Assembly: GCA_021463645.1 (NCBI GenBank)
Contig: JAJTYI010000004.1
Coordinates: forward strand, 1-46,276
Length of the DNA stretch: 46,276 nucleotides
Reading direction: 5' to 3'
From: a bacterium
GTDB taxonomy: Bacteria > Patescibacteriota > Dojkabacteria > B142 > OLB20
The notes under the pieces were generated by a model. It saw only the letters and a program-made list of their open reading frames with translations. It did not search any database and had not been told where the DNA came from. Positions 1-46,276 of the stretch are shown here, piece by piece (the stretch's first letter is position 1; the number at the start of each line of letters is the position of its first letter). The translations under genes were made by a program, and so were the position numbers.

Positions 1-79
1 ATGTGCTTTGTTTTGATACTTGTTTTTCATTTGCCAGACAATACATTTGAATGGATTATACCACTCTAAAGTTGTCTAG

Positions 80-1783
80 ACCCTTAATTTTTATGGTACA
101 GACTATACAACAGCATATGTAAATATAAACGGTACTCTAAATTTTGGCTCAGGTTCGTCATCTTACAGTAATTCGGCTCCTGGTTTAACAAATTCGATTA
201 TGCCTTTTTGGGATGATCTTATTACCAATTCGGGTTCACAAACTATTTACTACGCAACTATTGGCGAAGAAGGTTCAAGAATGTTCATTGTACAGTGGAC
301 AAATATGTACTTTTATAGCAATCCAAGTCTTCCTATGGGTACTTTTCAAGCGATATTGTATGAAGGGTCCAATAACATTAGGATTCAATATAGAGATCTA
401 TTAGGTGGAAGTCTTTCCCAGGGATCAAGTGCCACAATTGGTATCCGAAATGGTGAATATTATAGTACTTATTCAAACAATATTGTATCTTTGAGCCAAG
501 AACAGTCAATATTGTATTCGCCATTAACTGCTACGTCATATGATGAAGATTCTGGTTCGAGTTATGAATTGGTTTATCTAATCCCAGACAATGTTCCTGT
601 TAGTGCTGTACTGATAAATCCTCTAAATGGAAGTACCAACACTACAGTTGTGCCTACATTTGAATGGCAGGAATCGGTATTAGCGACAAGTTATAGATTA
701 TTAATTTCTACAAACAGTAGTTTTTCGGATTCACCTATCAATATTAGTGGTATTACCCAAACCAATTATACTTTGGGATCTCCACTTAGTTATAACACGA
801 CTTATTATTGGAGAGTAGAATCTATCAATATACACGGAAGTAGTTTGTCAGGAACTAGAGTCTTTGAAACTTCTGCTACTCCAAACACAGTCCCAGATAA
901 CCCTTCTAGTATCGAGTCGTCAGTTTTGTGGGATGGAGCGTATGCTAACCAAATCAATATTGTGGACTCTGAATTGTCCATGACTTTGATGGATGACGAT
1001 GATGAAGAACAAATCAGATACAGAATACAAATTTCAAAAAATGCAGAATTTTCTGATATTGTTATAGATTATCGTTCAATTTTTGGTAATGAAGGAACCC
1101 GTATTTATACATTTGGAGAGGATAGCGGTATATATTTGGTGGGAAACTCAACAACAGAAATGATTGAGGGTGATTATTATCTTAGGATTAGGGCAGAGGA
1201 CGACTCAAGTGCATCAAGTGATTGGGTTTCATCATCTGGAGTAGCTTTTACATATTCGATAGTGGTACCAACCTCTACCCCAAATCCAACACCTACGAAT
1301 ACACTCACACCTACTGCTCAACCCAGTGTTACATCTGCACCACTCAGATTACAACTTGACACTATAGGGGGCCTACCTGTAAATAATAATGAATCTTCAT
1401 TCAGCTATCCATCGGGGAAAAATCTTACTTTCTCTGGTTATACCGAACCTTTTGCGTTGGTACGTATTACAGTTCGATCGAATCCCAAAGTGTGTGAAAT
1501 TACAGCTGAAGCAGACGGATACTATTCTTGTACATTTCAATATATTGAAAATGGTATTCATGAAGTGGAAATTATCGCTTACACAAATGATGATAATACA
1601 ATTGAATATCCAAAGATCGTTCTTGGAATTGGAACCACTTTAGAAGAAACGGGTCGTTCTCAGATAACATCTGTTTTATTTGGCTTTTTTCTGCTTCTCT
1701 CACAGATAATACTTCTCAAGCAACCTATTTCGACTAGTTATAAAGAGCTGAAAATTCATTTTTTTCTTAACAAAGTGATATAA
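80..1783 (+). CDS. Cell-surface protein with FN3 and Ig-like domains, 5' end missing or disrupted
   Basis: The only ATG near the start is at 200, but the reading frame is open and clearly coding from base 80, just after an in-frame TAG at 77-79. Residues encoded before the ATG (FYGTDYTTAYVNINGTLNFG) belong to the known extracellular module that continues through PFWDDL, VQWTN and FQAILYEGSNNIRIQY. The true N-terminus, including any signal peptide, is therefore lost, truncated or frameshifted. Numbered from the ATG: remainder of that module (1-130), an FN3-like domain (about 135-228), a second beta-sandwich (about 235-352), a Pro/Thr linker (354-375), an Ig-like domain (380-475) and a C-terminal membrane helix (about 488-505) followed by a basic tail. 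The second sandwich is paralogous to one in the next gene (shared RYRIQI...IDY pattern) and the Ig-like domain resembles that of the gene at 9310. Role: surface-anchored adhesin or structural protein, inferred from architecture. Confidence 0.7.
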   Translation, partial: TLNFYGTDYTTAYVNINGTLNFGSGSSSYSNSAPGLTNSIMPFWDDLITNSGSQTIYYATIGEEGSRMFIVQWTNMYFYSNPSLPMGTFQAILYEGSNNIRIQYRDLLGGSLSQGSSATIGIRNGEYYSTYSNNIVSLSQEQSILYSPLTATSYDEDSGSSYELVYLIPDNVPVSAVLINPLNGSTNTTVVPTFEWQESVLATSYRLLISTNSSFSDSPINISGITQTNYTLGSPLSYNTTYYWRVESINIHGSSLSGTRVFETSATPNTVPDNPSSIESSVLWDGAYANQINIVDSELSMTLMDDDDEEQIRYRIQISKNAEFSDIVIDYRSIFGNEGTRIYTFGEDSGIYLVGNSTTEMIEGDYYLRIRAEDDSSASSDWVSSSGVAFTYSIVVPTSTPNPTPTNTLTPTAQPSVTSAPLRLQLDTIGGLPVNNNESSFSYPSGKNLTFSGYTEPFALVRITVRSNPKVCEITAEADGYYSCTFQYIENGIHEVEIIAYTNDDNTIEYPKIVLGIGTTLEETGRSQITSVLFGFFLLLSQIILLKQPISTSYKELKIHFFLNKVI

Positions 1784-1866
1784 ATGTATTATCCCTACGT
1801 TTAGTTTGTATCCTCTTCTATTAACTCTCTTTTTAATCTACAATAGTAGTGTAAATAAAAACCTCA

Positions 1867-4800
1867 ATGAGTAATAAGATTGTCATTATCGACGATAATT
1901 TTTCAATTCGCCATTCAATTAAGGCGTATTTAACATCCCTTGAAAAGAAATATCAATTAGACCTTTCTGTCTTCTCAACCGATAATGGTGTTGAGGGACT
2001 TGGTTACATTTATATCACATCTCCCGATATCATAGTTATTGATACTACTCTTCCAAAGTATTCAGGGAGAGCAATTGTAGAATTTCTTTCACAAAATCCC
2101 CGTTTTCAGTCAGATAAAGTTAAAGTAATCATCCTTCAAGAGAAGTTAGAAAAAGATTTAATTGTTCCATCTAATTTTATTTCAATTAATAAAAACAAGA
2201 AGAAATCATTTGATGACCTGGTTAAGGTATTCAGTCATTTATTTGAAATTTCAGATGAGTTAAATAATAAAACTTTCTTTAGAAGTTTGGTAGGAAAAAT
2301 ATATATCAGCGCAAATAAAGTAGACCTATTAGGTAAATCGTTCAGAAAAAAGAGGCTGATACCGAAACTATTAAACAAGTTGAAGAGGTTTGTATATTCG
2401 GTTCTGACAAAGGTTATGCTGGCTTTGTTGGTAATGATCTATGGGAGGCCAGAAGAAGAAAATATCACGCAACTAAATATTGATAAGAATGCTTTTCGAA
2501 GACATTATTATCCAACATTAATTGCCACTTTTCTTTTCTCCGGCTTTCTACTCACCAATCTCGCAATTTTTGGTCTTACCCAGTTAGGCTTATACAATCA
2601 AAACAAAGAAGATGTAAAAGCTTTAGTGACCTTGACAGTAGATAGTACTCTCGATGATGCAGACTCAGATCCAGGTGATGGTGTATGTGATACTAATGAT
2701 GGAGTGGGCGATGGGCCATGTACACTCAGAGCAGCTATTGAGGAGGCAAATACTGAGGTTGATAGTGTGGTGATTGATTTTGCTATTCCAAATATCAACG
2801 ATACAACAACAAATTTATCCGATAGTTTGCAAGGTACCGAGGGCGATGCTACGGGATTTGTTCAAACATTAGGTATCCCAGCCCAGAAAACGGGTGGGGT
2901 TTTACAAACATTTACTGAAAGACCTGGAGCACAAGGATTGACAGACCTATTTGTTTTTGATAGTACAGCCGCACTCTCTTCATCCAATCCGTTAAACCTT
3001 TCTGATCAATTGGCGGCAGATGAAGGTACAGGTAATGCTACAGTAACAATTGTCTCCGAAAGTGACGATTTAAATCAACAATACATTGCATGGTTAGAAG
3101 ATGGAGATGTTGATTATCAAATGTTTCTATATGATCATGCTAGTGCATTATCTGCATCAAATCCATTGAATTTGTCAGATCAATTAGGTGTTGGTGACGG
3201 AACTGGAGATGCATCAGAACCAACTATAAACATGGATAGTACTGGTAGCGCATTTGTTTCATGGGTCGAAAATGGAGGTGCTAGAGGTGGTGAAGATATG
3301 TATTTATATAAGGGAGACGAATCGATATCAGCAACCAATCCATTGAATCTCTCAAATGAATTGCAAGGAGGGGAAGGTGTGGGAGATGCGAGAGGATTCT
3401 CAGTGATGAATGGTGATGAAGTGATAGTTATATGGGCAGAAGATGAAGGTTTAAAAGGCGGAGAAGATTTATACATCTTTAAAAACGACGACCCTATTTC
3501 AGCAACAAATCCGCTGAATCTTTCAAACCAGTTGCCTGCGGGTAGTGGAGAAAGTCTTTCAGGAATACAATACTTCGACGTTGGTGTTAGTATTTCAGGA
3601 ACCTTATTCGTAACTTGGACTGAATATAATGGTGCTAGGGGTTCGTCTGATCAATTCTTCTATAGAGATGATCAAGCAATCTCTTCTACAAACCCCATAA
3701 ATTTATCTGATGAGCTAGATGTATTACAAGGAACAAGCTATGCAGCTAATTTTGGGTTGAGATTATTAGTTGGATCCGATAACGAGGCGAAAGTTGTATG
3801 GCAAGAAAGAAGTACAAGTGAGGCTGATATGGATATATTCCTCTACGATAGTGGTAGTATTATCTCTGCTAGCAATCCGCTAAATTTATCTAAACAGCTT
3901 GGGGTCGGTGAGGGGACTGGTGATTCAGGGATCTCGTCAGATCAAAAGGTGTCACAGCACCTAGCATTAGATAGTAACAATAATCCGCACTTAATTTGGG
4001 CCGAAACCACAGGACTAAGGGGTTCTTACGATCTTTATTATTATAATGGATCACAGAGTCTATCCGCGTCGAATCCTTTGAACCTCTCGAATCAGCTAGG
4101 CGTTGGTGAAGGAACTATTAATGTCGGAGAAATTGAATTAGCGATGACTTCCACAGATACTGTTTATGTTACATGGGATGAATATAATGGTGCTAGAGGA
4201 GCAAAGGATTTATATTTATACGACAGCTCAATCTCTTTAAGCGCTACCAATCCACTAAACTTGTCAAATCTACTAGCAGGAGGTGAAGGAACAGGAGATG
4301 CCCAATCTTCTTATCTCTCGTATGAAACCCCAGCACTTGAAATTGACGATCAAGATTATGTCTATTTAGCTTGGAACGAGGATACAGGAACACAAGGCTT
4401 ATTAGACATGTATTATTATACAAACAAACCTATCTCCGGTATCACTTATCCTATTAATTTGTCCGAGAATTTAACATCGACCGAGGGTCTGATAAATGCC
4501 CTTGCACCACAGATTGCCGTAAATGATGGTATTGCCCATGTTTTTTGGCAAGAATCAAATGGACTCAGAGGTGGATACGATATTTATCATTTCAGTTCAG
4601 AAGTAGTAACTGAACATAGCATAATACCAAATACAGATTTGCCCGACATAACAAAATCAGATGTTACTATCGATGCTTCTACACAAAGTGGTGCTGATTG
4701 TGCAACTAGTACAGTAAAGGTTAGGCTTAGCGGAGAAAACTTAATAAGTAGCAAAAGAGGTTTTATTGTTGATGCTGAAAATGTAAATATTAAGGGTTTC

Positions 4801-7800
4801 AGTATAGTAGACTTTGCAGAATCTGGAGGATATGGTATTCAAATAAATCCTTCACAAAGTGCTACCGTACTTTGTAATATCGTTGGATTGGAAACAGATG
4901 GAACAACTGCAAATCCGAATTACACTGGTATAATGGTAGAATCGACAGGTTCTGTGAATATAGGGGATGGAACAGTCAGTGGAAGAAATATAATATCTGG
5001 GAATGATTCATATGGAGTAGGAACTTCTACTTGGGCTTATGTAAGTATTAAAGGGAACTACATAGGAACTGATAAAACAGGTCTGTTATCTAAGGGGAAT
5101 TTAAATGGCATATTGCTTGGTACTTTGACAACAGGTATTAACGTAATAGGTGGTGCAAGTGGACTAGATCCTGATAACGGATGTACTGGAGATTGTAATT
5201 TAATCTCTGGAAATACTATATCAGGGATTAGTTTCTCTGGATTTGAGCCAGGAGATAACGGAGATGGGACAGACAGATTAAATATTTTAGGTAATTTTAT
5301 TGGAACAAATGTAACAGGAACAGGGTCAATCCCTAATGGGAGTGGGATACAAAACTATTATGCGGACAGTGTAAATATTGGAGGAACTGATATTTCATCA
5401 AGGAACGTGATTTCTGGAAATTCAGGGAGTGGGATGACAATCTATAGCTATTTGACACAAGAAGGACAACAAGTTAAAGACTTGCATATCAGAAATAATT
5501 ATATTGGTACTAATGCATCTGGTACTTCGGCACTTTCAAACGGAAGTATGGGAATATACATGGTCAATAATATGCCAGAAGCGTTCATAACTGGCAATGT
5601 CATTTCTGGAAATCTTGGAAATGGAATAGAGACATTATTTGATTATACTGACGTACCTGTCGATTCTATTGTTATAAATGACAATAAAATTGGAACTCAA
5701 GCTGATGGATCGGGATCAATTGGAAACCAAGATAATGGAATATTACTTTTGGGTAAAGGGAATGTCTATATTGGAGATACTGGGGTAGGTAATATCATTA
5801 ATAATAATGGACAAAATGGAATTAAATTAAATGATCCAATACCACCTGGACCGGCAGTACCGCAATCATCAATAATAGTAAGTGTTAAGGATAACACTAT
5901 ACACAATAATGTTGGGTCAGGAATTGTAATACATAATAGCGGCTCATTGATTCAAGATAACTATATTTTGAATAATATAAGTAGTTCGGGAATCGAGTAT
6001 TATTGGGGAACGAGCCTAGATATTATTGGTAATAATTTTACTGGACAAGGGACTGGTATATTATTACACTCTCAACCTCTTATTCCTGGAAGTAATGCAG
6101 AAGGTGCTAATATTTTCCAAAATATTAACACAAGTCATCCTGCCATTGATTTAGATTATAGAACCTCTAATGATGTTGGAGATTCAGATTTTGGAGAAAA
6201 TAATTTACAAAATTACCCTGTTCTCACATCAGCGGAAGTATACACCGACACGAGATTATTTGGGACATTTAATAGTGAGGCAAATACATATTATCGAATA
6301 GAAGCTTTTGGGTTCTCTTCTCTTCCACTTTCAGAACCAATTGTCGAATCAACTATAGGTAGTACGATTATACAAACAGATGGTTCAGGAAACTATGATT
6401 TCTCTGTTAATCCAATTATTATTGCAGAACTATTATCGAATGACGACAATATTACAGTAACTGCTACCAAATGTAATGATAGTCTATGTAGCGATCCGAT
6501 AGAGACTTCCGAGTTAAGTGATGGTGTAGTAGCTACAATCTTAACACCCACACCGACACTCACTCCTCTTCCTACAGATACTCCAGAACCAACTCCTACG
6601 GATACACCGTTACCAACACCAACGAATACTCCACTGCCAACTCCGACCGAAATACCTAGTCCAACAAGCACTCCTACACCAACACCTGCTCCACCAAACG
6701 CACCTTCTTCACTAGGCCCTGCTATGTTAGAAGGTGGTGGATATACAAACGATACAACTCCCACTCTTGACTTTACTCTTTCAGCACCAGACACTGGTAT
6801 GCCTCTTTCATACAGGATTCAAATTCTCCAAGATGCTGCAGTAATAATTGACTATACTTCAGAGGAAGCGATTCAAGGAGTTAGATACTTTACTGTCGGG
6901 CAGGTTCCAGGATTAGGCACATACAATAATGGAGATGGATTTGAAGAACAAACACTTATTGAAGATGGTTACTCATGGAGAGTTATGGCTATGGGTTCTA
7001 GTGGTGATAGTACCTGGACGGATGCCAATAACAGTAATGTCGCTTTCACAGTAGACCTTCAATCTCCTACTGGAGGATCAATTTCATATACTGATGGTTA
7101 TCATACCTTCACTTCGGTCCCACTGGTACTTGATGACGGAACAGACTCTGCAGGAATCAATACTTCTACTAGATTAGTAGAAAGAAGTAGTGCAACACTC
7201 TCCACAGATGTGTGTTCTACTTTTGGGTCTTTCGAAGTAGTAACACCAACTGGCACTTATCCAAACCTAACAGACAACTCAGTAGCTGCAGCTAATTGCT
7301 ATCAATACAGATACACCCTTTCTGACAATGCAGGTAATGAAGTTACATATACATCAGTCAATGTTGCAAAGATTGATGTAGATGCTCCTTCTGCCCCTGG
7401 TGTTCCTCAGACTGAAACTCCTACATTTTCCGTTATTCAACAATGGACATGGGATGCCGCAGTAGACGTGGTCTCTGGAATTGCTCAATATGCTTGGAGA
7501 GTTGTTGATGAATTTGATAATACTATTGATAGTGGTGTAACTAATACTTTAGATGCTACTACCAACCTTGGAGTAGGAGTCTACACCTTCTTTGTTAGTG
7601 CTTTAAATAATGCAGGATTACTTAGTGATGAAAGTTTCGCAAACATTACTGTGGAACCTACTCCATCAAATACACCTATTCCAACTGCTACAGATACTCC
7701 AGAACCAACTCCTACTGATACACCTATTCCAGGTCCGACTGATACGCCAGTACCAGGAGCAACTAATACTCCGATTCCTACTGCTACAAATACACCGGTC

Positions 7801-9249
7801 CCTACGGCGACAAATACCCCAGTACCTACCGCTACAAGCACACTGGTCCCAACTGCGACAAACACTCTAGTTCCTACACCAGTCCCAACTACTGCACAAA
7901 TGGTTTATCCAACTTTAAGACCAACTTCCGCACCAGTTATTCCAACTGAAGTGCCTGCAACACCTACATCCACTACTATCCCAACTGAGGTAACACCGAC
8001 TCCATCTCCAACGCTAGAGCCTACGATGGTGCAACCTAGTCCAACTTCTTCCCCAACCGTAATCACTCCAACAGAGGGTGGATTCTTCAGTGATCTATCT
8101 CCGAAGAACTCTTATGCAATGCCAGAGGAATCCGTAGTAAACCATCCTGTTGTGAAATCCGTTGCGAAGACTATTACTGATAAATTAGATGAGTTAACAA
8201 GTGTATCTTCTCCAATTATTCCAATAGTAGAAGCACCATTAATCGTGGCAGAGACGTTAAAACCAATTTCAGATAATATCAATTATTATCTCTCTCTTCG
8301 ATTTATAGGAGAAAATGTAGCACTGGCAGGAATCTCAACTACTAATGTACTTGCTTATGTAGCACCTGCACTAGTCACTGCAATGTCCCAACCGAGAATA
8401 CTATTCCATGCATTTACATGGTTCTGGAAAAGGAAGAAGAAACAACATTGGGGAATTGTTTTGGATAATACTACAAACTCTCCAGTTGCTTTTGCAAGAA
8501 TTATCGTTTCCAAGGAAGGTAAGACAGTGGCCACAGCAACAAATGATTTGGAAGGTAAGTATGGATTTATTCTGGACAAAGGAGAGTACCAGATGTATAT
8601 CAATCATTCGGATTACACAGACTATCAGAAAGAAATATCAGTAAGGTTTGATGCGGAAGTTCTGGCACAAGATATCGAGCTCACTCCTAAATTACAGACC
8701 GATTTTGACTCCCCAGTTAGATGGACATATTTTAGACTCAAAAGGTTCATAAGTAAGAATTTGTTTATCTTCAATACAGTAGTCTTCTCAGTTGGTTTTG
8801 TTTATACAATATTTGCAATAACAAATGCACTAACAGTATTAAACTATGCAATCTTAGCATTGTACCTATTCCAGGTATTACTGATGATAGTCTTCTACAT
8901 TTTCAGAGAGAAAGATTGGGGACAAGTATTAGATTCACAAACAGGGGAACCAATAGCAGGGGCAATAATTAGAGTGTTTGACGATGAGAGACAATTAGAT
9001 GTAGCAATCACAGATACACAAGGAAGGTATAGTATTTATCTAGAACCTGGGGAGTATTTCTTAAAGGCAAATTACTCAGGATATATATTCCCAACTGCTA
9101 ATGCGACCAATGTGGTGACGAATAAATTAGGGGAGAAATTGTTTAAATTCGATGTGCAGGAGAGTCAGAAGTTAAATGTGAAGTTGTATATGCAGAGATT
9201 TGCTAATACAAATGTAAAACGTCAGGCGCTTTTGTCTCCATTCTCTTGA
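1867..9249 (+). CDS. Giant membrane-spanning surface protein: receiver domain, propeller repeats, CSLREA beta-helix, carboxypeptidase-regulatory-like domains
   Basis: 2460 residues. 1-125 form a response-regulator receiver domain: acidic pair D9/D10, phospho-acceptor position D59 in DIIVIDTTLP, and a Lys-rich segment where the conserved Lys falls; the usual Thr/Ser after strand 4 is not obvious (VIILQEK). A weak hydrophobic stretch (about 175-193) and a strong helix (213-238) follow, so the receiver should be cytoplasmic. A CSLREA-type start (CTLRAAIEEAN, about 285-297) is followed by nine or ten repeats of about 65 residues with NPLNLS and W-x-E motifs (309-912), which look like propeller blades. 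The right-handed beta-helix then resumes (919-1450, IGT-type coils), followed by PT linker, Ig-like domains and a long PT linker (about 1932-2075). The C-terminus has a helix near 2155-2185, a carboxypeptidase-regulatory-like sandwich, two helices (2297-2350) and a second such sandwich. It lies 83 bases after the preceding surface gene. Function is unknown; adhesion or sensing is inferred. Confidence 0.85.
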   Translation: MSNKIVIIDDNFSIRHSIKAYLTSLEKKYQLDLSVFSTDNGVEGLGYIYITSPDIIVIDTTLPKYSGRAIVEFLSQNPRFQSDKVKVIILQEKLEKDLIVPSNFISINKNKKKSFDDLVKVFSHLFEISDELNNKTFFRSLVGKIYISANKVDLLGKSFRKKRLIPKLLNKLKRFVYSVLTKVMLALLVMIYGRPEEENITQLNIDKNAFRRHYYPTLIATFLFSGFLLTNLAIFGLTQLGLYNQNKEDVKALVTLTVDSTLDDADSDPGDGVCDTNDGVGDGPCTLRAAIEEANTEVDSVVIDFAIPNINDTTTNLSDSLQGTEGDATGFVQTLGIPAQKTGGVLQTFTERPGAQGLTDLFVFDSTAALSSSNPLNLSDQLAADEGTGNATVTIVSESDDLNQQYIAWLEDGDVDYQMFLYDHASALSASNPLNLSDQLGVGDGTGDASEPTINMDSTGSAFVSWVENGGARGGEDMYLYKGDESISATNPLNLSNELQGGEGVGDARGFSVMNGDEVIVIWAEDEGLKGGEDLYIFKNDDPISATNPLNLSNQLPAGSGESLSGIQYFDVGVSISGTLFVTWTEYNGARGSSDQFFYRDDQAISSTNPINLSDELDVLQGTSYAANFGLRLLVGSDNEAKVVWQERSTSEADMDIFLYDSGSIISASNPLNLSKQLGVGEGTGDSGISSDQKVSQHLALDSNNNPHLIWAETTGLRGSYDLYYYNGSQSLSASNPLNLSNQLGVGEGTINVGEIELAMTSTDTVYVTWDEYNGARGAKDLYLYDSSISLSATNPLNLSNLLAGGEGTGDAQSSYLSYETPALEIDDQDYVYLAWNEDTGTQGLLDMYYYTNKPISGITYPINLSENLTSTEGLINALAPQIAVNDGIAHVFWQESNGLRGGYDIYHFSSEVVTEHSIIPNTDLPDITKSDVTIDASTQSGADCATSTVKVRLSGENLISSKRGFIVDAENVNIKGFSIVDFAESGGYGIQINPSQSATVLCNIVGLETDGTTANPNYTGIMVESTGSVNIGDGTVSGRNIISGNDSYGVGTSTWAYVSIKGNYIGTDKTGLLSKGNLNGILLGTLTTGINVIGGASGLDPDNGCTGDCNLISGNTISGISFSGFEPGDNGDGTDRLNILGNFIGTNVTGTGSIPNGSGIQNYYADSVNIGGTDISSRNVISGNSGSGMTIYSYLTQEGQQVKDLHIRNNYIGTNASGTSALSNGSMGIYMVNNMPEAFITGNVISGNLGNGIETLFDYTDVPVDSIVINDNKIGTQADGSGSIGNQDNGILLLGKGNVYIGDTGVGNIINNNGQNGIKLNDPIPPGPAVPQSSIIVSVKDNTIHNNVGSGIVIHNSGSLIQDNYILNNISSSGIEYYWGTSLDIIGNNFTGQGTGILLHSQPLIPGSNAEGANIFQNINTSHPAIDLDYRTSNDVGDSDFGENNLQNYPVLTSAEVYTDTRLFGTFNSEANTYYRIEAFGFSSLPLSEPIVESTIGSTIIQTDGSGNYDFSVNPIIIAELLSNDDNITVTATKCNDSLCSDPIETSELSDGVVATILTPTPTLTPLPTDTPEPTPTDTPLPTPTNTPLPTPTEIPSPTSTPTPTPAPPNAPSSLGPAMLEGGGYTNDTTPTLDFTLSAPDTGMPLSYRIQILQDAAVIIDYTSEEAIQGVRYFTVGQVPGLGTYNNGDGFEEQTLIEDGYSWRVMAMGSSGDSTWTDANNSNVAFTVDLQSPTGGSISYTDGYHTFTSVPLVLDDGTDSAGINTSTRLVERSSATLSTDVCSTFGSFEVVTPTGTYPNLTDNSVAAANCYQYRYTLSDNAGNEVTYTSVNVAKIDVDAPSAPGVPQTETPTFSVIQQWTWDAAVDVVSGIAQYAWRVVDEFDNTIDSGVTNTLDATTNLGVGVYTFFVSALNNAGLLSDESFANITVEPTPSNTPIPTATDTPEPTPTDTPIPGPTDTPVPGATNTPIPTATNTPVPTATNTPVPTATSTLVPTATNTLVPTPVPTTAQMVYPTLRPTSAPVIPTEVPATPTSTTIPTEVTPTPSPTLEPTMVQPSPTSSPTVITPTEGGFFSDLSPKNSYAMPEESVVNHPVVKSVAKTITDKLDELTSVSSPIIPIVEAPLIVAETLKPISDNINYYLSLRFIGENVALAGISTTNVLAYVAPALVTAMSQPRILFHAFTWFWKRKKKQHWGIVLDNTTNSPVAFARIIVSKEGKTVATATNDLEGKYGFILDKGEYQMYINHSDYTDYQKEISVRFDAEVLAQDIELTPKLQTDFDSPVRWTYFRLKRFISKNLFIFNTVVFSVGFVYTIFAITNALTVLNYAILALYLFQVLLMIVFYIFREKDWGQVLDSQTGEPIAGAIIRVFDDERQLDVAITDTQGRYSIYLEPGEYFLKANYSGYIFPTANATNVVTNKLGEKLFKFDVQESQKLNVKLYMQRFANTNVKRQALLSPFS

Positions 9250-9309
9250 TTACTTTCTCCAGCTTGGTTAAACTAAGAGTACATGTTTTTATAAAACTGC
9301 CTAAATAAT

Positions 9310-11025
9310 ATGAAAAATCTTAAAGTTATTTCCATTCTTTTCGTATTTGCTTTTTTTATATCTCTAGAGGGTGTAAATGCCCAGACAGTAACACCCGAAA
9401 TTACTGTAGTACCTACGACAACATCTACTCCGACAGTTGCTCCAACAGATGCGCCTATTCCCACAAATGCATTACCTGGTGTCCCGCAAGGTCTGTCAGC
9501 TACTGTGATTAACGATGACCGTATTGATATCTCTTGGAATAGATCCGCAAACTCAACTGCTTACGAACTATTCCGTAACAATGAAATGGTGGCAGTAGTT
9601 AGCTCATTATTCTACTCAGATAATGGTCTTGAACCAGAAACTTCTTATAGTTACAAGGTTCGTGCATACGATGGTTCTAATTATTCAGCGTTTTCGACAA
9701 CAGTGAGTGCCACAACAAAATCTGAAACAGATGATTCTCCAAACCCTACAATCCCTGAAGGTCCTGACATTGAGCAAAAGACACCATCCGTGGTTGAAAA
9801 GTTCGGGTTTGTTACTCTAGGTACTGAGTCCTATGGATACACTGAGGTGCCCAAATTCGATGCAGGTGAGGACTTAACGATAAATGGAAGAACTGAATCT
9901 TATGCTGATATTGAAGTTATAGTAAAATCTGACCCAAAAAGCTACTTTGCAAAAGCGGACGAAGATGGCTTCTGGGTTGTGAAGGTAGACACTACTTCAC
10001 TAGAGCCTGGAATGCATACTTTTCTCATAAAAATATCTGCAGATGATTTTCCAGAAATATATGAAAGTGAAGAATATACTTTTGAAGTAAGTGAAAAACC
10101 TGTAGAAGAAGCGGTTACAGAAGACAATTCTTTCTCTAATAGAGTCAGATTTATTGCAATTGGGTTAATTATCCTAGTAATCCTAATTTTTGTAGTGGGA
10201 ATAATTCTTGCTAAGAAAAAAGGCCTCTTCAAGAAATTATCTGGAGACTCGAAGAAGGATTCTGGAGAGGCTTTGCCTACGCCTCCACAAGCAACATTTA
10301 GTGAAGATATGATTCAAATAGATGATGAAAGTTCTTCAAAACCTGAAACTCCTCCCGTTGAAGTAGAGCAAGTGACAGAAACACAGGCAAATCCCACTGC
10401 GATAATTCCTCCTGTTGTCGAAAATTCTCAACCAGTAGCAAATAAAACAATAAACTCCCCTACTGAAGAGGGATTTCCACAACCAGTTGAACAAATCAAG
10501 ACTCTTGATTCAATGCAGGGTTTAGGTTCTGGTGCACAAGTTAACACTAACGAGACACTAATTACCACAGATAACGCTGATAACAAGTTAGGTACTAGTT
10601 TAATAGATGATCAACCTATAGATGATGCATCCGAACAAACGGATGTGGACGAAGACCCTAATGTAGCCCACAGCGTAGATGAAATTGATACTGACGGAGT
10701 GTCTGTTGAAGTAGAGGATCTTGGGGTTAATCCGTACGCAGATGTTGTGCGAAAAAGTTATGCTCAAGAAATGCCAGATGAAGAAAACCTTCCAGTAATG
10801 GACTTATCTACCGGTGAAACCTCAGTTGAAAATTCTTTTTCTGTAAACGAGACAGATCTACAACAGCGACAACCAGTTGGGGATTACTCAACTACAACTC
10901 CAGTAATCACTAATGGTTCAGGTGTAAATTCTCCAGATGATAATATGGTTTCTGGAGTAACTAATATTCCTGCGACATCAATCGGAACTGAAAATAACAC
11001 ACAAGAGCCCAATCCTAGTAGTTGA
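9310..11025 (+). CDS. Single-pass surface protein: signal peptide, FN3, Ig-like domain, acidic cytoplasmic tail
   Basis: 571 residues. The signal peptide covers about 1-25 (hydrophobic ILFVFAFFISL, then NAQ). Next come a Thr/Pro linker (26-53), an FN3 domain (about 57-137; SWNRSANSTAYELFRN and YSYKVRAYDGS are typical strands), and an Ig-like domain (about 160-258) paralogous to the last domain of the gene ending at 1783. A strong membrane helix (about 278-300, IAIGLIILVILIFVVGIILA) is followed by KKKGLFKK, a positive-inside signal. The remaining roughly 270 residues are acidic, Pro/Ser/Thr-rich and probably disordered, and lie in the cytoplasm. It starts 60 bases after the giant gene, in the same direction, so the three surface genes probably form one locus. 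Its partner could be the receiver-domain giant; that is inference. Confidence 0.8.
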   Translation: MKNLKVISILFVFAFFISLEGVNAQTVTPEITVVPTTTSTPTVAPTDAPIPTNALPGVPQGLSATVINDDRIDISWNRSANSTAYELFRNNEMVAVVSSLFYSDNGLEPETSYSYKVRAYDGSNYSAFSTTVSATTKSETDDSPNPTIPEGPDIEQKTPSVVEKFGFVTLGTESYGYTEVPKFDAGEDLTINGRTESYADIEVIVKSDPKSYFAKADEDGFWVVKVDTTSLEPGMHTFLIKISADDFPEIYESEEYTFEVSEKPVEEAVTEDNSFSNRVRFIAIGLIILVILIFVVGIILAKKKGLFKKLSGDSKKDSGEALPTPPQATFSEDMIQIDDESSSKPETPPVEVEQVTETQANPTAIIPPVVENSQPVANKTINSPTEEGFPQPVEQIKTLDSMQGLGSGAQVNTNETLITTDNADNKLGTSLIDDQPIDDASEQTDVDEDPNVAHSVDEIDTDGVSVEVEDLGVNPYADVVRKSYAQEMPDEENLPVMDLSTGETSVENSFSVNETDLQQRQPVGDYSTTTPVITNGSGVNSPDDNMVSGVTNIPATSIGTENNTQEPNPSS

Positions 11026-11044
11026 TAACTTATATCGTATTGAA

Positions 11045-11761
11045 TTATTCTTTTTGCATAATAACATACGTGTTATTGCTATCCGAGGTATATCTAGATA
11101 GTGGACGTAATTGAGAGTAGTGGATTAAAGATTGTTTTTCCTCCTCAGAAAAATAATGACAATACCTTTGTGTGTCAGTGCTGTCGGACCATTTTAGTAG
11201 ATGATCCCCTTCCTCAAGGTCTTTTTTATCAAATTTTGATAAGGACCAAGGGAAAATTCTATTTTGCATTCTATTTCCTTTTAAAAAGTCCCAAAATGTT
11301 AAAACTATGATGCCTTTCGGTTTAAGTAATTTTGATAATTGTTTAATCAAGTCTATTCTATTGGAATTCCCAGGAATATGATGCAATACAGCTATGAGCG
11401 AAATTAAATCATATTTCTCGTTGGCTATTTTTGTAAAATCGTCATTAGCAATATCAAAACGCATGAAATAAGAGTTTTCATCAGCAAGTTTATTTTGACA
11501 TTCTGATATGAAATTAGATGAGTGGTCGATTCCTAGATATGTGAAATTATCGGTGTTTTCTCTCAAGAATTTCAGAAAACGACCGTTCCCACATCCTACA
11601 TCTAATACATTTCTGATATTCGGATTATGTGTTTTTATTACTTCCCATGCCTTTTGCCACCCTTTCCAGTAATAATTCCTGGTATTTGAGAACTCTTGAG
11701 CATTCTCTTCGTAGAAAATGCGATTAAGCTCGAGTAATTTCTGTCTAGTTTCGTCTTTCAT
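11045..11761 (-). CDS. Trm9/ALKBH8-family class I SAM methyltransferase, predicted tRNA wobble-uridine carboxymethyl methyltransferase
   Basis: 238 residues. Motif I is LDVGCGNGRFL (53-63); the acidic residue after strand 2 is in GIDHS (78-82); motif IV region is SLIAVLHHI (121-129), followed by LLKPKGIIVLTFW. Beyond the generic fold, three stretches match the Trm9/ALKBH8 methyltransferase family: the N-terminal FYEENAQEFSNTR (compare VYEEIAGHFSSTR), the VLHHI...NR...L..LLKP block, and the C-terminal QRYCHYFSEEE (compare HRYYHVFREGE). That family methylates 5-carboxymethyluridine at tRNA position 34 to mcm5U, using SAM. The gene is divergent from elp3, whose product makes cm5U, with 80 bases between the two starts, which strongly supports a shared pathway. 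No Trm112-like partner is seen in the window. It converges on the surface gene ending at 11025 (19-base gap). Substrate is inferred. Confidence 0.8.
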   Translation of the reverse strand: MKDETRQKLLELNRIFYEENAQEFSNTRNYYWKGWQKAWEVIKTHNPNIRNVLDVGCGNGRFLKFLRENTDNFTYLGIDHSSNFISECQNKLADENSYFMRFDIANDDFTKIANEKYDLISLIAVLHHIPGNSNRIDLIKQLSKLLKPKGIIVLTFWDFLKGNRMQNRIFPWSLSKFDKKDLEEGDHLLKWSDSTDTQRYCHYFSEEEKQSLIHYSQLRPLSRYTSDSNNTYVIMQKE

Positions 11762-11841
11762 AATTATTTAACATATTTTATCATGTCAAACTGAATAATC
11801 CTGTGAATAATTGCGAATTCTAATGTTACAATACAAGGACT

Positions 11842-13602
11842 ATGGATCCAAAGAAGTATAAAGACGAATTTGAACAAATATTTAAAGAAATCTCATTAAT
11901 TCCAGACAATAAATGGAGTTATAAGAAATTTCATAAAATCTTACGCAACCATCCACGGGATGGCTCTGGAATATTTAGTCGAAATAATCTTGTTGAAGGC
12001 TACCGATATCTATCAGAAGTTGCTGGGACAGAAGTTGATCAAAAGGTTCTAGATAGGATTAAAATGAGGCCTACGAGGACAATATCTGGCGTAACTCCCG
12101 TAACAGTCTTAACCAAGCCATTTCCGTGTCCTGGAAAGTGCATTTTCTGTCCAAATGATGTCAGAATGCCTAAAAGTTATCTCCGAGATGAGCCTGGCGC
12201 ACAAAGAGCTGAGAGAAACAGCTTCGATCCGTATTTGCAGACATACAATAGGTTGTTAGCACTTCATAACATTGGCCATAACACAAGCAAAGTTGAGCTC
12301 ATCGTTTTGGGGGGAACTTGGTCGTTTTATCCCGAAAGTTATCAAATCTGGTTTGTGAAAAGATGTTTTGATGCTATGAATGACTTTGGAGTCAAGGATA
12401 ATCGCGACAAAGTCAAAGTTCAAAACGACTTTGAAGAGGCTGATAAAGCTCCAAATCGTAAAATTGATGGTGGAAGAAAATCATACAATCAGATAATTAA
12501 CGAAGTTGTTCACAATAAAGGTAAAAGATTAATTTCCGAGACCGAGATGACTACTTGGGAGAGCCTTGAGAGTGCTCATAAACTAAACGAAAATGCAAAA
12601 AGTCATTGCGTAGGATTAGTCATAGAAACAAGACCGGACTGGATAAATGAAGCTGAAATTATAAAGTTTCGAAGACTTGGTGCAACGAAGATACAAATCG
12701 GAATCCAAAGTTTGGATGACAAAGTAATGGAATTAAATAAAAGAGGCCATGGTAGAAAAGAAACTGAAAATGCTATTAGATTATTAAGACTTGGTGGATT
12801 TAAGATTCATGCTCACTGGATGCCAAATCTTTATGGATCCACTGTCGAGAATGATATCCTAGACTACAAAAGACTCTGGGAGAAACAAATTCAACCAGAC
12901 GAATTGAAAGTTTATCCCACCAGTATCATTTCCAATACGGGGCTTTATGATTTATACAAAAAAGGCGAGTATAAACCATACACTTATGAAGAGTTGCTGA
13001 AGGTGATGACTGAAATTATGCCACTGACGCCTAGGTATTGTAGGTTAACTAGGATTGTGAGAGATATTCCTTCGACGGATATAGTAGCAGGCAACAAGTT
13101 GACGAACTTTAGACAAATTGCAGAGCTGGAGTTAGAGAGAACAGAGAAAAAGTGTCAGTGCATCAGATGTAGAGAAATCAAAGGAAAATCAATACGTGCA
13201 GAGGATTTGGAGCTTGAAACGATTGAATATATGACTGAGGTTGGAAAAGAAGTCTTCATATCATACAAAACAAAGTCAGAGGATAAGATTATTGGATTCT
13301 TGAGATTAAGTTTACCTGAGAAATCATTAATTAAAAATCATTTCATTGAAGAATTGCAAAACTCTGCAATGATTAGAGAAGTGCATGTTTATGGCTCTGT
13401 AGTAAACATCGGAATTAAGCAAAGTCAAAAGTCTCAACATCTAGGAATTGGAACAAAATTAGTCAAATTGGCTGAAGAGTTGGCTTCGGAGGATGGGTTT
13501 TTAAGGATTGCTGTAATATCAGCTATTGGCACGAGAGAATATTACAAAAAGCTGGGGTTTGAGCTGGAGGAAATGTATATGATAAAAAATTTAATTACAT
13601 AG
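11842..13602 (+). CDS. elp3: Elp3 family radical-SAM/GNAT tRNA uridine(34) carboxymethyl enzyme
   Basis: 586 residues, the usual size for Elp3. An N-terminal helical tRNA-binding region (1-80) precedes the radical SAM core. The cluster cysteines are C96, C100 and C103 (CPGKCIFC, C-x3-C-x2-C), followed by PKSYLRDEPGAQRAERN and FDPYLQTYNRL, both Elp3 signatures. Other core motifs are VELIVLGGTW, ETRPDW, TKIQIGIQS, HWMPNLYGS and ELKVYP. A zinc site (CQCIRCREIK, about 434-443) links to the C-terminal acetyltransferase-like domain (EVHVYGSVVNIG, QHLGIGTKLV, IGTREYYKKLGFELE). Elp3 proteins use SAM and acetyl-CoA to make 5-carboxymethyluridine at the tRNA wobble base. The gene is divergent from the Trm9-like methyltransferase. 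The ATG at 11842 has no clear Shine-Dalgarno sequence. Confidence 0.96.
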   Translation: MDPKKYKDEFEQIFKEISLIPDNKWSYKKFHKILRNHPRDGSGIFSRNNLVEGYRYLSEVAGTEVDQKVLDRIKMRPTRTISGVTPVTVLTKPFPCPGKCIFCPNDVRMPKSYLRDEPGAQRAERNSFDPYLQTYNRLLALHNIGHNTSKVELIVLGGTWSFYPESYQIWFVKRCFDAMNDFGVKDNRDKVKVQNDFEEADKAPNRKIDGGRKSYNQIINEVVHNKGKRLISETEMTTWESLESAHKLNENAKSHCVGLVIETRPDWINEAEIIKFRRLGATKIQIGIQSLDDKVMELNKRGHGRKETENAIRLLRLGGFKIHAHWMPNLYGSTVENDILDYKRLWEKQIQPDELKVYPTSIISNTGLYDLYKKGEYKPYTYEELLKVMTEIMPLTPRYCRLTRIVRDIPSTDIVAGNKLTNFRQIAELELERTEKKCQCIRCREIKGKSIRAEDLELETIEYMTEVGKEVFISYKTKSEDKIIGFLRLSLPEKSLIKNHFIEELQNSAMIREVHVYGSVVNIGIKQSQKSQHLGIGTKLVKLAEELASEDGFLRIAVISAIGTREYYKKLGFELEEMYMIKNLIT

Positions 13603-13679
13603 AATTTGATTATTAGAAGAGAATACTAATACTCTCAAATCTAAATTAAAATTGTATCCATTAAAACTACTGAGGATGT

Positions 13680-13925
13680 TTATACGTACTTATATATGGA
13701 GTCAATATATATTAAATCGTTATTAGAGTATCCTTCTGCTAATACCTTCCCACAATAAAAGCAAATAATATCTGTATAGGCATATATATCGGTTCGGATT
13801 TCAGTGCAGGGTTTTCCATCTTTAATAATTTCTCTCTGAGTTATATTTTTATGTCCTCGATTAGATACACCTGCAATTTCCTTGTGTTTTCCATCTGGAG
13901 ATTTAGGACTATTACACTCCGTCAT
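13680..13925 (-). CDS. Small Cys-containing hypothetical protein, possible zinc ribbon
   Basis: 81 residues, family not recognised. It has cysteines at positions 4, 40, 55 and 58, the last two in CFYCGK, which looks like one knuckle of a zinc ribbon; whether C4 and C40 complete a site cannot be told. The rest is hydrophilic with no membrane segment. A good -10 box (TATAAT on the minus strand, plus-strand 13949-13954) lies 23 bases before the ATG, the same spacing as other promoters here, which supports expression. It is flanked by elp3, with which it converges, and by a divergent rpe-like gene. Confidence 0.5.
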   Translation of the reverse strand: MTECNSPKSPDGKHKEIAGVSNRGHKNITQREIIKDGKPCTEIRTDIYAYTDIICFYCGKVLAEGYSNNDLIYIDSIYKYV

Positions 13926-13948
13926 GACCTAGTAGCTAATATATTGTA

Positions 13949-13954
13949 ATTATA
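13949..13954 (-). promoter_or_regulatory. -10 promoter box for the small Cys protein
   Basis: The minus strand reads TATAAT, 23 bases before the ATG at 13925. No convincing -35 is seen. Confidence 0.4.
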
Positions 13955-13990
13955 TACTATTTGGTGATATTTATGTTGTGATATTATAAT

Positions 13991-13999
13991 TGATATAAT
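13991..13999 (+). promoter_or_regulatory. Extended -10 promoter (TGaTATAAT) of the Rpe-like gene
   Basis: An exact TGATATAAT lies 18 bases before the ATG at 14018. Transcription would start roughly 7 bases after the box, leaving a leader of about a dozen bases with no Shine-Dalgarno sequence. The same nonamer recurs at 18983, 31523 and 45309 and, on the minus strand, at 39185. Confidence 0.55.
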
Positions 14000-14017
14000 T
14001 ATCCATTAATAAACCCT

Positions 14018-14668
14018 ATGAAAATCAACCCGACAATCCTCACAAACGACAAAGATGACTATGCAATGCAAGTCATTCGAGATGCTGGGTTTGCTAAAGA
14101 ACTTGACATTGATGTTATTGATTGGTCGTTGACTTCGGGAAAAACGATAACTGCGGAAGAATCTTTGTCAGTTCCAGTTGATGTAATCTACAACTTTGAT
14201 TTGATGATGGATTATCCATCAAAAGCCGTAAAAGTGCTTGTTGAGGATGTTCGAGTTCGCAAAATCATAATTAATATCCATTCCATGGATAGTATTGATG
14301 ATTTAATAGAAATTATTGAACAAAAAGGTATAGAAACTGCTGTGTCATTTCACGAACCCTCACAATATGATCTAATCAAAAAATATTTCAATAAAGTTGA
14401 TTCGATTCATATATTTGCGATTCAGCCTGGAGCTCAAGGCAATAAATTTCGACCTGAAATGTTGGAGTATTCGAAGAAACTTAGAGCTGATGGATTCGAG
14501 GGTGAAATCGGTCTAGATGGAGGTGTTAATAAACAAACTTTACCTCAAATTCTAAATTTCCCCTTCGATGTTGTAGTAGTAGGTTCTGCTATCTCGAAAT
14601 CAGAGAACCCAAAAAGTACCTACCTCCAACTCATTGAAATGGAAAAACAACTTCGGAATTGTGCATAG
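14018..14668 (+). CDS. Ribulose-phosphate 3-epimerase-like TIM-barrel protein with altered metal ligands
   Basis: 216 residues, close to the usual Rpe length of about 220. Family landmarks are visible in order: INPTIL at the first strand (Rpe: ISPSIL), LDIDVID (Rpe: HIDVMDG), FDLMM (Rpe: HLM), IFAIQPGAQGNKF (Rpe: VNPGFGGQKF), and EIGLDGGVNKQTLP with the catalytic-position Asp. The two metal-binding His of the family, in the HxD and HLM/HMM motifs, both read Asp here, so the normal Zn/Fe site is changed. It could still isomerise a pentose phosphate with a different metal, or act on another substrate. It sits alone between divergent and codirectional neighbours, with its own promoter at 13991. 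Confidence 0.75.
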   Translation: MKINPTILTNDKDDYAMQVIRDAGFAKELDIDVIDWSLTSGKTITAEESLSVPVDVIYNFDLMMDYPSKAVKVLVEDVRVRKIIINIHSMDSIDDLIEIIEQKGIETAVSFHEPSQYDLIKKYFNKVDSIHIFAIQPGAQGNKFRPEMLEYSKKLRADGFEGEIGLDGGVNKQTLPQILNFPFDVVVVGSAISKSENPKSTYLQLIEMEKQLRNCA

Positions 14669-14741
14669 TGTATGACTTTGTCGGACAAATCTATTTGTGG
14701 TTGGCATATTCTCAATATATTTTATTGTATAGCAATATATG

Positions 14742-14750
14742 TGATATGAT
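14742..14750 (+). promoter_or_regulatory. Extended -10 promoter (TGaTATGAT) of the ABC transporter pair
   Basis: The box ends only 9 bases before the ATG at 14760. Initiation about 7 bases downstream of a -10 box would produce a leaderless or nearly leaderless mRNA. Confidence 0.5.
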
Positions 14751-14759
14751 AGCAATGCT

Positions 14760-15437
14760 ATGATGATTGAAATAAAAGAATTAACAAAAAAATACAGAAT
14801 TAGCCGTAACAATATCGTTGATGCGGTCAATAACCTCAGTTTCGAAATCGAATCTGGGGAAGTTGTCACAATCATTGGTCCATCTGGGTCGGGTAAATCA
14901 ACGTTATTAAATGTCTTAGGTGGACTTGATAGGGACTATGATGGTGAAGTAAGGGTCGACGAGAAAGAAATACGTGAATATAACTCAGTTTTCTATCGTA
15001 GAAATATTGTTGGAACAATATTTCAACAATTTTACCTCATCCCTGCTCTAAGTGTTGCCGAAAATATCGGTCTTCCAAGTTATTTTGCAGATAGAAGTGC
15101 AAAAAAGGCAATGCAAGATAAAGTTAATTATCTATTAGATCGAGTGAACCTCACCGACAGGAAAAATCATAAACCAAAAGAACTCTCAGGAGGCCAAGCA
15201 CAAAGAGTCGCAATAGCTAGGGCATTGTTAGCTGAACCGAAAATATTGTTAGCGGATGAACCAACTGGGAATCTGGATAGTAAGACTGGTAAAGAGATTA
15301 TGGGTTTGTTGCTTGAGATTAATAGGGAGATGAAAACGACATTATTGATTGTTACACATGATACAGAGTTAATTGTAGGTGCTAAAAGACGAATCTTTTT
15401 GAAAGACGGTAAATTAGATAAATCTAGGAATAAATAA
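14760..15437 (+). CDS. ABC transporter ATP-binding protein, MacB/LolD type
   Basis: 225 residues, a complete stand-alone nucleotide-binding domain. Walker A is GPSGSGKST (40-48), the Q-loop FQQFYLIPALSVAEN, the signature LSGGQ (about 141-145), Walker B ILLADEPTGNLDS, and the switch His is in IVTHD. The TGNLDS and LIPALSVAEN sequences are typical of the MacB/LolD/FtsE-like class, which powers mechanotransmission or extrusion rather than solute uptake. ATG ATG at 14760/14763 gives two possible starts. The permease gene follows after four bases, so the pair is an operon. Substrate unknown. Confidence 0.93.
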   Translation: MMIEIKELTKKYRISRNNIVDAVNNLSFEIESGEVVTIIGPSGSGKSTLLNVLGGLDRDYDGEVRVDEKEIREYNSVFYRRNIVGTIFQQFYLIPALSVAENIGLPSYFADRSAKKAMQDKVNYLLDRVNLTDRKNHKPKELSGGQAQRVAIARALLAEPKILLADEPTGNLDSKTGKEIMGLLLEINREMKTTLLIVTHDTELIVGAKRRIFLKDGKLDKSRNK

Positions 15438-15441
15438 TTAA

Positions 15442-16722
15442 ATGCTAAAATATTCATTAAATCTAGTATTTCGAAGTAAATTAAGGACTTTTCTAACAAG
15501 CCTGGGTATTACTATTGCTGTTGTACTTTTGAGTCTAATAATTTTCGGAATGAATGGATTTAAAGATGTAATTACAAACGAATTCACCAGTAGATTCAAG
15601 CCAAACGAAATAATTGTCTCAAGTACCAATTTTCTAAGTATTGTTGCTCCTATGGGCGAAACAGAAGGTGAGGAAGAAGTAAAAGAACCGGAATTAATGA
15701 CTTCGGCTCTAGTAAAAGAGATTCAAGTTGATAGTAGAGTAAGTAAAGTTGTGCCCGCCATAATGATCAATGGTATGCAACTTCGCCTTGATGGCAATGA
15801 CAAAGCATTTTCACCAAGTTTTCCTTTCGGTTGGGATGTGCCTGGAGACTCTAACTATTTCACTGGTTTTGATGGAGAAAAAACAGTTCTGGATTCTGGA
15901 GAAGCATTTGTAAGTGAGGATGTTGTCAGTTTCTTCAAAACAAGTCATGATGAGATTATAGGACAGACTCTTGTTATTGAAGTTGCTCCATCTACATTAC
16001 TTTCCAACAAAACCAAAACTCAAATCGACAAGGAATATAGATACAAAATAGTTGGAGTTATTGATTCGGGTTCTGATCGTTCAGATGCACTTATTACTAC
16101 TGGGGATGCAGCAGAAATGCTTGCTCAAAATGGCGGATTCATAAATGGCCAGGAATATCTAGATGAAATCGGTTACGATCAATTATTCATCGAGTTAAAC
16201 AATGAAGATGATGTTAACAATTTTAGAGAAGAAATCTCTGAAAAATATGGACTTCAGGCTTTTAGTGCTGATGATGTACTTGAATTCTTGAGTTTAATAA
16301 CAAATGCCATCACTTTTGTACTGATATTCTTCGGAATTGTGTCTGCATTTGTAGCCTCAATTGGGATTATAAACACAATGGTTATGAGTATTTACGAACA
16401 GACTCGAGAAATAGGTATAAACAAGGCTGTAGGAGCCTCAAATTACCAGATTCTATACATTTTCCTGATACAGTCAGGCGTTATCGGATTACTAGGTGGT
16501 TTACTAGGTTTGACCATTGTTTTGGCAGTTACTATCATTGCAGATCCATTTGTTGTAGATATGCTTCAAGAACAAGGCTTCTCCGCAGAGCGTTACTTCA
16601 GTCTTGATCCCCTTATCATTTTGGGAATTATCATTGGTTGCATCATAACTGGAGTTTTAGCAGGTATTTACCCGGCTATCAAGGCCGCACGTCTCGACCC
16701 AGTGAAAGCCCTTCGCTTCTAA
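15442..16722 (+). CDS. ABC transporter permease, MacB/FtsX family
   Basis: 426 residues. An N-terminal membrane helix (LTSLGITIAVVLLSLIIFGM, about 13-36) is followed by a large extracytoplasmic domain (about 40-270, MacB-periplasmic-core type) and three C-terminal helices typical of FtsX-like permeases: about 285-310, 335-370 and 392-415. The family motifs SIYEQTREIGINKAVGAS (coupling region) and the C-terminal IYPAIKAARLDPVKALR are both present. It pairs with the ATPase four bases upstream. MacB-type systems in single-membrane cells export peptides or lipophilic compounds or act on envelope lipoproteins; the cargo here cannot be told. Confidence 0.93.
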   Translation: MLKYSLNLVFRSKLRTFLTSLGITIAVVLLSLIIFGMNGFKDVITNEFTSRFKPNEIIVSSTNFLSIVAPMGETEGEEEVKEPELMTSALVKEIQVDSRVSKVVPAIMINGMQLRLDGNDKAFSPSFPFGWDVPGDSNYFTGFDGEKTVLDSGEAFVSEDVVSFFKTSHDEIIGQTLVIEVAPSTLLSNKTKTQIDKEYRYKIVGVIDSGSDRSDALITTGDAAEMLAQNGGFINGQEYLDEIGYDQLFIELNNEDDVNNFREEISEKYGLQAFSADDVLEFLSLITNAITFVLIFFGIVSAFVASIGIINTMVMSIYEQTREIGINKAVGASNYQILYIFLIQSGVIGLLGGLLGLTIVLAVTIIADPFVVDMLQEQGFSAERYFSLDPLIILGIIIGCIITGVLAGIYPAIKAARLDPVKALRF

Positions 16723-16834
16723 TAACTAATTTCCCACGGAATAAAACTCCACTACTGTGCTTTTCTTGTAATATTTTCCTATACCAGCGTTATTCCAATT
16801 GTTGTATGATTAATTAATATTTATTTTTAATAAA

Positions 16835-18235
16835 ATGAACGAACAACCAATTCACGCCCCTAAGTTAGAAACACCCCAAACTCAGCCCAAACCAGTCAAG
16901 AAATCCGTTGATTCTCTGGTAATCCAGTACATTTTTTTCACTATTATCTTTACGATAATCATTGGAGTGTTTAGTTTAATAATGTCGGCAATTGCACAGG
17001 AAAGAAATGAAATCGCATATAGAAATTATTCAGGTACAGCAGAACTTTACGGCGGACCTCTAGCACAGTCTGCTCCTAGTTTGGGGATGCTTGATACACA
17101 AAGTTCACTCTATGTGGAAAATGATCTATCTTACGCTACTGCAAAAAGATATGTAGAGAATACAAGCCTACAGTCAACCGATGCAGATGTGACAATTACT
17201 GCAGATTTCGTAAAAAAGGGCTTAGTTTACCAACCAACATTCAAAACCAGCTTCAAAGCAAACTATTTGTTGAAAAATGAGCTAAATGAAGAAAGTTTGA
17301 TTAAATTCCAATTTCCGTTCCCAGGAAATATTAGCTCACAAGAGATTAGTAATGCTACATTATTAGTTAATGGAGAAGAAGTAACTAATGCGAAGACTCA
17401 AATCACTATTAATCCGACTAAATCGCCCTATGATTATAATTACTACAACAATACTCAATACGACGGACTAAGCTGGGAAGGAAAAATTCCAGCAGGGGAA
17501 GATGTTAACGTAGAGGTTAGATACGAAACTGTGGGAGTCTCTAGTTTTAATTACGAAGGAATTGAAAATCCTAAAGGATCCCAAGACTTCAAATTCAAAG
17601 TTACAATTAATGGAACAAGGTCATACGATGTCAATGATGGTCTAGCAGTAAGTGACAGAGAATTTGGTGACGGTGCTGTAAGTTTGTTCTGGGACAAACC
17701 TGATCTCTACTCAAAGCCAAAAGTGAGTATAACTGTTGGTGACAAACTTAACCCATCTGCTCAAGTATCTAGGGTTTATTTAACGATGGCACCAGTGTAT
17801 TTCGTATTTATAATAATTACACTTTATTTGGCGTATAGATTTGGTAAAAGAAAGCTATCATTATTTGATATGCTTCTTGTCACAATATTGTTTACACTGT
17901 ATTTCCCATTCGTACATTATCTTTCGAGTTTCACCATTGATCCTACGATTGAACTTTTCAGTAATTTCTCTAAAGTGCCTAATTTCTCCATGCCACTCTA
18001 TCTGGCATTCCTTATAGCAGTGGTAGTTATTGGGGGATTGATGTATTACCTTCTTGGACGAATTGCGGGTTTCAAATTTAGCTCGAAATTTGTAATTCCT
18101 GAAATGATTTTGGCACTAGGATTCTTCCCACTTGTCGTAACAATTCCTGAATATTCAATGTTATTAGTGATCGTAGGAGTAATAGCGCTAATGGCTATAA
18201 TTATTCAAACAAGAGTGAAGATGTTACGTGAGTAG
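16835..18235 (+). CDS. CreD-like integral membrane protein
   Basis: 466 residues, close to CreD (about 450). Topology fits CreD: one N-terminal helix (about 29-52), then an ERNE...GTAELYGGP stretch resembling the CreD ERQ...GxQxLxGPxL region, a large beta-rich extracytoplasmic domain (65-305) and five or so C-terminal helices (from 310) ending in TRVKML, compare the CreD C-terminal TRK. Identity is weak, so this is a fold- and topology-level call. It starts 112 bases after the ABC permease and is followed by a strong terminator at 18267, so it may be the last gene of that unit. Function unknown; envelope stress is only a guess by family. Confidence 0.5.
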   Translation: MNEQPIHAPKLETPQTQPKPVKKSVDSLVIQYIFFTIIFTIIIGVFSLIMSAIAQERNEIAYRNYSGTAELYGGPLAQSAPSLGMLDTQSSLYVENDLSYATAKRYVENTSLQSTDADVTITADFVKKGLVYQPTFKTSFKANYLLKNELNEESLIKFQFPFPGNISSQEISNATLLVNGEEVTNAKTQITINPTKSPYDYNYYNNTQYDGLSWEGKIPAGEDVNVEVRYETVGVSSFNYEGIENPKGSQDFKFKVTINGTRSYDVNDGLAVSDREFGDGAVSLFWDKPDLYSKPKVSITVGDKLNPSAQVSRVYLTMAPVYFVFIIITLYLAYRFGKRKLSLFDMLLVTILFTLYFPFVHYLSSFTIDPTIELFSNFSKVPNFSMPLYLAFLIAVVVIGGLMYYLLGRIAGFKFSSKFVIPEMILALGFFPLVVTIPEYSMLLVIVGVIALMAIIIQTRVKMLRE

Positions 18236-18266
18236 TTGAGTCGATAAATCACGCGTGGTATCATAC

Positions 18267-18305
18267 AAACATCACTGTTTAAAAGGCAGTGATGTTTCAT
18301 TTTAA
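18267..18305 (+). terminator. Rho-independent terminator after the CreD-like gene
   Basis: A perfect 11-bp stem (AAACATCACTG at 18267-18277 with CAGTGATGTTT at 18287-18297) and a 9-base loop are followed by TCATTTTAATT. Confidence 0.75.
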
Positions 18306-18321
18306 TTATTATTAGTAATAA

Positions 18322-18918
18322 ATGGCAGACATCGCTAACTTGGCGGACAAACCGCAAAAAACCATGATGAATCCATTATTTGAACTCCCTGTTGGGGACA
18401 ATGCTCCTGAGGAAATCAATATGCTTGTAGAAACACCTATGGGTTCTATCAATAAGTTTGAATTCCATACAAATACCGGATTGTTGAAATTGGACAGAGT
18501 TTTGTTCGAAAAATTGCCCTATCCTATCGAATACGGAGCAATTCCACAAACATGGGATGAGGATGAGGATTTACTAGACGTAATGTGTATCTTAACTTAT
18601 CCGACTTTCCCAGGTTGTTTGATTTCTGTCAGACCTATCGGTGTTATGCTTTTCAATGATAGTGGTGAGAAAGACGACAAAATTCTAGCGGTTCCAGTCG
18701 ATGATATTCGTTATAAACACATAAAATCTATTACTGATTTGTCAGAACACCAGAAAGACGAAATCGGCTTCTTTTTTGAGAGATACAAGGATTTACAATT
18801 TAAATACAAAGGCCAAACTGATAAAAAGGTTGTAGTGGAAGGATGGGGTGAAAAAGAAAAAGCTTATGAAATCATCAATGAGGCAGTGAAGTTGTTCGGG
18901 GAGAAGTTTGGGAAGTAA
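18322..18918 (+). CDS. ppa: Inorganic pyrophosphatase, soluble family I
   Basis: 198 residues. It hydrolyses pyrophosphate to phosphate with Mg2+ in the cytoplasm and pulls biosynthetic reactions forward. Landmarks: INMLVETPMGSINKFEF (Ppa: EIPKGSxxKYE), LKLDRVL, YPIEYGAIPQTWDEDEDLLDVM (Ppa: YPxxYGFIPxTxxxDGDPLDVL) with the acidic metal-binding cluster, PVDDIRY, and a C-terminal VVVEGWGEKEKA matching the Ppa xxGWxxxxxA stretch. About 20 residues are added at the N-terminus compared with short bacterial Ppa. It is a single gene between two hairpins, one on each side. Confidence 0.93.
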   Translation: MADIANLADKPQKTMMNPLFELPVGDNAPEEINMLVETPMGSINKFEFHTNTGLLKLDRVLFEKLPYPIEYGAIPQTWDEDEDLLDVMCILTYPTFPGCLISVRPIGVMLFNDSGEKDDKILAVPVDDIRYKHIKSITDLSEHQKDEIGFFFERYKDLQFKYKGQTDKKVVVEGWGEKEKAYEIINEAVKLFGEKFGK

Positions 18919-18937
18919 ATATTATACAAAGGATTTT

Positions 18938-18975
18938 ATAGCCTCATCGTGAGTTTTCAAGATGGGGCTATTTAT
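18938..18975 (+). terminator. Probable terminator after ppa
   Basis: An 11-bp stem with one G-U pair (ATAGCCTCATC at 18938-18948 with GATGGGGCTAT at 18961-18971) is followed by a short AT-rich tail, TTATATATT. The U-tract is weak. Confidence 0.5.
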
Positions 18976-18982
18976 ATATTAA

Positions 18983-18991
18983 TGATATAAT
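18983..18991 (+). promoter_or_regulatory. Extended -10 promoter (TGaTATAAT) of the RSH-like gene
   Basis: An exact TGATATAAT lies 28 bases before the ATG at 19020 and directly after the ppa hairpin. Confidence 0.5.
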
Positions 18992-19019
18992 AATAGGGTA
19001 TAGTTTTCTGTTATTTCTG

Positions 19020-21614
19020 ATGAATCCCGAACAAGAATTAGTAATAACTCCAGAGATTAAAGATCGTTTAAATAACGATCCCTATTTGATGGCTTCTTTT
19101 CATCTCGGTCGTTTAGAGAAACAAAATGGTGGACAAAATCCTATAGAACAAATTGTTAGAAATGAAAATAGGGAACAAGCTTGGTTAGAATTCAAATACG
19201 GTGTTGCATTACAAGATCTATTTTTTACCCCTACATCAAGAGAAACATGGTTAGAAGATACTGTAAATTTTGCCACCCCCGAAGAAATTGAACACGAATT
19301 CGCATTTTACTTGGGCGCCAACTACATCAATTCTGAAGAATATTCTTTATTATTAAATGCCTTAGAAGTTAGTAAATTTATTCACGCAAATGACAAGAGA
19401 AGAGATGGTTTAAGGAGATCATTATACGGGCATCTATTACCCGGGTTAAGGGTGATTTTCGATAATAGGGGGGAAATAATAAATGATATTCTTGAAGATG
19501 ATGGGGATGATCCACTTAATTTTTTTGAATCAGTATTTACATTTATAGGACATGATTGGTTAGAGGATATTAAAGACTCTAAATTTGAAGAATATATCGA
19601 TCATTTTCCCCCTCAACTTAAAGATAATATTGAAGCTTTGACACATTCTAAAGGTGAGGGAGTATCAATAGAAGAGTATGCGAAAAAAATTGCGGGTAAA
19701 AAGCGGGTAATAAAATTTGTAAAGATGATAGACCGAATGGTAAATCATATCGATGATATTGGAAAAGCTCCTACTCTAGAAGTATTAACGGATGAGAAAT
19801 ATAAATCAAGACCTATGAAATATCTTGAGGAAACAAAAGAGAATTATCTAGAGGTATTTAGAGGTTCAAATTTACCTTTATTTAATAAGTTTGAACAAGT
19901 ACTTAAAAAAATTGAAAGAGATCAAGAATTATCAACAAACTATATAAAATATATTCACAATATCATTGTGGAGTGGATGGGTAGGCCGGGGAAGGTTGGA
20001 AACAGGGCGGATAGGTATGAGCATATGATTAGGATGATAAAAGATCTGGAGCAGAATTCTTCCAAATACGGTGTAGTAAACTCGACAGGTATGGTTGGGG
20101 CAATTTTTTTACATGACTTCGTAGAAACCAAGGCGTTCCAAGATAAATTACGGTCCACTTTAGCAACTATGGATGAGAGTAATCCAGAAATGGCAGAATT
20201 ATTAAGATATTCTATTGGAATTGCTTATTCATCAAAAGCGATTGAAGATAAGTCCGAGATACCTGTCCATAATATCAATTCAGTATACGGATTGAACATT
20301 GGTCCTGACCTTTCAGAGGAGAAGAAGGAGGAATTGAAAGATTTTAAACAACATTTGCACTCAATTCTGGGCAAACCTAGTAAGAGTCATGATAACAGTC
20401 GGAAACGAAGCTTCGAGTTCTTCAGAGCTAATAAAGATAAATTTTTTAGACTAAGACCTTCTATGGGAAATATCCCATTAAAGGCATTTAGGGAATCTCA
20501 GGCATTTGATATTGAGGGTCCTTTGCTAAGGTCATTAGAATTCTTAGATAATATTGATCATCTTGAAGGAATCGAAGAAATTGACCCTACCTACCTTTGG
20601 AGGCAATTGCAGGAATGTACATATCTTCTGATTCCCTTGATTGAATCGTTTGGACTTAAGGGAATGGCAAAGGTACTAAATAATAAAGTTGAAGAAAAAT
20701 TTCAGAGGGAACTATTATCTGAAGAAGGGTTTAATGAAATTCAATCTAAAGTAGATCAGTATATGTCACAATCCGAATTTGGAGTGAATAAAATGGAGAA
20801 GGTAATTAAGCGGGTAGCCTCATCTACGGGTGTAATTGAATTTGATAGAAAAAGTTTTATGGGTATTTTTAATAAATTCCTCTCGGAAGGAAGAACTCGA
20901 GTTACAGATATATTTCGATGTAGGATTGTTCTTAAAGAGAGTCAGGATGATGGATCATTTATGTTAAGTGCTTTTGAAACCATTGAAAATATTTTGTCGG
21001 AATTCGAAGAATCACAGAAAAATGATAATTTCGCAAATCTGTCACTTTCTATTGGAAGGCCATATGAAAGAGTTGATGGGGAAAAACCGAAATTAGCTAT
21101 AAGAATATCACTTCCTGATAATGAAGACTTTAAATTAGTGGCAAAAGACTTTGAGAAAAAGACAAGGCAAAGACTTGGAATTGATGAGATGATTGACCTA
21201 GTTCAATTTGTAGATCGAAAAACAGGATATAAGGATATAAAAGTGGTGTTTATGTTAGGTGATAAAGATAATCCTGATGCAGACCCTGTTTTTTATGAAA
21301 TGATAATCACCGATCCAGATAAACATCAGAACAACACTTTCGGTACAGCAGCAAGGGTTTATAAGTCGATTTCTCGGAGGTTTAAGGAAAAAGATATTAA
21401 ACCTGAGGAAAACGAATTGGATATTTTGCAAGAATTTTATAGGAGGTCGGGGATTTACGCAATAATGTCAACGAAAGGATTTTATATCTCTAGAAAATCT
21501 AGACAATGGTTAGTGGATAAAAAACTAGCTAAGGATGAACAATTAAAGGGCAAAAATATTGTTGACAGATTTAAAGGAATTATTACAAAAAACTCTAGTT
21601 ACATATTTCCTTAA
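19020..21614 (+). CDS. Divergent RelA/SpoT-homologue-like protein with two HD modules and a synthetase-like domain
   Basis: 864 residues, no membrane segments. First HD module: H138 (YGH), H178-D179 (GHDWLED) and D238 (MIDRMVNH), followed by YLEETKENYLEVF; this order and spacing match the RSH ppGpp-hydrolase HD (HDVVED, ADRLHN, AEETLEIYAPLA). Second module: H335, H365-D366 (FLHDFVET) and D510 or D513, followed by ECTYLLIPLIESFGLKGMAK, like the RSH connector. Then a RelA/SpoT synthetase-like stretch: K611-S612 in DRKSFMGIFNKFL (RSH: KSIYSIYRKM), D630 in TDIFRCRIV (RSH: DLIAIR), Y737 in TGYKDIK (RSH: NGYQSIH) and E760 in YEMIIT (RSH: EIQIRT). The His of SIH and the RT of IQIRT are not conserved. 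No TGS or ACT domain follows. Predicted to make and/or break (p)ppGpp or a related nucleotide; activity is inference. Confidence 0.7.
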   Translation: MNPEQELVITPEIKDRLNNDPYLMASFHLGRLEKQNGGQNPIEQIVRNENREQAWLEFKYGVALQDLFFTPTSRETWLEDTVNFATPEEIEHEFAFYLGANYINSEEYSLLLNALEVSKFIHANDKRRDGLRRSLYGHLLPGLRVIFDNRGEIINDILEDDGDDPLNFFESVFTFIGHDWLEDIKDSKFEEYIDHFPPQLKDNIEALTHSKGEGVSIEEYAKKIAGKKRVIKFVKMIDRMVNHIDDIGKAPTLEVLTDEKYKSRPMKYLEETKENYLEVFRGSNLPLFNKFEQVLKKIERDQELSTNYIKYIHNIIVEWMGRPGKVGNRADRYEHMIRMIKDLEQNSSKYGVVNSTGMVGAIFLHDFVETKAFQDKLRSTLATMDESNPEMAELLRYSIGIAYSSKAIEDKSEIPVHNINSVYGLNIGPDLSEEKKEELKDFKQHLHSILGKPSKSHDNSRKRSFEFFRANKDKFFRLRPSMGNIPLKAFRESQAFDIEGPLLRSLEFLDNIDHLEGIEEIDPTYLWRQLQECTYLLIPLIESFGLKGMAKVLNNKVEEKFQRELLSEEGFNEIQSKVDQYMSQSEFGVNKMEKVIKRVASSTGVIEFDRKSFMGIFNKFLSEGRTRVTDIFRCRIVLKESQDDGSFMLSAFETIENILSEFEESQKNDNFANLSLSIGRPYERVDGEKPKLAIRISLPDNEDFKLVAKDFEKKTRQRLGIDEMIDLVQFVDRKTGYKDIKVVFMLGDKDNPDADPVFYEMIITDPDKHQNNTFGTAARVYKSISRRFKEKDIKPEENELDILQEFYRRSGIYAIMSTKGFYISRKSRQWLVDKKLAKDEQLKGKNIVDRFKGIITKNSSYIFP

Positions 21615-21972
21615 ACTAACTTTACTTGCTTGCTGTGGTTTTGGGTCACTTTACTCAGTAAAACTATCATATCCTTTTTCATCTAATAGAGTTTGTTATT
21701 ACAACTGTAGTTAGGAAATTATTGCAAACCCGAGCTAAGATACTTATGCTCAGAGGCAAGAAATAGCCCTATGTAATCTTTCTTTTGATAATATTTCTAA
21801 AAGAAAATAATTCAGGTTTTATTAGTAATCAACGTTTCCCGAATGTTTAAAATAGGGGGATATGGTTAAATCAATCTCAATAAAACAAGAAAAAGTGTCA
21901 CTTTAGTTAGTTGCTTTCGTTTTGTGAACTAGATACAATATTATTACCCCATTTATTTTTTAAATAAATTTT
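21615..21972. other. 358-base intergenic region before the 1699-residue surface gene
   Basis: No gene seen. It holds a possible hairpin at 21732-21751 (GAGCTAAG paired with CTTA and GCTC around one bulged T), preceded by GCAAACC and followed by GGCAAGAAATAGCC. It also contains two copies of GTCACTTTA (21645 and 21897). The length suggests a long 5' leader or regulatory region for the gene at 21973, but no known riboswitch could be assigned. Confidence 0.3.
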
Positions 21973-24900
21973 ATGCCTCGCAAAAAGTATATTTCAGTTC
22001 TGACAGTTTTTTTTATCCTACTACAGTATTTTTCGCCTCTGGTGGGGTTGATTCCGGTACAAGCTACTGGAAATTCATTTAAGATGCCGAAACCAACTCC
22101 TATTGAGAATTTAAGTGTTTGTCCAGAAGGTAATGGTTGGACCGATCACATAGGGAAAGGTGCGGATGGTAATGTAAATTATACAGCCCCAACTGGTTAT
22201 GTCGTTGATTCCGTATGTATAAAGGGTGGGAATGAACTTAATAGCCCTAATGGTTATTTGGAGATCTTCACATCCAATAGTTGGTATAAAACTGGGACTA
22301 CGAATTGTGTTGGAGCTGCAGGAATAGGAAATCAAATGGCAAGTGCGTTACGAAATCCGAATGCAGAAGGAAATAAATGTGCAGATATTTCACATGCTTC
22401 ATTCAAATTAGCTAGAGTACAAGGTGCAGAGCTTGTATGTACCCCTGGTGTGAACCTATTAAAGAATGCAGATTTTGAAACACCAGTAGTTACTACCGCA
22501 ACAAACTGGGACATAGTCCCTAGTGGTACAACTGGTTTAGAATGGAAAGTAGAATGGCAAAGTATAGATACATTATTCGAAGGACAGAATAGACCTGAAA
22601 TTGCAAATCTCGAATTACATAAAGGTGTTAATGGGTGGCTTCCTCAAACAGGTTCACAATATGCTGAACTTGATTCTGATTGGTTTGGACCTACAAATCC
22701 ATTAACCAATGAACCTACTTCAGTTAAAATAAGTCAAGAAATTGCAACAATCCCTAATTACGAATACAAGGTTGAATATCATTTCTCACCTCGACCTGGA
22801 ACACCAGATGCAGATAATAAACTTGTTTCAGCTTGGGCAGGAAATACTTTGGAAACACATATTGCTACAGGAGGTGCAAACACATCATGGACAAAGCATA
22901 CAGAAACAATAGAAGCCACATCAGAGAAAGCGATTTTATCTTTCATGGATGATGGTAATCCAAACTCGCTAGGCACTTTCCTAGACAACGTAAGTGTAGA
23001 GTGTATCGGACCAGCAGTAGAGCCGACTACAACACCAACGAATACACCAACACCATCATTAACACCTACTCCAGAAGTATGTAGCGAAGGTCCAACATGG
23101 GTAAGTGGCATTTTAGAAGGAACAGATCAGGGTACAGAAAAAGATGGTTCTGCAGTACTCGCAGAAAGATCCAATCCAAACAATACATTAGGTGAAGCTG
23201 ATGGAAAATTCTTTAGTCTAGGACTTGGCGGAGTACTAATGGTTGAATTCGAATATCCTGTGTTAAATGTTGAAGATAAAATGGATATTTCGGTTCATGA
23301 AGTTACAAATGGCCGTACGTCTTATCCTGAAGAAAAGGCAAAAGTAGAAGTTAGTTTAGATGGAGATACATATTTTGAATTGGGTACAGCAAGTAACAAA
23401 TCAAATACAACTGGAGATGCAAGTGGACAAGGAGGAAATGGAGTTTCGCTTTTTGATCTTGAAACAGTAGGACTAGAAGCAGCTAAGTATCTAAGAATTA
23501 CCGATACCACAAACTATGCTCTACACATCGCCAGTGCTGATGGATATGATCTTGATGCAATCGATGCAACATATGGTTTGTGTGAAGAGCAGGAACTTCC
23601 TGACTTTGCAGATGTCACAGTCTGTAAACAAGATAATCAACAAAATTATCTTCCAGGATGGAATGTTCAGTTGTTAGGAGAATTTCTAGAAACAGTTGAA
23701 GTTGAACCTGATGACAAAATAGGAGATCCTTATACTCCAAGTTACTCATCAGAACTACCAGAAGGAGATTATGTTCTAATGGCAAGGGGAACTTATAAAT
23801 ACCGAGGAGGAACAGAATTATTAACTGATCCTGCCTATTCACAGAGGTTAGAATCTGATGGATTTGTAGGTCCATATATCCCATGGATAAATGTGATGGA
23901 TTTGACCACAACAGGTGCTCTTGGAGTTACAGTTAATGATGCTCCAGCAGATTGGGGTTACTTCTCACCAGCGAATACATATGCAAGAGGTTTTGAGAAT
24001 TATACAGGTGAATTTAAATTTACATCTTTCGATAACAACATAACTGATAATGAAGGCTCAATGTATGTGGATATTTACGAAGGTTATGCAGGATTTACTG
24101 AAGAAGATGGTTGTATAACTTTTGAAAATGTTCCTTATGGAGACTACATGACAAACGAAATCTTAATGAAAGATTGGGAAAATGTCAGTGGTCAAGCTAC
24201 TGAAGTGGTAGTTGAAAATGAAACTGAAACATTTACATTAGTAAATAGACCAGTTAGCGAGCCAGCAAAACTACTTGCAACCAAAGTTGTATGTAGTGAA
24301 GAGCAATACTTACCAAATAATCAACAAGGTCCAATTGACGCAGATACAGCTGCTGAGTGGGTTGCTCAAAGTGGAGGACAGTGTAAGATTGAAGAAGACT
24401 GGGATTTCCAATGGGGACCAGCAGGAAGTGGAAGTTTCGGAGACTTTCAGGAAAATACAACTGAGATGGGAGATCCATGGACAACATTTAGTTCAGGTGT
24501 TGAAGTCGAGTTACCAGAACTAGGAAGTGTCGGTGGAAGAGTAGAACTAAGAGAAGTCTTCCCAGATGATAGTTTTGTTCCTTTCTCAAATGATGGGAAT
24601 GTCAGTGCAGAATTCTACTGTACTGGTGATACCGCTAATTACGACAACTGGGAATGGTTGAGCGGCTATGAAAAAGACAATACATATTACTGTGTTGCAT
24701 TTAACGCAGAGAAAATAGGAGCAATTGAAGGTATGAAATTCGAAGATGCAAATGCAAACGGAGAGAGAGATGATGAAGAAATGGGAATTCCAAATTGGCA
24801 AATTGTCCTCAAACCTGAAACCCTTGAACCAATTTATGATCTTGATTTACCTGCAAATAGTCCAACTGGTGTAAATACTGGAGTTTTATCAAGCTCGAAA

Positions 24901-27072
24901 TACTACCTGGTAGAGGTAGAGGGAACATACAGTTACTCAGGGGTAACAAAACTCGCTGATGCTGAATATTATTCAACCGACAACTGGTCAAATTCTGCAG
25001 ACTTTGCAGATAATCTTGGCAGAGATGTGAGGACACTTGATGTTGTTATTGATGATCAAAACATTGAATGGGGTTCATCAAACTCTGCACATTTATACAA
25101 AACTGTTATTAAAGGAAATGATGCAGTTGCGAACCTAAGAATATTTGATGAAGATAATGATCCAAACCCACCTTCATGGTACAACGACAATGCTGGGACT
25201 TTAGAAGTCCGAGTATATGATGTATCCAATTATAGAGTTGAGACTGACGAAGATGGTGAATATTCACAAGAAGTGGAAAATGGAGAATATCAAGTAGTAG
25301 AAATTAATCAACCTGGATGGATTCAGACAGCTCCTAGCCCAAGTTATTGTCATCTGACAGTAGAAAATGGTAGCACGGAAACTTGTGAGTTTGGAAATAC
25401 AAGAATGGGTTCTATTGATGGTTATAAACTTGAGGATACAAATGGAGATGGAACTTTGACCAGACAAGACGCCAGGTTAGAAGGTTGGGAAATCAATCTA
25501 TGGACCGGTGACGAAGAAGACCCAATTTCAAAAATACAAACAAAAACTACTGATGAAAACGGTTATTACAAATTTGATAATCTACTACCAGGTATTTATT
25601 GGTTAAATGAGAATCAAAAAGATGGCTGGACCCAGACCGCTGGAGATGAAGTTCAGGGACCATTAGTTATTCAAGTTGGTACAGAATTACATGGAAATAA
25701 CTTTGGTAACTTTGAACTAGGAAGAGTACAAGGATATAAGTGGGATGATATGAATGCTAACGGAATGATGGATGAAGATAGAGCCTCTTTGCTCTCTGGT
25801 TGGAAAGTAACCTTAGAGATGTTAGAAGAAGATGAAGAAAACGGTTATAAAATAATGAATTCATTACCTTACAAAATGACAGATGAAAAAGGAGCTTTTG
25901 AATTTGATGGGTTGCTTCCAGGAGAATATAAACTTTGTGAGGAAATGCAAGATGGTTGGATGCAAACTTATCCATTAAAACAAAACGAGATAAGTGTAGC
26001 GTTCTCAGATGATTATGATACAGAATGTCACTACATTGAGATTGATACTTCAGGTCAAGTATTGGCAAATTTAAACTTCGGAAATTTCGAATTTGGACAG
26101 GTGAGTGGATACAAATGGGATGATGATAATGGTGATGGATTAAAGACTTACGGTGAGCCTAAAATGGAAGGATGGACTATCGAATTGAGGATGGACACAT
26201 ATGACGGTACAGTTATCGATACAGAGGAGACTGATACAGAAGGCGAGTATTCTTTCAAGAATCTAATGCCTGGTACATATTTCCTAACTGAGGTAAATCA
26301 AGCTGTTACAAACGGTTCATGGGAGCAAACATATCCTGTTGACCCAGGTTACCACACATTTGTAATAGACAGCTCTGGTGATGTCTTCGAAGATATGAAC
26401 TTCGGTAACAATGTTATTGGAGATATATTAGCGGAGAAAACCACTACAAACGAAACATTTACACCAGGCCAACTCGTTACCTATAACATCAGAGTTGTAA
26501 ACAAAGGAACTGAAACAGCTCATGGTGTGGAAATCTGGGATAATCTACCAGCAGGAATGCAATATTATGATTCCTCTCCAAATGGACAATATACCCCTGC
26601 AAACAATCGTGTTACATGGACAAAAGAAAGCCTTGATGTTAATGAAGAGTGGACTGCACAGATTCGATTATTAGTACCAGCAGATTCCACTGCAACTTCG
26701 ATAATAAATGAGGTTCGTGCCTTAAGATCTTGTCAGTTAGTAAACGAATTTACTACGACTCTTGTACCTTCAATTGTTGAGGTTCCAGAACCAGTAATTG
26801 AGTTCTGTGAAGATGACCCAACACCTGAGGATAATATTGATTCTGTTAGTTTGAATCGAGCACAAGTTGCTGGTGCAAATATAACTGATGATGAAGAATC
26901 TACAGGAAATATCAGAGGCATGGCTACGAGTGCACTCGGAAAAGTACTAGGTGCAAGTAATAGTCTTTCTGATACGGGGAGAAATATGTCAACAGCACTT
27001 ATTCTAGGTACATCACTGATTTCAGCAATATTTATTCTGAACAAAAATAAATTTCGCAGAAATATCTACTAG
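21973..27072 (+). CDS. Large cell-surface protein with DUF642-like, SdrD/Cna-B-like and DUF11 domains and LSDTG sorting-like tail
   Basis: 1699 residues. The signal peptide covers about 1-32 (basic MPRKK, hydrophobic core, VQATG). A galactose-binding-like, DUF642-type domain is at about 155-345 (NLLKNADFETP ... FLDNVSVECIG). After a short PT linker (349-368), a second jelly-roll-like domain covers 370-535. Several SdrD-B/Cna-B-like modules follow, with starts near 915 (GMKFEDANANGERDDEE), 1145 (GYKLEDTNGDG), 1249 (GYKWDDMNANG) and 1374 (GYKWDDDNGDG), each with calcium-type D-x-N-x-D/N runs. A DUF11 domain covers 1480-1590. The C-terminus is LSDTG (1665-1669), a hydrophobic helix and a basic end, 30 residues after the Gly; this looks like a sortase signal and matches that of the next gene. 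Probable wall- or membrane-anchored surface protein; ligand unknown. Confidence 0.85.
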   Translation: MPRKKYISVLTVFFILLQYFSPLVGLIPVQATGNSFKMPKPTPIENLSVCPEGNGWTDHIGKGADGNVNYTAPTGYVVDSVCIKGGNELNSPNGYLEIFTSNSWYKTGTTNCVGAAGIGNQMASALRNPNAEGNKCADISHASFKLARVQGAELVCTPGVNLLKNADFETPVVTTATNWDIVPSGTTGLEWKVEWQSIDTLFEGQNRPEIANLELHKGVNGWLPQTGSQYAELDSDWFGPTNPLTNEPTSVKISQEIATIPNYEYKVEYHFSPRPGTPDADNKLVSAWAGNTLETHIATGGANTSWTKHTETIEATSEKAILSFMDDGNPNSLGTFLDNVSVECIGPAVEPTTTPTNTPTPSLTPTPEVCSEGPTWVSGILEGTDQGTEKDGSAVLAERSNPNNTLGEADGKFFSLGLGGVLMVEFEYPVLNVEDKMDISVHEVTNGRTSYPEEKAKVEVSLDGDTYFELGTASNKSNTTGDASGQGGNGVSLFDLETVGLEAAKYLRITDTTNYALHIASADGYDLDAIDATYGLCEEQELPDFADVTVCKQDNQQNYLPGWNVQLLGEFLETVEVEPDDKIGDPYTPSYSSELPEGDYVLMARGTYKYRGGTELLTDPAYSQRLESDGFVGPYIPWINVMDLTTTGALGVTVNDAPADWGYFSPANTYARGFENYTGEFKFTSFDNNITDNEGSMYVDIYEGYAGFTEEDGCITFENVPYGDYMTNEILMKDWENVSGQATEVVVENETETFTLVNRPVSEPAKLLATKVVCSEEQYLPNNQQGPIDADTAAEWVAQSGGQCKIEEDWDFQWGPAGSGSFGDFQENTTEMGDPWTTFSSGVEVELPELGSVGGRVELREVFPDDSFVPFSNDGNVSAEFYCTGDTANYDNWEWLSGYEKDNTYYCVAFNAEKIGAIEGMKFEDANANGERDDEEMGIPNWQIVLKPETLEPIYDLDLPANSPTGVNTGVLSSSKYYLVEVEGTYSYSGVTKLADAEYYSTDNWSNSADFADNLGRDVRTLDVVIDDQNIEWGSSNSAHLYKTVIKGNDAVANLRIFDEDNDPNPPSWYNDNAGTLEVRVYDVSNYRVETDEDGEYSQEVENGEYQVVEINQPGWIQTAPSPSYCHLTVENGSTETCEFGNTRMGSIDGYKLEDTNGDGTLTRQDARLEGWEINLWTGDEEDPISKIQTKTTDENGYYKFDNLLPGIYWLNENQKDGWTQTAGDEVQGPLVIQVGTELHGNNFGNFELGRVQGYKWDDMNANGMMDEDRASLLSGWKVTLEMLEEDEENGYKIMNSLPYKMTDEKGAFEFDGLLPGEYKLCEEMQDGWMQTYPLKQNEISVAFSDDYDTECHYIEIDTSGQVLANLNFGNFEFGQVSGYKWDDDNGDGLKTYGEPKMEGWTIELRMDTYDGTVIDTEETDTEGEYSFKNLMPGTYFLTEVNQAVTNGSWEQTYPVDPGYHTFVIDSSGDVFEDMNFGNNVIGDILAEKTTTNETFTPGQLVTYNIRVVNKGTETAHGVEIWDNLPAGMQYYDSSPNGQYTPANNRVTWTKESLDVNEEWTAQIRLLVPADSTATSIINEVRALRSCQLVNEFTTTLVPSIVEVPEPVIEFCEDDPTPEDNIDSVSLNRAQVAGANITDDEESTGNIRGMATSALGKVLGASNSLSDTGRNMSTALILGTSLISAIFILNKNKFRRNIY

Positions 27073-27092
27073 TAGGCAATTATAAGAACTAG

Positions 27093-27127
27093 ACCTCCGG
27101 TATTTTATACCGGAGGTTTTCTTTTTA
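27093..27127 (+). terminator. Rho-independent terminator after the 1699-residue surface gene
   Basis: A perfect 11-bp stem (ACCTCCGGTAT at 27093-27103 with ATACCGGAGGT at 27107-27117) and a TTT loop are followed by TTTCTTTTT. Confidence 0.9.
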
Positions 27128-27217
27128 GCTAAAATAATTAAATTTTCTGTGCTTTGCTTTACAAAAGCCTTTGAAAGTAATATAATCGGGCCAATTTAAC
27201 CCATTTATTTATTTTCA

Positions 27218-27748
27218 ATGATAAACTTCAATAAGCTAAAGAGTAACTTAATATTTAGTTCACTCTTTTTAACTGCCACATTTAGTATGTTGTCCGGATT
27301 ATCCATCTTTTCAAGTAACGCAGCAGTTCATGCACATCATATTTATGATGGTTATAATAACGGTTACAACAACGGTTATAACAATGGCTATAACAACGGC
27401 TACAACAATGGTTATAATAACGATTATAATAATGGCTATAATAACGGTTACAACAATGGTTATGTTGCTCCAGTCTGTGATGAAGATCCAACACCTACAC
27501 CAACTACAACACCTACACCTACTGACCTTCCAGAACCAACACCTACTGAAGTTGTTCCTACATCTACTCCTGTAGAGCCTACAGTAGAACCTACTGCTAG
27601 AGTATTATCTGCAACAGCCCCTGTTGTAGAACAGAGAGTCTTAGCAGATACAGGTATAAACATGTACAGTACACTTGGTTTGGGTTCAGTTTTACTTAGT
27701 TCTGTGTTTGTTTTAAACAAGGACTTAGGGTTTATGAAGAGAAAATAA
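27218..27748 (+). CDS. Small surface protein with YNNG tandem repeats and LADTG sorting-like tail
   Basis: 176 residues. The signal peptide is at about 1-36 (IFSSLFLTATFSMLSGL, ending near SNAAVHA). Residues 45-82 are nine tandem YNN(G/D) units. A Pro/Thr-rich linker (about 87-120) leads to LADTG (142-146), a hydrophobic stretch and the basic end FMKRK, exactly 30 residues after the Gly, as in the preceding gene. LAxTG is the motif class recognised by class E sortases; no sortase gene is in the window. It has its own terminators before and after, so it is monocistronic. A Tyr/Asn/Gly-rich repeat exposed at the surface may be adhesive or structural; this is inference. Confidence 0.8.
   Translation: MINFNKLKSNLIFSSLFLTATFSMLSGLSIFSSNAAVHAHHIYDGYNNGYNNGYNNGYNNGYNNGYNNDYNNGYNNGYNNGYVAPVCDEDPTPTPTTTPTPTDLPEPTPTEVVPTSTPVEPTVEPTARVLSATAPVVEQRVLADTGINMYSTLGLGSVLLSSVFVLNKDLGFMKRK
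27350..27463 (+). repeat. 12-bp tandem repeat encoding YNNG
   Basis: About nine copies of a GGNTAYAAYAAY unit lie inside the gene at 27218. Copies differ only at third codon positions, apart from one G-to-D change, which indicates selection on the peptide and slippage-driven copy number. Confidence 0.9.
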
Positions 27749-27767
27749 AAATTCAAATAACTTTGAT

Positions 27768-27796
27768 AAAAGGAGCCTATAAGGCTCCTTTTTTCT
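27768..27796 (+). terminator. Rho-independent terminator after the YNNG protein gene
   Basis: A perfect 11-bp stem (AAAAGGAGCCT at 27768-27778 with AGGCTCCTTTT at 27782-27792) and a 3-base ATA loop run into a T tract. Confidence 0.9.
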
Positions 27797-27844
27797 TTGG
27801 ATACATACTTGTACACCTTGTCGATTATAGACTAATATATTTAA

Positions 27845-29317
27845 ATGATTCTCACCAGAAATAACAAAATTATCCTAATTGTCGTATTCATATTCATAAT
27901 TTTACGAATACCCAGTCTATTCGAAGGATATTGGTATCCAGATGAAGGGTTTTATGCCGCACAGGCAGAAGCAATTCTTCAGGGAAAAGAGTTGTATGTG
28001 GGAGCATGGGATCACAAACCTCCGATGATGGTTTGGATATACACATTAGCGGGTGTTTTCGATTGGGATGTGGGCTATGTACTCGTAAAATTGATGAATA
28101 TCTCTGCAGGCGTTTTCTCAATCTTGATTTTACACAAGTTGATGCTTAGGTTGGGCATAAAGTCAAAGTTAAAAAGCTTTATTTTGGTAATTTTCGCCAT
28201 CATCCTTGGTACTCCCTTGTTAGAGGGAAATTTAGCTAACAGTGAGGTATTTTATATTCCTGCAACACTTTCCATCTTGTATCTGTCTCTCTTTAGCCAT
28301 AGACCTTTTCTGGTTGGAATACTTTTGTCGTATGCCTTTTTAATTAAACCACAAGCCTTTATCGAGTCCGTGGCGATAATTGCACTCGTTGCGATATTCG
28401 ACCTATGGAAGAAAAGGAAAAAATTTAACTATCAATATTACATAAAAGTACTTTCAACTTATTTTTTCGTAATCGGACTATACTTTGCATATTTGGTTCT
28501 AAATAAGACTTTTGATGACTTTATCGATGCAACTTTTCTGACAAACTTTAGGTATATTGAATTGGAAGAAGATGCCAATTATTGGAACTATATAAAAATC
28601 GCAGGGTCTGCTCTGATATTTTATTATGCTTTAGTTAAGTTATACAAAAACCAGGTAAGTCGAAATGTTTTTGTAATATTTCTAACTTTGGTAGTTGATA
28701 TCACGTTGGTAACTCTCTCAGGAAGACCTTACATGCATTATCTGATTCAATTATTACCAATATCACTTCTGTCTCTTGCAATTTACCTACAAACTAAACC
28801 CACATCTAAACTACACTTGTTTGAATTAATACTAGGTTTTCTAGTATTGGTAACTTTTCTCTTTAGCAAAGGCTTTAACTTTCCTGTAATTGATAAAGAA
28901 CGCTTTGATGGACATATCAGATATTACTCAGATTTTCCACAATATTTGTTCTTTGGTAAGCGTGATGGTCATAGCTGGTTTTGGAAAGAACATGACTCTT
29001 TCCAAACAAGAAAAGATTTGATTGAACACTTTGAAAACAATTATGAAGGCGTTGATTATTATTACTATGGTGACGATCCGTGGATTTTTACGCAATTAAA
29101 TGGTAATTTCACCAATAAATATTTGGTGTGGTACCATCTCGTATACTCAGATGATAAAATGCAAGAAGCAGTTGAGTTACGTGATGAAGCTCTCGTTCTG
29201 ATTATCGATGAAGAATCCGATCAAACTTTGATTAAATTCTTCGAGAGTGCAGATAATTTTTCTTTCTCAGAAAAAGTACACAATTACAGCATCTATATAA
29301 ATAATGAAAAAGGATAA
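27845..29317 (+). CDS. GT-C membrane glycosyltransferase, PMT/ArnT-like (GT39/GT83 type)
   Basis: 490 residues. After a first membrane helix (about 8-22) comes WYPDEGFYAAQAEAILQGK, where the DE pair in the first extracytoplasmic loop is the metal/acceptor acidic site of PMT-type enzymes, and then DHKPP, typical of the same loop. About nine or ten further helices extend to about 345, followed by a soluble C-terminal domain of roughly 130 residues. Such enzymes transfer a sugar from a polyprenyl-phosphate carrier to protein or lipid on the outer face of the membrane. The next gene, a GT2 of the type that makes such polyprenyl-linked sugars, overlaps it by 14 bases, so the two probably act in sequence. 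Confidence 0.8.
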   Translation: MILTRNNKIILIVVFIFIILRIPSLFEGYWYPDEGFYAAQAEAILQGKELYVGAWDHKPPMMVWIYTLAGVFDWDVGYVLVKLMNISAGVFSILILHKLMLRLGIKSKLKSFILVIFAIILGTPLLEGNLANSEVFYIPATLSILYLSLFSHRPFLVGILLSYAFLIKPQAFIESVAIIALVAIFDLWKKRKKFNYQYYIKVLSTYFFVIGLYFAYLVLNKTFDDFIDATFLTNFRYIELEEDANYWNYIKIAGSALIFYYALVKLYKNQVSRNVFVIFLTLVVDITLVTLSGRPYMHYLIQLLPISLLSLAIYLQTKPTSKLHLFELILGFLVLVTFLFSKGFNFPVIDKERFDGHIRYYSDFPQYLFFGKRDGHSWFWKEHDSFQTRKDLIEHFENNYEGVDYYYYGDDPWIFTQLNGNFTNKYLVWYHLVYSDDKMQEAVELRDEALVLIIDEESDQTLIKFFESADNFSFSEKVHNYSIYINNEKG

Positions 29318-30065
29318 AATCTTTTTATCAATAATAATTCCTCAATATAACGAACTTTCAAATCTGAAGAAAGGTCTACTACACAAAGCTTTTAAGTATC
29401 TCTCAAAGCAGGATTTTAAATATGAAGTTGTTATAGTTGATGATGGTTCAACAGACGGGAGTTTGAAATATTTGAAAAAAAATTACGCTGATAAAAAATT
29501 CCTTAAAATTGTTGAGGCAGAGCATGGAGGAAAGCCAGTAGCTATAAATCGTGGGATTCAAGAATCCTCTGGTGAATATATTTTGTTTACTGATATGGAT
29601 CAATCGACTCCATTGAGTGAGTTGGATAGACTCATGCCATATATTGCCGAAAATCAAGCTGTAATAGGTTCTAGGGGCAGTAAACGCAACTCTGCAACAG
29701 TTATCCGTAAAGTCGCTGGTTTTATGTTTAGCAGCTTCAGAAAGCTTTTCCTTTTGAGACAAATTGATGACACGCAATGCGGGTTCAAACTCTTTAGAGC
29801 AGATTTATTGAGTGAGACATTCCCTAAATTAAATGCATTGAAGGTGAAAAACGTAAAGGGTTGGTCAGTTTCTGCATTTGATGTCGAATTATTGTATTTA
29901 ATACAGAAAAAAGGGGGAAAAATAAAGGAAGTTCGAGTGAAATGGAACGACGAGGATGTATCTGGTACAAAAGATCGTAAATTCTTCCGCGAATCTGGTG
30001 ATATGCTGAAGCAGATTTTGTTGGTGGTTTGGCGAGAAATGCGAGGGGAATATTCTGCATTATGA
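29304..30065 (+). CDS. GT2 glycosyltransferase, dolichyl/polyprenyl-phosphate sugar synthase (ALG5/DPM1-like)
   Basis: 253 residues, no membrane helices, so cytoplasmic or peripheral. GT-A landmarks: SIIIPQYNE (about 8-16), VVIVDDGSTDGS (about 42-53), HGGKPVAINRGI, the metal-binding FTDMDQSTP (DxD-type) and QIDDTQCGFKLFR, a signature of polyprenyl-phosphate glucose/mannose synthases. These enzymes load a nucleotide-activated sugar on a polyprenyl phosphate for use by GT-C enzymes. The start overlaps the end of the GT-C gene by 14 bases (translational coupling likely). Sugar identity unknown. Confidence 0.88.
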   Translation: MKKDKIFLSIIIPQYNELSNLKKGLLHKAFKYLSKQDFKYEVVIVDDGSTDGSLKYLKKNYADKKFLKIVEAEHGGKPVAINRGIQESSGEYILFTDMDQSTPLSELDRLMPYIAENQAVIGSRGSKRNSATVIRKVAGFMFSSFRKLFLLRQIDDTQCGFKLFRADLLSETFPKLNALKVKNVKGWSVSAFDVELLYLIQKKGGKIKEVRVKWNDEDVSGTKDRKFFRESGDMLKQILLVVWREMRGEYSAL

Positions 30066-30095
30066 AATTCACTTAAAAATGTTCTTATTGGTTGG

Positions 30096-30173
30096 ATTCC
30101 TGCCTCCGCATGAATGACAGAAGTGGTGCAGGAATGACACCTAGTGTATTGTCACTCCTGCGAAGGCAGGAGT
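30096..30173. repeat. Palindromic CCTGC-type intergenic repeats
   Basis: Two related palindromes: ATTCCTGC/GCATGAAT (30096-30115, one mismatch) and ACTCCTGC/GCAGGAGT (30154-30173, perfect, GAAG loop). A loose half copy, GCAGGAATGACA, lies between them. The same type appears at 41164. They lie between convergent genes and may also act as a bidirectional terminator. Confidence 0.75.
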
Positions 30174-30216
30174 CTATGTTCAGGAGAAATTCCCATTTCC
30201 ATGGGAAATGCTAAGG

Positions 30217-31458
30217 TTATAATCTCGTCACTAAATATATCGCTCCTGCTTCGTCATCCGTGATAAACAACTCTCCTTGTTCGTTGAACTTCACTCCCAC
30301 GGGTCTTCCCCAAATGTCCCCATTCTCATCCAGCCATCCAGTGATGAAGTTTACAGTTTCTGAACTCTCACTTGTTGTATCGATTCTGACTACCTTATAG
30401 CCTGTAGGAACAGTTCTATTCCATGAACCATGGAATGCAACTATCAGGTTGTCTGCTAGGTCGCTATTGTCTGGAGCGAAAGTTAATCCTAGTGGAGCAG
30501 AGTGTGCTTGCATTTCGTAGGTTGGGAATGCAGTTTCATCTCTGCAGTAGTCAGCTCTGTCTGGATATTCTGGATTCGCTATGCCCATCCCATAGCAGAA
30601 AGGCCAGCCGTAATGTTTCCCTTGCTCGACAATATTCACCTCTTCCGGTGGGAGGTCATCACCGATTCTATCCCTTCCATTGTCCACCGACCACAAATCA
30701 AAATTATTAAATTCAATCCCTACTGAGTTACGAAGTCCTTCTGCGTATAACTCCTCACCAGTTCCATCAAGATTGTAACTCACTATTGCAGCTCTCCGTT
30801 CGTCTTCTTCTTCACACAGGTTACAGCTAGATCCGACTGATACATAAATTTTCTCATCAGGTCCAATTAATACAGTCCTTGTTGTGTGGCCACCGTCGGC
30901 AGGAAGGTCATCTACCAAAATGACGAACTCGTCGAATGTCCCATCAGATTTTATGCCTTTCAATCGAGTGATTTGATGTTCTTCTGCAACGTACAAGTCC
31001 CCATTGTAAAAGTCCACGCTATGAACCGAGCGTAAATCTGATAAAACTGTAATCTTGGTTTCGGCTACATTGTCACCATCTTCGTCTTTTAGTAACAAAA
31101 CCTCACCGGAACTTTTATCAGCGACAAAAATGTTTCCATCAGCATCAAAATCAAAAAATCTAGGTGCTCTCATTCCTCCCGCGTACACGCTTATTTCGTA
31201 TCCTTCAGGTAGGTTTAAAGTTCTAGGTTCACTAAATGCTCCACTTTGATATAACTCGGGTACTATCAACTGTTTAGAGATTAAATTGACCAAATCAACT
31301 TCTTCAACCACCGGTGATGTAGGATTGAAATTGTTTTGTGAAATTTCTTGTTCTGAAATGTTGAAATTTAGGAAAGAGGTGTTATTTATGAGAAATACGA
31401 CCCCAATGATTATGAGAATTAAGATTAATAGAAGGAAAAATATTAAATATTTTTTCAT
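30217..31458 (-). CDS. PQQ-dependent glucose/sorbosone dehydrogenase-like beta-propeller, membrane-anchored
   Basis: 413 residues. A single N-terminal helix (about 4-24, very hydrophobic) anchors or exports it. The rest is a six-bladed GSDH/sorbosone dehydrogenase propeller: LPEGYEISVYAGGMRAPR, DGNIFVADKSSGEV, DGGHTTRT with the catalytic-type His, GPDEKIYVSVGSSCN, GLRNSVGIEF (the RN pair that contacts PQQ in soluble glucose dehydrogenase), LWSVDNGRDRIGDDLPPEEVN, YGWPFCYG, HSAPLGL, GSWNR and GRPVGV. Known members oxidise sugars with PQQ and calcium in the periplasm. Whether this host has PQQ is unknown and nothing in the window makes it, so a non-PQQ or scavenging role is possible. Confidence 0.85.
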   Translation of the reverse strand: MKKYLIFFLLLILILIIIGVVFLINNTSFLNFNISEQEISQNNFNPTSPVVEEVDLVNLISKQLIVPELYQSGAFSEPRTLNLPEGYEISVYAGGMRAPRFFDFDADGNIFVADKSSGEVLLLKDEDGDNVAETKITVLSDLRSVHSVDFYNGDLYVAEEHQITRLKGIKSDGTFDEFVILVDDLPADGGHTTRTVLIGPDEKIYVSVGSSCNLCEEEDERRAAIVSYNLDGTGEELYAEGLRNSVGIEFNNFDLWSVDNGRDRIGDDLPPEEVNIVEQGKHYGWPFCYGMGIANPEYPDRADYCRDETAFPTYEMQAHSAPLGLTFAPDNSDLADNLIVAFHGSWNRTVPTGYKVVRIDTTSESSETVNFITGWLDENGDIWGRPVGVKFNEQGELFITDDEAGAIYLVTRL

Positions 31459-31522
31459 TGTTAAATTGGGGTATATATAATTTTAACACATAACGTCCTA
31501 TGCTCGAGAACACTTGTCTGTA

Positions 31523-31531
31523 TGATATAAT
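31523..31531 (+). promoter_or_regulatory. Extended -10 promoter (TGaTATAAT) of the orphan gene at 31552
   Basis: An exact TGATATAAT lies 20 bases before the ATG. No -35 is obvious, as expected for an extended -10 promoter. Confidence 0.55.
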
Positions 31532-31551
31532 TCGTTCTTTAAGTTACATTA

Positions 31552-32214
31552 ATGCTAGAAGGAATATTAGATTCAAAAGATCATCCGTATCTCGTTGGAG
31601 CTTTTTCCGAATTGGTGGAAGATATTGTTAATCTTCCGATAGATGAGAAGCAATTAAGTTCTAGATTTAAAACTCTATATAGTTTGAAAAGTCGTGGAGG
31701 AATTGAAATCCACCACCCAGAAGAGGGTCTAATTAATTCTACCATGTCTACAGGTACTTCTATTTTGAAAGGTCTAGGATATACAACTTATGAAGATCCA
31801 ACAGCATTTTTACCAGATATGACGAAAACCGAGGGTTTTTCGAAAATAATCAGAACACTTTTTGGGAAGGGTTTTCTATTTTCAACTAGTCAAGGAGATT
31901 CAGAAATCAATAGGATTCAAATGTTGGGATTGGTTGTTCCTGCAGTAAGTACGGATTATGTACTTCCCGAATCGATATCATCCGAGACAGCATCTCCATT
32001 AAAGGGTATTATAGGAGAAGATTGCGTGAATTCATTATTCGTTATAACTGAAAGTAACTTTGCTGCCTATAAACGTGGGGTAGGGCGAGAACTGTTTTAT
32101 AGAATCCAGGAATTACCCAGGGCATTTACCACTAATTACTACGATAATATAGTAATGATAGAAATGGACTTTGCTGAAAATGCTTTCCTAGTTACTGAAG
32201 CATTTCGATTCTAA
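31552..32214 (+). CDS. Hypothetical protein
   Basis: 220 residues, no recognised family, no signal peptide and no membrane helix. Composition is that of a normal soluble globular protein, with GIEIHHPEEG and TLFGKGFLF among the more striking stretches. Its promoter at 31523 is one of the best in the window, so it is likely expressed. It converges with the gene at 32218, with three bases between the two stop codons. Confidence 0.65.
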   Translation: MLEGILDSKDHPYLVGAFSELVEDIVNLPIDEKQLSSRFKTLYSLKSRGGIEIHHPEEGLINSTMSTGTSILKGLGYTTYEDPTAFLPDMTKTEGFSKIIRTLFGKGFLFSTSQGDSEINRIQMLGLVVPAVSTDYVLPESISSETASPLKGIIGEDCVNSLFVITESNFAAYKRGVGRELFYRIQELPRAFTTNYYDNIVMIEMDFAENAFLVTEAFRF

Positions 32215-32217
32215 TTT

Positions 32218-32511
32218 TTAAAACGTCCCTACCTCTGTAGATGGATCTACGCAGTAAACATTGGTATTAGTGTCCACTTTTAAACCAACTGGAATTTGTC
32301 CTTCTATCATGTTACTAATACGTTCAGAATCTAAAACCCTTCCTTTGAAAGCATGCCGAGTAGTAAATCCTATTGGAGGTACCTCTTCTATATAACCCTC
32401 TTCTCTGTCACCAACAAAATGCCCTACTAAGGTAACATATGTGTCTTTGTAAATTCTCGCTCTTTGCCCAGTCATAAATTCACCTATTGTTTTATCAAGC
32501 TCCCCACTCAT
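32218..32511 (-). CDS. Hypothetical small protein
   Basis: 97 residues, no recognised family. It is soluble and strand-rich by appearance (ARIYKDTYVTLVGHFVGD, PVGLKVDTNTNVYCV), perhaps a small beta-barrel. It converges on the 31552 gene and is divergent from trpS. Confidence 0.55.
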   Translation of the reverse strand: MSGELDKTIGEFMTGQRARIYKDTYVTLVGHFVGDREEGYIEEVPPIGFTTRHAFKGRVLDSERISNMIEGQIPVGLKVDTNTNVYCVDPSTEVGTF

Positions 32512-32582
32512 CTTTTTGATTATAATTAGTTGGATTATGCTGAATGAAACACTATATATACAACCTATTGATCTGTGAAATT

Positions 32583-32591
32583 TGCTATAAT
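32583..32591 (+). promoter_or_regulatory. Extended -10 promoter (TGcTATAAT) of the trpS operon
   Basis: TGCTATAAT lies 21 bases before the trpS ATG at 32613. Confidence 0.55.
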
Positions 32592-32612
32592 CTCATAGTT
32601 TAAATAAGTTTT

Positions 32613-33635
32613 ATGGATAGCAGAATAAAAACAGTCGTATCAGGAATCACTCCCAGTGGAAATATGCTCCACATCGGGAACTATTTTGGCGCGATAAAAC
32701 CTCATCTAGAACTTCAAAATGAAGTTGAGTATGCTTACTATTTCATCGCTGACTTGCATGCACTCACAACTGTCAAAGATAAAGCTGTATTGGAAAATAA
32801 CATTAAAAATGTCATTTTAGATTACCTAGCACTTGGTTTGGACCCTGAGAAAGTAGTATTTTTCAGACAATCTCAAGTAGAGAGTCATAGTGAACTTGCA
32901 GTCATATTAGCTAACTACATCTCCTATGGGCAGATGCAAAGAATGCACGCTTTCAAAGACAAACTTCAGGATGGTGAAGTGGTGGAGAATATCAATATGG
33001 GATTGTTTAATTATCCAATTTTGATGGCAGCTGATATATTACTATATAAGCCATATGGAGTTCCTGTTGGAGAAGATCAGAGACAACATATCGAACTAGC
33101 TAGAGATATTGCCGAGAATTTCAATAGAATCTATAATACAGAATTCTTCCCACTTCCTATACCAATGATAGACAAGAAGAAAGAAATATCGAAAGTGGTG
33201 GGAACTGATGGAGTTAGAAAGATGAGTAAAAGTTTGGGAAATGTAATTGGAATATTTGATGATGAAGAAGTCATTCGAAAGCAAATTATGAGTTGTTTTA
33301 CAGATCCAACCCGAATCAAGGCAACTGACCCAGGTAAGGTTGAGGGCAATCCTGTATTTATATTCCACGATTTATTGAATGACAATCTTGAGGAAGTCCA
33401 GGATTTGAAAGATCGATATACGAAAGGTGAAGTTGGAGATGTTGAGGTAAAAGAGAAGTTGTCTAATGCGCATTTACGATTTTTTAAAGATGCAAGGGCG
33501 AAAAGGATAATTTTAGAGAGAGACATGGAATTGGTTATGAGTATTCTGATGAATGGAAAAGAAAAAGCAACGAATAAGAGTAAAGAGACAATTGATAATA
33601 TTAAAGAAATAATTGGTTTATCCACGAGTATATAA
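32613..33635 (+). CDS. trpS: Tryptophanyl-tRNA synthetase
   Basis: 340 residues, the normal length. It charges tRNA-Trp with tryptophan using ATP. Class I signatures are HIGNYFGA (H20-I-G-N23, after SGITPSGN) and KMSKS (203-207). The family-typical FIADLHALTT, QSQVESHSEL, YPILMAADILLY, VPVGEDQRQHIELARDIA and CFTDP stretches are all present. It is the first gene of a likely three-gene operon with a Fic protein (8-base gap) and RlmB. Confidence 0.96.
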   Translation: MDSRIKTVVSGITPSGNMLHIGNYFGAIKPHLELQNEVEYAYYFIADLHALTTVKDKAVLENNIKNVILDYLALGLDPEKVVFFRQSQVESHSELAVILANYISYGQMQRMHAFKDKLQDGEVVENINMGLFNYPILMAADILLYKPYGVPVGEDQRQHIELARDIAENFNRIYNTEFFPLPIPMIDKKKEISKVVGTDGVRKMSKSLGNVIGIFDDEEVIRKQIMSCFTDPTRIKATDPGKVEGNPVFIFHDLLNDNLEEVQDLKDRYTKGEVGDVEVKEKLSNAHLRFFKDARAKRIILERDMELVMSILMNGKEKATNKSKETIDNIKEIIGLSTSI

Positions 33636-33643
33636 TTCTGAAA

Positions 33644-34765
33644 ATGTCGACCGAGAAAAAATTGGAGGGTGCAAATATACCACCATATCCCGAAACAACT
33701 AACTTCGCCATAGACCCAAATCTAGAGGATGCGCTACTCATTCTCAGTCAAATAAATAACGACCCGGAAGGGATTGTCACTGACGTTGTAGCTAATAATG
33801 ACAATGACTCATATGATTCAGTCTCAGGTCATTTAGAAAGTCTGAGGATAAAACTGGGTGAAAAAAAGACTTTTGATGAAGCTGATATTGATATTTTAGT
33901 CAGTACCATTGACCAATTAGAGAAATTAAATACCTTACCAGAGGATGTGAGATTAAAGGTTTATGAATCTATTAAACCTATTCTCAGGGTTACTAAGGAT
34001 TTACCTGAGAATGTTAGAGATAAGATGATTAGATCAATGATGACAAGATCGGCTGTAGTGTATAGGCATTTCGGCGAGCTTTACAGACAAGACGAGGACT
34101 TTGCGGAAAATAGGAGTAGTGCTGGTGATCATCATAAAGATGTTTTTGGTCTTGATAGAGAACTGGAGTTTCAAATCAGAGAAATCAACCATACTCAAGT
34201 GGTGGAACATATTAACAAACAAATAATGCCAAAAGGTAAAATTGATATAGATGACATAGACACATTACATATGAAAAGTATGAGGTTCGTACTTCCGGAT
34301 TATACTCTAGGTTTGAGACATAAAATGGAAGAGAGATATGGTGAGATTGGAAGGCGTTCTAGTAATGTTAAAGTAGGTGATAAAGCTGCTCCACTTGCAA
34401 ATGTATTAGAGCCCAGGGTCAGAAATTTTACTAATGAAACTGATAATCTATTAATAATTGAGGATAATGAGGAATTTGAAATGCAACTTGCTGAAATGTG
34501 TGGTAATTTTTTAGCAATTCATCCCTTCGCAGATGCTAATGCTAGAACTGTCTTACTACTCGCCGATGTAATGAAACATCTGAGAAGCAGGACTCCGATG
34601 GACAATGTATTTATTCGATCGTTTGAAGATAGGATGGCAAGCATATTCTCTTCTTCAGCTGCTAGAGAACGTTTCTGGGAAGCAACTGATGAGTATGTAG
34701 AAGAGTCTACAGATTTAAATTATGATACTTTTTATAATCAAATTAATCATGAATATAGAAGGTAG
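33644..34765 (+). CDS. Fic/Fido-domain protein
   Basis: 373 residues, soluble. The Fic motif is HPFADANAR (H293-R301), compared with the consensus HPFx[D/E]GN[G/A]R; the central Gly is Ala, a variant met in the family, and the catalytic His and the terminal Arg are present. The preceding helix (LAEMCGNFLAI) and the following helix fit the Fic core. The N-terminal 270 residues are mostly helical and not recognised. No clear [S/T]xxxE[G/N] inhibitory helix was found. Fic enzymes usually transfer AMP or another phosphate-containing group to a protein hydroxyl. The gene sits between trpS and rlmB with an 8-base gap and a 17-base overlap, so a target in translation is an attractive but unproven idea. 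Confidence 0.78.
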   Translation: MSTEKKLEGANIPPYPETTNFAIDPNLEDALLILSQINNDPEGIVTDVVANNDNDSYDSVSGHLESLRIKLGEKKTFDEADIDILVSTIDQLEKLNTLPEDVRLKVYESIKPILRVTKDLPENVRDKMIRSMMTRSAVVYRHFGELYRQDEDFAENRSSAGDHHKDVFGLDRELEFQIREINHTQVVEHINKQIMPKGKIDIDDIDTLHMKSMRFVLPDYTLGLRHKMEERYGEIGRRSSNVKVGDKAAPLANVLEPRVRNFTNETDNLLIIEDNEEFEMQLAEMCGNFLAIHPFADANARTVLLLADVMKHLRSRTPMDNVFIRSFEDRMASIFSSSAARERFWEATDEYVEESTDLNYDTFYNQINHEYRR

Positions 34766-35468
34766 AAACCCAGTACTTGAGAGTCTTAGAGCCAATCCAG
34801 AAAATGTGATGGAGCTTTTCATCCGTGATAGGGTGAACAAAGACGACAAAATGTACGAAATCGTGAAATTGGCAAAGAAACATAAAATCAAAATGCGTTT
34901 CGTGAAGTTGGATTTTCTCGAAAGAGTTTCTGATACTGGAAAACATCAGGGTGTAATAGCTGTTAGATCAGCACTTCCGGTTTTATCGTTTAGAAAAATT
35001 GTGGAAGAAGGTGATGACAACATGATGTTGATTTATATCCGCGAATCTTTCAATGAGTTCAATATTGGTTCCATTATTCGAACTGCAGAATGCACTGGTG
35101 CAAGTGCAGTTGTTCTATCCCCAAAGACGAAAATCACCCCTCAGGTCATAAGAGCTTCGATGGGAGCAAGCGAAAACGTCTCAATCGTTCATGAGGGCTT
35201 GTTTACAGCAATCAAAGAATGCAAAGATGCAGGTGTGAAAGTTGTGGGAATCGAAGTAGCTGGCGATAAGTTCTATCATGAGGCAGATTTGACTGGTCGA
35301 GTGATGTTCATAATCGGTGGTGAGGATCGTTCATTAAGCGACGAAATCATGAACAAGTGCGATGAGGTAGTAAAAATACCCCTCGAAGGTAAGATTAACT
35401 CTCTAAATATGGGAGTAGCAACGGGCGTGGTGATGTATGAGAAGCTGCGACAAGAAGTAAAAATGTAA
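34749..35468 (+). CDS. rlmB: TrmH/SpoU-family RNA 2'-O-methyltransferase, RlmB-like
   Basis: 239 residues from the ATG at 34749. An upstream in-frame ATG at 34722 would add nine residues, but the family begins right at IEGRNPVLESLR, so 34749 is preferred; it overlaps the fic gene by 17 bases. The N-terminal substrate-binding domain is followed by the SPOUT fold with its three motifs: NEFNIGSIIRTAE (motif 1), FIIGGEDRSLS (motif 2) and IPLEGKINSLNMGVATG (motif 3), which form the trefoil-knot SAM site. RlmB methylates a guanosine ribose in 23S rRNA; other SpoU members act on tRNA, so the exact target is inferred. Confidence 0.9.
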   Translation: MNIEGRNPVLESLRANPENVMELFIRDRVNKDDKMYEIVKLAKKHKIKMRFVKLDFLERVSDTGKHQGVIAVRSALPVLSFRKIVEEGDDNMMLIYIRESFNEFNIGSIIRTAECTGASAVVLSPKTKITPQVIRASMGASENVSIVHEGLFTAIKECKDAGVKVVGIEVAGDKFYHEADLTGRVMFIIGGEDRSLSDEIMNKCDEVVKIPLEGKINSLNMGVATGVVMYEKLRQEVKM

Positions 35469-35515
35469 GAATTCAGAAATTTAGAGATTAAGAAATTAAG
35501 AAATGGAGGGTTGTG
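35469..35515 (+). repeat. AT-rich repeat following the rlmB stop codon
   Basis: A run of GAAATTTAGAGATTAAG-like units begins at the rlmB stop codon. It is the same family as the copies at 36246 and 39830. Confidence 0.6.
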
Positions 35516-35573
35516 AATACATTCCCACTTGTGTCTAAGCAGCTAAGGTACACAATAATTTATAATATCCCTT

Positions 35574-36251
35574 ATGAAACACATATCAAAGACCAATCTA
35601 AAACTCCTCGGTAAAATTGCTCTCGTAGTAATTGCCATTTTTATTGCTCAAAAATACCTTTTTATCCCACTAATTAATTCGGATACTGTAATCAAATTCA
35701 CCGAAGAATCAGGCAGATGGGGATATCTGATTATTATTTCATACACCATTTTTTCTCATGTACTAGCTCCAGTTGCTGGTTCTCCAGGGGTAATAATGGG
35801 CGTTTCATTGTATGGTATGAAAATTGGATTGGCTTTATTGTACATTGCCAGTTTGATAAGTTGTACAATCAATTTCCATATAGCTAGAAAATATGGCAGA
35901 ACTCTTGTTCTAAGGCTTATTGGCAAGAAAGCCATGAAAGAAGTTGATGAATTTACAACAGTAGAAGGAGTTAAATTTTTTACAATATCAAGATTGTTTG
36001 GCTTCGCTTTTTTTGATTTAATCTCATACGCAGGCGGGTTAACTAACATAACATTCCGCTATTTTTTCGCTATAACAGCTGTATGTGGATTATTGGTAAA
36101 CTCATTGAGTTATATAATCTTTCAAGACATAGATTTAAGAAGTGAACAGGGTTCAACAATCTGGCTTTCATCGATTTTTGTTGCTGCGATGTTGTTTGGG
36201 GTGATTTTGAAGAGGTACTTAAAGAAGGGTAGGGATTTAGAGAAGATGTAG
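35574..36251 (+). CDS. VTT/DedA-like (TVP38/TMEM64) membrane protein
   Basis: 225 residues with about six hydrophobic segments. The family core is visible: a re-entrant region with APVAGSPGVIMGVSLYG, where family members have a Pro- and Gly-rich loop with a G-x-x-x-G pattern, followed by CTINFHIARKYGR and SRLFGFAFFDLISYAGG. VTT proteins act as lipid scramblases or in lipid-carrier recycling. A -10 box TATAAT ends 7 bases before the ATG, suggesting a leaderless mRNA. Its stop codon lies inside the first copy of a 26-bp repeat. Confidence 0.85.
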   Translation: MKHISKTNLKLLGKIALVVIAIFIAQKYLFIPLINSDTVIKFTEESGRWGYLIIISYTIFSHVLAPVAGSPGVIMGVSLYGMKIGLALLYIASLISCTINFHIARKYGRTLVLRLIGKKAMKEVDEFTTVEGVKFFTISRLFGFAFFDLISYAGGLTNITFRYFFAITAVCGLLVNSLSYIIFQDIDLRSEQGSTIWLSSIFVAAMLFGVILKRYLKKGRDLEKM

Positions 36252-36315
36252 AAATTTAGAGATTTAGGAATTAAGAAATGGGGGGGAAAATGTAGAAATT
36301 TAGAGATTTAGGAAT
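36246..36315 (+). repeat. 26-bp direct repeat, two perfect copies, covering a stop codon
   Basis: Copies at 36246-36271 and 36290-36315 are identical (begin ATGTAGAAATTTAGAG, end TTTAGGAAT). The TAG of the first copy (36249-36251) is the stop codon of the VTT gene. They are separated by a G-run spacer. Confidence 0.85.
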
Positions 36316-36381
36316 GGGGAATTTCTAGATTGAGAACCTATTTATCATGGATATTACATACAAAATTGATAAAGAATTATT

Positions 36382-37890
36382 TCAGCTTAACGAATCAATA
36401 TATCCCGGAAGGTCATCTATCTTTAGCTCAGCAACAGGATAATAGTCTAGTTGTTGTAGGGTTTCGTTATAAATAGCACTGTAACTTTGAAACCCATATA
36501 AATTGATTAAAGAGTTGTATAACTCTGAATGATTAAACTTATCGATAAAGTCGAAGTCTTCCAGTTTTAACATAGGTTTCCACATCACATAGTTTCCTTC
36601 TACAGGGATGCCCATATTATCAATAGGCATTATTCCGAGTTGTGATAGGAGATGGTTGGGTGGGTCAAATAATCTAGTTATTATGCCCTCTCTTAAGGAA
36701 GTATCATCACAAGAGGCCAACACAGAATTTAAATGGGTTTCTGTAAGAAACTGGTAGTTTCCGGCTTGCCATTCATCGATCCCTTTTGTGTAAAGTTCTA
36801 CAACAGCAGCATCAATTATTGTTTCACGGCCATAGAGTTCTTGGAGTAGTTTGCGCACAATTATTATTGTACCTCCGCTAACCAGATTATCGTCTAAAGC
36901 CAATATTCTTCTTGGACTATGTTCTGGTTGATTTCCAGGTTGAGGAAGTAGTGTTGAAAGTCCTGTATTTTGTACCCTATAGGAAGACATATATAACTCT
37001 TGAACTGAACCTATAATTGATCTTCCTGTTACTATACGGGATATGTTGTCAATTGCATTAGCTAGTCCAATGGATCCGTAGGGGAAATCGATTGCTAGGT
37101 CGTAGAAATTACCCGAGTCAATAATCTGCATAGCACTTGCGACTATTTCTAAAGGATGGTCTAATTCTCGTGGTTTTTGAGGGAGTAGTGCAGGATTTTC
37201 TCTAATAAATTCAGGTATAGATTGTGAATTAAAAGAATTAGTTAATTCTCTCAAGACAGAAGGTGTGATCGATCCATGGAGTAAGAATTCGTAATATGCT
37301 TGTGCAGAGGCGTCTGCAAAATTTGCCATATTTTCTGAAGTGACTGGATCAACATATAACCCCGATAATTCAGCAGAACCTAGAGTGTATCTTGTTTTTA
37401 GGCCGAGATTCCGAGTATAATCCAAGATGGATAAGATGATTAGATATTCGTTATCGCCGATTTCTGCAGCTTCTTCTAAGTCATAGTGGGTATCCACTAA
37501 TTTGAAAACTTCTTGATTTGCCTGAAATTCATTCTGAAAACCCTCTTGATTATTTCGATAATAAAGAGATGACCTTAAGTGTGTAGTTTCACTCTCTGGA
37601 AACAAACTATGGGCTTTTTTACAATACTCTAAAAAATCTTGTCCAGAATCACCTAGTCTAATTGCCATACGGTCTAAAGCCTCAGCGTATACTTTTGAAT
37701 TGATAATAACACTTCCAAAAGGACTTACTTTTACACCAGTTTTAATTCTAATACCGTAATTTTCTAATTTATTACTCACAAATTGATATAAATCCAATCC
37801 CAAGTCAGAAAGATCGGGATGGATACGCGCTTTGGTATCAGCAAGTTGGTTAACAAAATCCTTTTTTATAGTTTTATCTTCTTCTATCAA
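36382..37890 (-). CDS. Type I phosphoribosyltransferase-domain protein
   Basis: 502 residues, about twice a simple PRTase. The C-terminal half has the PRPP-binding loop ILALDDNLVSGGTI (about 330-342; consensus hhhhDDxxxxGxT), followed by a helix and AAVVELYTKG. An earlier segment, DLAIDFPYGSIGLANAIDNI, is laid out like the first PRTase strand and loop. The N-terminal 200 residues are not recognised. It is the second gene of a two-gene unit with the 407-residue unknown (18-base gap). It could be a regulatory or salvage PRTase or part of a DNA-damage or toxin-like system of the kind with extra N-terminal domains; base substrate unknown. Confidence 0.65.
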   Translation of the reverse strand: MIEEDKTIKKDFVNQLADTKARIHPDLSDLGLDLYQFVSNKLENYGIRIKTGVKVSPFGSVIINSKVYAEALDRMAIRLGDSGQDFLEYCKKAHSLFPESETTHLRSSLYYRNNQEGFQNEFQANQEVFKLVDTHYDLEEAAEIGDNEYLIILSILDYTRNLGLKTRYTLGSAELSGLYVDPVTSENMANFADASAQAYYEFLLHGSITPSVLRELTNSFNSQSIPEFIRENPALLPQKPRELDHPLEIVASAMQIIDSGNFYDLAIDFPYGSIGLANAIDNISRIVTGRSIIGSVQELYMSSYRVQNTGLSTLLPQPGNQPEHSPRRILALDDNLVSGGTIIIVRKLLQELYGRETIIDAAVVELYTKGIDEWQAGNYQFLTETHLNSVLASCDDTSLREGIITRLFDPPNHLLSQLGIMPIDNMGIPVEGNYVMWKPMLKLEDFDFIDKFNHSELYNSLINLYGFQSYSAIYNETLQQLDYYPVAELKIDDLPGYIDSLS

Positions 37891-37908
37891 TATTAAATTC
37901 TTTAAAAT

Positions 37909-39132
37909 TTAGAATGGATTGAACTTTATACCTAGCTCTGGATAGGGAATAGGGAACCTGTTTGGATCTAGAAATAACGTATCTAGTCCGCCTCTTTGGT
38001 AAAAATGTCCGGAAGCAGGAAACTTTGTATCCCAGTTGTAGTTAATTGCATTTGGAAATCGTTCGGAAAAAACCAAACCATATAATATATATTCATAAGA
38101 TTTCATTAAAGCATCGTAGAAACCTGCTTTTATTGGGGAAGTAGTGACATCATCTGTTTCTATTTGGGTTCTACGACTTCTAAAGGTATTTCTTAACAAC
38201 ATTAGAAAGTTTATTATGTATGGCTTTGAAAATTCATTTGAAATACCTGCTGTATTTAATTCCTCGAAAACTTCTGGGATTCTTGACTCAATTTCTCCCC
38301 AACAACGCGGGTTGGTAAATTCTTCCAGTTGTTCAGGGTATCTTTGCCAAAACGAACCAATTGCTGTCATCATCACTTTGTTCTCGTATGTTACGAGTTC
38401 GGGTAATCCATTCTGCAATATATGATACATGTATTCGACTTTGTCAGATGGATCTAAAGGCATCCCAATCGGAAATAGAGACTCGATGTCAGTTCCTCTG
38501 AAGCGTCCTATAGAAATATTATGAGAAGGGTATGTCTCAGCTACGTAATCCCTTGCGGATGCTACGAATTCATCCATTCGTGCATTTATATCATCATCGG
38601 AGGGTAAAGATTCATATATTCCACTAATTCCACGAAAAGCCCAATCACCGATTATTAATTCAGAGTTTACAGAAACACCAAGGTTTCTGATCGTCTCTGC
38701 TAGATATGCGAGACTGAAAGTTATAACTTCGTAATTAAATCTAAAATTATAATTCAATGGATCTTCAGTGAAGCTACTAGCTAAACCATAACTTTCTGTT
38801 GCCGTGGGACTTTGGTAAGCATAGGGTGGACATACTAATGTTATTAAATTAATGGGAGTATTTGTCCTTCGTGATTCCTCTATTTTGTATTTGAAATTAG
38901 ATCTAACCTGGGACGAATTTAAAACTAAACCGTCCTTTTTCATACCAAGTACTTCAATAATAGTCCTTGGATCTGTGGGGTGAGTATAGCTATGATCCGA
39001 ATCTTTCAAATTTCTTTGATTTAGAGGTTCATTAGAACGATAAAACAATGAATTTGATGTATAGGGTATTACTCCATCAGCTTTTAATACATGGGTCGGC
39101 AACTTCCAATCTTTTATTTCTCCTTCAAACAT
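37909..39132 (-). CDS. Hypothetical protein, first gene of the PRTase unit
   Basis: 407 residues, soluble, family not recognised. The middle looks like an enzyme core: INLITLVCPPYAYQ, then FSLAYLAETIRNLGV and ELIIGDWAFRG, a strand-helix-strand arrangement ending in a conserved-looking Asp/Arg/Gly. The C-terminus is rich in Pro, Phe and Asn. An extended -10 (minus-strand TGATATAAT at 39185-39193) lies 52 bases upstream. The tight coupling with a PRTase gene suggests a shared nucleotide or pentose-related pathway; this is inference. Confidence 0.6.
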   Translation of the reverse strand: MFEGEIKDWKLPTHVLKADGVIPYTSNSLFYRSNEPLNQRNLKDSDHSYTHPTDPRTIIEVLGMKKDGLVLNSSQVRSNFKYKIEESRRTNTPINLITLVCPPYAYQSPTATESYGLASSFTEDPLNYNFRFNYEVITFSLAYLAETIRNLGVSVNSELIIGDWAFRGISGIYESLPSDDDINARMDEFVASARDYVAETYPSHNISIGRFRGTDIESLFPIGMPLDPSDKVEYMYHILQNGLPELVTYENKVMMTAIGSFWQRYPEQLEEFTNPRCWGEIESRIPEVFEELNTAGISNEFSKPYIINFLMLLRNTFRSRRTQIETDDVTTSPIKAGFYDALMKSYEYILYGLVFSERFPNAINYNWDTKFPASGHFYQRGGLDTLFLDPNRFPIPYPELGIKFNPF

Positions 39133-39184
39133 GACAATAATATCCCGTAGGAACGAATAATCATTAAATAAAGGGTATATATTT

Positions 39185-39193
39185 ATTATATCA
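39185..39193 (-). promoter_or_regulatory. Extended -10 promoter (TGaTATAAT) of the 407-residue/PRTase unit
   Basis: The minus strand reads TGATATAAT, 52 bases before the ATG at 39132, a longer leader than other genes here. Confidence 0.45.
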
Positions 39194-39378
39194 TCGATTA
39201 GGCATTTATATGCGTATTTTTTCTAATCTATGAATTTTACATCTTCTTTTTTCACCCTGGAATTTGAATTCTGTATTCGAAAGAGTATCAGAAATAGATT
39301 ATGAATAAATAGAAAAGCATACTTTTGCTTATGACTAGCTGGGGTCAAAGATATTAAACAGGTTATAATTGTATAACC

Positions 39379-39813
39379 ATCAATAAAAACAAATCGAAGA
39401 TAATAAGCAAAGCTCGGGATTTTGCTTTAAAAAAGCACAAGGGGCAGAAAGACGATAGCGGAAAAGATTACTTTCAAGCCCATATTGAGGTGGTCGCAGA
39501 GATTTTATCAAATGTGACACGAGACCCGCATATAATATCCGCTGCATATTTACACGATGTTCTTGAGGATACAAATACGACCGTTGAGGAGTTGAAGGGA
39601 GAGTTTGGTGAAAAAATTACTAACCTAGTACTCGAAGTCACACAAGAAGGTCAAAAGGATAGTCATGGATACTATTTTCCTAGACTGAAATCAAAAGATG
39701 GCATAATGATAAAGTTCGCTGATCGATTGAGTAACATATCAAGGATTGACTCCTGGCCAGAGAAAAGGAGGAATCAATATCTCCGAAAGTCGAGGTTTTG
39801 GAGGAAAAAGTAG
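39379..39813 (+). CDS. Stand-alone RelA/SpoT-type HD hydrolase with no canonical start codon
   Basis: About 144 residues from the chosen ATC at 39379. The only normal start in frame is GTG at 39490, but coding sequence clearly runs upstream: KARDFALKKHKGQ and YFQAH are the first helix and first metal-binding His of the RSH hydrolase fold. Other ligands follow in AAYLHDVLEDT and IKFADRLSN. The frame is open back to a TAA at 39355-39357, with an ATG eight codons before that stop. It therefore uses a rare start (ATC at 39379 or ATA at 39400/39403), or the 5' end is mutated or misread. Family members (MESH1 and small bacterial alarmone hydrolases) cleave (p)ppGpp or NADPH with Mn2+. The stop lies at the edge of an AT-rich repeat. 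Confidence 0.65.
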   Translation: MNKNKSKIISKARDFALKKHKGQKDDSGKDYFQAHIEVVAEILSNVTRDPHIISAAYLHDVLEDTNTTVEELKGEFGEKITNLVLEVTQEGQKDSHGYYFPRLKSKDGIMIKFADRLSNISRIDSWPEKRRNQYLRKSRFWRKK

Positions 39814-39824
39814 GAGAAATTCGG

Positions 39825-39975
39825 ATTTCAGAATTCAGTATTGTTGGTTCCTACATCTTTTCATTTCTAAATATCTACATTTCTACATCTTTCTCCTGAA
39901 CTCTGAGTGTCCTCATTTCTTAATTTCTAAATTTCTCAATCTCTACATCTTCCTCCGTATTTCTTAATTCCTTCA
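39825..39975 (-). repeat. AT-rich repeat array overlapping the end of the nucleotidyltransferase gene
   Basis: On the minus strand, several units of the GATGTAGAAATTTAGA type stand in tandem between the HD gene and the nucleotidyltransferase. One unit encodes the last ten residues (EDVEIEKFRN) and the TAA stop of the latter. Confidence 0.65.
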
Positions 39976-40516
39976 TTTTTACATAGAATTCTTCCACGCT
40001 CCTCACATCTTTCTCAAGATATGCCTCATACAAATCCACACTTGAAAATTTCACATGATAGTCAGGGTCCTTAGAAAGTTCGGATTTTATTGAAATTAGA
40101 GTTTCTCTATCTACATCTTTGAGCCTCTCCTTCCATTTCTTTGAATTCTGCATCTCATTTTCGAAGTTTTCAAAGTTCATCATCCAAATATCGATTTTCC
40201 AGCCCTCAATATAAACACCCAGCCAAACACCTTGAGGTCGGTTTGTTTCGATTCTGTTGAGATTGTTTAGCATACGGAGTTTATCTGGGTTTAATTTAAC
40301 TCCAATTTCCTCCACCAATTTGTAAACATTTTCGGTAGTGTAATCATTTAATTCTATAACTAAATCGTAATCCCTCCACGCCACGAGATCATAGCTATAA
40401 CTTCCAGTGACAAGGACTTTTCCATATGATTCGAGTAGCTCGACTAAAGAGTATTAGGTGAGAATAATTTCAATTTCTGATTTGAGTTGATTGTTGAGAT
40501 TAATGAACTTTGCCAT
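39920..40516 (-). pseudogene. Minimal nucleotidyltransferase interrupted by an in-frame TAA
   Basis: Read from the ATG at 40516 the product is 20 residues (MAKFINLNNQLKSEIEIILT), then TAA (plus-strand 40454-40456), then 177 codons of good coding sequence: YSLVELLESYGKV, TGSYSYDLVAWRDYDLVIEL and so on. The GSY...DYDL pattern is the nucleotidyltransferase-fold site (G-S-x(n)-D-x-D), with GVWLGVYIEGWKIDIWMM probably holding the third acidic residue. The only normal start after the TAA is GTG at 40384, which would remove the GS motif, so that short form would be inactive. Either one nonsense mutation, a sequence error or a non-AUG start after the TAA explains it. No antitoxin-like partner is seen. 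Confidence 0.7.
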
Positions 40517-40540
40517 ATGAATTAATAAAATATCATTAAC

Positions 40541-40572
40541 ATACAAAAAAAGCACCCCCGAAGAGATGCTTT
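40541..40572 (-). terminator. Terminator of the small acidic ORF, UUCG tetraloop
   Basis: On the minus strand AAAGCATCTC and GGGGTGCTTT pair through 10 bp, two of them G-U, around a TTCG loop, followed by seven T. On the plus strand the G-U pairs become A-C mismatches, so it works only for minus-strand transcripts. Confidence 0.85.
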
Positions 40573-40587
40573 GATTTTTTCATAAAA

Positions 40588-40857
40588 TTATAGTTCTGGT
40601 GCCACAGGTTCTTCTGGACCGGGTACTAACTCTCCTGGTGGAGTAGTACTGAGCGTGGCCGCATCTATTCCATCTTCAACAATGGCTCCTGCTGCTGGAG
40701 CTGGATTTGATTCTGCTGCCTTGGCACCAGCCTGTCCAAAATCCTCATCTCTTACTGGAGGCAATATATCATCTATTGGTTTTGTACCTGTTAGATAACC
40801 TCTATCTCCTTCTTTAGCATGTAATAGACCTGGTTCAATTGGTCCACCGTTATTCAT
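40588..40857 (-). CDS. Small acidic Pro/Ala-rich hypothetical protein
   Basis: 89 residues, no recognised family, probably disordered (APAAGAIVEDGID, PGPEEPVAPEL). No signal peptide or helix. A strong terminator follows its stop codon and a TATAAT-type box lies upstream in an AT-rich region, so it is a real transcription unit. Confidence 0.6.
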   Translation of the reverse strand: MNNGGPIEPGLLHAKEGDRGYLTGTKPIDDILPPVRDEDFGQAGAKAAESNPAPAAGAIVEDGIDAATLSTTPPGELVPGPEEPVAPEL

Positions 40858-41032
40858 AGTTAAATTGTAATAATTAATATCTATATTATATACAAAGGAT
40901 TATATATATATATCAATATAGGATGATGAATCTCTAGATGATGATGTTCGCTGGGAATTATTTAGAAACTTGTATCGAAAGAGATCCCCTCCCGTCAAGT
41001 TTTCAGAAGGAAACAAAAAGAAACCTCGGTTT

Positions 41033-41183
41033 TCCCTGACTCGATCAGGGATCTCTAAGTTATGATTTATATAAGCAAACGTTTGCGAGAGATCCCCGCA
41101 TTCGCGGGGAAAATAAAACGTTCTGAACTCTGAATACAGAAATTTAAATACAGAAAGAAATAGTTTCCTGCCTTCGCAGGAAA
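41033..41183. repeat. Cluster of small GC-rich palindromes
   Basis: Three hairpin-forming repeats of 18-20 bases with 4-5 base loops and a 12-bp perfect palindrome (positions in the entry for 40858). The CCTGC/GCAGG type is the same as at 30154; the CCCTGA/TCAGGG type is the same as at 45980. Confidence 0.75.
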
Positions 41184-41189
41184 GACAAG

Positions 41190-41211
41190 GGGTAATATAG
41201 TATAATTACCC
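41190..41211 (+). promoter_or_regulatory. -10 box inside an inverted repeat, upstream of the double-GT4 gene
   Basis: TATAAT (41201-41206) lies between and partly within the arms GGGTAAT (41190-41196) and ATTACCC (41205-41211). An inverted repeat over a -10 could be an operator. It is 21 bases before the ATG at 41233. Confidence 0.4.
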
Positions 41212-41232
41212 TATTAAATATATAATTCAGTT

Positions 41233-43593
41233 ATGCGAGTTGGTATAGATATCACATTCCTTTTTGATCAATACTCCCACAGAGGAATTGGGACCTATGC
41301 ACGTGAAGTCGTCAGAAGGATGTTACAAAACGATGAACACGAGTGGGTTCTGTTTGGATTCAAAGACCAGAAATCAAATCTCAAAGAGTTAGAAATCAAA
41401 AGCCCAAAAAATATCTCATTTATTAGTCTTGGAAAACCAAGACAATCTAGTGTCACAAATCCACTTTTCTTTAATACAGTATTTAAAAGAAAAATTATCA
41501 AATCAAATTTAGATATTTTCTTTGCTCCTCATTTAGAGAGAGGTTTGCCTGTTGGAAAAGTAAAAACTGCAGTAATGGTTCACGATATTATTCCATTAAT
41601 TACAAACTCTTATTCGCAGAAAAATGCTTTGGTGAATCTTGTTAAGGGCATTTTTTACAGGAAGAATCTGTGGAAAGCTAGAAAAGCTGATCTAGTTCTC
41701 ACAAATTCAAATTTCACAAAAAAGGAACTAGTAAAGAAAGCAAAATTTCCAGAAGAGAATATATTTGTCACACCTTTAGCTGTAGACTCTGCTTTTCGTA
41801 ATGAAAACATACACGCAGATACAAGAGAGTTGAGAAGGGTATTAGTGATGTACAAAATCACTCAACCATATGTTCTCTACTACGGTGGTCTCGAAGAAAA
41901 CAAAAATATCGATATGTTACTGCAGTCATTTAACAAAGTCACAAGTAAACATCCTGATTTGAAATTAGTTATAGCTGGAAAAGAATTCAAACTAGGCTGG
42001 GATGGTAAACCGAAACCAGTCACACCTTCGGCAAATCGATTACTAGAGTCATTATCGGACTATAAGCTTCAGCACAAAGTTATCTTTACCGGAGAAATTA
42101 AACAGAATCACTTACCAACCATTTTGAACAATGCGGAGTGTTTTGTGAGCCTATCGAACTACGAAGGATTTGGCTTATCGGTGCTTGAAGCAATCACTGC
42201 AGGAGTTCCTGTAGTTGCCTCGGATCGCACCAGTTATCCTGAAGTGCTAGAAAAGGGTGCACTCTTGGTGGATCCTAAAAATCCGGAAGAAGTGGGGGAG
42301 AAGATTAAACAGGTCCTCCAAGATGGTAGTTTGAAACAAAAAATCGTAAAAGCTGGTCTAGTCCAAGCGTTAAAATTTAACTGGGACAAAACCGCCAGGC
42401 TAACAATAGATGCGCTGAACGATACCGTCACGAAAAATCCAACATTGAAAATTGACTATGTAATTACGAAATTCTACCCAGAACATGGAGGAGCCGAGAC
42501 AAATTGCTATGAACTTGCCAGGAGAATGGTTCAATTGGGTCACAAAGTTACAGTGCATACTGCAAATAATCCCGAGAATTCACTACCAAAAGAGGAAGAG
42601 TTTGAAGGAATGAAAATTCATAGATATCGAAGATTCAATAATCAGTATTATTTGGGATTCTATCCAGGGATGTTATTCGGACTTTTGAGGAGTAAAGCAA
42701 ACTTGATTCATGTTCATGGATTTGGTTTCTATTGGCAGGATGTGTTTTTGATTCTAAAGAAAATCGTCCATCGAAAAACCAAAATGATAAATACTCCACA
42801 TGGACCATTTATGGCACATGGGAACTATTCATTAATTAAGATTATACTCAAAAAGTTATACATTTTTAATCAAAGATTATTCTTAAACCGAATATACAGA
42901 TTGGTTATTCGGGTTAATCCCGATCAATACAGATGGATAAAAGCTTACGGAATCGATGAGGAGAAAATTAAATATTTACCAAATGGTATTAATGAGGACA
43001 CCCTGAAGACCATCAAAACAAGTAGAGCGTTAACTGATCATGGGTTAAATAGAAGGTTTATAATCTCATTCACTGGCAGGTTTGAAGAGTACAAAGGCAT
43101 CCAACAGGTCATCAAAGCATTGCCAAAGCTTTCCAAAACCAAGCCTACTATCAGGTTTGTCGCGATGGGCCGTGAGGGAGGATATTTGGCACATTTGAAA
43201 ACACTTGCAAGAAATCTCGAAGTTGAGAAATATGTAGTATTCCTAGAAAATCCTAGTGATGTAACCAGAGATGAAATTTTAACAGCAAGTAAAATTTTCA
43301 TAATGCCTAGTCGATGGGAGGCTTTTGGAATAAGTATTCTAGAGGCAATGGCGAAAAAGTGCGCAATTATATCAACTAAAACCGAGGGTGGAAAATTTTT
43401 GATAAAAGATAAAGAGAATGGATTGCTCTATGATTTCGAAGATGTAAAAACACTTACAAAGCATTTGGAAGTTCTCTCAAAAGATGCCAAAATGATAAAT
43501 AAGTTCTCGAAAAATAATTACGAACTTGCACATAATTACCTTTGGGACAAGATTGTAATCGATTATCAGGACGCTATTTTTAATATTTTCTAA
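41233..43593 (+). CDS. Fusion of two GT4-family glycosyltransferases
   Basis: 786 residues, two complete GT-B enzymes in tandem. The first (1-400) starts GIDITFLFDQYSHRGIGTYAREV and has YYGGLEENKNIDMLL and the nucleotide-sugar E-x7-E site in NYEGFGLSVLEAITAG (about 309-324). The second (about 405-786) starts VITKFYPEHGGAETNCYELARR, with VHGFG, FTGRFEEYKGI and RWEAFGISILEAMAKK (about 695-710). Both retain key residues, so both should be active retaining transferases, probably adding consecutive sugars to a surface glycan or lipid carrier. The stop and the next start overlap (TAATG at 43591-43595). No Shine-Dalgarno sequence is seen before the ATG. Confidence 0.93.
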   Translation: MRVGIDITFLFDQYSHRGIGTYAREVVRRMLQNDEHEWVLFGFKDQKSNLKELEIKSPKNISFISLGKPRQSSVTNPLFFNTVFKRKIIKSNLDIFFAPHLERGLPVGKVKTAVMVHDIIPLITNSYSQKNALVNLVKGIFYRKNLWKARKADLVLTNSNFTKKELVKKAKFPEENIFVTPLAVDSAFRNENIHADTRELRRVLVMYKITQPYVLYYGGLEENKNIDMLLQSFNKVTSKHPDLKLVIAGKEFKLGWDGKPKPVTPSANRLLESLSDYKLQHKVIFTGEIKQNHLPTILNNAECFVSLSNYEGFGLSVLEAITAGVPVVASDRTSYPEVLEKGALLVDPKNPEEVGEKIKQVLQDGSLKQKIVKAGLVQALKFNWDKTARLTIDALNDTVTKNPTLKIDYVITKFYPEHGGAETNCYELARRMVQLGHKVTVHTANNPENSLPKEEEFEGMKIHRYRRFNNQYYLGFYPGMLFGLLRSKANLIHVHGFGFYWQDVFLILKKIVHRKTKMINTPHGPFMAHGNYSLIKIILKKLYIFNQRLFLNRIYRLVIRVNPDQYRWIKAYGIDEEKIKYLPNGINEDTLKTIKTSRALTDHGLNRRFIISFTGRFEEYKGIQQVIKALPKLSKTKPTIRFVAMGREGGYLAHLKTLARNLEVEKYVVFLENPSDVTRDEILTASKIFIMPSRWEAFGISILEAMAKKCAIISTKTEGGKFLIKDKENGLLYDFEDVKTLTKHLEVLSKDAKMINKFSKNNYELAHNYLWDKIVIDYQDAIFNIF

Positions 43594-45281
43594 TGTCTCG
43601 AATAGTCACAAGACGCGAAAAACTCATTGAAAAAATTCCTTCTTTAGTAGTTTTACTAGTAATAATTAGCCCAGTCTTAGGGGCTTTGACTGCCCCTGTT
43701 TTCACGGCGTATGCAGTGATTATTTTCAATGTCTACTTTTTGTATAAATCTATAAGTTATTTCATTTTGGTAGTACTCGCAGTTATAAAGATTCGTACAA
43801 CAGAAGGAATTGATTGGATGAAAAAAATTATGGATTTGCATAATCCAGAAGCTGGAATAGAGAGATTGAAGCAAGAATTAGCCGATGTACAAAACATTAC
43901 ATTTGAATCCCAAAAAGAAAAGCTTCACAAAAATAAAAGAATTCCGAAGTTCCTGGATAGGTACGCATTCATAATTGAAAAGCGAAAAACCGAAAGATTT
44001 ATTAATAAAGAGATTGAAAATCTAGAGATTTTAAGAGAGCAGGGAATTCATAACGATACTCGAGATTTGCACCATATTATCATGGTTCCTCATTGGAAAG
44101 AACCTTACGAAGTTCTAGCTGACACAGTTCGTGCAATTAGTGGGTCAACCTTCCCAACCAAGCAAATCACCGTATTGATGGCAGCAGAAGCGAGAGATGA
44201 GGAGGGAATTCAGAAGTCATATCGTTTGAAGGAAGAATTTGGTGACAAATTTGAAAATTTCTGGGTGAGTAGCCACGTGATGCAGGATGATGAGATTATC
44301 GGAAAATCCTCAAATATGGCATGGGCTGGGAAGTATGCGGTTCAACAAATAAAGGAACTTGGTTGGGATATGAAGAAAACAACAATGACAAGCTGTGACG
44401 CAGATTCTTTAATCCACAAACAGCATTTTGCAAAATTATCTTATGAATATTCACTACGAGAAGACGCCCATTACAAATTCTACACAGGTGCTATTATTTT
44501 TTATTCTAATATTTGGAGACTGAAGTTCTACGCTAGAGTGAAAAACTCTATCTCAAGTCTATATAACATGACAGGTCAGTTGAGACCAGATAAATTAGTG
44601 CCATTTTCTACTTACACGGCGTCATTCTGGTTAATTGACCAGATTGGATACTGGACACCTTGGATTACGCCAGAAGACTTTCATATCTTCTTTAAAAGTT
44701 TATTCAAATTTCCCAACAAAGTCTCCACTGTACCTCTGTTTTTGAAGACAATGTCAGATGCTGCCGAAGGTTCTACACACACCGAAACAATCAAGAATAA
44801 CTATTTTCAACAAAGACGTTGGATATGGGGAGTAACAATTGACGGTTGGATGTTGAGTCAGGTAATTAAACTCACATTAAAAGGTAAAATCACACTTAGA
44901 GCTGCATATGTAGCACTTCATGTCTTCTTCGATCATATTGTTGGAGTTGTTGTTACGTTTATATTGGTACTAGGTGGAAACTTACCATATCTCATCAATC
45001 CCCAATTTGCGGGAACTGTTCTTGGAAGTCGATTACCAACTGTCTCGGGATTCATAATACAAATTACAGTTTGGTTTTTGATTGGATTGATACTCACAGA
45101 TTACTATTTTGTGAAACCGAAGAGTGATCGAAAAGGTTTCTTGAAAACGATTTTGACTTTACTTGAATGGGTTTTCCTCCCATACATTACATTCTTTATC
45201 GTGTTCTTACCTGGTATCGAAGCTCATACAAGATTACTTTTCGGGAAGAGGTTAGAGTACTATTTGACGAAGAAGAAGTAA
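43593..45281 (+). CDS. Membrane GT2 glycosyltransferase
   Basis: 562 residues. An N-terminal hydrophobic region (about 14-66) precedes a GT-A domain: IIMVPHWKEPYEVLADTV, a DxD-type TSCDADS (about 267-273), TPEDFHIFFK with the acidic base pair (about 359), and QQRRW (about 406-410), the signature of processive cellulose- or hyaluronan-synthase-like enzymes. Four or so C-terminal helices (from about 440) would form a transport channel. It probably polymerises and exports a glycan or extends a lipid-linked sugar. It is translationally coupled to the double-GT4 gene, so the two form a glycan assembly operon. Confidence 0.88.
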   Translation: MSRIVTRREKLIEKIPSLVVLLVIISPVLGALTAPVFTAYAVIIFNVYFLYKSISYFILVVLAVIKIRTTEGIDWMKKIMDLHNPEAGIERLKQELADVQNITFESQKEKLHKNKRIPKFLDRYAFIIEKRKTERFINKEIENLEILREQGIHNDTRDLHHIIMVPHWKEPYEVLADTVRAISGSTFPTKQITVLMAAEARDEEGIQKSYRLKEEFGDKFENFWVSSHVMQDDEIIGKSSNMAWAGKYAVQQIKELGWDMKKTTMTSCDADSLIHKQHFAKLSYEYSLREDAHYKFYTGAIIFYSNIWRLKFYARVKNSISSLYNMTGQLRPDKLVPFSTYTASFWLIDQIGYWTPWITPEDFHIFFKSLFKFPNKVSTVPLFLKTMSDAAEGSTHTETIKNNYFQQRRWIWGVTIDGWMLSQVIKLTLKGKITLRAAYVALHVFFDHIVGVVVTFILVLGGNLPYLINPQFAGTVLGSRLPTVSGFIIQITVWFLIGLILTDYYFVKPKSDRKGFLKTILTLLEWVFLPYITFFIVFLPGIEAHTRLLFGKRLEYYLTKKK

Positions 45282-45308
45282 GGAATTTCCCTGAGAATAT
45301 GTAGTACA

Positions 45309-45317
45309 TGATATAAT
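45309..45317 (+). promoter_or_regulatory. Extended -10 promoter (TGaTATAAT) of the M48-like gene
   Basis: An exact TGATATAAT lies 22 bases before the ATG at 45340. Confidence 0.55.
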
Positions 45318-45339
45318 TAGTATATACCAATTATATATC

Positions 45340-45900
45340 ATGCCCGAGACAGAGAGATGTAGTAAACTTAAAATAATATACGAGGAAAATAGTTGTCGTT
45401 TTATTCAACTTAGCCCTGAATTTCCAGAAGTCTTAGAGGGTATCGCTCCAGGTGTCAAGTCACTCAAATTCGACTATCTGCCATCTTCATGCAACCGAGG
45501 ACTCAATTCCCGCGCAAGAAGCATGATTCGAATAAATACAATGCCTTTTATGCAGCAAGCTATGTCGTTAGGAAATGGCTTCTTATTAGGGCTTGAAGAT
45601 TCACAAAAGGAAGTTATTGCGAGAGAAATAGCTTTTGTTATTGGACATGAAGCAGATCATCACAATCATCGATTTTCAGAGGCAGGAATACAACTAATTG
45701 CATTATCAGGCATTATGGCAGCTTCGCACCTTATTGAAAGACCAGAAGTTACTGCTGCTTTGGTAGGAGTTTTTACCCCAATACAACTGTATTTGCATAA
45801 TAGGTTTTCTGAGAATCATGCGGATAAAAAAGGACATGAATACGAAGAGATATTATTACCACACATTAGTATAGACTTTAGGAGAATGTATGATCGTTGA
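45340..45900 (+). CDS. Minimal M48-like zinc metallopeptidase
   Basis: 186 residues. The zinc motif HExxH is H103-E-A-D-H107 (VIGHEADHH). A third ligand and the family tail are in RFSENHADKKGHEYE, with E158 and D162, as in the ExxxAD of Ste24/HtpX peptidases. Two weak hydrophobic stretches lie between them (IQLIALSGIMAAS and VTAALVGVF), as in the M48 membrane insertion. The N-terminal 90 residues are soluble. It is shorter than HtpX (about 290) and lacks its N-terminal helices. Activity is likely from the motif; substrate unknown. Single gene with its own promoter. Confidence 0.72.
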   Translation: MPETERCSKLKIIYEENSCRFIQLSPEFPEVLEGIAPGVKSLKFDYLPSSCNRGLNSRARSMIRINTMPFMQQAMSLGNGFLLGLEDSQKEVIAREIAFVIGHEADHHNHRFSEAGIQLIALSGIMAASHLIERPEVTAALVGVFTPIQLYLHNRFSENHADKKGHEYEEILLPHISIDFRRMYDR

Positions 45901-45970
45901 CCTCCCAACTATTTTTAGTCTTGATAATTTGATAAAATAGAGCATTCCGAAGCACTAAATGCTGCGGTGG

Positions 45971-46007
45971 CCCTTCTTCCCCCTGATCAAGTCAGGGGTA
46001 CGAAGGG
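45971..46007. repeat. Nested palindrome before tRNA-Leu
   Basis: CCCTTC (45971-45976) pairs with GAAGGG (46002-46007), enclosing CCCCTGA (45980-45986) and TCAGGGG (45992-45998). It may act as a terminator for the upstream gene or be a mobile palindrome. Confidence 0.7.
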
Positions 46008-46037
46008 TAAACGAAATGGCAGTTTTAACAAGTTACT

Positions 46038-46121
46038 GCTGGGGTGGTGAAATTGGTAGACACGCTACCTTGAGGTGGTAGTCCTCGCAAGAGGTTGCAG
46101 GTTCAAGTCCTGTTCCCAGCA
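46038..46121 (+). tRNA. tRNA-Leu (anticodon GAG)
   Basis: Acceptor stem GCTGGGG (46038-46044) pairs with TCCCAGC (46114-46120, one G-U), discriminator A at 46121. The D-arm contains the GGTAGAC loop. The anticodon loop is TTGAGGT between CTACC and GGTAG, giving anticodon GAG. The long variable arm CCTC-GCAA-GAGG is class II, as expected for Leu. The T arm is GCAGG-TTCAAGT-CCTGT. CCA is not encoded. Confidence 0.96.
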
Positions 46122-46160
46122 GCAACTTAGTTAATCTCTTCAGAGGTGGTGGTGGCTTGT

Positions 46161-46260
46161 CCCGCTAACGAAGTTTAGCGGGAGAGAAATCCCTATGAGG
46201 CTTGTCCCGTAAAACGAACGAAGTGAAGTTTGTACGGGATTCTCCCGGACTAGATCCGGG
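46161..46260. repeat. Palindromes after tRNA-Leu
   Basis: CCCGCTAA/TTAGCGGG (46161-46182), TCCCGTA/TACGGGA (46205-46239) and CCCGGA/TCCGGG (46244-46260). They are of the same style as the cluster at 41033 and continue to the window edge. Confidence 0.75.
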
Positions 46261-46276
46261 GCTCTCCGCAGCATGT

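Follow-up and report, generated by a model that had tools for sequence, protein, structure and literature searches.

Organization of the Locus

The window (the whole stretch of DNA that was analysed, 46,276 nucleotides) carries at 1867-9249, on the forward strand, a single intact open reading frame (ORF) with an ATG start and 0 internal stops, encoding 2460 amino acids (aa). This gene is one of four paralogs in its own Dojkabacteria genome (L012; 1.2 Mb in 9 contigs), in which 10 receiver matches were counted, 4 of them in giant ORFs. The features of the gene and of the next one are given below.

1867..9249, +, receiver-tailed giant surface protein gene, complete, 2460 aa (ORF; full-length paralogs in one frame)
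1867..2244, +, predicted cytoplasmic receiver domain, aa 1-126, without alpha-4; D9, D10, D59, K109, Q91 at the Thr/Ser position and E92 at T+1 (Pfam, model, Foldseek, alignment columns)
2041..2043, +, codon of D59, the phospho-acceptor position, conserved 22/22 (alignment columns, site rates)
2191..2193, +, codon of K109, conserved 22/22 (alignment columns, site rates)
2275..2442, +, linker helices, aa 137-192, with a weak hydrophobic segment (175-195) and conserved N150 and D153 (model, insertion estimate, site rates)
2461..2517, +, conserved juxtamembrane motif N199..Q202..R211..YPT217 (alignment columns, site rates)
2506..2586, +, transmembrane helix, single and predicted to be N-in, aa 214-240 (insertion estimate: dG of about 0 or lower, 21/21 sequences scored)
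2635..2751, +, CSLREA-like segment at the ectodomain start, aa 257-295 (NCBIfam, 24 of 25 bits, just under the cut-off)
2803..4671, +, tenfold repeat with units of about 60 aa (SATNPLNLSNQL...), spanning aa 313-935; its pattern alone is propeller-like (sequence inspection)
4744..6636, +, right-handed beta-helix region, about aa 960-1590 (Pfam Beta_helix under the cut-off; similarity to the C9 paralog, itself above the cut-off)
6634..6846, +, Pro/Thr-rich stalk 1 (P+T 37%)
6844..7611, +, Ig-like region (by eye; 81% identical to paralog C5a)
7609..8136, +, Pro/Thr-rich stalk 2 (P+T 47%)
8146..9246, +, C-terminal membrane module, aa 2094-2460, common to giant surface proteins of the class (profile matches)
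8317..8421, +, membrane segment A, about aa 2151-2185, of marginal hydrophobicity, then KRKKK (insertion estimate)
8452..8679, +, first transthyretin/carboxypeptidase-regulatory-like sandwich, aa 2196-2271, predicted cytoplasmic (Pfam, model, charge, Foldseek)
8761..8904, +, transmembrane hairpin, aa 2299-2346 (model, insertion estimate)
8926..9186, +, second transthyretin-like sandwich, about aa 2354-2440, predicted cytoplasmic (Pfam, model, charge)
9310..11025, +, following gene, after a gap of 60 bases, with a signal sequence, an fn3-like domain, one transmembrane helix and an acidic cytoplasmic tail

The downstream gene at 9310-11025 possibly belongs to the same operon. The three other paralogs are a tandem pair on contig 5 (C5a and C5b, 1922 and 1471 aa) and a gene on contig 9 (C9, 2319 aa). 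Their first 245 residues align with those of the window gene at 36-44% identity, and their middles are shuffled or unrelated to one another: that of C5a contains an NHL propeller and that of C9 a beta-helix, with similar stretches in C5b and in the window gene, as well as regions judged LamG-like by eye. The Ig-like region of the window gene is 81% identical to that of C5a, whereas the receiver modules of the two are only 42% identical, so that ectodomain blocks move between paralogs. A frame error or chance fusion was excluded, as both end modules lie in one frame in two further paralogs of the genome and in single ORFs of distant genomes (e.g., 4672 aa). In particular, no sign was found of the frame error joining two genes near 2230-2500 against which the first-pass annotation had warned.

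Fold of the Receiver Domain

Residues 1-125 had been described as receiver-like, with D9, D10 and D59, and this description was borne out. Pfam Response_reg (PF00072) matches residues 5-97 with 31.8 bits, above the cut-off of 30.2 bits. The AlphaFold model (pLDDT 84.5, pTM 0.80, a prediction built on 9 sequences) follows the order b1-a1-b2-a2-b3-a3-b4-b5-a5, that is, five strands with alpha-1, -2, -3 and -5, and a loop in place of alpha-4. With this model Foldseek gave a top TM-score of 0.78, for RR468, and nearly all PDB matches listed were receiver proteins; against viral proteins, receivers and kinases likewise ranked top. The predicted structure confirmed that the N-terminus of the window gene product adopts a receiver fold, strictly (beta-alpha)5 minus one helix.

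Pfam found no match to HisKA or HATPase_c in the chain, which is therefore not a hybrid histidine kinase, and neither Pfam nor NCBIfam indicated a DNA-binding or enzymatic effector domain in the window gene, only surface-protein and transthyretin-like domains. With receivers of the Spo0F/CheY type (PF00072; RR468, Spo0A REC), the domain shares the fold, the order of elements and the DD/D/K quartet. It differs from them in that most members here are without Thr/Ser, in that alpha-4 is missing, and in that the receiver is not free in the cytoplasm and has no DNA-binding output.

Conserved and Lost Residues

D59, K109, the Pro at D+4, the Gly at D+8 and the Thr at D+2 are invariant (22/22), a count taken over 22 distinct but mutually related members, hence not over 22 independent events. 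The first acidic position (DD1) is D in 20 and E in 2 of these members, and the second, metal-binding one (DD2) is D in 18, N in 3 and E in 1. The Thr/Ser whose absence the first-pass annotation had noticed is indeed missing, the position being Q91 in the window gene and T or S in only 6/22 members. The following residue (T+1), normally Ala or Gly in receivers, is here acidic (E or D) in 20/22, and the aromatic residue at K-3 is gone (S106 in the window gene; no aromatic among the residues listed for the family at this column). The T position and K109 are separated by 16-20 residues across the family; the spacing between T87 and K109 of CheY is 22 residues.

The site rates, obtained from a tree totalling 19 substitutions per site, follow the same division. 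Ranked slowest first among 245 positions, K109 is 4th and D59 6th, against 135th for the T position and 179th for K-3, both of which evolve at about average rate. Along the domain, alpha-2 and beta-3/alpha-3 are more conserved than alpha-1 and alpha-5 (alpha-5 0.34). A vestigial receiver, carried along by gene fusion and having no present role, would agree with the loss of the switch residues, but D, K, P, G and the Thr at D+2 have been kept in 22/22 members over 19 substitutions per site; this explanation is already disfavoured and appears very improbable.

Any receiver in which one or more of the five active-site residues are lacking has been defined as a pseudo-receiver (Bourret et al., 2025, PMC12632262). 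Going by its residues, the receiver of the window gene is a pseudo-receiver under this definition, as Thr/Ser is missing, whereas the same rule would class family members that keep both T/S and DD as true receivers. The coupling known as Y-T depends on T plus K-3 (PMC12632262); in the window gene, the five active-site residues are incomplete and this coupling pair is absent. A bulky or branched T+1 may in addition hinder phosphorylation, as in the case of BldM (PMC12632262). The pseudo-receivers of atypical response regulators resemble this family in having a receiver fold without Thr/Ser. However, in pseudo-receivers in general D, T and K are each present in about 65% (PMC12632262), whereas D, K, Pro D+4 and Gly D+8, eroded in those, are invariant here; alpha-4 is missing here, and the output would be a membrane-anchored surface protein. 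As read from the alignment, the family fits neither norm: the residues of phosphate chemistry (D, K) persist, and the Y-T switch does not. The invariance of K109, the loss of alpha-4 and the acidic T+1 are new with respect to the first-pass annotation, as are two findings described below, a family that extends through the class and a C-terminal module that occurs independently of the receiver.

Linker and Membrane Topology

Between the receiver and the ectodomain, the linker and juxtamembrane residues N150, D153, N199, Q202, R211 and T217 are as constrained as the active site according to the site rates. The weak hydrophobic segment formerly noted before the main helix is present at about 175-195: its dG is unfavourable in most members, whereas the second segment (about 214-240) inserts in 21/21, both according to a Hessa-type estimate in an approximate implementation and hence rough. 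The first segment is probably in-plane and not membrane-crossing. A topology in which both N-terminal segments cross was rejected, as the dG of the first is unfavourable and the acidic, Cys-bearing middle would end inside.

Charge and cysteine patterns were compared over 31 proteins bearing the C-terminal module. In 31/31, the Lys/Arg share of charged residues in the middle lies between 0.19 and 0.39; it is 0.32-0.65 in the transthyretin-like domains and 0.46-0.58 in the receiver, and cysteines are almost confined to the middle. These sequence patterns support a topology with the N-terminus in, the middle out and the C-terminus in. The about 1900 extracellular residues attributed to the protein after its membrane helix are thus recovered, from helix 214-240 to the C-terminal membrane segment, the charge and cysteine pattern agreeing. 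An external position of the transthyretin-like domains is disfavoured by their Lys/Arg-rich flanks and receiver-like charge balance in 31/31 proteins; their inside placement follows from charge and not from hydrophobicity, the first C-terminal membrane segment being only marginally hydrophobic.

Ectodomain

The folds of the ectodomains (beta-helix, NHL propeller, Ig-like) suggest a putative role in adhesion. Sdr/MSCRAMM-type and other large repeat adhesins likewise present a large modular ectodomain, Ig-like or prealbumin-like folds and P/T-rich stalks. Unlike the Sdr/MSCRAMM type, the present protein is membrane-anchored at both ends, with predicted cytoplasmic domains at both ends. No LPXTG/sortase-type end was found on it, the C-terminus (...QALLSPFS) following the transthyretin-like domain.

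C-Terminal Module

Pfam placed two CarbopepD_reg_2 stretches at the C-terminus. The structural model of this module, of moderate confidence (pLDDT 65, built on 6 sequences), consists of a sandwich, a helix hairpin and a second sandwich, and Foldseek aligned the sandwiches with the transthyretin-like domain of carboxypeptidase D at TM-scores of 0.79-0.84. Together with charge, these data agree with the earlier proposal that the C-terminus returns to the cytoplasm with two carboxypeptidase-regulatory-like sandwiches around two helices.

The C-terminal module was detected in 66/86 genomes of the class, mostly without a receiver. The window gene covers all 367 positions of its profile (A2), with a large acidic ectodomain in frame, and is thus a C-module giant. 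Among 20 ORFs fetched from outside the receiver family, none (0/20) has the N-terminal module; 16/20 open with a short basic tail followed by a hydrophobic helix. The remaining 4/20 have their start within a domain or at the end of a contig, and probably represent fragments or ORFs with a wrongly assigned start. The C-module giants of Dojkabacteria share with the window protein the C-terminal membrane segment, the two transthyretin-like domains around a hairpin and the variable ectodomain, but in most of them the N-terminus is a short signal anchor or a signal peptide, and no receiver is present. As C-module ORFs are mostly without a receiver and have a short signal anchor, the receiver can be regarded as an optional cytoplasmic tail on a surface-protein chassis. 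One C-module giant (L125:551-8488, 2645 aa) presents 126 cysteines in its ectodomain.

Distribution of the N-Terminal Module

The search for the same architecture in related genomes, which the first-pass annotation had proposed, was positive. The N-terminal module (receiver, linker, membrane helix) was found with at least 99 bits in 14/86 genomes of the class, in 6 of 17 listed families, in ORFs reaching 4672 aa and fused to unrelated ectodomains. Named records with this module are Candidatus Dojkabacteria. In a search of 380 genomes of the phylum, a sample that includes members of the class, all that matched outside the class were ordinary receivers; the best of these scored 37.6 bits, and no open frame in the matches listed exceeded 692 aa. 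Two peptide patterns, run over one genome per species (84,980 species), found full-module relatives in Dojkabacteria and otherwise in just one metagenome-assembled genome (MAG), named Doudnabacteria; such patterns detect fairly close relatives only, and the same architecture built independently would escape them. The Candidatus Doudnabacteria record (L027, JAEUSD010000021.1) is a probable naming difference, the genome to which it probably belongs (G015) being placed in the class of the window. The window gene belongs, then, to a class-specific family of giant surface proteins. Our literature search, made largely outside subscription journals, found no paper on receiver-tailed surface proteins.

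Most of the assemblies are MAGs in which giant genes are broken. In L104 (6317-18001) and in L138, the receiver giant is apparently split, with the N-terminal module in two pieces and the C-terminal module in a separate ORF, and appears to be a pseudogene or an assembly error.

The module also occurs without an ectodomain, as a stand-alone gene of 273 aa (L108:3704-6782) divergent from an ECF sigma gene and with a FecR-domain neighbour. A relative occupies the same place in L109, where it is cut by the contig end, and a receiver-only gene of 155 aa was found in L100. These genes speak against the idea that the module is a bulky variant of the signal anchor, whose receiver fold would help membrane targeting or the timing of export and would have no signalling function. 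Such an aid to export or folding would be in line with the replacement of the short N-tail of other C-module giants by the N-terminal module, and with the module being much alike whatever the ectodomain, but invariant catalytic residues would be needless for it. We consider this explanation improbable.

Gene Neighborhoods and Kinases

A partner histidine kinase had been suggested as a target for searches. None was found near the window gene; on its contig, about 66 kb separate it from the closest HATPase_c match, and a linked kinase was found at only 1 of about 20 loci. At that locus (L110:7658-13680), downstream of the giant and on one strand, lie two 7TM-PAS genes without kinase domain, a 7TM-PAS histidine kinase and two CheY-like genes; the giant was assigned to the receiver type though its receiver lies off the contig. 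HisKA kinases are encoded in 14/14 genomes bearing the module, but since 77/86 genomes of the class have HisKA, this co-occurrence is uninformative on phosphorylation.

These data bear on an inside-out phospho-switch, in which a histidine kinase or acetyl phosphate would phosphorylate D59 and the signal would pass through the linker and membrane helix to the ectodomain or to clustering, regulating adhesion without transcription. The invariance of D59 and K109 over 19 substitutions per site, the mostly kept acid pair, the invariant Pro D+4, Gly D+8 and Thr D+2, the conserved linker and juxtamembrane motif, and the kinase with two CheY-like genes near the L110 giant, besides HisKA in all module-bearing genomes, are consistent with it. 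On the other hand, the usual output path is gone (Thr/Ser in 6/22, K-3 aromatic lost, no alpha-4, bulky acidic T+1), DD2 is Asn in three members and Glu in one, the HisKA count carries no weight (77/86), and no kinase lies near the window gene. Taken together, we hold this switch to be a tentative and rather unlikely explanation. A broader formulation, a post-translational output of two-component systems in which phosphorylation or regulated docking of the membrane-tethered receiver would switch or position the giant adhesin from inside, seems to us equally tentative. There, phosphate chemistry would be kept, and the alpha-4/Y-T output would be replaced by the alpha-2/beta-3-alpha-3 face and the membrane linker.

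The genome of the window holds several ordinary response regulators and kinases, for which the receiver tail might compete. Acting from outside to inside, the tail would titrate kinases or receivers, and engagement of the ectodomain would feed back on two-component systems. The retention of D and K with loss of the output face is compatible with such a sink. Kinases usually dock at receiver helices alpha-1 and alpha-5, and these are less conserved here than alpha-2 and beta-3/alpha-3, though contact helices may co-vary; most loci, moreover, are without genetic linkage. Pseudo-receivers have been proposed to act on two-component partners (PMC12632262), but a sink strikes us as quite unlikely here.

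The neighborhood of the C9 subtype is of another kind. In L094 (1-6387), this subtype closes a type IV pilus operon encoding PilB- and PilC-like proteins and prepilins fused to LamG or LRR, and in the genome of the window (L012, 9803-12924) the same last genes of the pilus operon precede C9, i.e., the arrangement is found in two genomes of the genus. The LamG- or LRR-fused prepilins of these operons reach 914 aa.

A Proposed Docking Handle on the Inner Membrane Face

The reading that we prefer, with a probability of about 0.5, is that the receiver serves as a docking or positioning handle on the inner face of the membrane, in a mode similar to that of FrzS. The starting point would be the general Dojkabacteria chassis, a membrane-anchored ectodomain and a C-terminal membrane module whose two transthyretin-like domains are predicted to be cytoplasmic. 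Its short signal-anchor tail would have given way to a pseudo-receiver in the cytoplasm, joined by a linker to a transmembrane helix. The receiver would bind a cytoplasmic partner via the conserved alpha-2 and beta-3/alpha-3 surface, and this binding would place, cluster or gate the giant protein; partner binding, the surface used and the outcome, whether positioning or clustering, are inferences.

Several observations argue for docking: the receiver fold, the loss of the Y-T switch, the acidic T+1, the constraint on the linker and juxtamembrane residues, and the signal anchor that C-module giants without receiver have instead. The occurrence of the same N-terminal module on unrelated ectodomains also counts for it, since a common inner handle would be expected to behave in this way. 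So does the type IV pilus operon of the C9 subtype, a link limited to that one subtype. Against docking stand D59, K109, Pro D+4 and Gly D+8, kept in 22/22 related members compared with about 65% for D and K in pseudo-receivers generally, and the histidine kinase with two CheY-like genes downstream of the L110 giant. The invariant D and K hint that phospho-chemistry is still selected.

The first-pass annotation had hesitated between a coupling of phosphorylation inside to adhesion outside and a docking platform. The latter is the better supported by our data, with the Y-T output gone, T+1 acidic and a kinase at 1 of about 20 loci; the former, for which the invariant Asp59 and Lys109 leave room, fared less well. 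FrzS of Myxococcus xanthus, which acts in polar type IV pilus control, has a pseudo-receiver that docks a partner at the type IV pilus pole (PMC12632262; PMC1974792). By analogy, it is the nearest precedent in the proposed mode, not a sign of membership: both have a receiver fold off the classical switch, with docking near pili in FrzS and one subtype in a pilus operon here. Unlike FrzS, which is without the acceptor Asp (PMC1974792), the present family has invariant Asp and Lys (Asp59 22/22), and its receiver is connected with a membrane helix and, beyond it, with a giant ectodomain.

What receivers normally govern is cytoplasmic: transcription, enzymes or motors. Here, by contrast, a receiver forms the inner terminus of a giant surface protein. 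An altered receiver in this place suggests that the cell positions or controls giant surface proteins from inside, and not only via their genes. The receiver-tailed family would then link intracellular signalling directly to the cell surface, free of transcription, in ultra-small bacteria with small genomes, in which contacts to other cells are thought to play a central part. The contrast between invariant D and K and drifting T, K-3 and alpha-4 makes this family a natural test case for pseudo-receiver function, and the C-terminal module provides a handle for annotating giant surface proteins class-wide.

Other Genes of the Window

For two further ORFs of the window, at 16835-18235 (466 aa) and 19020-21614 (864 aa), neither Pfam nor NCBIfam gave a match. 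A second giant adhesin-like gene lies at 21973-27072 and encodes a surface protein of 1699 aa with SdrD_B, SpaA, DUF11 and choice-of-anchor C-like domains, a signal sequence and a C-terminal membrane helix. At 33644-34765, a Fic-domain gene directly follows a class I (Trp/Tyr-type) tRNA synthetase gene and overlaps a SpoU methylase gene.

Follow-up and report, generated by a model that had tools for sequence, protein, structure and literature searches.

The 46,276-nt stretch of DNA analysed here (the window), from a CPR bacterium of the Dojkabacteria whose genome comprises 1.2 Mb in 9 contigs and is 88% complete, carries a gene for Elp3 back to back with a gene for a methyltransferase, and raises the question of whether these two genes could amount to a bacterial version of the Elongator/Trm9 pathway for modification of the wobble uridine (U34) of tRNAs. 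The first-pass annotation had described the two genes as divergent, and both ORFs are indeed present in this arrangement, with their start codons 80 nt apart in the ORF list of the window. The features of the locus are as follows:

11045..11761, (-) strand: ORF for a Trm9-like class I SAM methyltransferase, 238 aa, the predicted cm5U34 carboxyl-methyltransferase
11678..11692, (-) strand: FSNTR motif, residues 24-28, in which R28 corresponds to yeast Trm9 R29 (tRNA binding)
11582..11602, (-) strand: SAM-binding motif DVGCGNG, residues 54-60
11378..11383, (-) strand: HH motif, residues 127-128, in which H127 corresponds to yeast Trm9 H115
11156..11167, (-) strand: RYCH motif, residues 199-202, in which R199 corresponds to Trm9 R241 and C201 replaces Trm9 Y243
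11072..11074, (-) strand: N230, corresponding to Trm9 N271 (the C-terminus of Yarrowia Trm9, YlTrm9, reads KDNWWVVAK)
11762..11841, no strand: intergenic region of 80 nt between the divergent start codons, most carriers being arranged alike
11842..13602, (+) strand: Elp3 (radical SAM and GNAT), 586 aa, the predicted cm5U34 synthase (TIGR01211, alignment with 5l7j)
12127..12150, (+) strand: Elp3 radical-SAM cluster motif C96/C100/C103 (CxxxCxxC)
13153..13170, (+) strand: Elp3 zinc-site cysteines C438/C440/C443, from the alignment with 5l7j

A promoter scan of the pair region gave 16 against 10.7 ± 3.8 expected, which represents little excess.

The larger gene had been taken for a clear Elp3 on account of its three-cysteine cluster motif, zinc site and GNAT domain, and each of these elements was recovered. 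The protein scores 518.1 bits against TIGR01211 in NCBIfam (cut-off 350), contains the Pfam domains Radical_SAM, Radical_SAM_C and GNAT, and aligns with the stand-alone bacterial Elp3 of Dehalococcoides mccartyi (DmcElp3, 5l7j) with an E value of 2.4e-103. Both proteins share the same three-Cys zinc site, a motif that is typical of bacterial and archaeal Elp3 (PMC6367351). Moreover, the catalytic residues K77, K193, E386 and Y441 named for DmcElp3 (PMC6367351) correspond to the identical residues K150, K321, E513 and Y567 of the window Elp3, all tested catalytic residues being intact in the alignment. In contrast to DmcElp3, which has been presented as a rarity among bacteria (PMC6367351) and for which no modification product has been shown (PMC7663514), the window Elp3 has a longer N-terminus and a Trm9-like partner gene. 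It also has an insertion of ~58 residues relative to the Dehalococcoides and archaeal Elp3 proteins (residues about 182-240, window 12385-12561) that separates two parts of the radical-SAM domain; the alignment continues across this insertion for several related Elp3s and breaks there for others, namely families f8 and f9.

The association of the two genes extends well outside this locus. Among 58 related genomes (the host and 57 relatives), the methyltransferase family occurs in 23, carriers being called at a best E of 2.2e-17 or lower and the next genomes giving only generic matches above 1e-9, and Elp3 is present in all 23. The pair is directly divergent on one contig in 18 of these carriers, separated by 1.4-3 kb in two, and placed on different contigs of fragmented bins in three. 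Across 380 genomes of the phylum, the methyltransferase was found in 109, Elp3 in 139 and both in 106 (Fisher p = 6e-60, a statistic that ignores shared ancestry), and 86 of the pairs are divergent at a distance of no more than 500 nt; the three methyltransferase genomes that lack Elp3 are accounted for by two bins that are 78 and 68% complete and by one copy interrupted by stops. Elp3 stands without the methyltransferase in 33 of the 139 genomes and, thus, methylation is not obligatory. Family f9 keeps Elp3 without the methyltransferase (G014, G020, G026, G029, G037, G040, G047, G054 and G057), which suggests cm5U or another derivative as the end product in these genomes.

A wider survey covered GTDB genome contigs of 84,980 species, from which the best 80 loci were taken. 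They belong to Chloroflexi, Deltaproteobacteria/Myxococcota, Acidobacteria, Fermentibacteria, Eisenbacteria, Ignavibacteriales, TM6 and several CPR groups; one further carrier is a cultured actinobacterium, Ellagibacter isourolithinifaciens DSM 104140, in which the pair is divergent. Elp3 lies within the flank at 55 of the 80 loci, and the remaining 25 genomes hold a full Elp3 elsewhere in 23 cases and a partial one in a single case. The protein distances of Elp3 and of the methyltransferase correlate with r = 0.87 (permutation maximum 0.20), a value to which common descent contributes, and no third gene was found to recur widely with the pair when neighbours were compared across loci. The arrangement is far beyond chance, and the adjacency of the two genes is kept both in related genomes, as the earlier reading of the locus implied, and across several phyla.

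With regard to the Trm9-like character of METHYLTRANSFERASE, the 238-aa protein alone matches only generic methyltransferase models in Pfam and NCBIfam, and a single-sequence phmmer search of the PDB lists generic methyltransferases, with Trm9 in 35th place and METTL6 also in the list. The profile of family alignment A1 (18 rows for 17 distinct proteins, the window protein having been entered twice) was searched against 177,635 PDB sequences and places Yarrowia Trm9 (5cm2_Z) first, with E 1.8e-17; this alignment runs through the C-terminal RYYH region, to chain residue 184, and the four other PDB alignments shown break off at about the end of the SAM fold or a little beyond it. The reverse search, with the YlTrm9 sequence read back from the 5cm2_Z alignment, agrees in the 58 related genomes: the Elp3-adjacent methyltransferase is the sole match in the host genome and the Elp3-linked methyltransferase is the best match in 21 of the 23 carriers, the other two (G008 and G030) giving no match. 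The profile comparison proposed in the first-pass annotation, hence, came out in favour of Trm9. The AlphaFold model of the methyltransferase has a pLDDT of 93, and a fold search against the PDB ranks 5cm2_Z sixth, with METTL6 and other methyltransferases scoring alike; the modelled fold alone fails to single out Trm9.

The motifs outside the SAM fold that had been recognised as Trm9/ALKBH8-type are strongly conserved. In an alignment of 91 family members, F24, R28 (Trm9 R29), H128 and R199 (R241) are each present in all 91, as are G58 and N59 of the SAM motif; H127 (H115) is kept in 83, N230 (N271) in 77, D186 in 85, W191 in 79 and Y232 in 83. In YlTrm9, the first His of the HH motif lies 86 residues after the Arg, with the same spacing as that from R29 to H115 in yeast. 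Mutations of R29, H115, R241, Y243 and N271 in yeast Trm9 affect tRNA affinity and kcat (PMC5372719), and four of these five mutationally tested tRNA residues are, as judged by alignment, kept in the family, with Y243 changed: position 201 holds C in 53, V in 22, A in 7 and Y in 6 of the 91 members. The resemblance to Trm9 once seen in the stretch QRYCHYF is borne out for its invariant Arg and must be corrected for the second Tyr of Trm9 RYYH, which is Cys here. Since Y243 is replaced, the methyltransferase is filed as Trm9-like and not as Trm9 proper. A subgroup with Tyr at this position (L108, L114, L118, L120, L121 and L123) is also found; at three of these loci the neighbouring Elp3 is more divergent, with about 38% identity, and L121 belongs to the one carrier genome that bears MnmG. 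A strict signature regex for the family was discarded as too narrow, having matched 42 of 73 members.

The pair would represent a bacterial form of the Elongator/Trm9 wobble pathway that consists of two genes, with mcm5U34 as the predicted product (mcm5s2U34 together with MnmA), a reading drawn from sequence comparison to which a probability of about 0.75 can be given and which is in line with the supported Elp3-Trm9-like interpretation of the first-pass annotation. We infer the reactions, their order, the identity of the nucleoside, the set of tRNAs and the replacement of MnmEG as follows. Elp3 alone would use acetyl-CoA and a SAM-derived radical to place a carboxymethyl group on C5 of U34 (cm5U34) in tRNAs with UNN anticodons; the Trm9-like enzyme would then methylate the cm5U34 carboxylate with SAM to form mcm5U34; and MnmA, the bacterial thiolase, would introduce s2 into Lys, Glu and Gln tRNAs, giving mcm5s2U34. 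Neither the other Elongator subunits nor, in this lineage, Trm112 would be required, and the pair would fill the place that MnmEG has in most bacteria.

MnmA is present in the host genome (435 bits, cut-off 237), in which 39 tRNA genes were found, with 13 U34 anticodons (UCU, UCG, UUU, UAC, UGU, UAU, UCC, UAA, UAG, UGA, UGG, UUG and UUC). They include a tRNA-Ile(UAU) (L145, G000:C5:1705-1778). The search turned up just two CAU tRNAs, so that U34, instead of a lysidine-modified CAU, may decode AUA, in which case U34 would need a restricting modification. For the Arg CGN codons, tRNA-Arg UCG and GCG were found (L141, G000:C1:101833-101906; L139, G000:C6:143214-143287) and no ACG tRNA, a set unlike the usual inosine system of bacteria.

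MnmG was found above cut-off in none of the 58 genomes (the host and its 57 relatives). Of 50 further carriers, almost all of which lie outside CPR, 49 lack it as well, the exception being an Ignavibacteriales genome; the nine bacteria included as controls all scored above the cut-off. Within the class of the host, MnmG is lacking both in genomes that have Elp3 and in those that do not and, thus, displacement is not arguable inside the class; the replacement of MnmEG can be argued only from the carriers outside it, a sample that consists of pair-bearing genomes. The lack of MnmG, the presence of MnmA and the replacement of Y243 are points that the first-pass annotation did not raise.

Known Trm9 and ALKBH8 enzymes require Trm112, of which the first-pass annotation saw no trace. 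This holds for the host genome (no PF03966 match at 88% completeness) and for 22 of the 23 carriers of the class, the match in G025 lying inside a 335-aa frame; it does not hold for the 50 carriers outside the class, 35 of which match PF03966, many of these matches lying in frames as short as about 75-125 aa, so that independence from Trm112 is argued for CPR only. An 81-aa Cys-containing ORF just 3' of Elp3 (13680-13925) was considered as a stand-in for Trm112 and dropped because it is conserved in no other locus and has no Trm112 match.

Several other roles for the methyltransferase have to be weighed. It could target another tRNA position (a METTL6/Trm140-like m3C32 or another base) and be co-inherited with Elp3 because both enzymes serve the same tRNAs, and the equal fold scores of METTL6 structures and Trm9, as well as the presence of METTL6 in the single-sequence PDB list, would fit this; however, METTL6 lies outside the best 60 PDB matches of the A1 profile search, in which Trm9 is first, and the Trm9-type C-terminal residues are conserved, which makes this role improbable. 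An enzyme of the CmoA/CmoM type, belonging to the cmo5U pathway, was also considered, since CmoM likewise methylates a carboxylate on a U34 side chain. The weak NCBIfam matches of the window protein to CmoA (38.3 bits), CmoB (33.5) and CmoM (26.1) are nevertheless far below the respective cut-offs of 193.3, 209 and 366 bits, the partner gene is Elp3 and not CmoAB, and the A1 profile puts Trm9 far ahead of CmoB 7ct8 (E 1.8e-17 against 1.8e-7); membership in the cmo5U pathway is very improbable. That an unrelated generic methyltransferase adjoins Elp3 by accident, as its purely generic Pfam and NCBIfam matches might indicate, is refuted by the survey, with its divergent pairing kept across several phyla and co-occurrence in 106 of 109 genomes, and is hardly credible.

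Among the points against mcm5U34 as the product, Y243, needed in yeast Trm9, appears in the alignment mostly as Cys or Val, and Trm112, needed by the known enzymes, is not found in the genome. From an active site without Trm9 Y243 and the lack of Trm112, it can be argued that the methyltransferase takes the Elp3-dependent wobble base as its substrate and yields another end product, for instance by methylating a further-processed side chain, with which its near-strict dependence on Elp3 would also agree. The change of Y243 may alter how the uridine is held, and other end products may be possible. However, the four other Trm9 substrate residues are kept, with R241 in 91 of 91 members, and one subgroup retains Tyr at position 201; a different end product is considered unlikely.

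The predicted mcm5U34 pathway shares with the eukaryotic system of Elongator (Elp3) and Trm9-Trm112/ALKBH8 the Elp3 catalytic subunit, a Trm9-like methyltransferase with equivalents of R29, H115, R241 and N271, and the expected order of cm5U and then mcm5U. It would differ in that no other Elongator subunits are expected, no Trm112 was found, Y243 is replaced, the genes form a divergent bacterial pair, and thiolation is predicted to depend on MnmA rather than Ctu1/2. A stand-alone Elp3 with a Trm9 homolog is also found in archaea, where the genes are sometimes clustered: HVO_2888 and HVO_0574 or HVO_1032 are the Elp3 and Trm9 homologs of Haloferax volcanii, both homologs are clustered in Sulfolobus solfataricus, and a stand-alone archaeal Elp3 makes cm5U in vitro (PMC2584109, PMC5372719), while archaeal Trm9 acts with Trm112 (PMC7694415). 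The present pair differs in being bacterial and in keeping its divergent arrangement over phyla, archaeal Trm9 being compared by description and not by sequence. MnmEG/MnmC (mnm5U34) and CmoABM (mcmo5U34) are likewise bacterial pathways for the C5 side chain of U34, and CmoM also forms a carboxyl methyl ester; however, their first-step chemistry is unrelated, and MnmG is absent from nearly all carriers of the pair.

According to a 2017 review, no bacterial homologs of Trm112-dependent methyltransferases, Trm9 included, had been found (PMC5372719); a 2020 review placed bacterial Elp3 in one clade, with no evidence for its product (PMC7663514), another review of the same year assigned cm5U and mcm5U to archaea and eukaryotes only (PMC7694415), and a paper of 2026 mentions numerous bacteria with Elp3 (PMC13315578). 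A literature search, beyond whose reach lay most subscription papers and preprints, retrieved nothing on a Trm9 from bacteria or on a bacterial Elp3-Trm9 pairing. What appears to be new is a bacterial variant of a known eukaryotic and archaeal pathway, strongly supported by genomics: the Elp3-Trm9-like pair is kept in several bacterial phyla, by genomes without MnmG. Given that several phyla without the standard bacterial pathway have the pair in common, chemistry attributed to eukaryotes and archaea is probably widespread among bacteria. We lean slightly towards the broader proposal of a widespread, unrecognised bacterial pathway in which the pair takes the place of MnmEG and forms mcm5U34 (mcm5s2U34 with MnmA), free of Trm112 at least in CPR. 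If confirmed, it would be another bacterial solution for decoding purine-ending codons, would explain how many CPR and Chloroflexi manage without MnmEG, and would provide simple two-protein models of Elongator/Trm9 chemistry. The pair is present in a cultured gut bacterium, which makes it readily testable.

Elsewhere in the window, two very large ORFs with proline/threonine-rich stretches (1867-9249, 2460 aa; 21973-27072, 1699 aa) probably encode secreted or surface proteins, and positions 27218-27748 encode a small protein that looks secreted and contains consecutive NNGY repeats.
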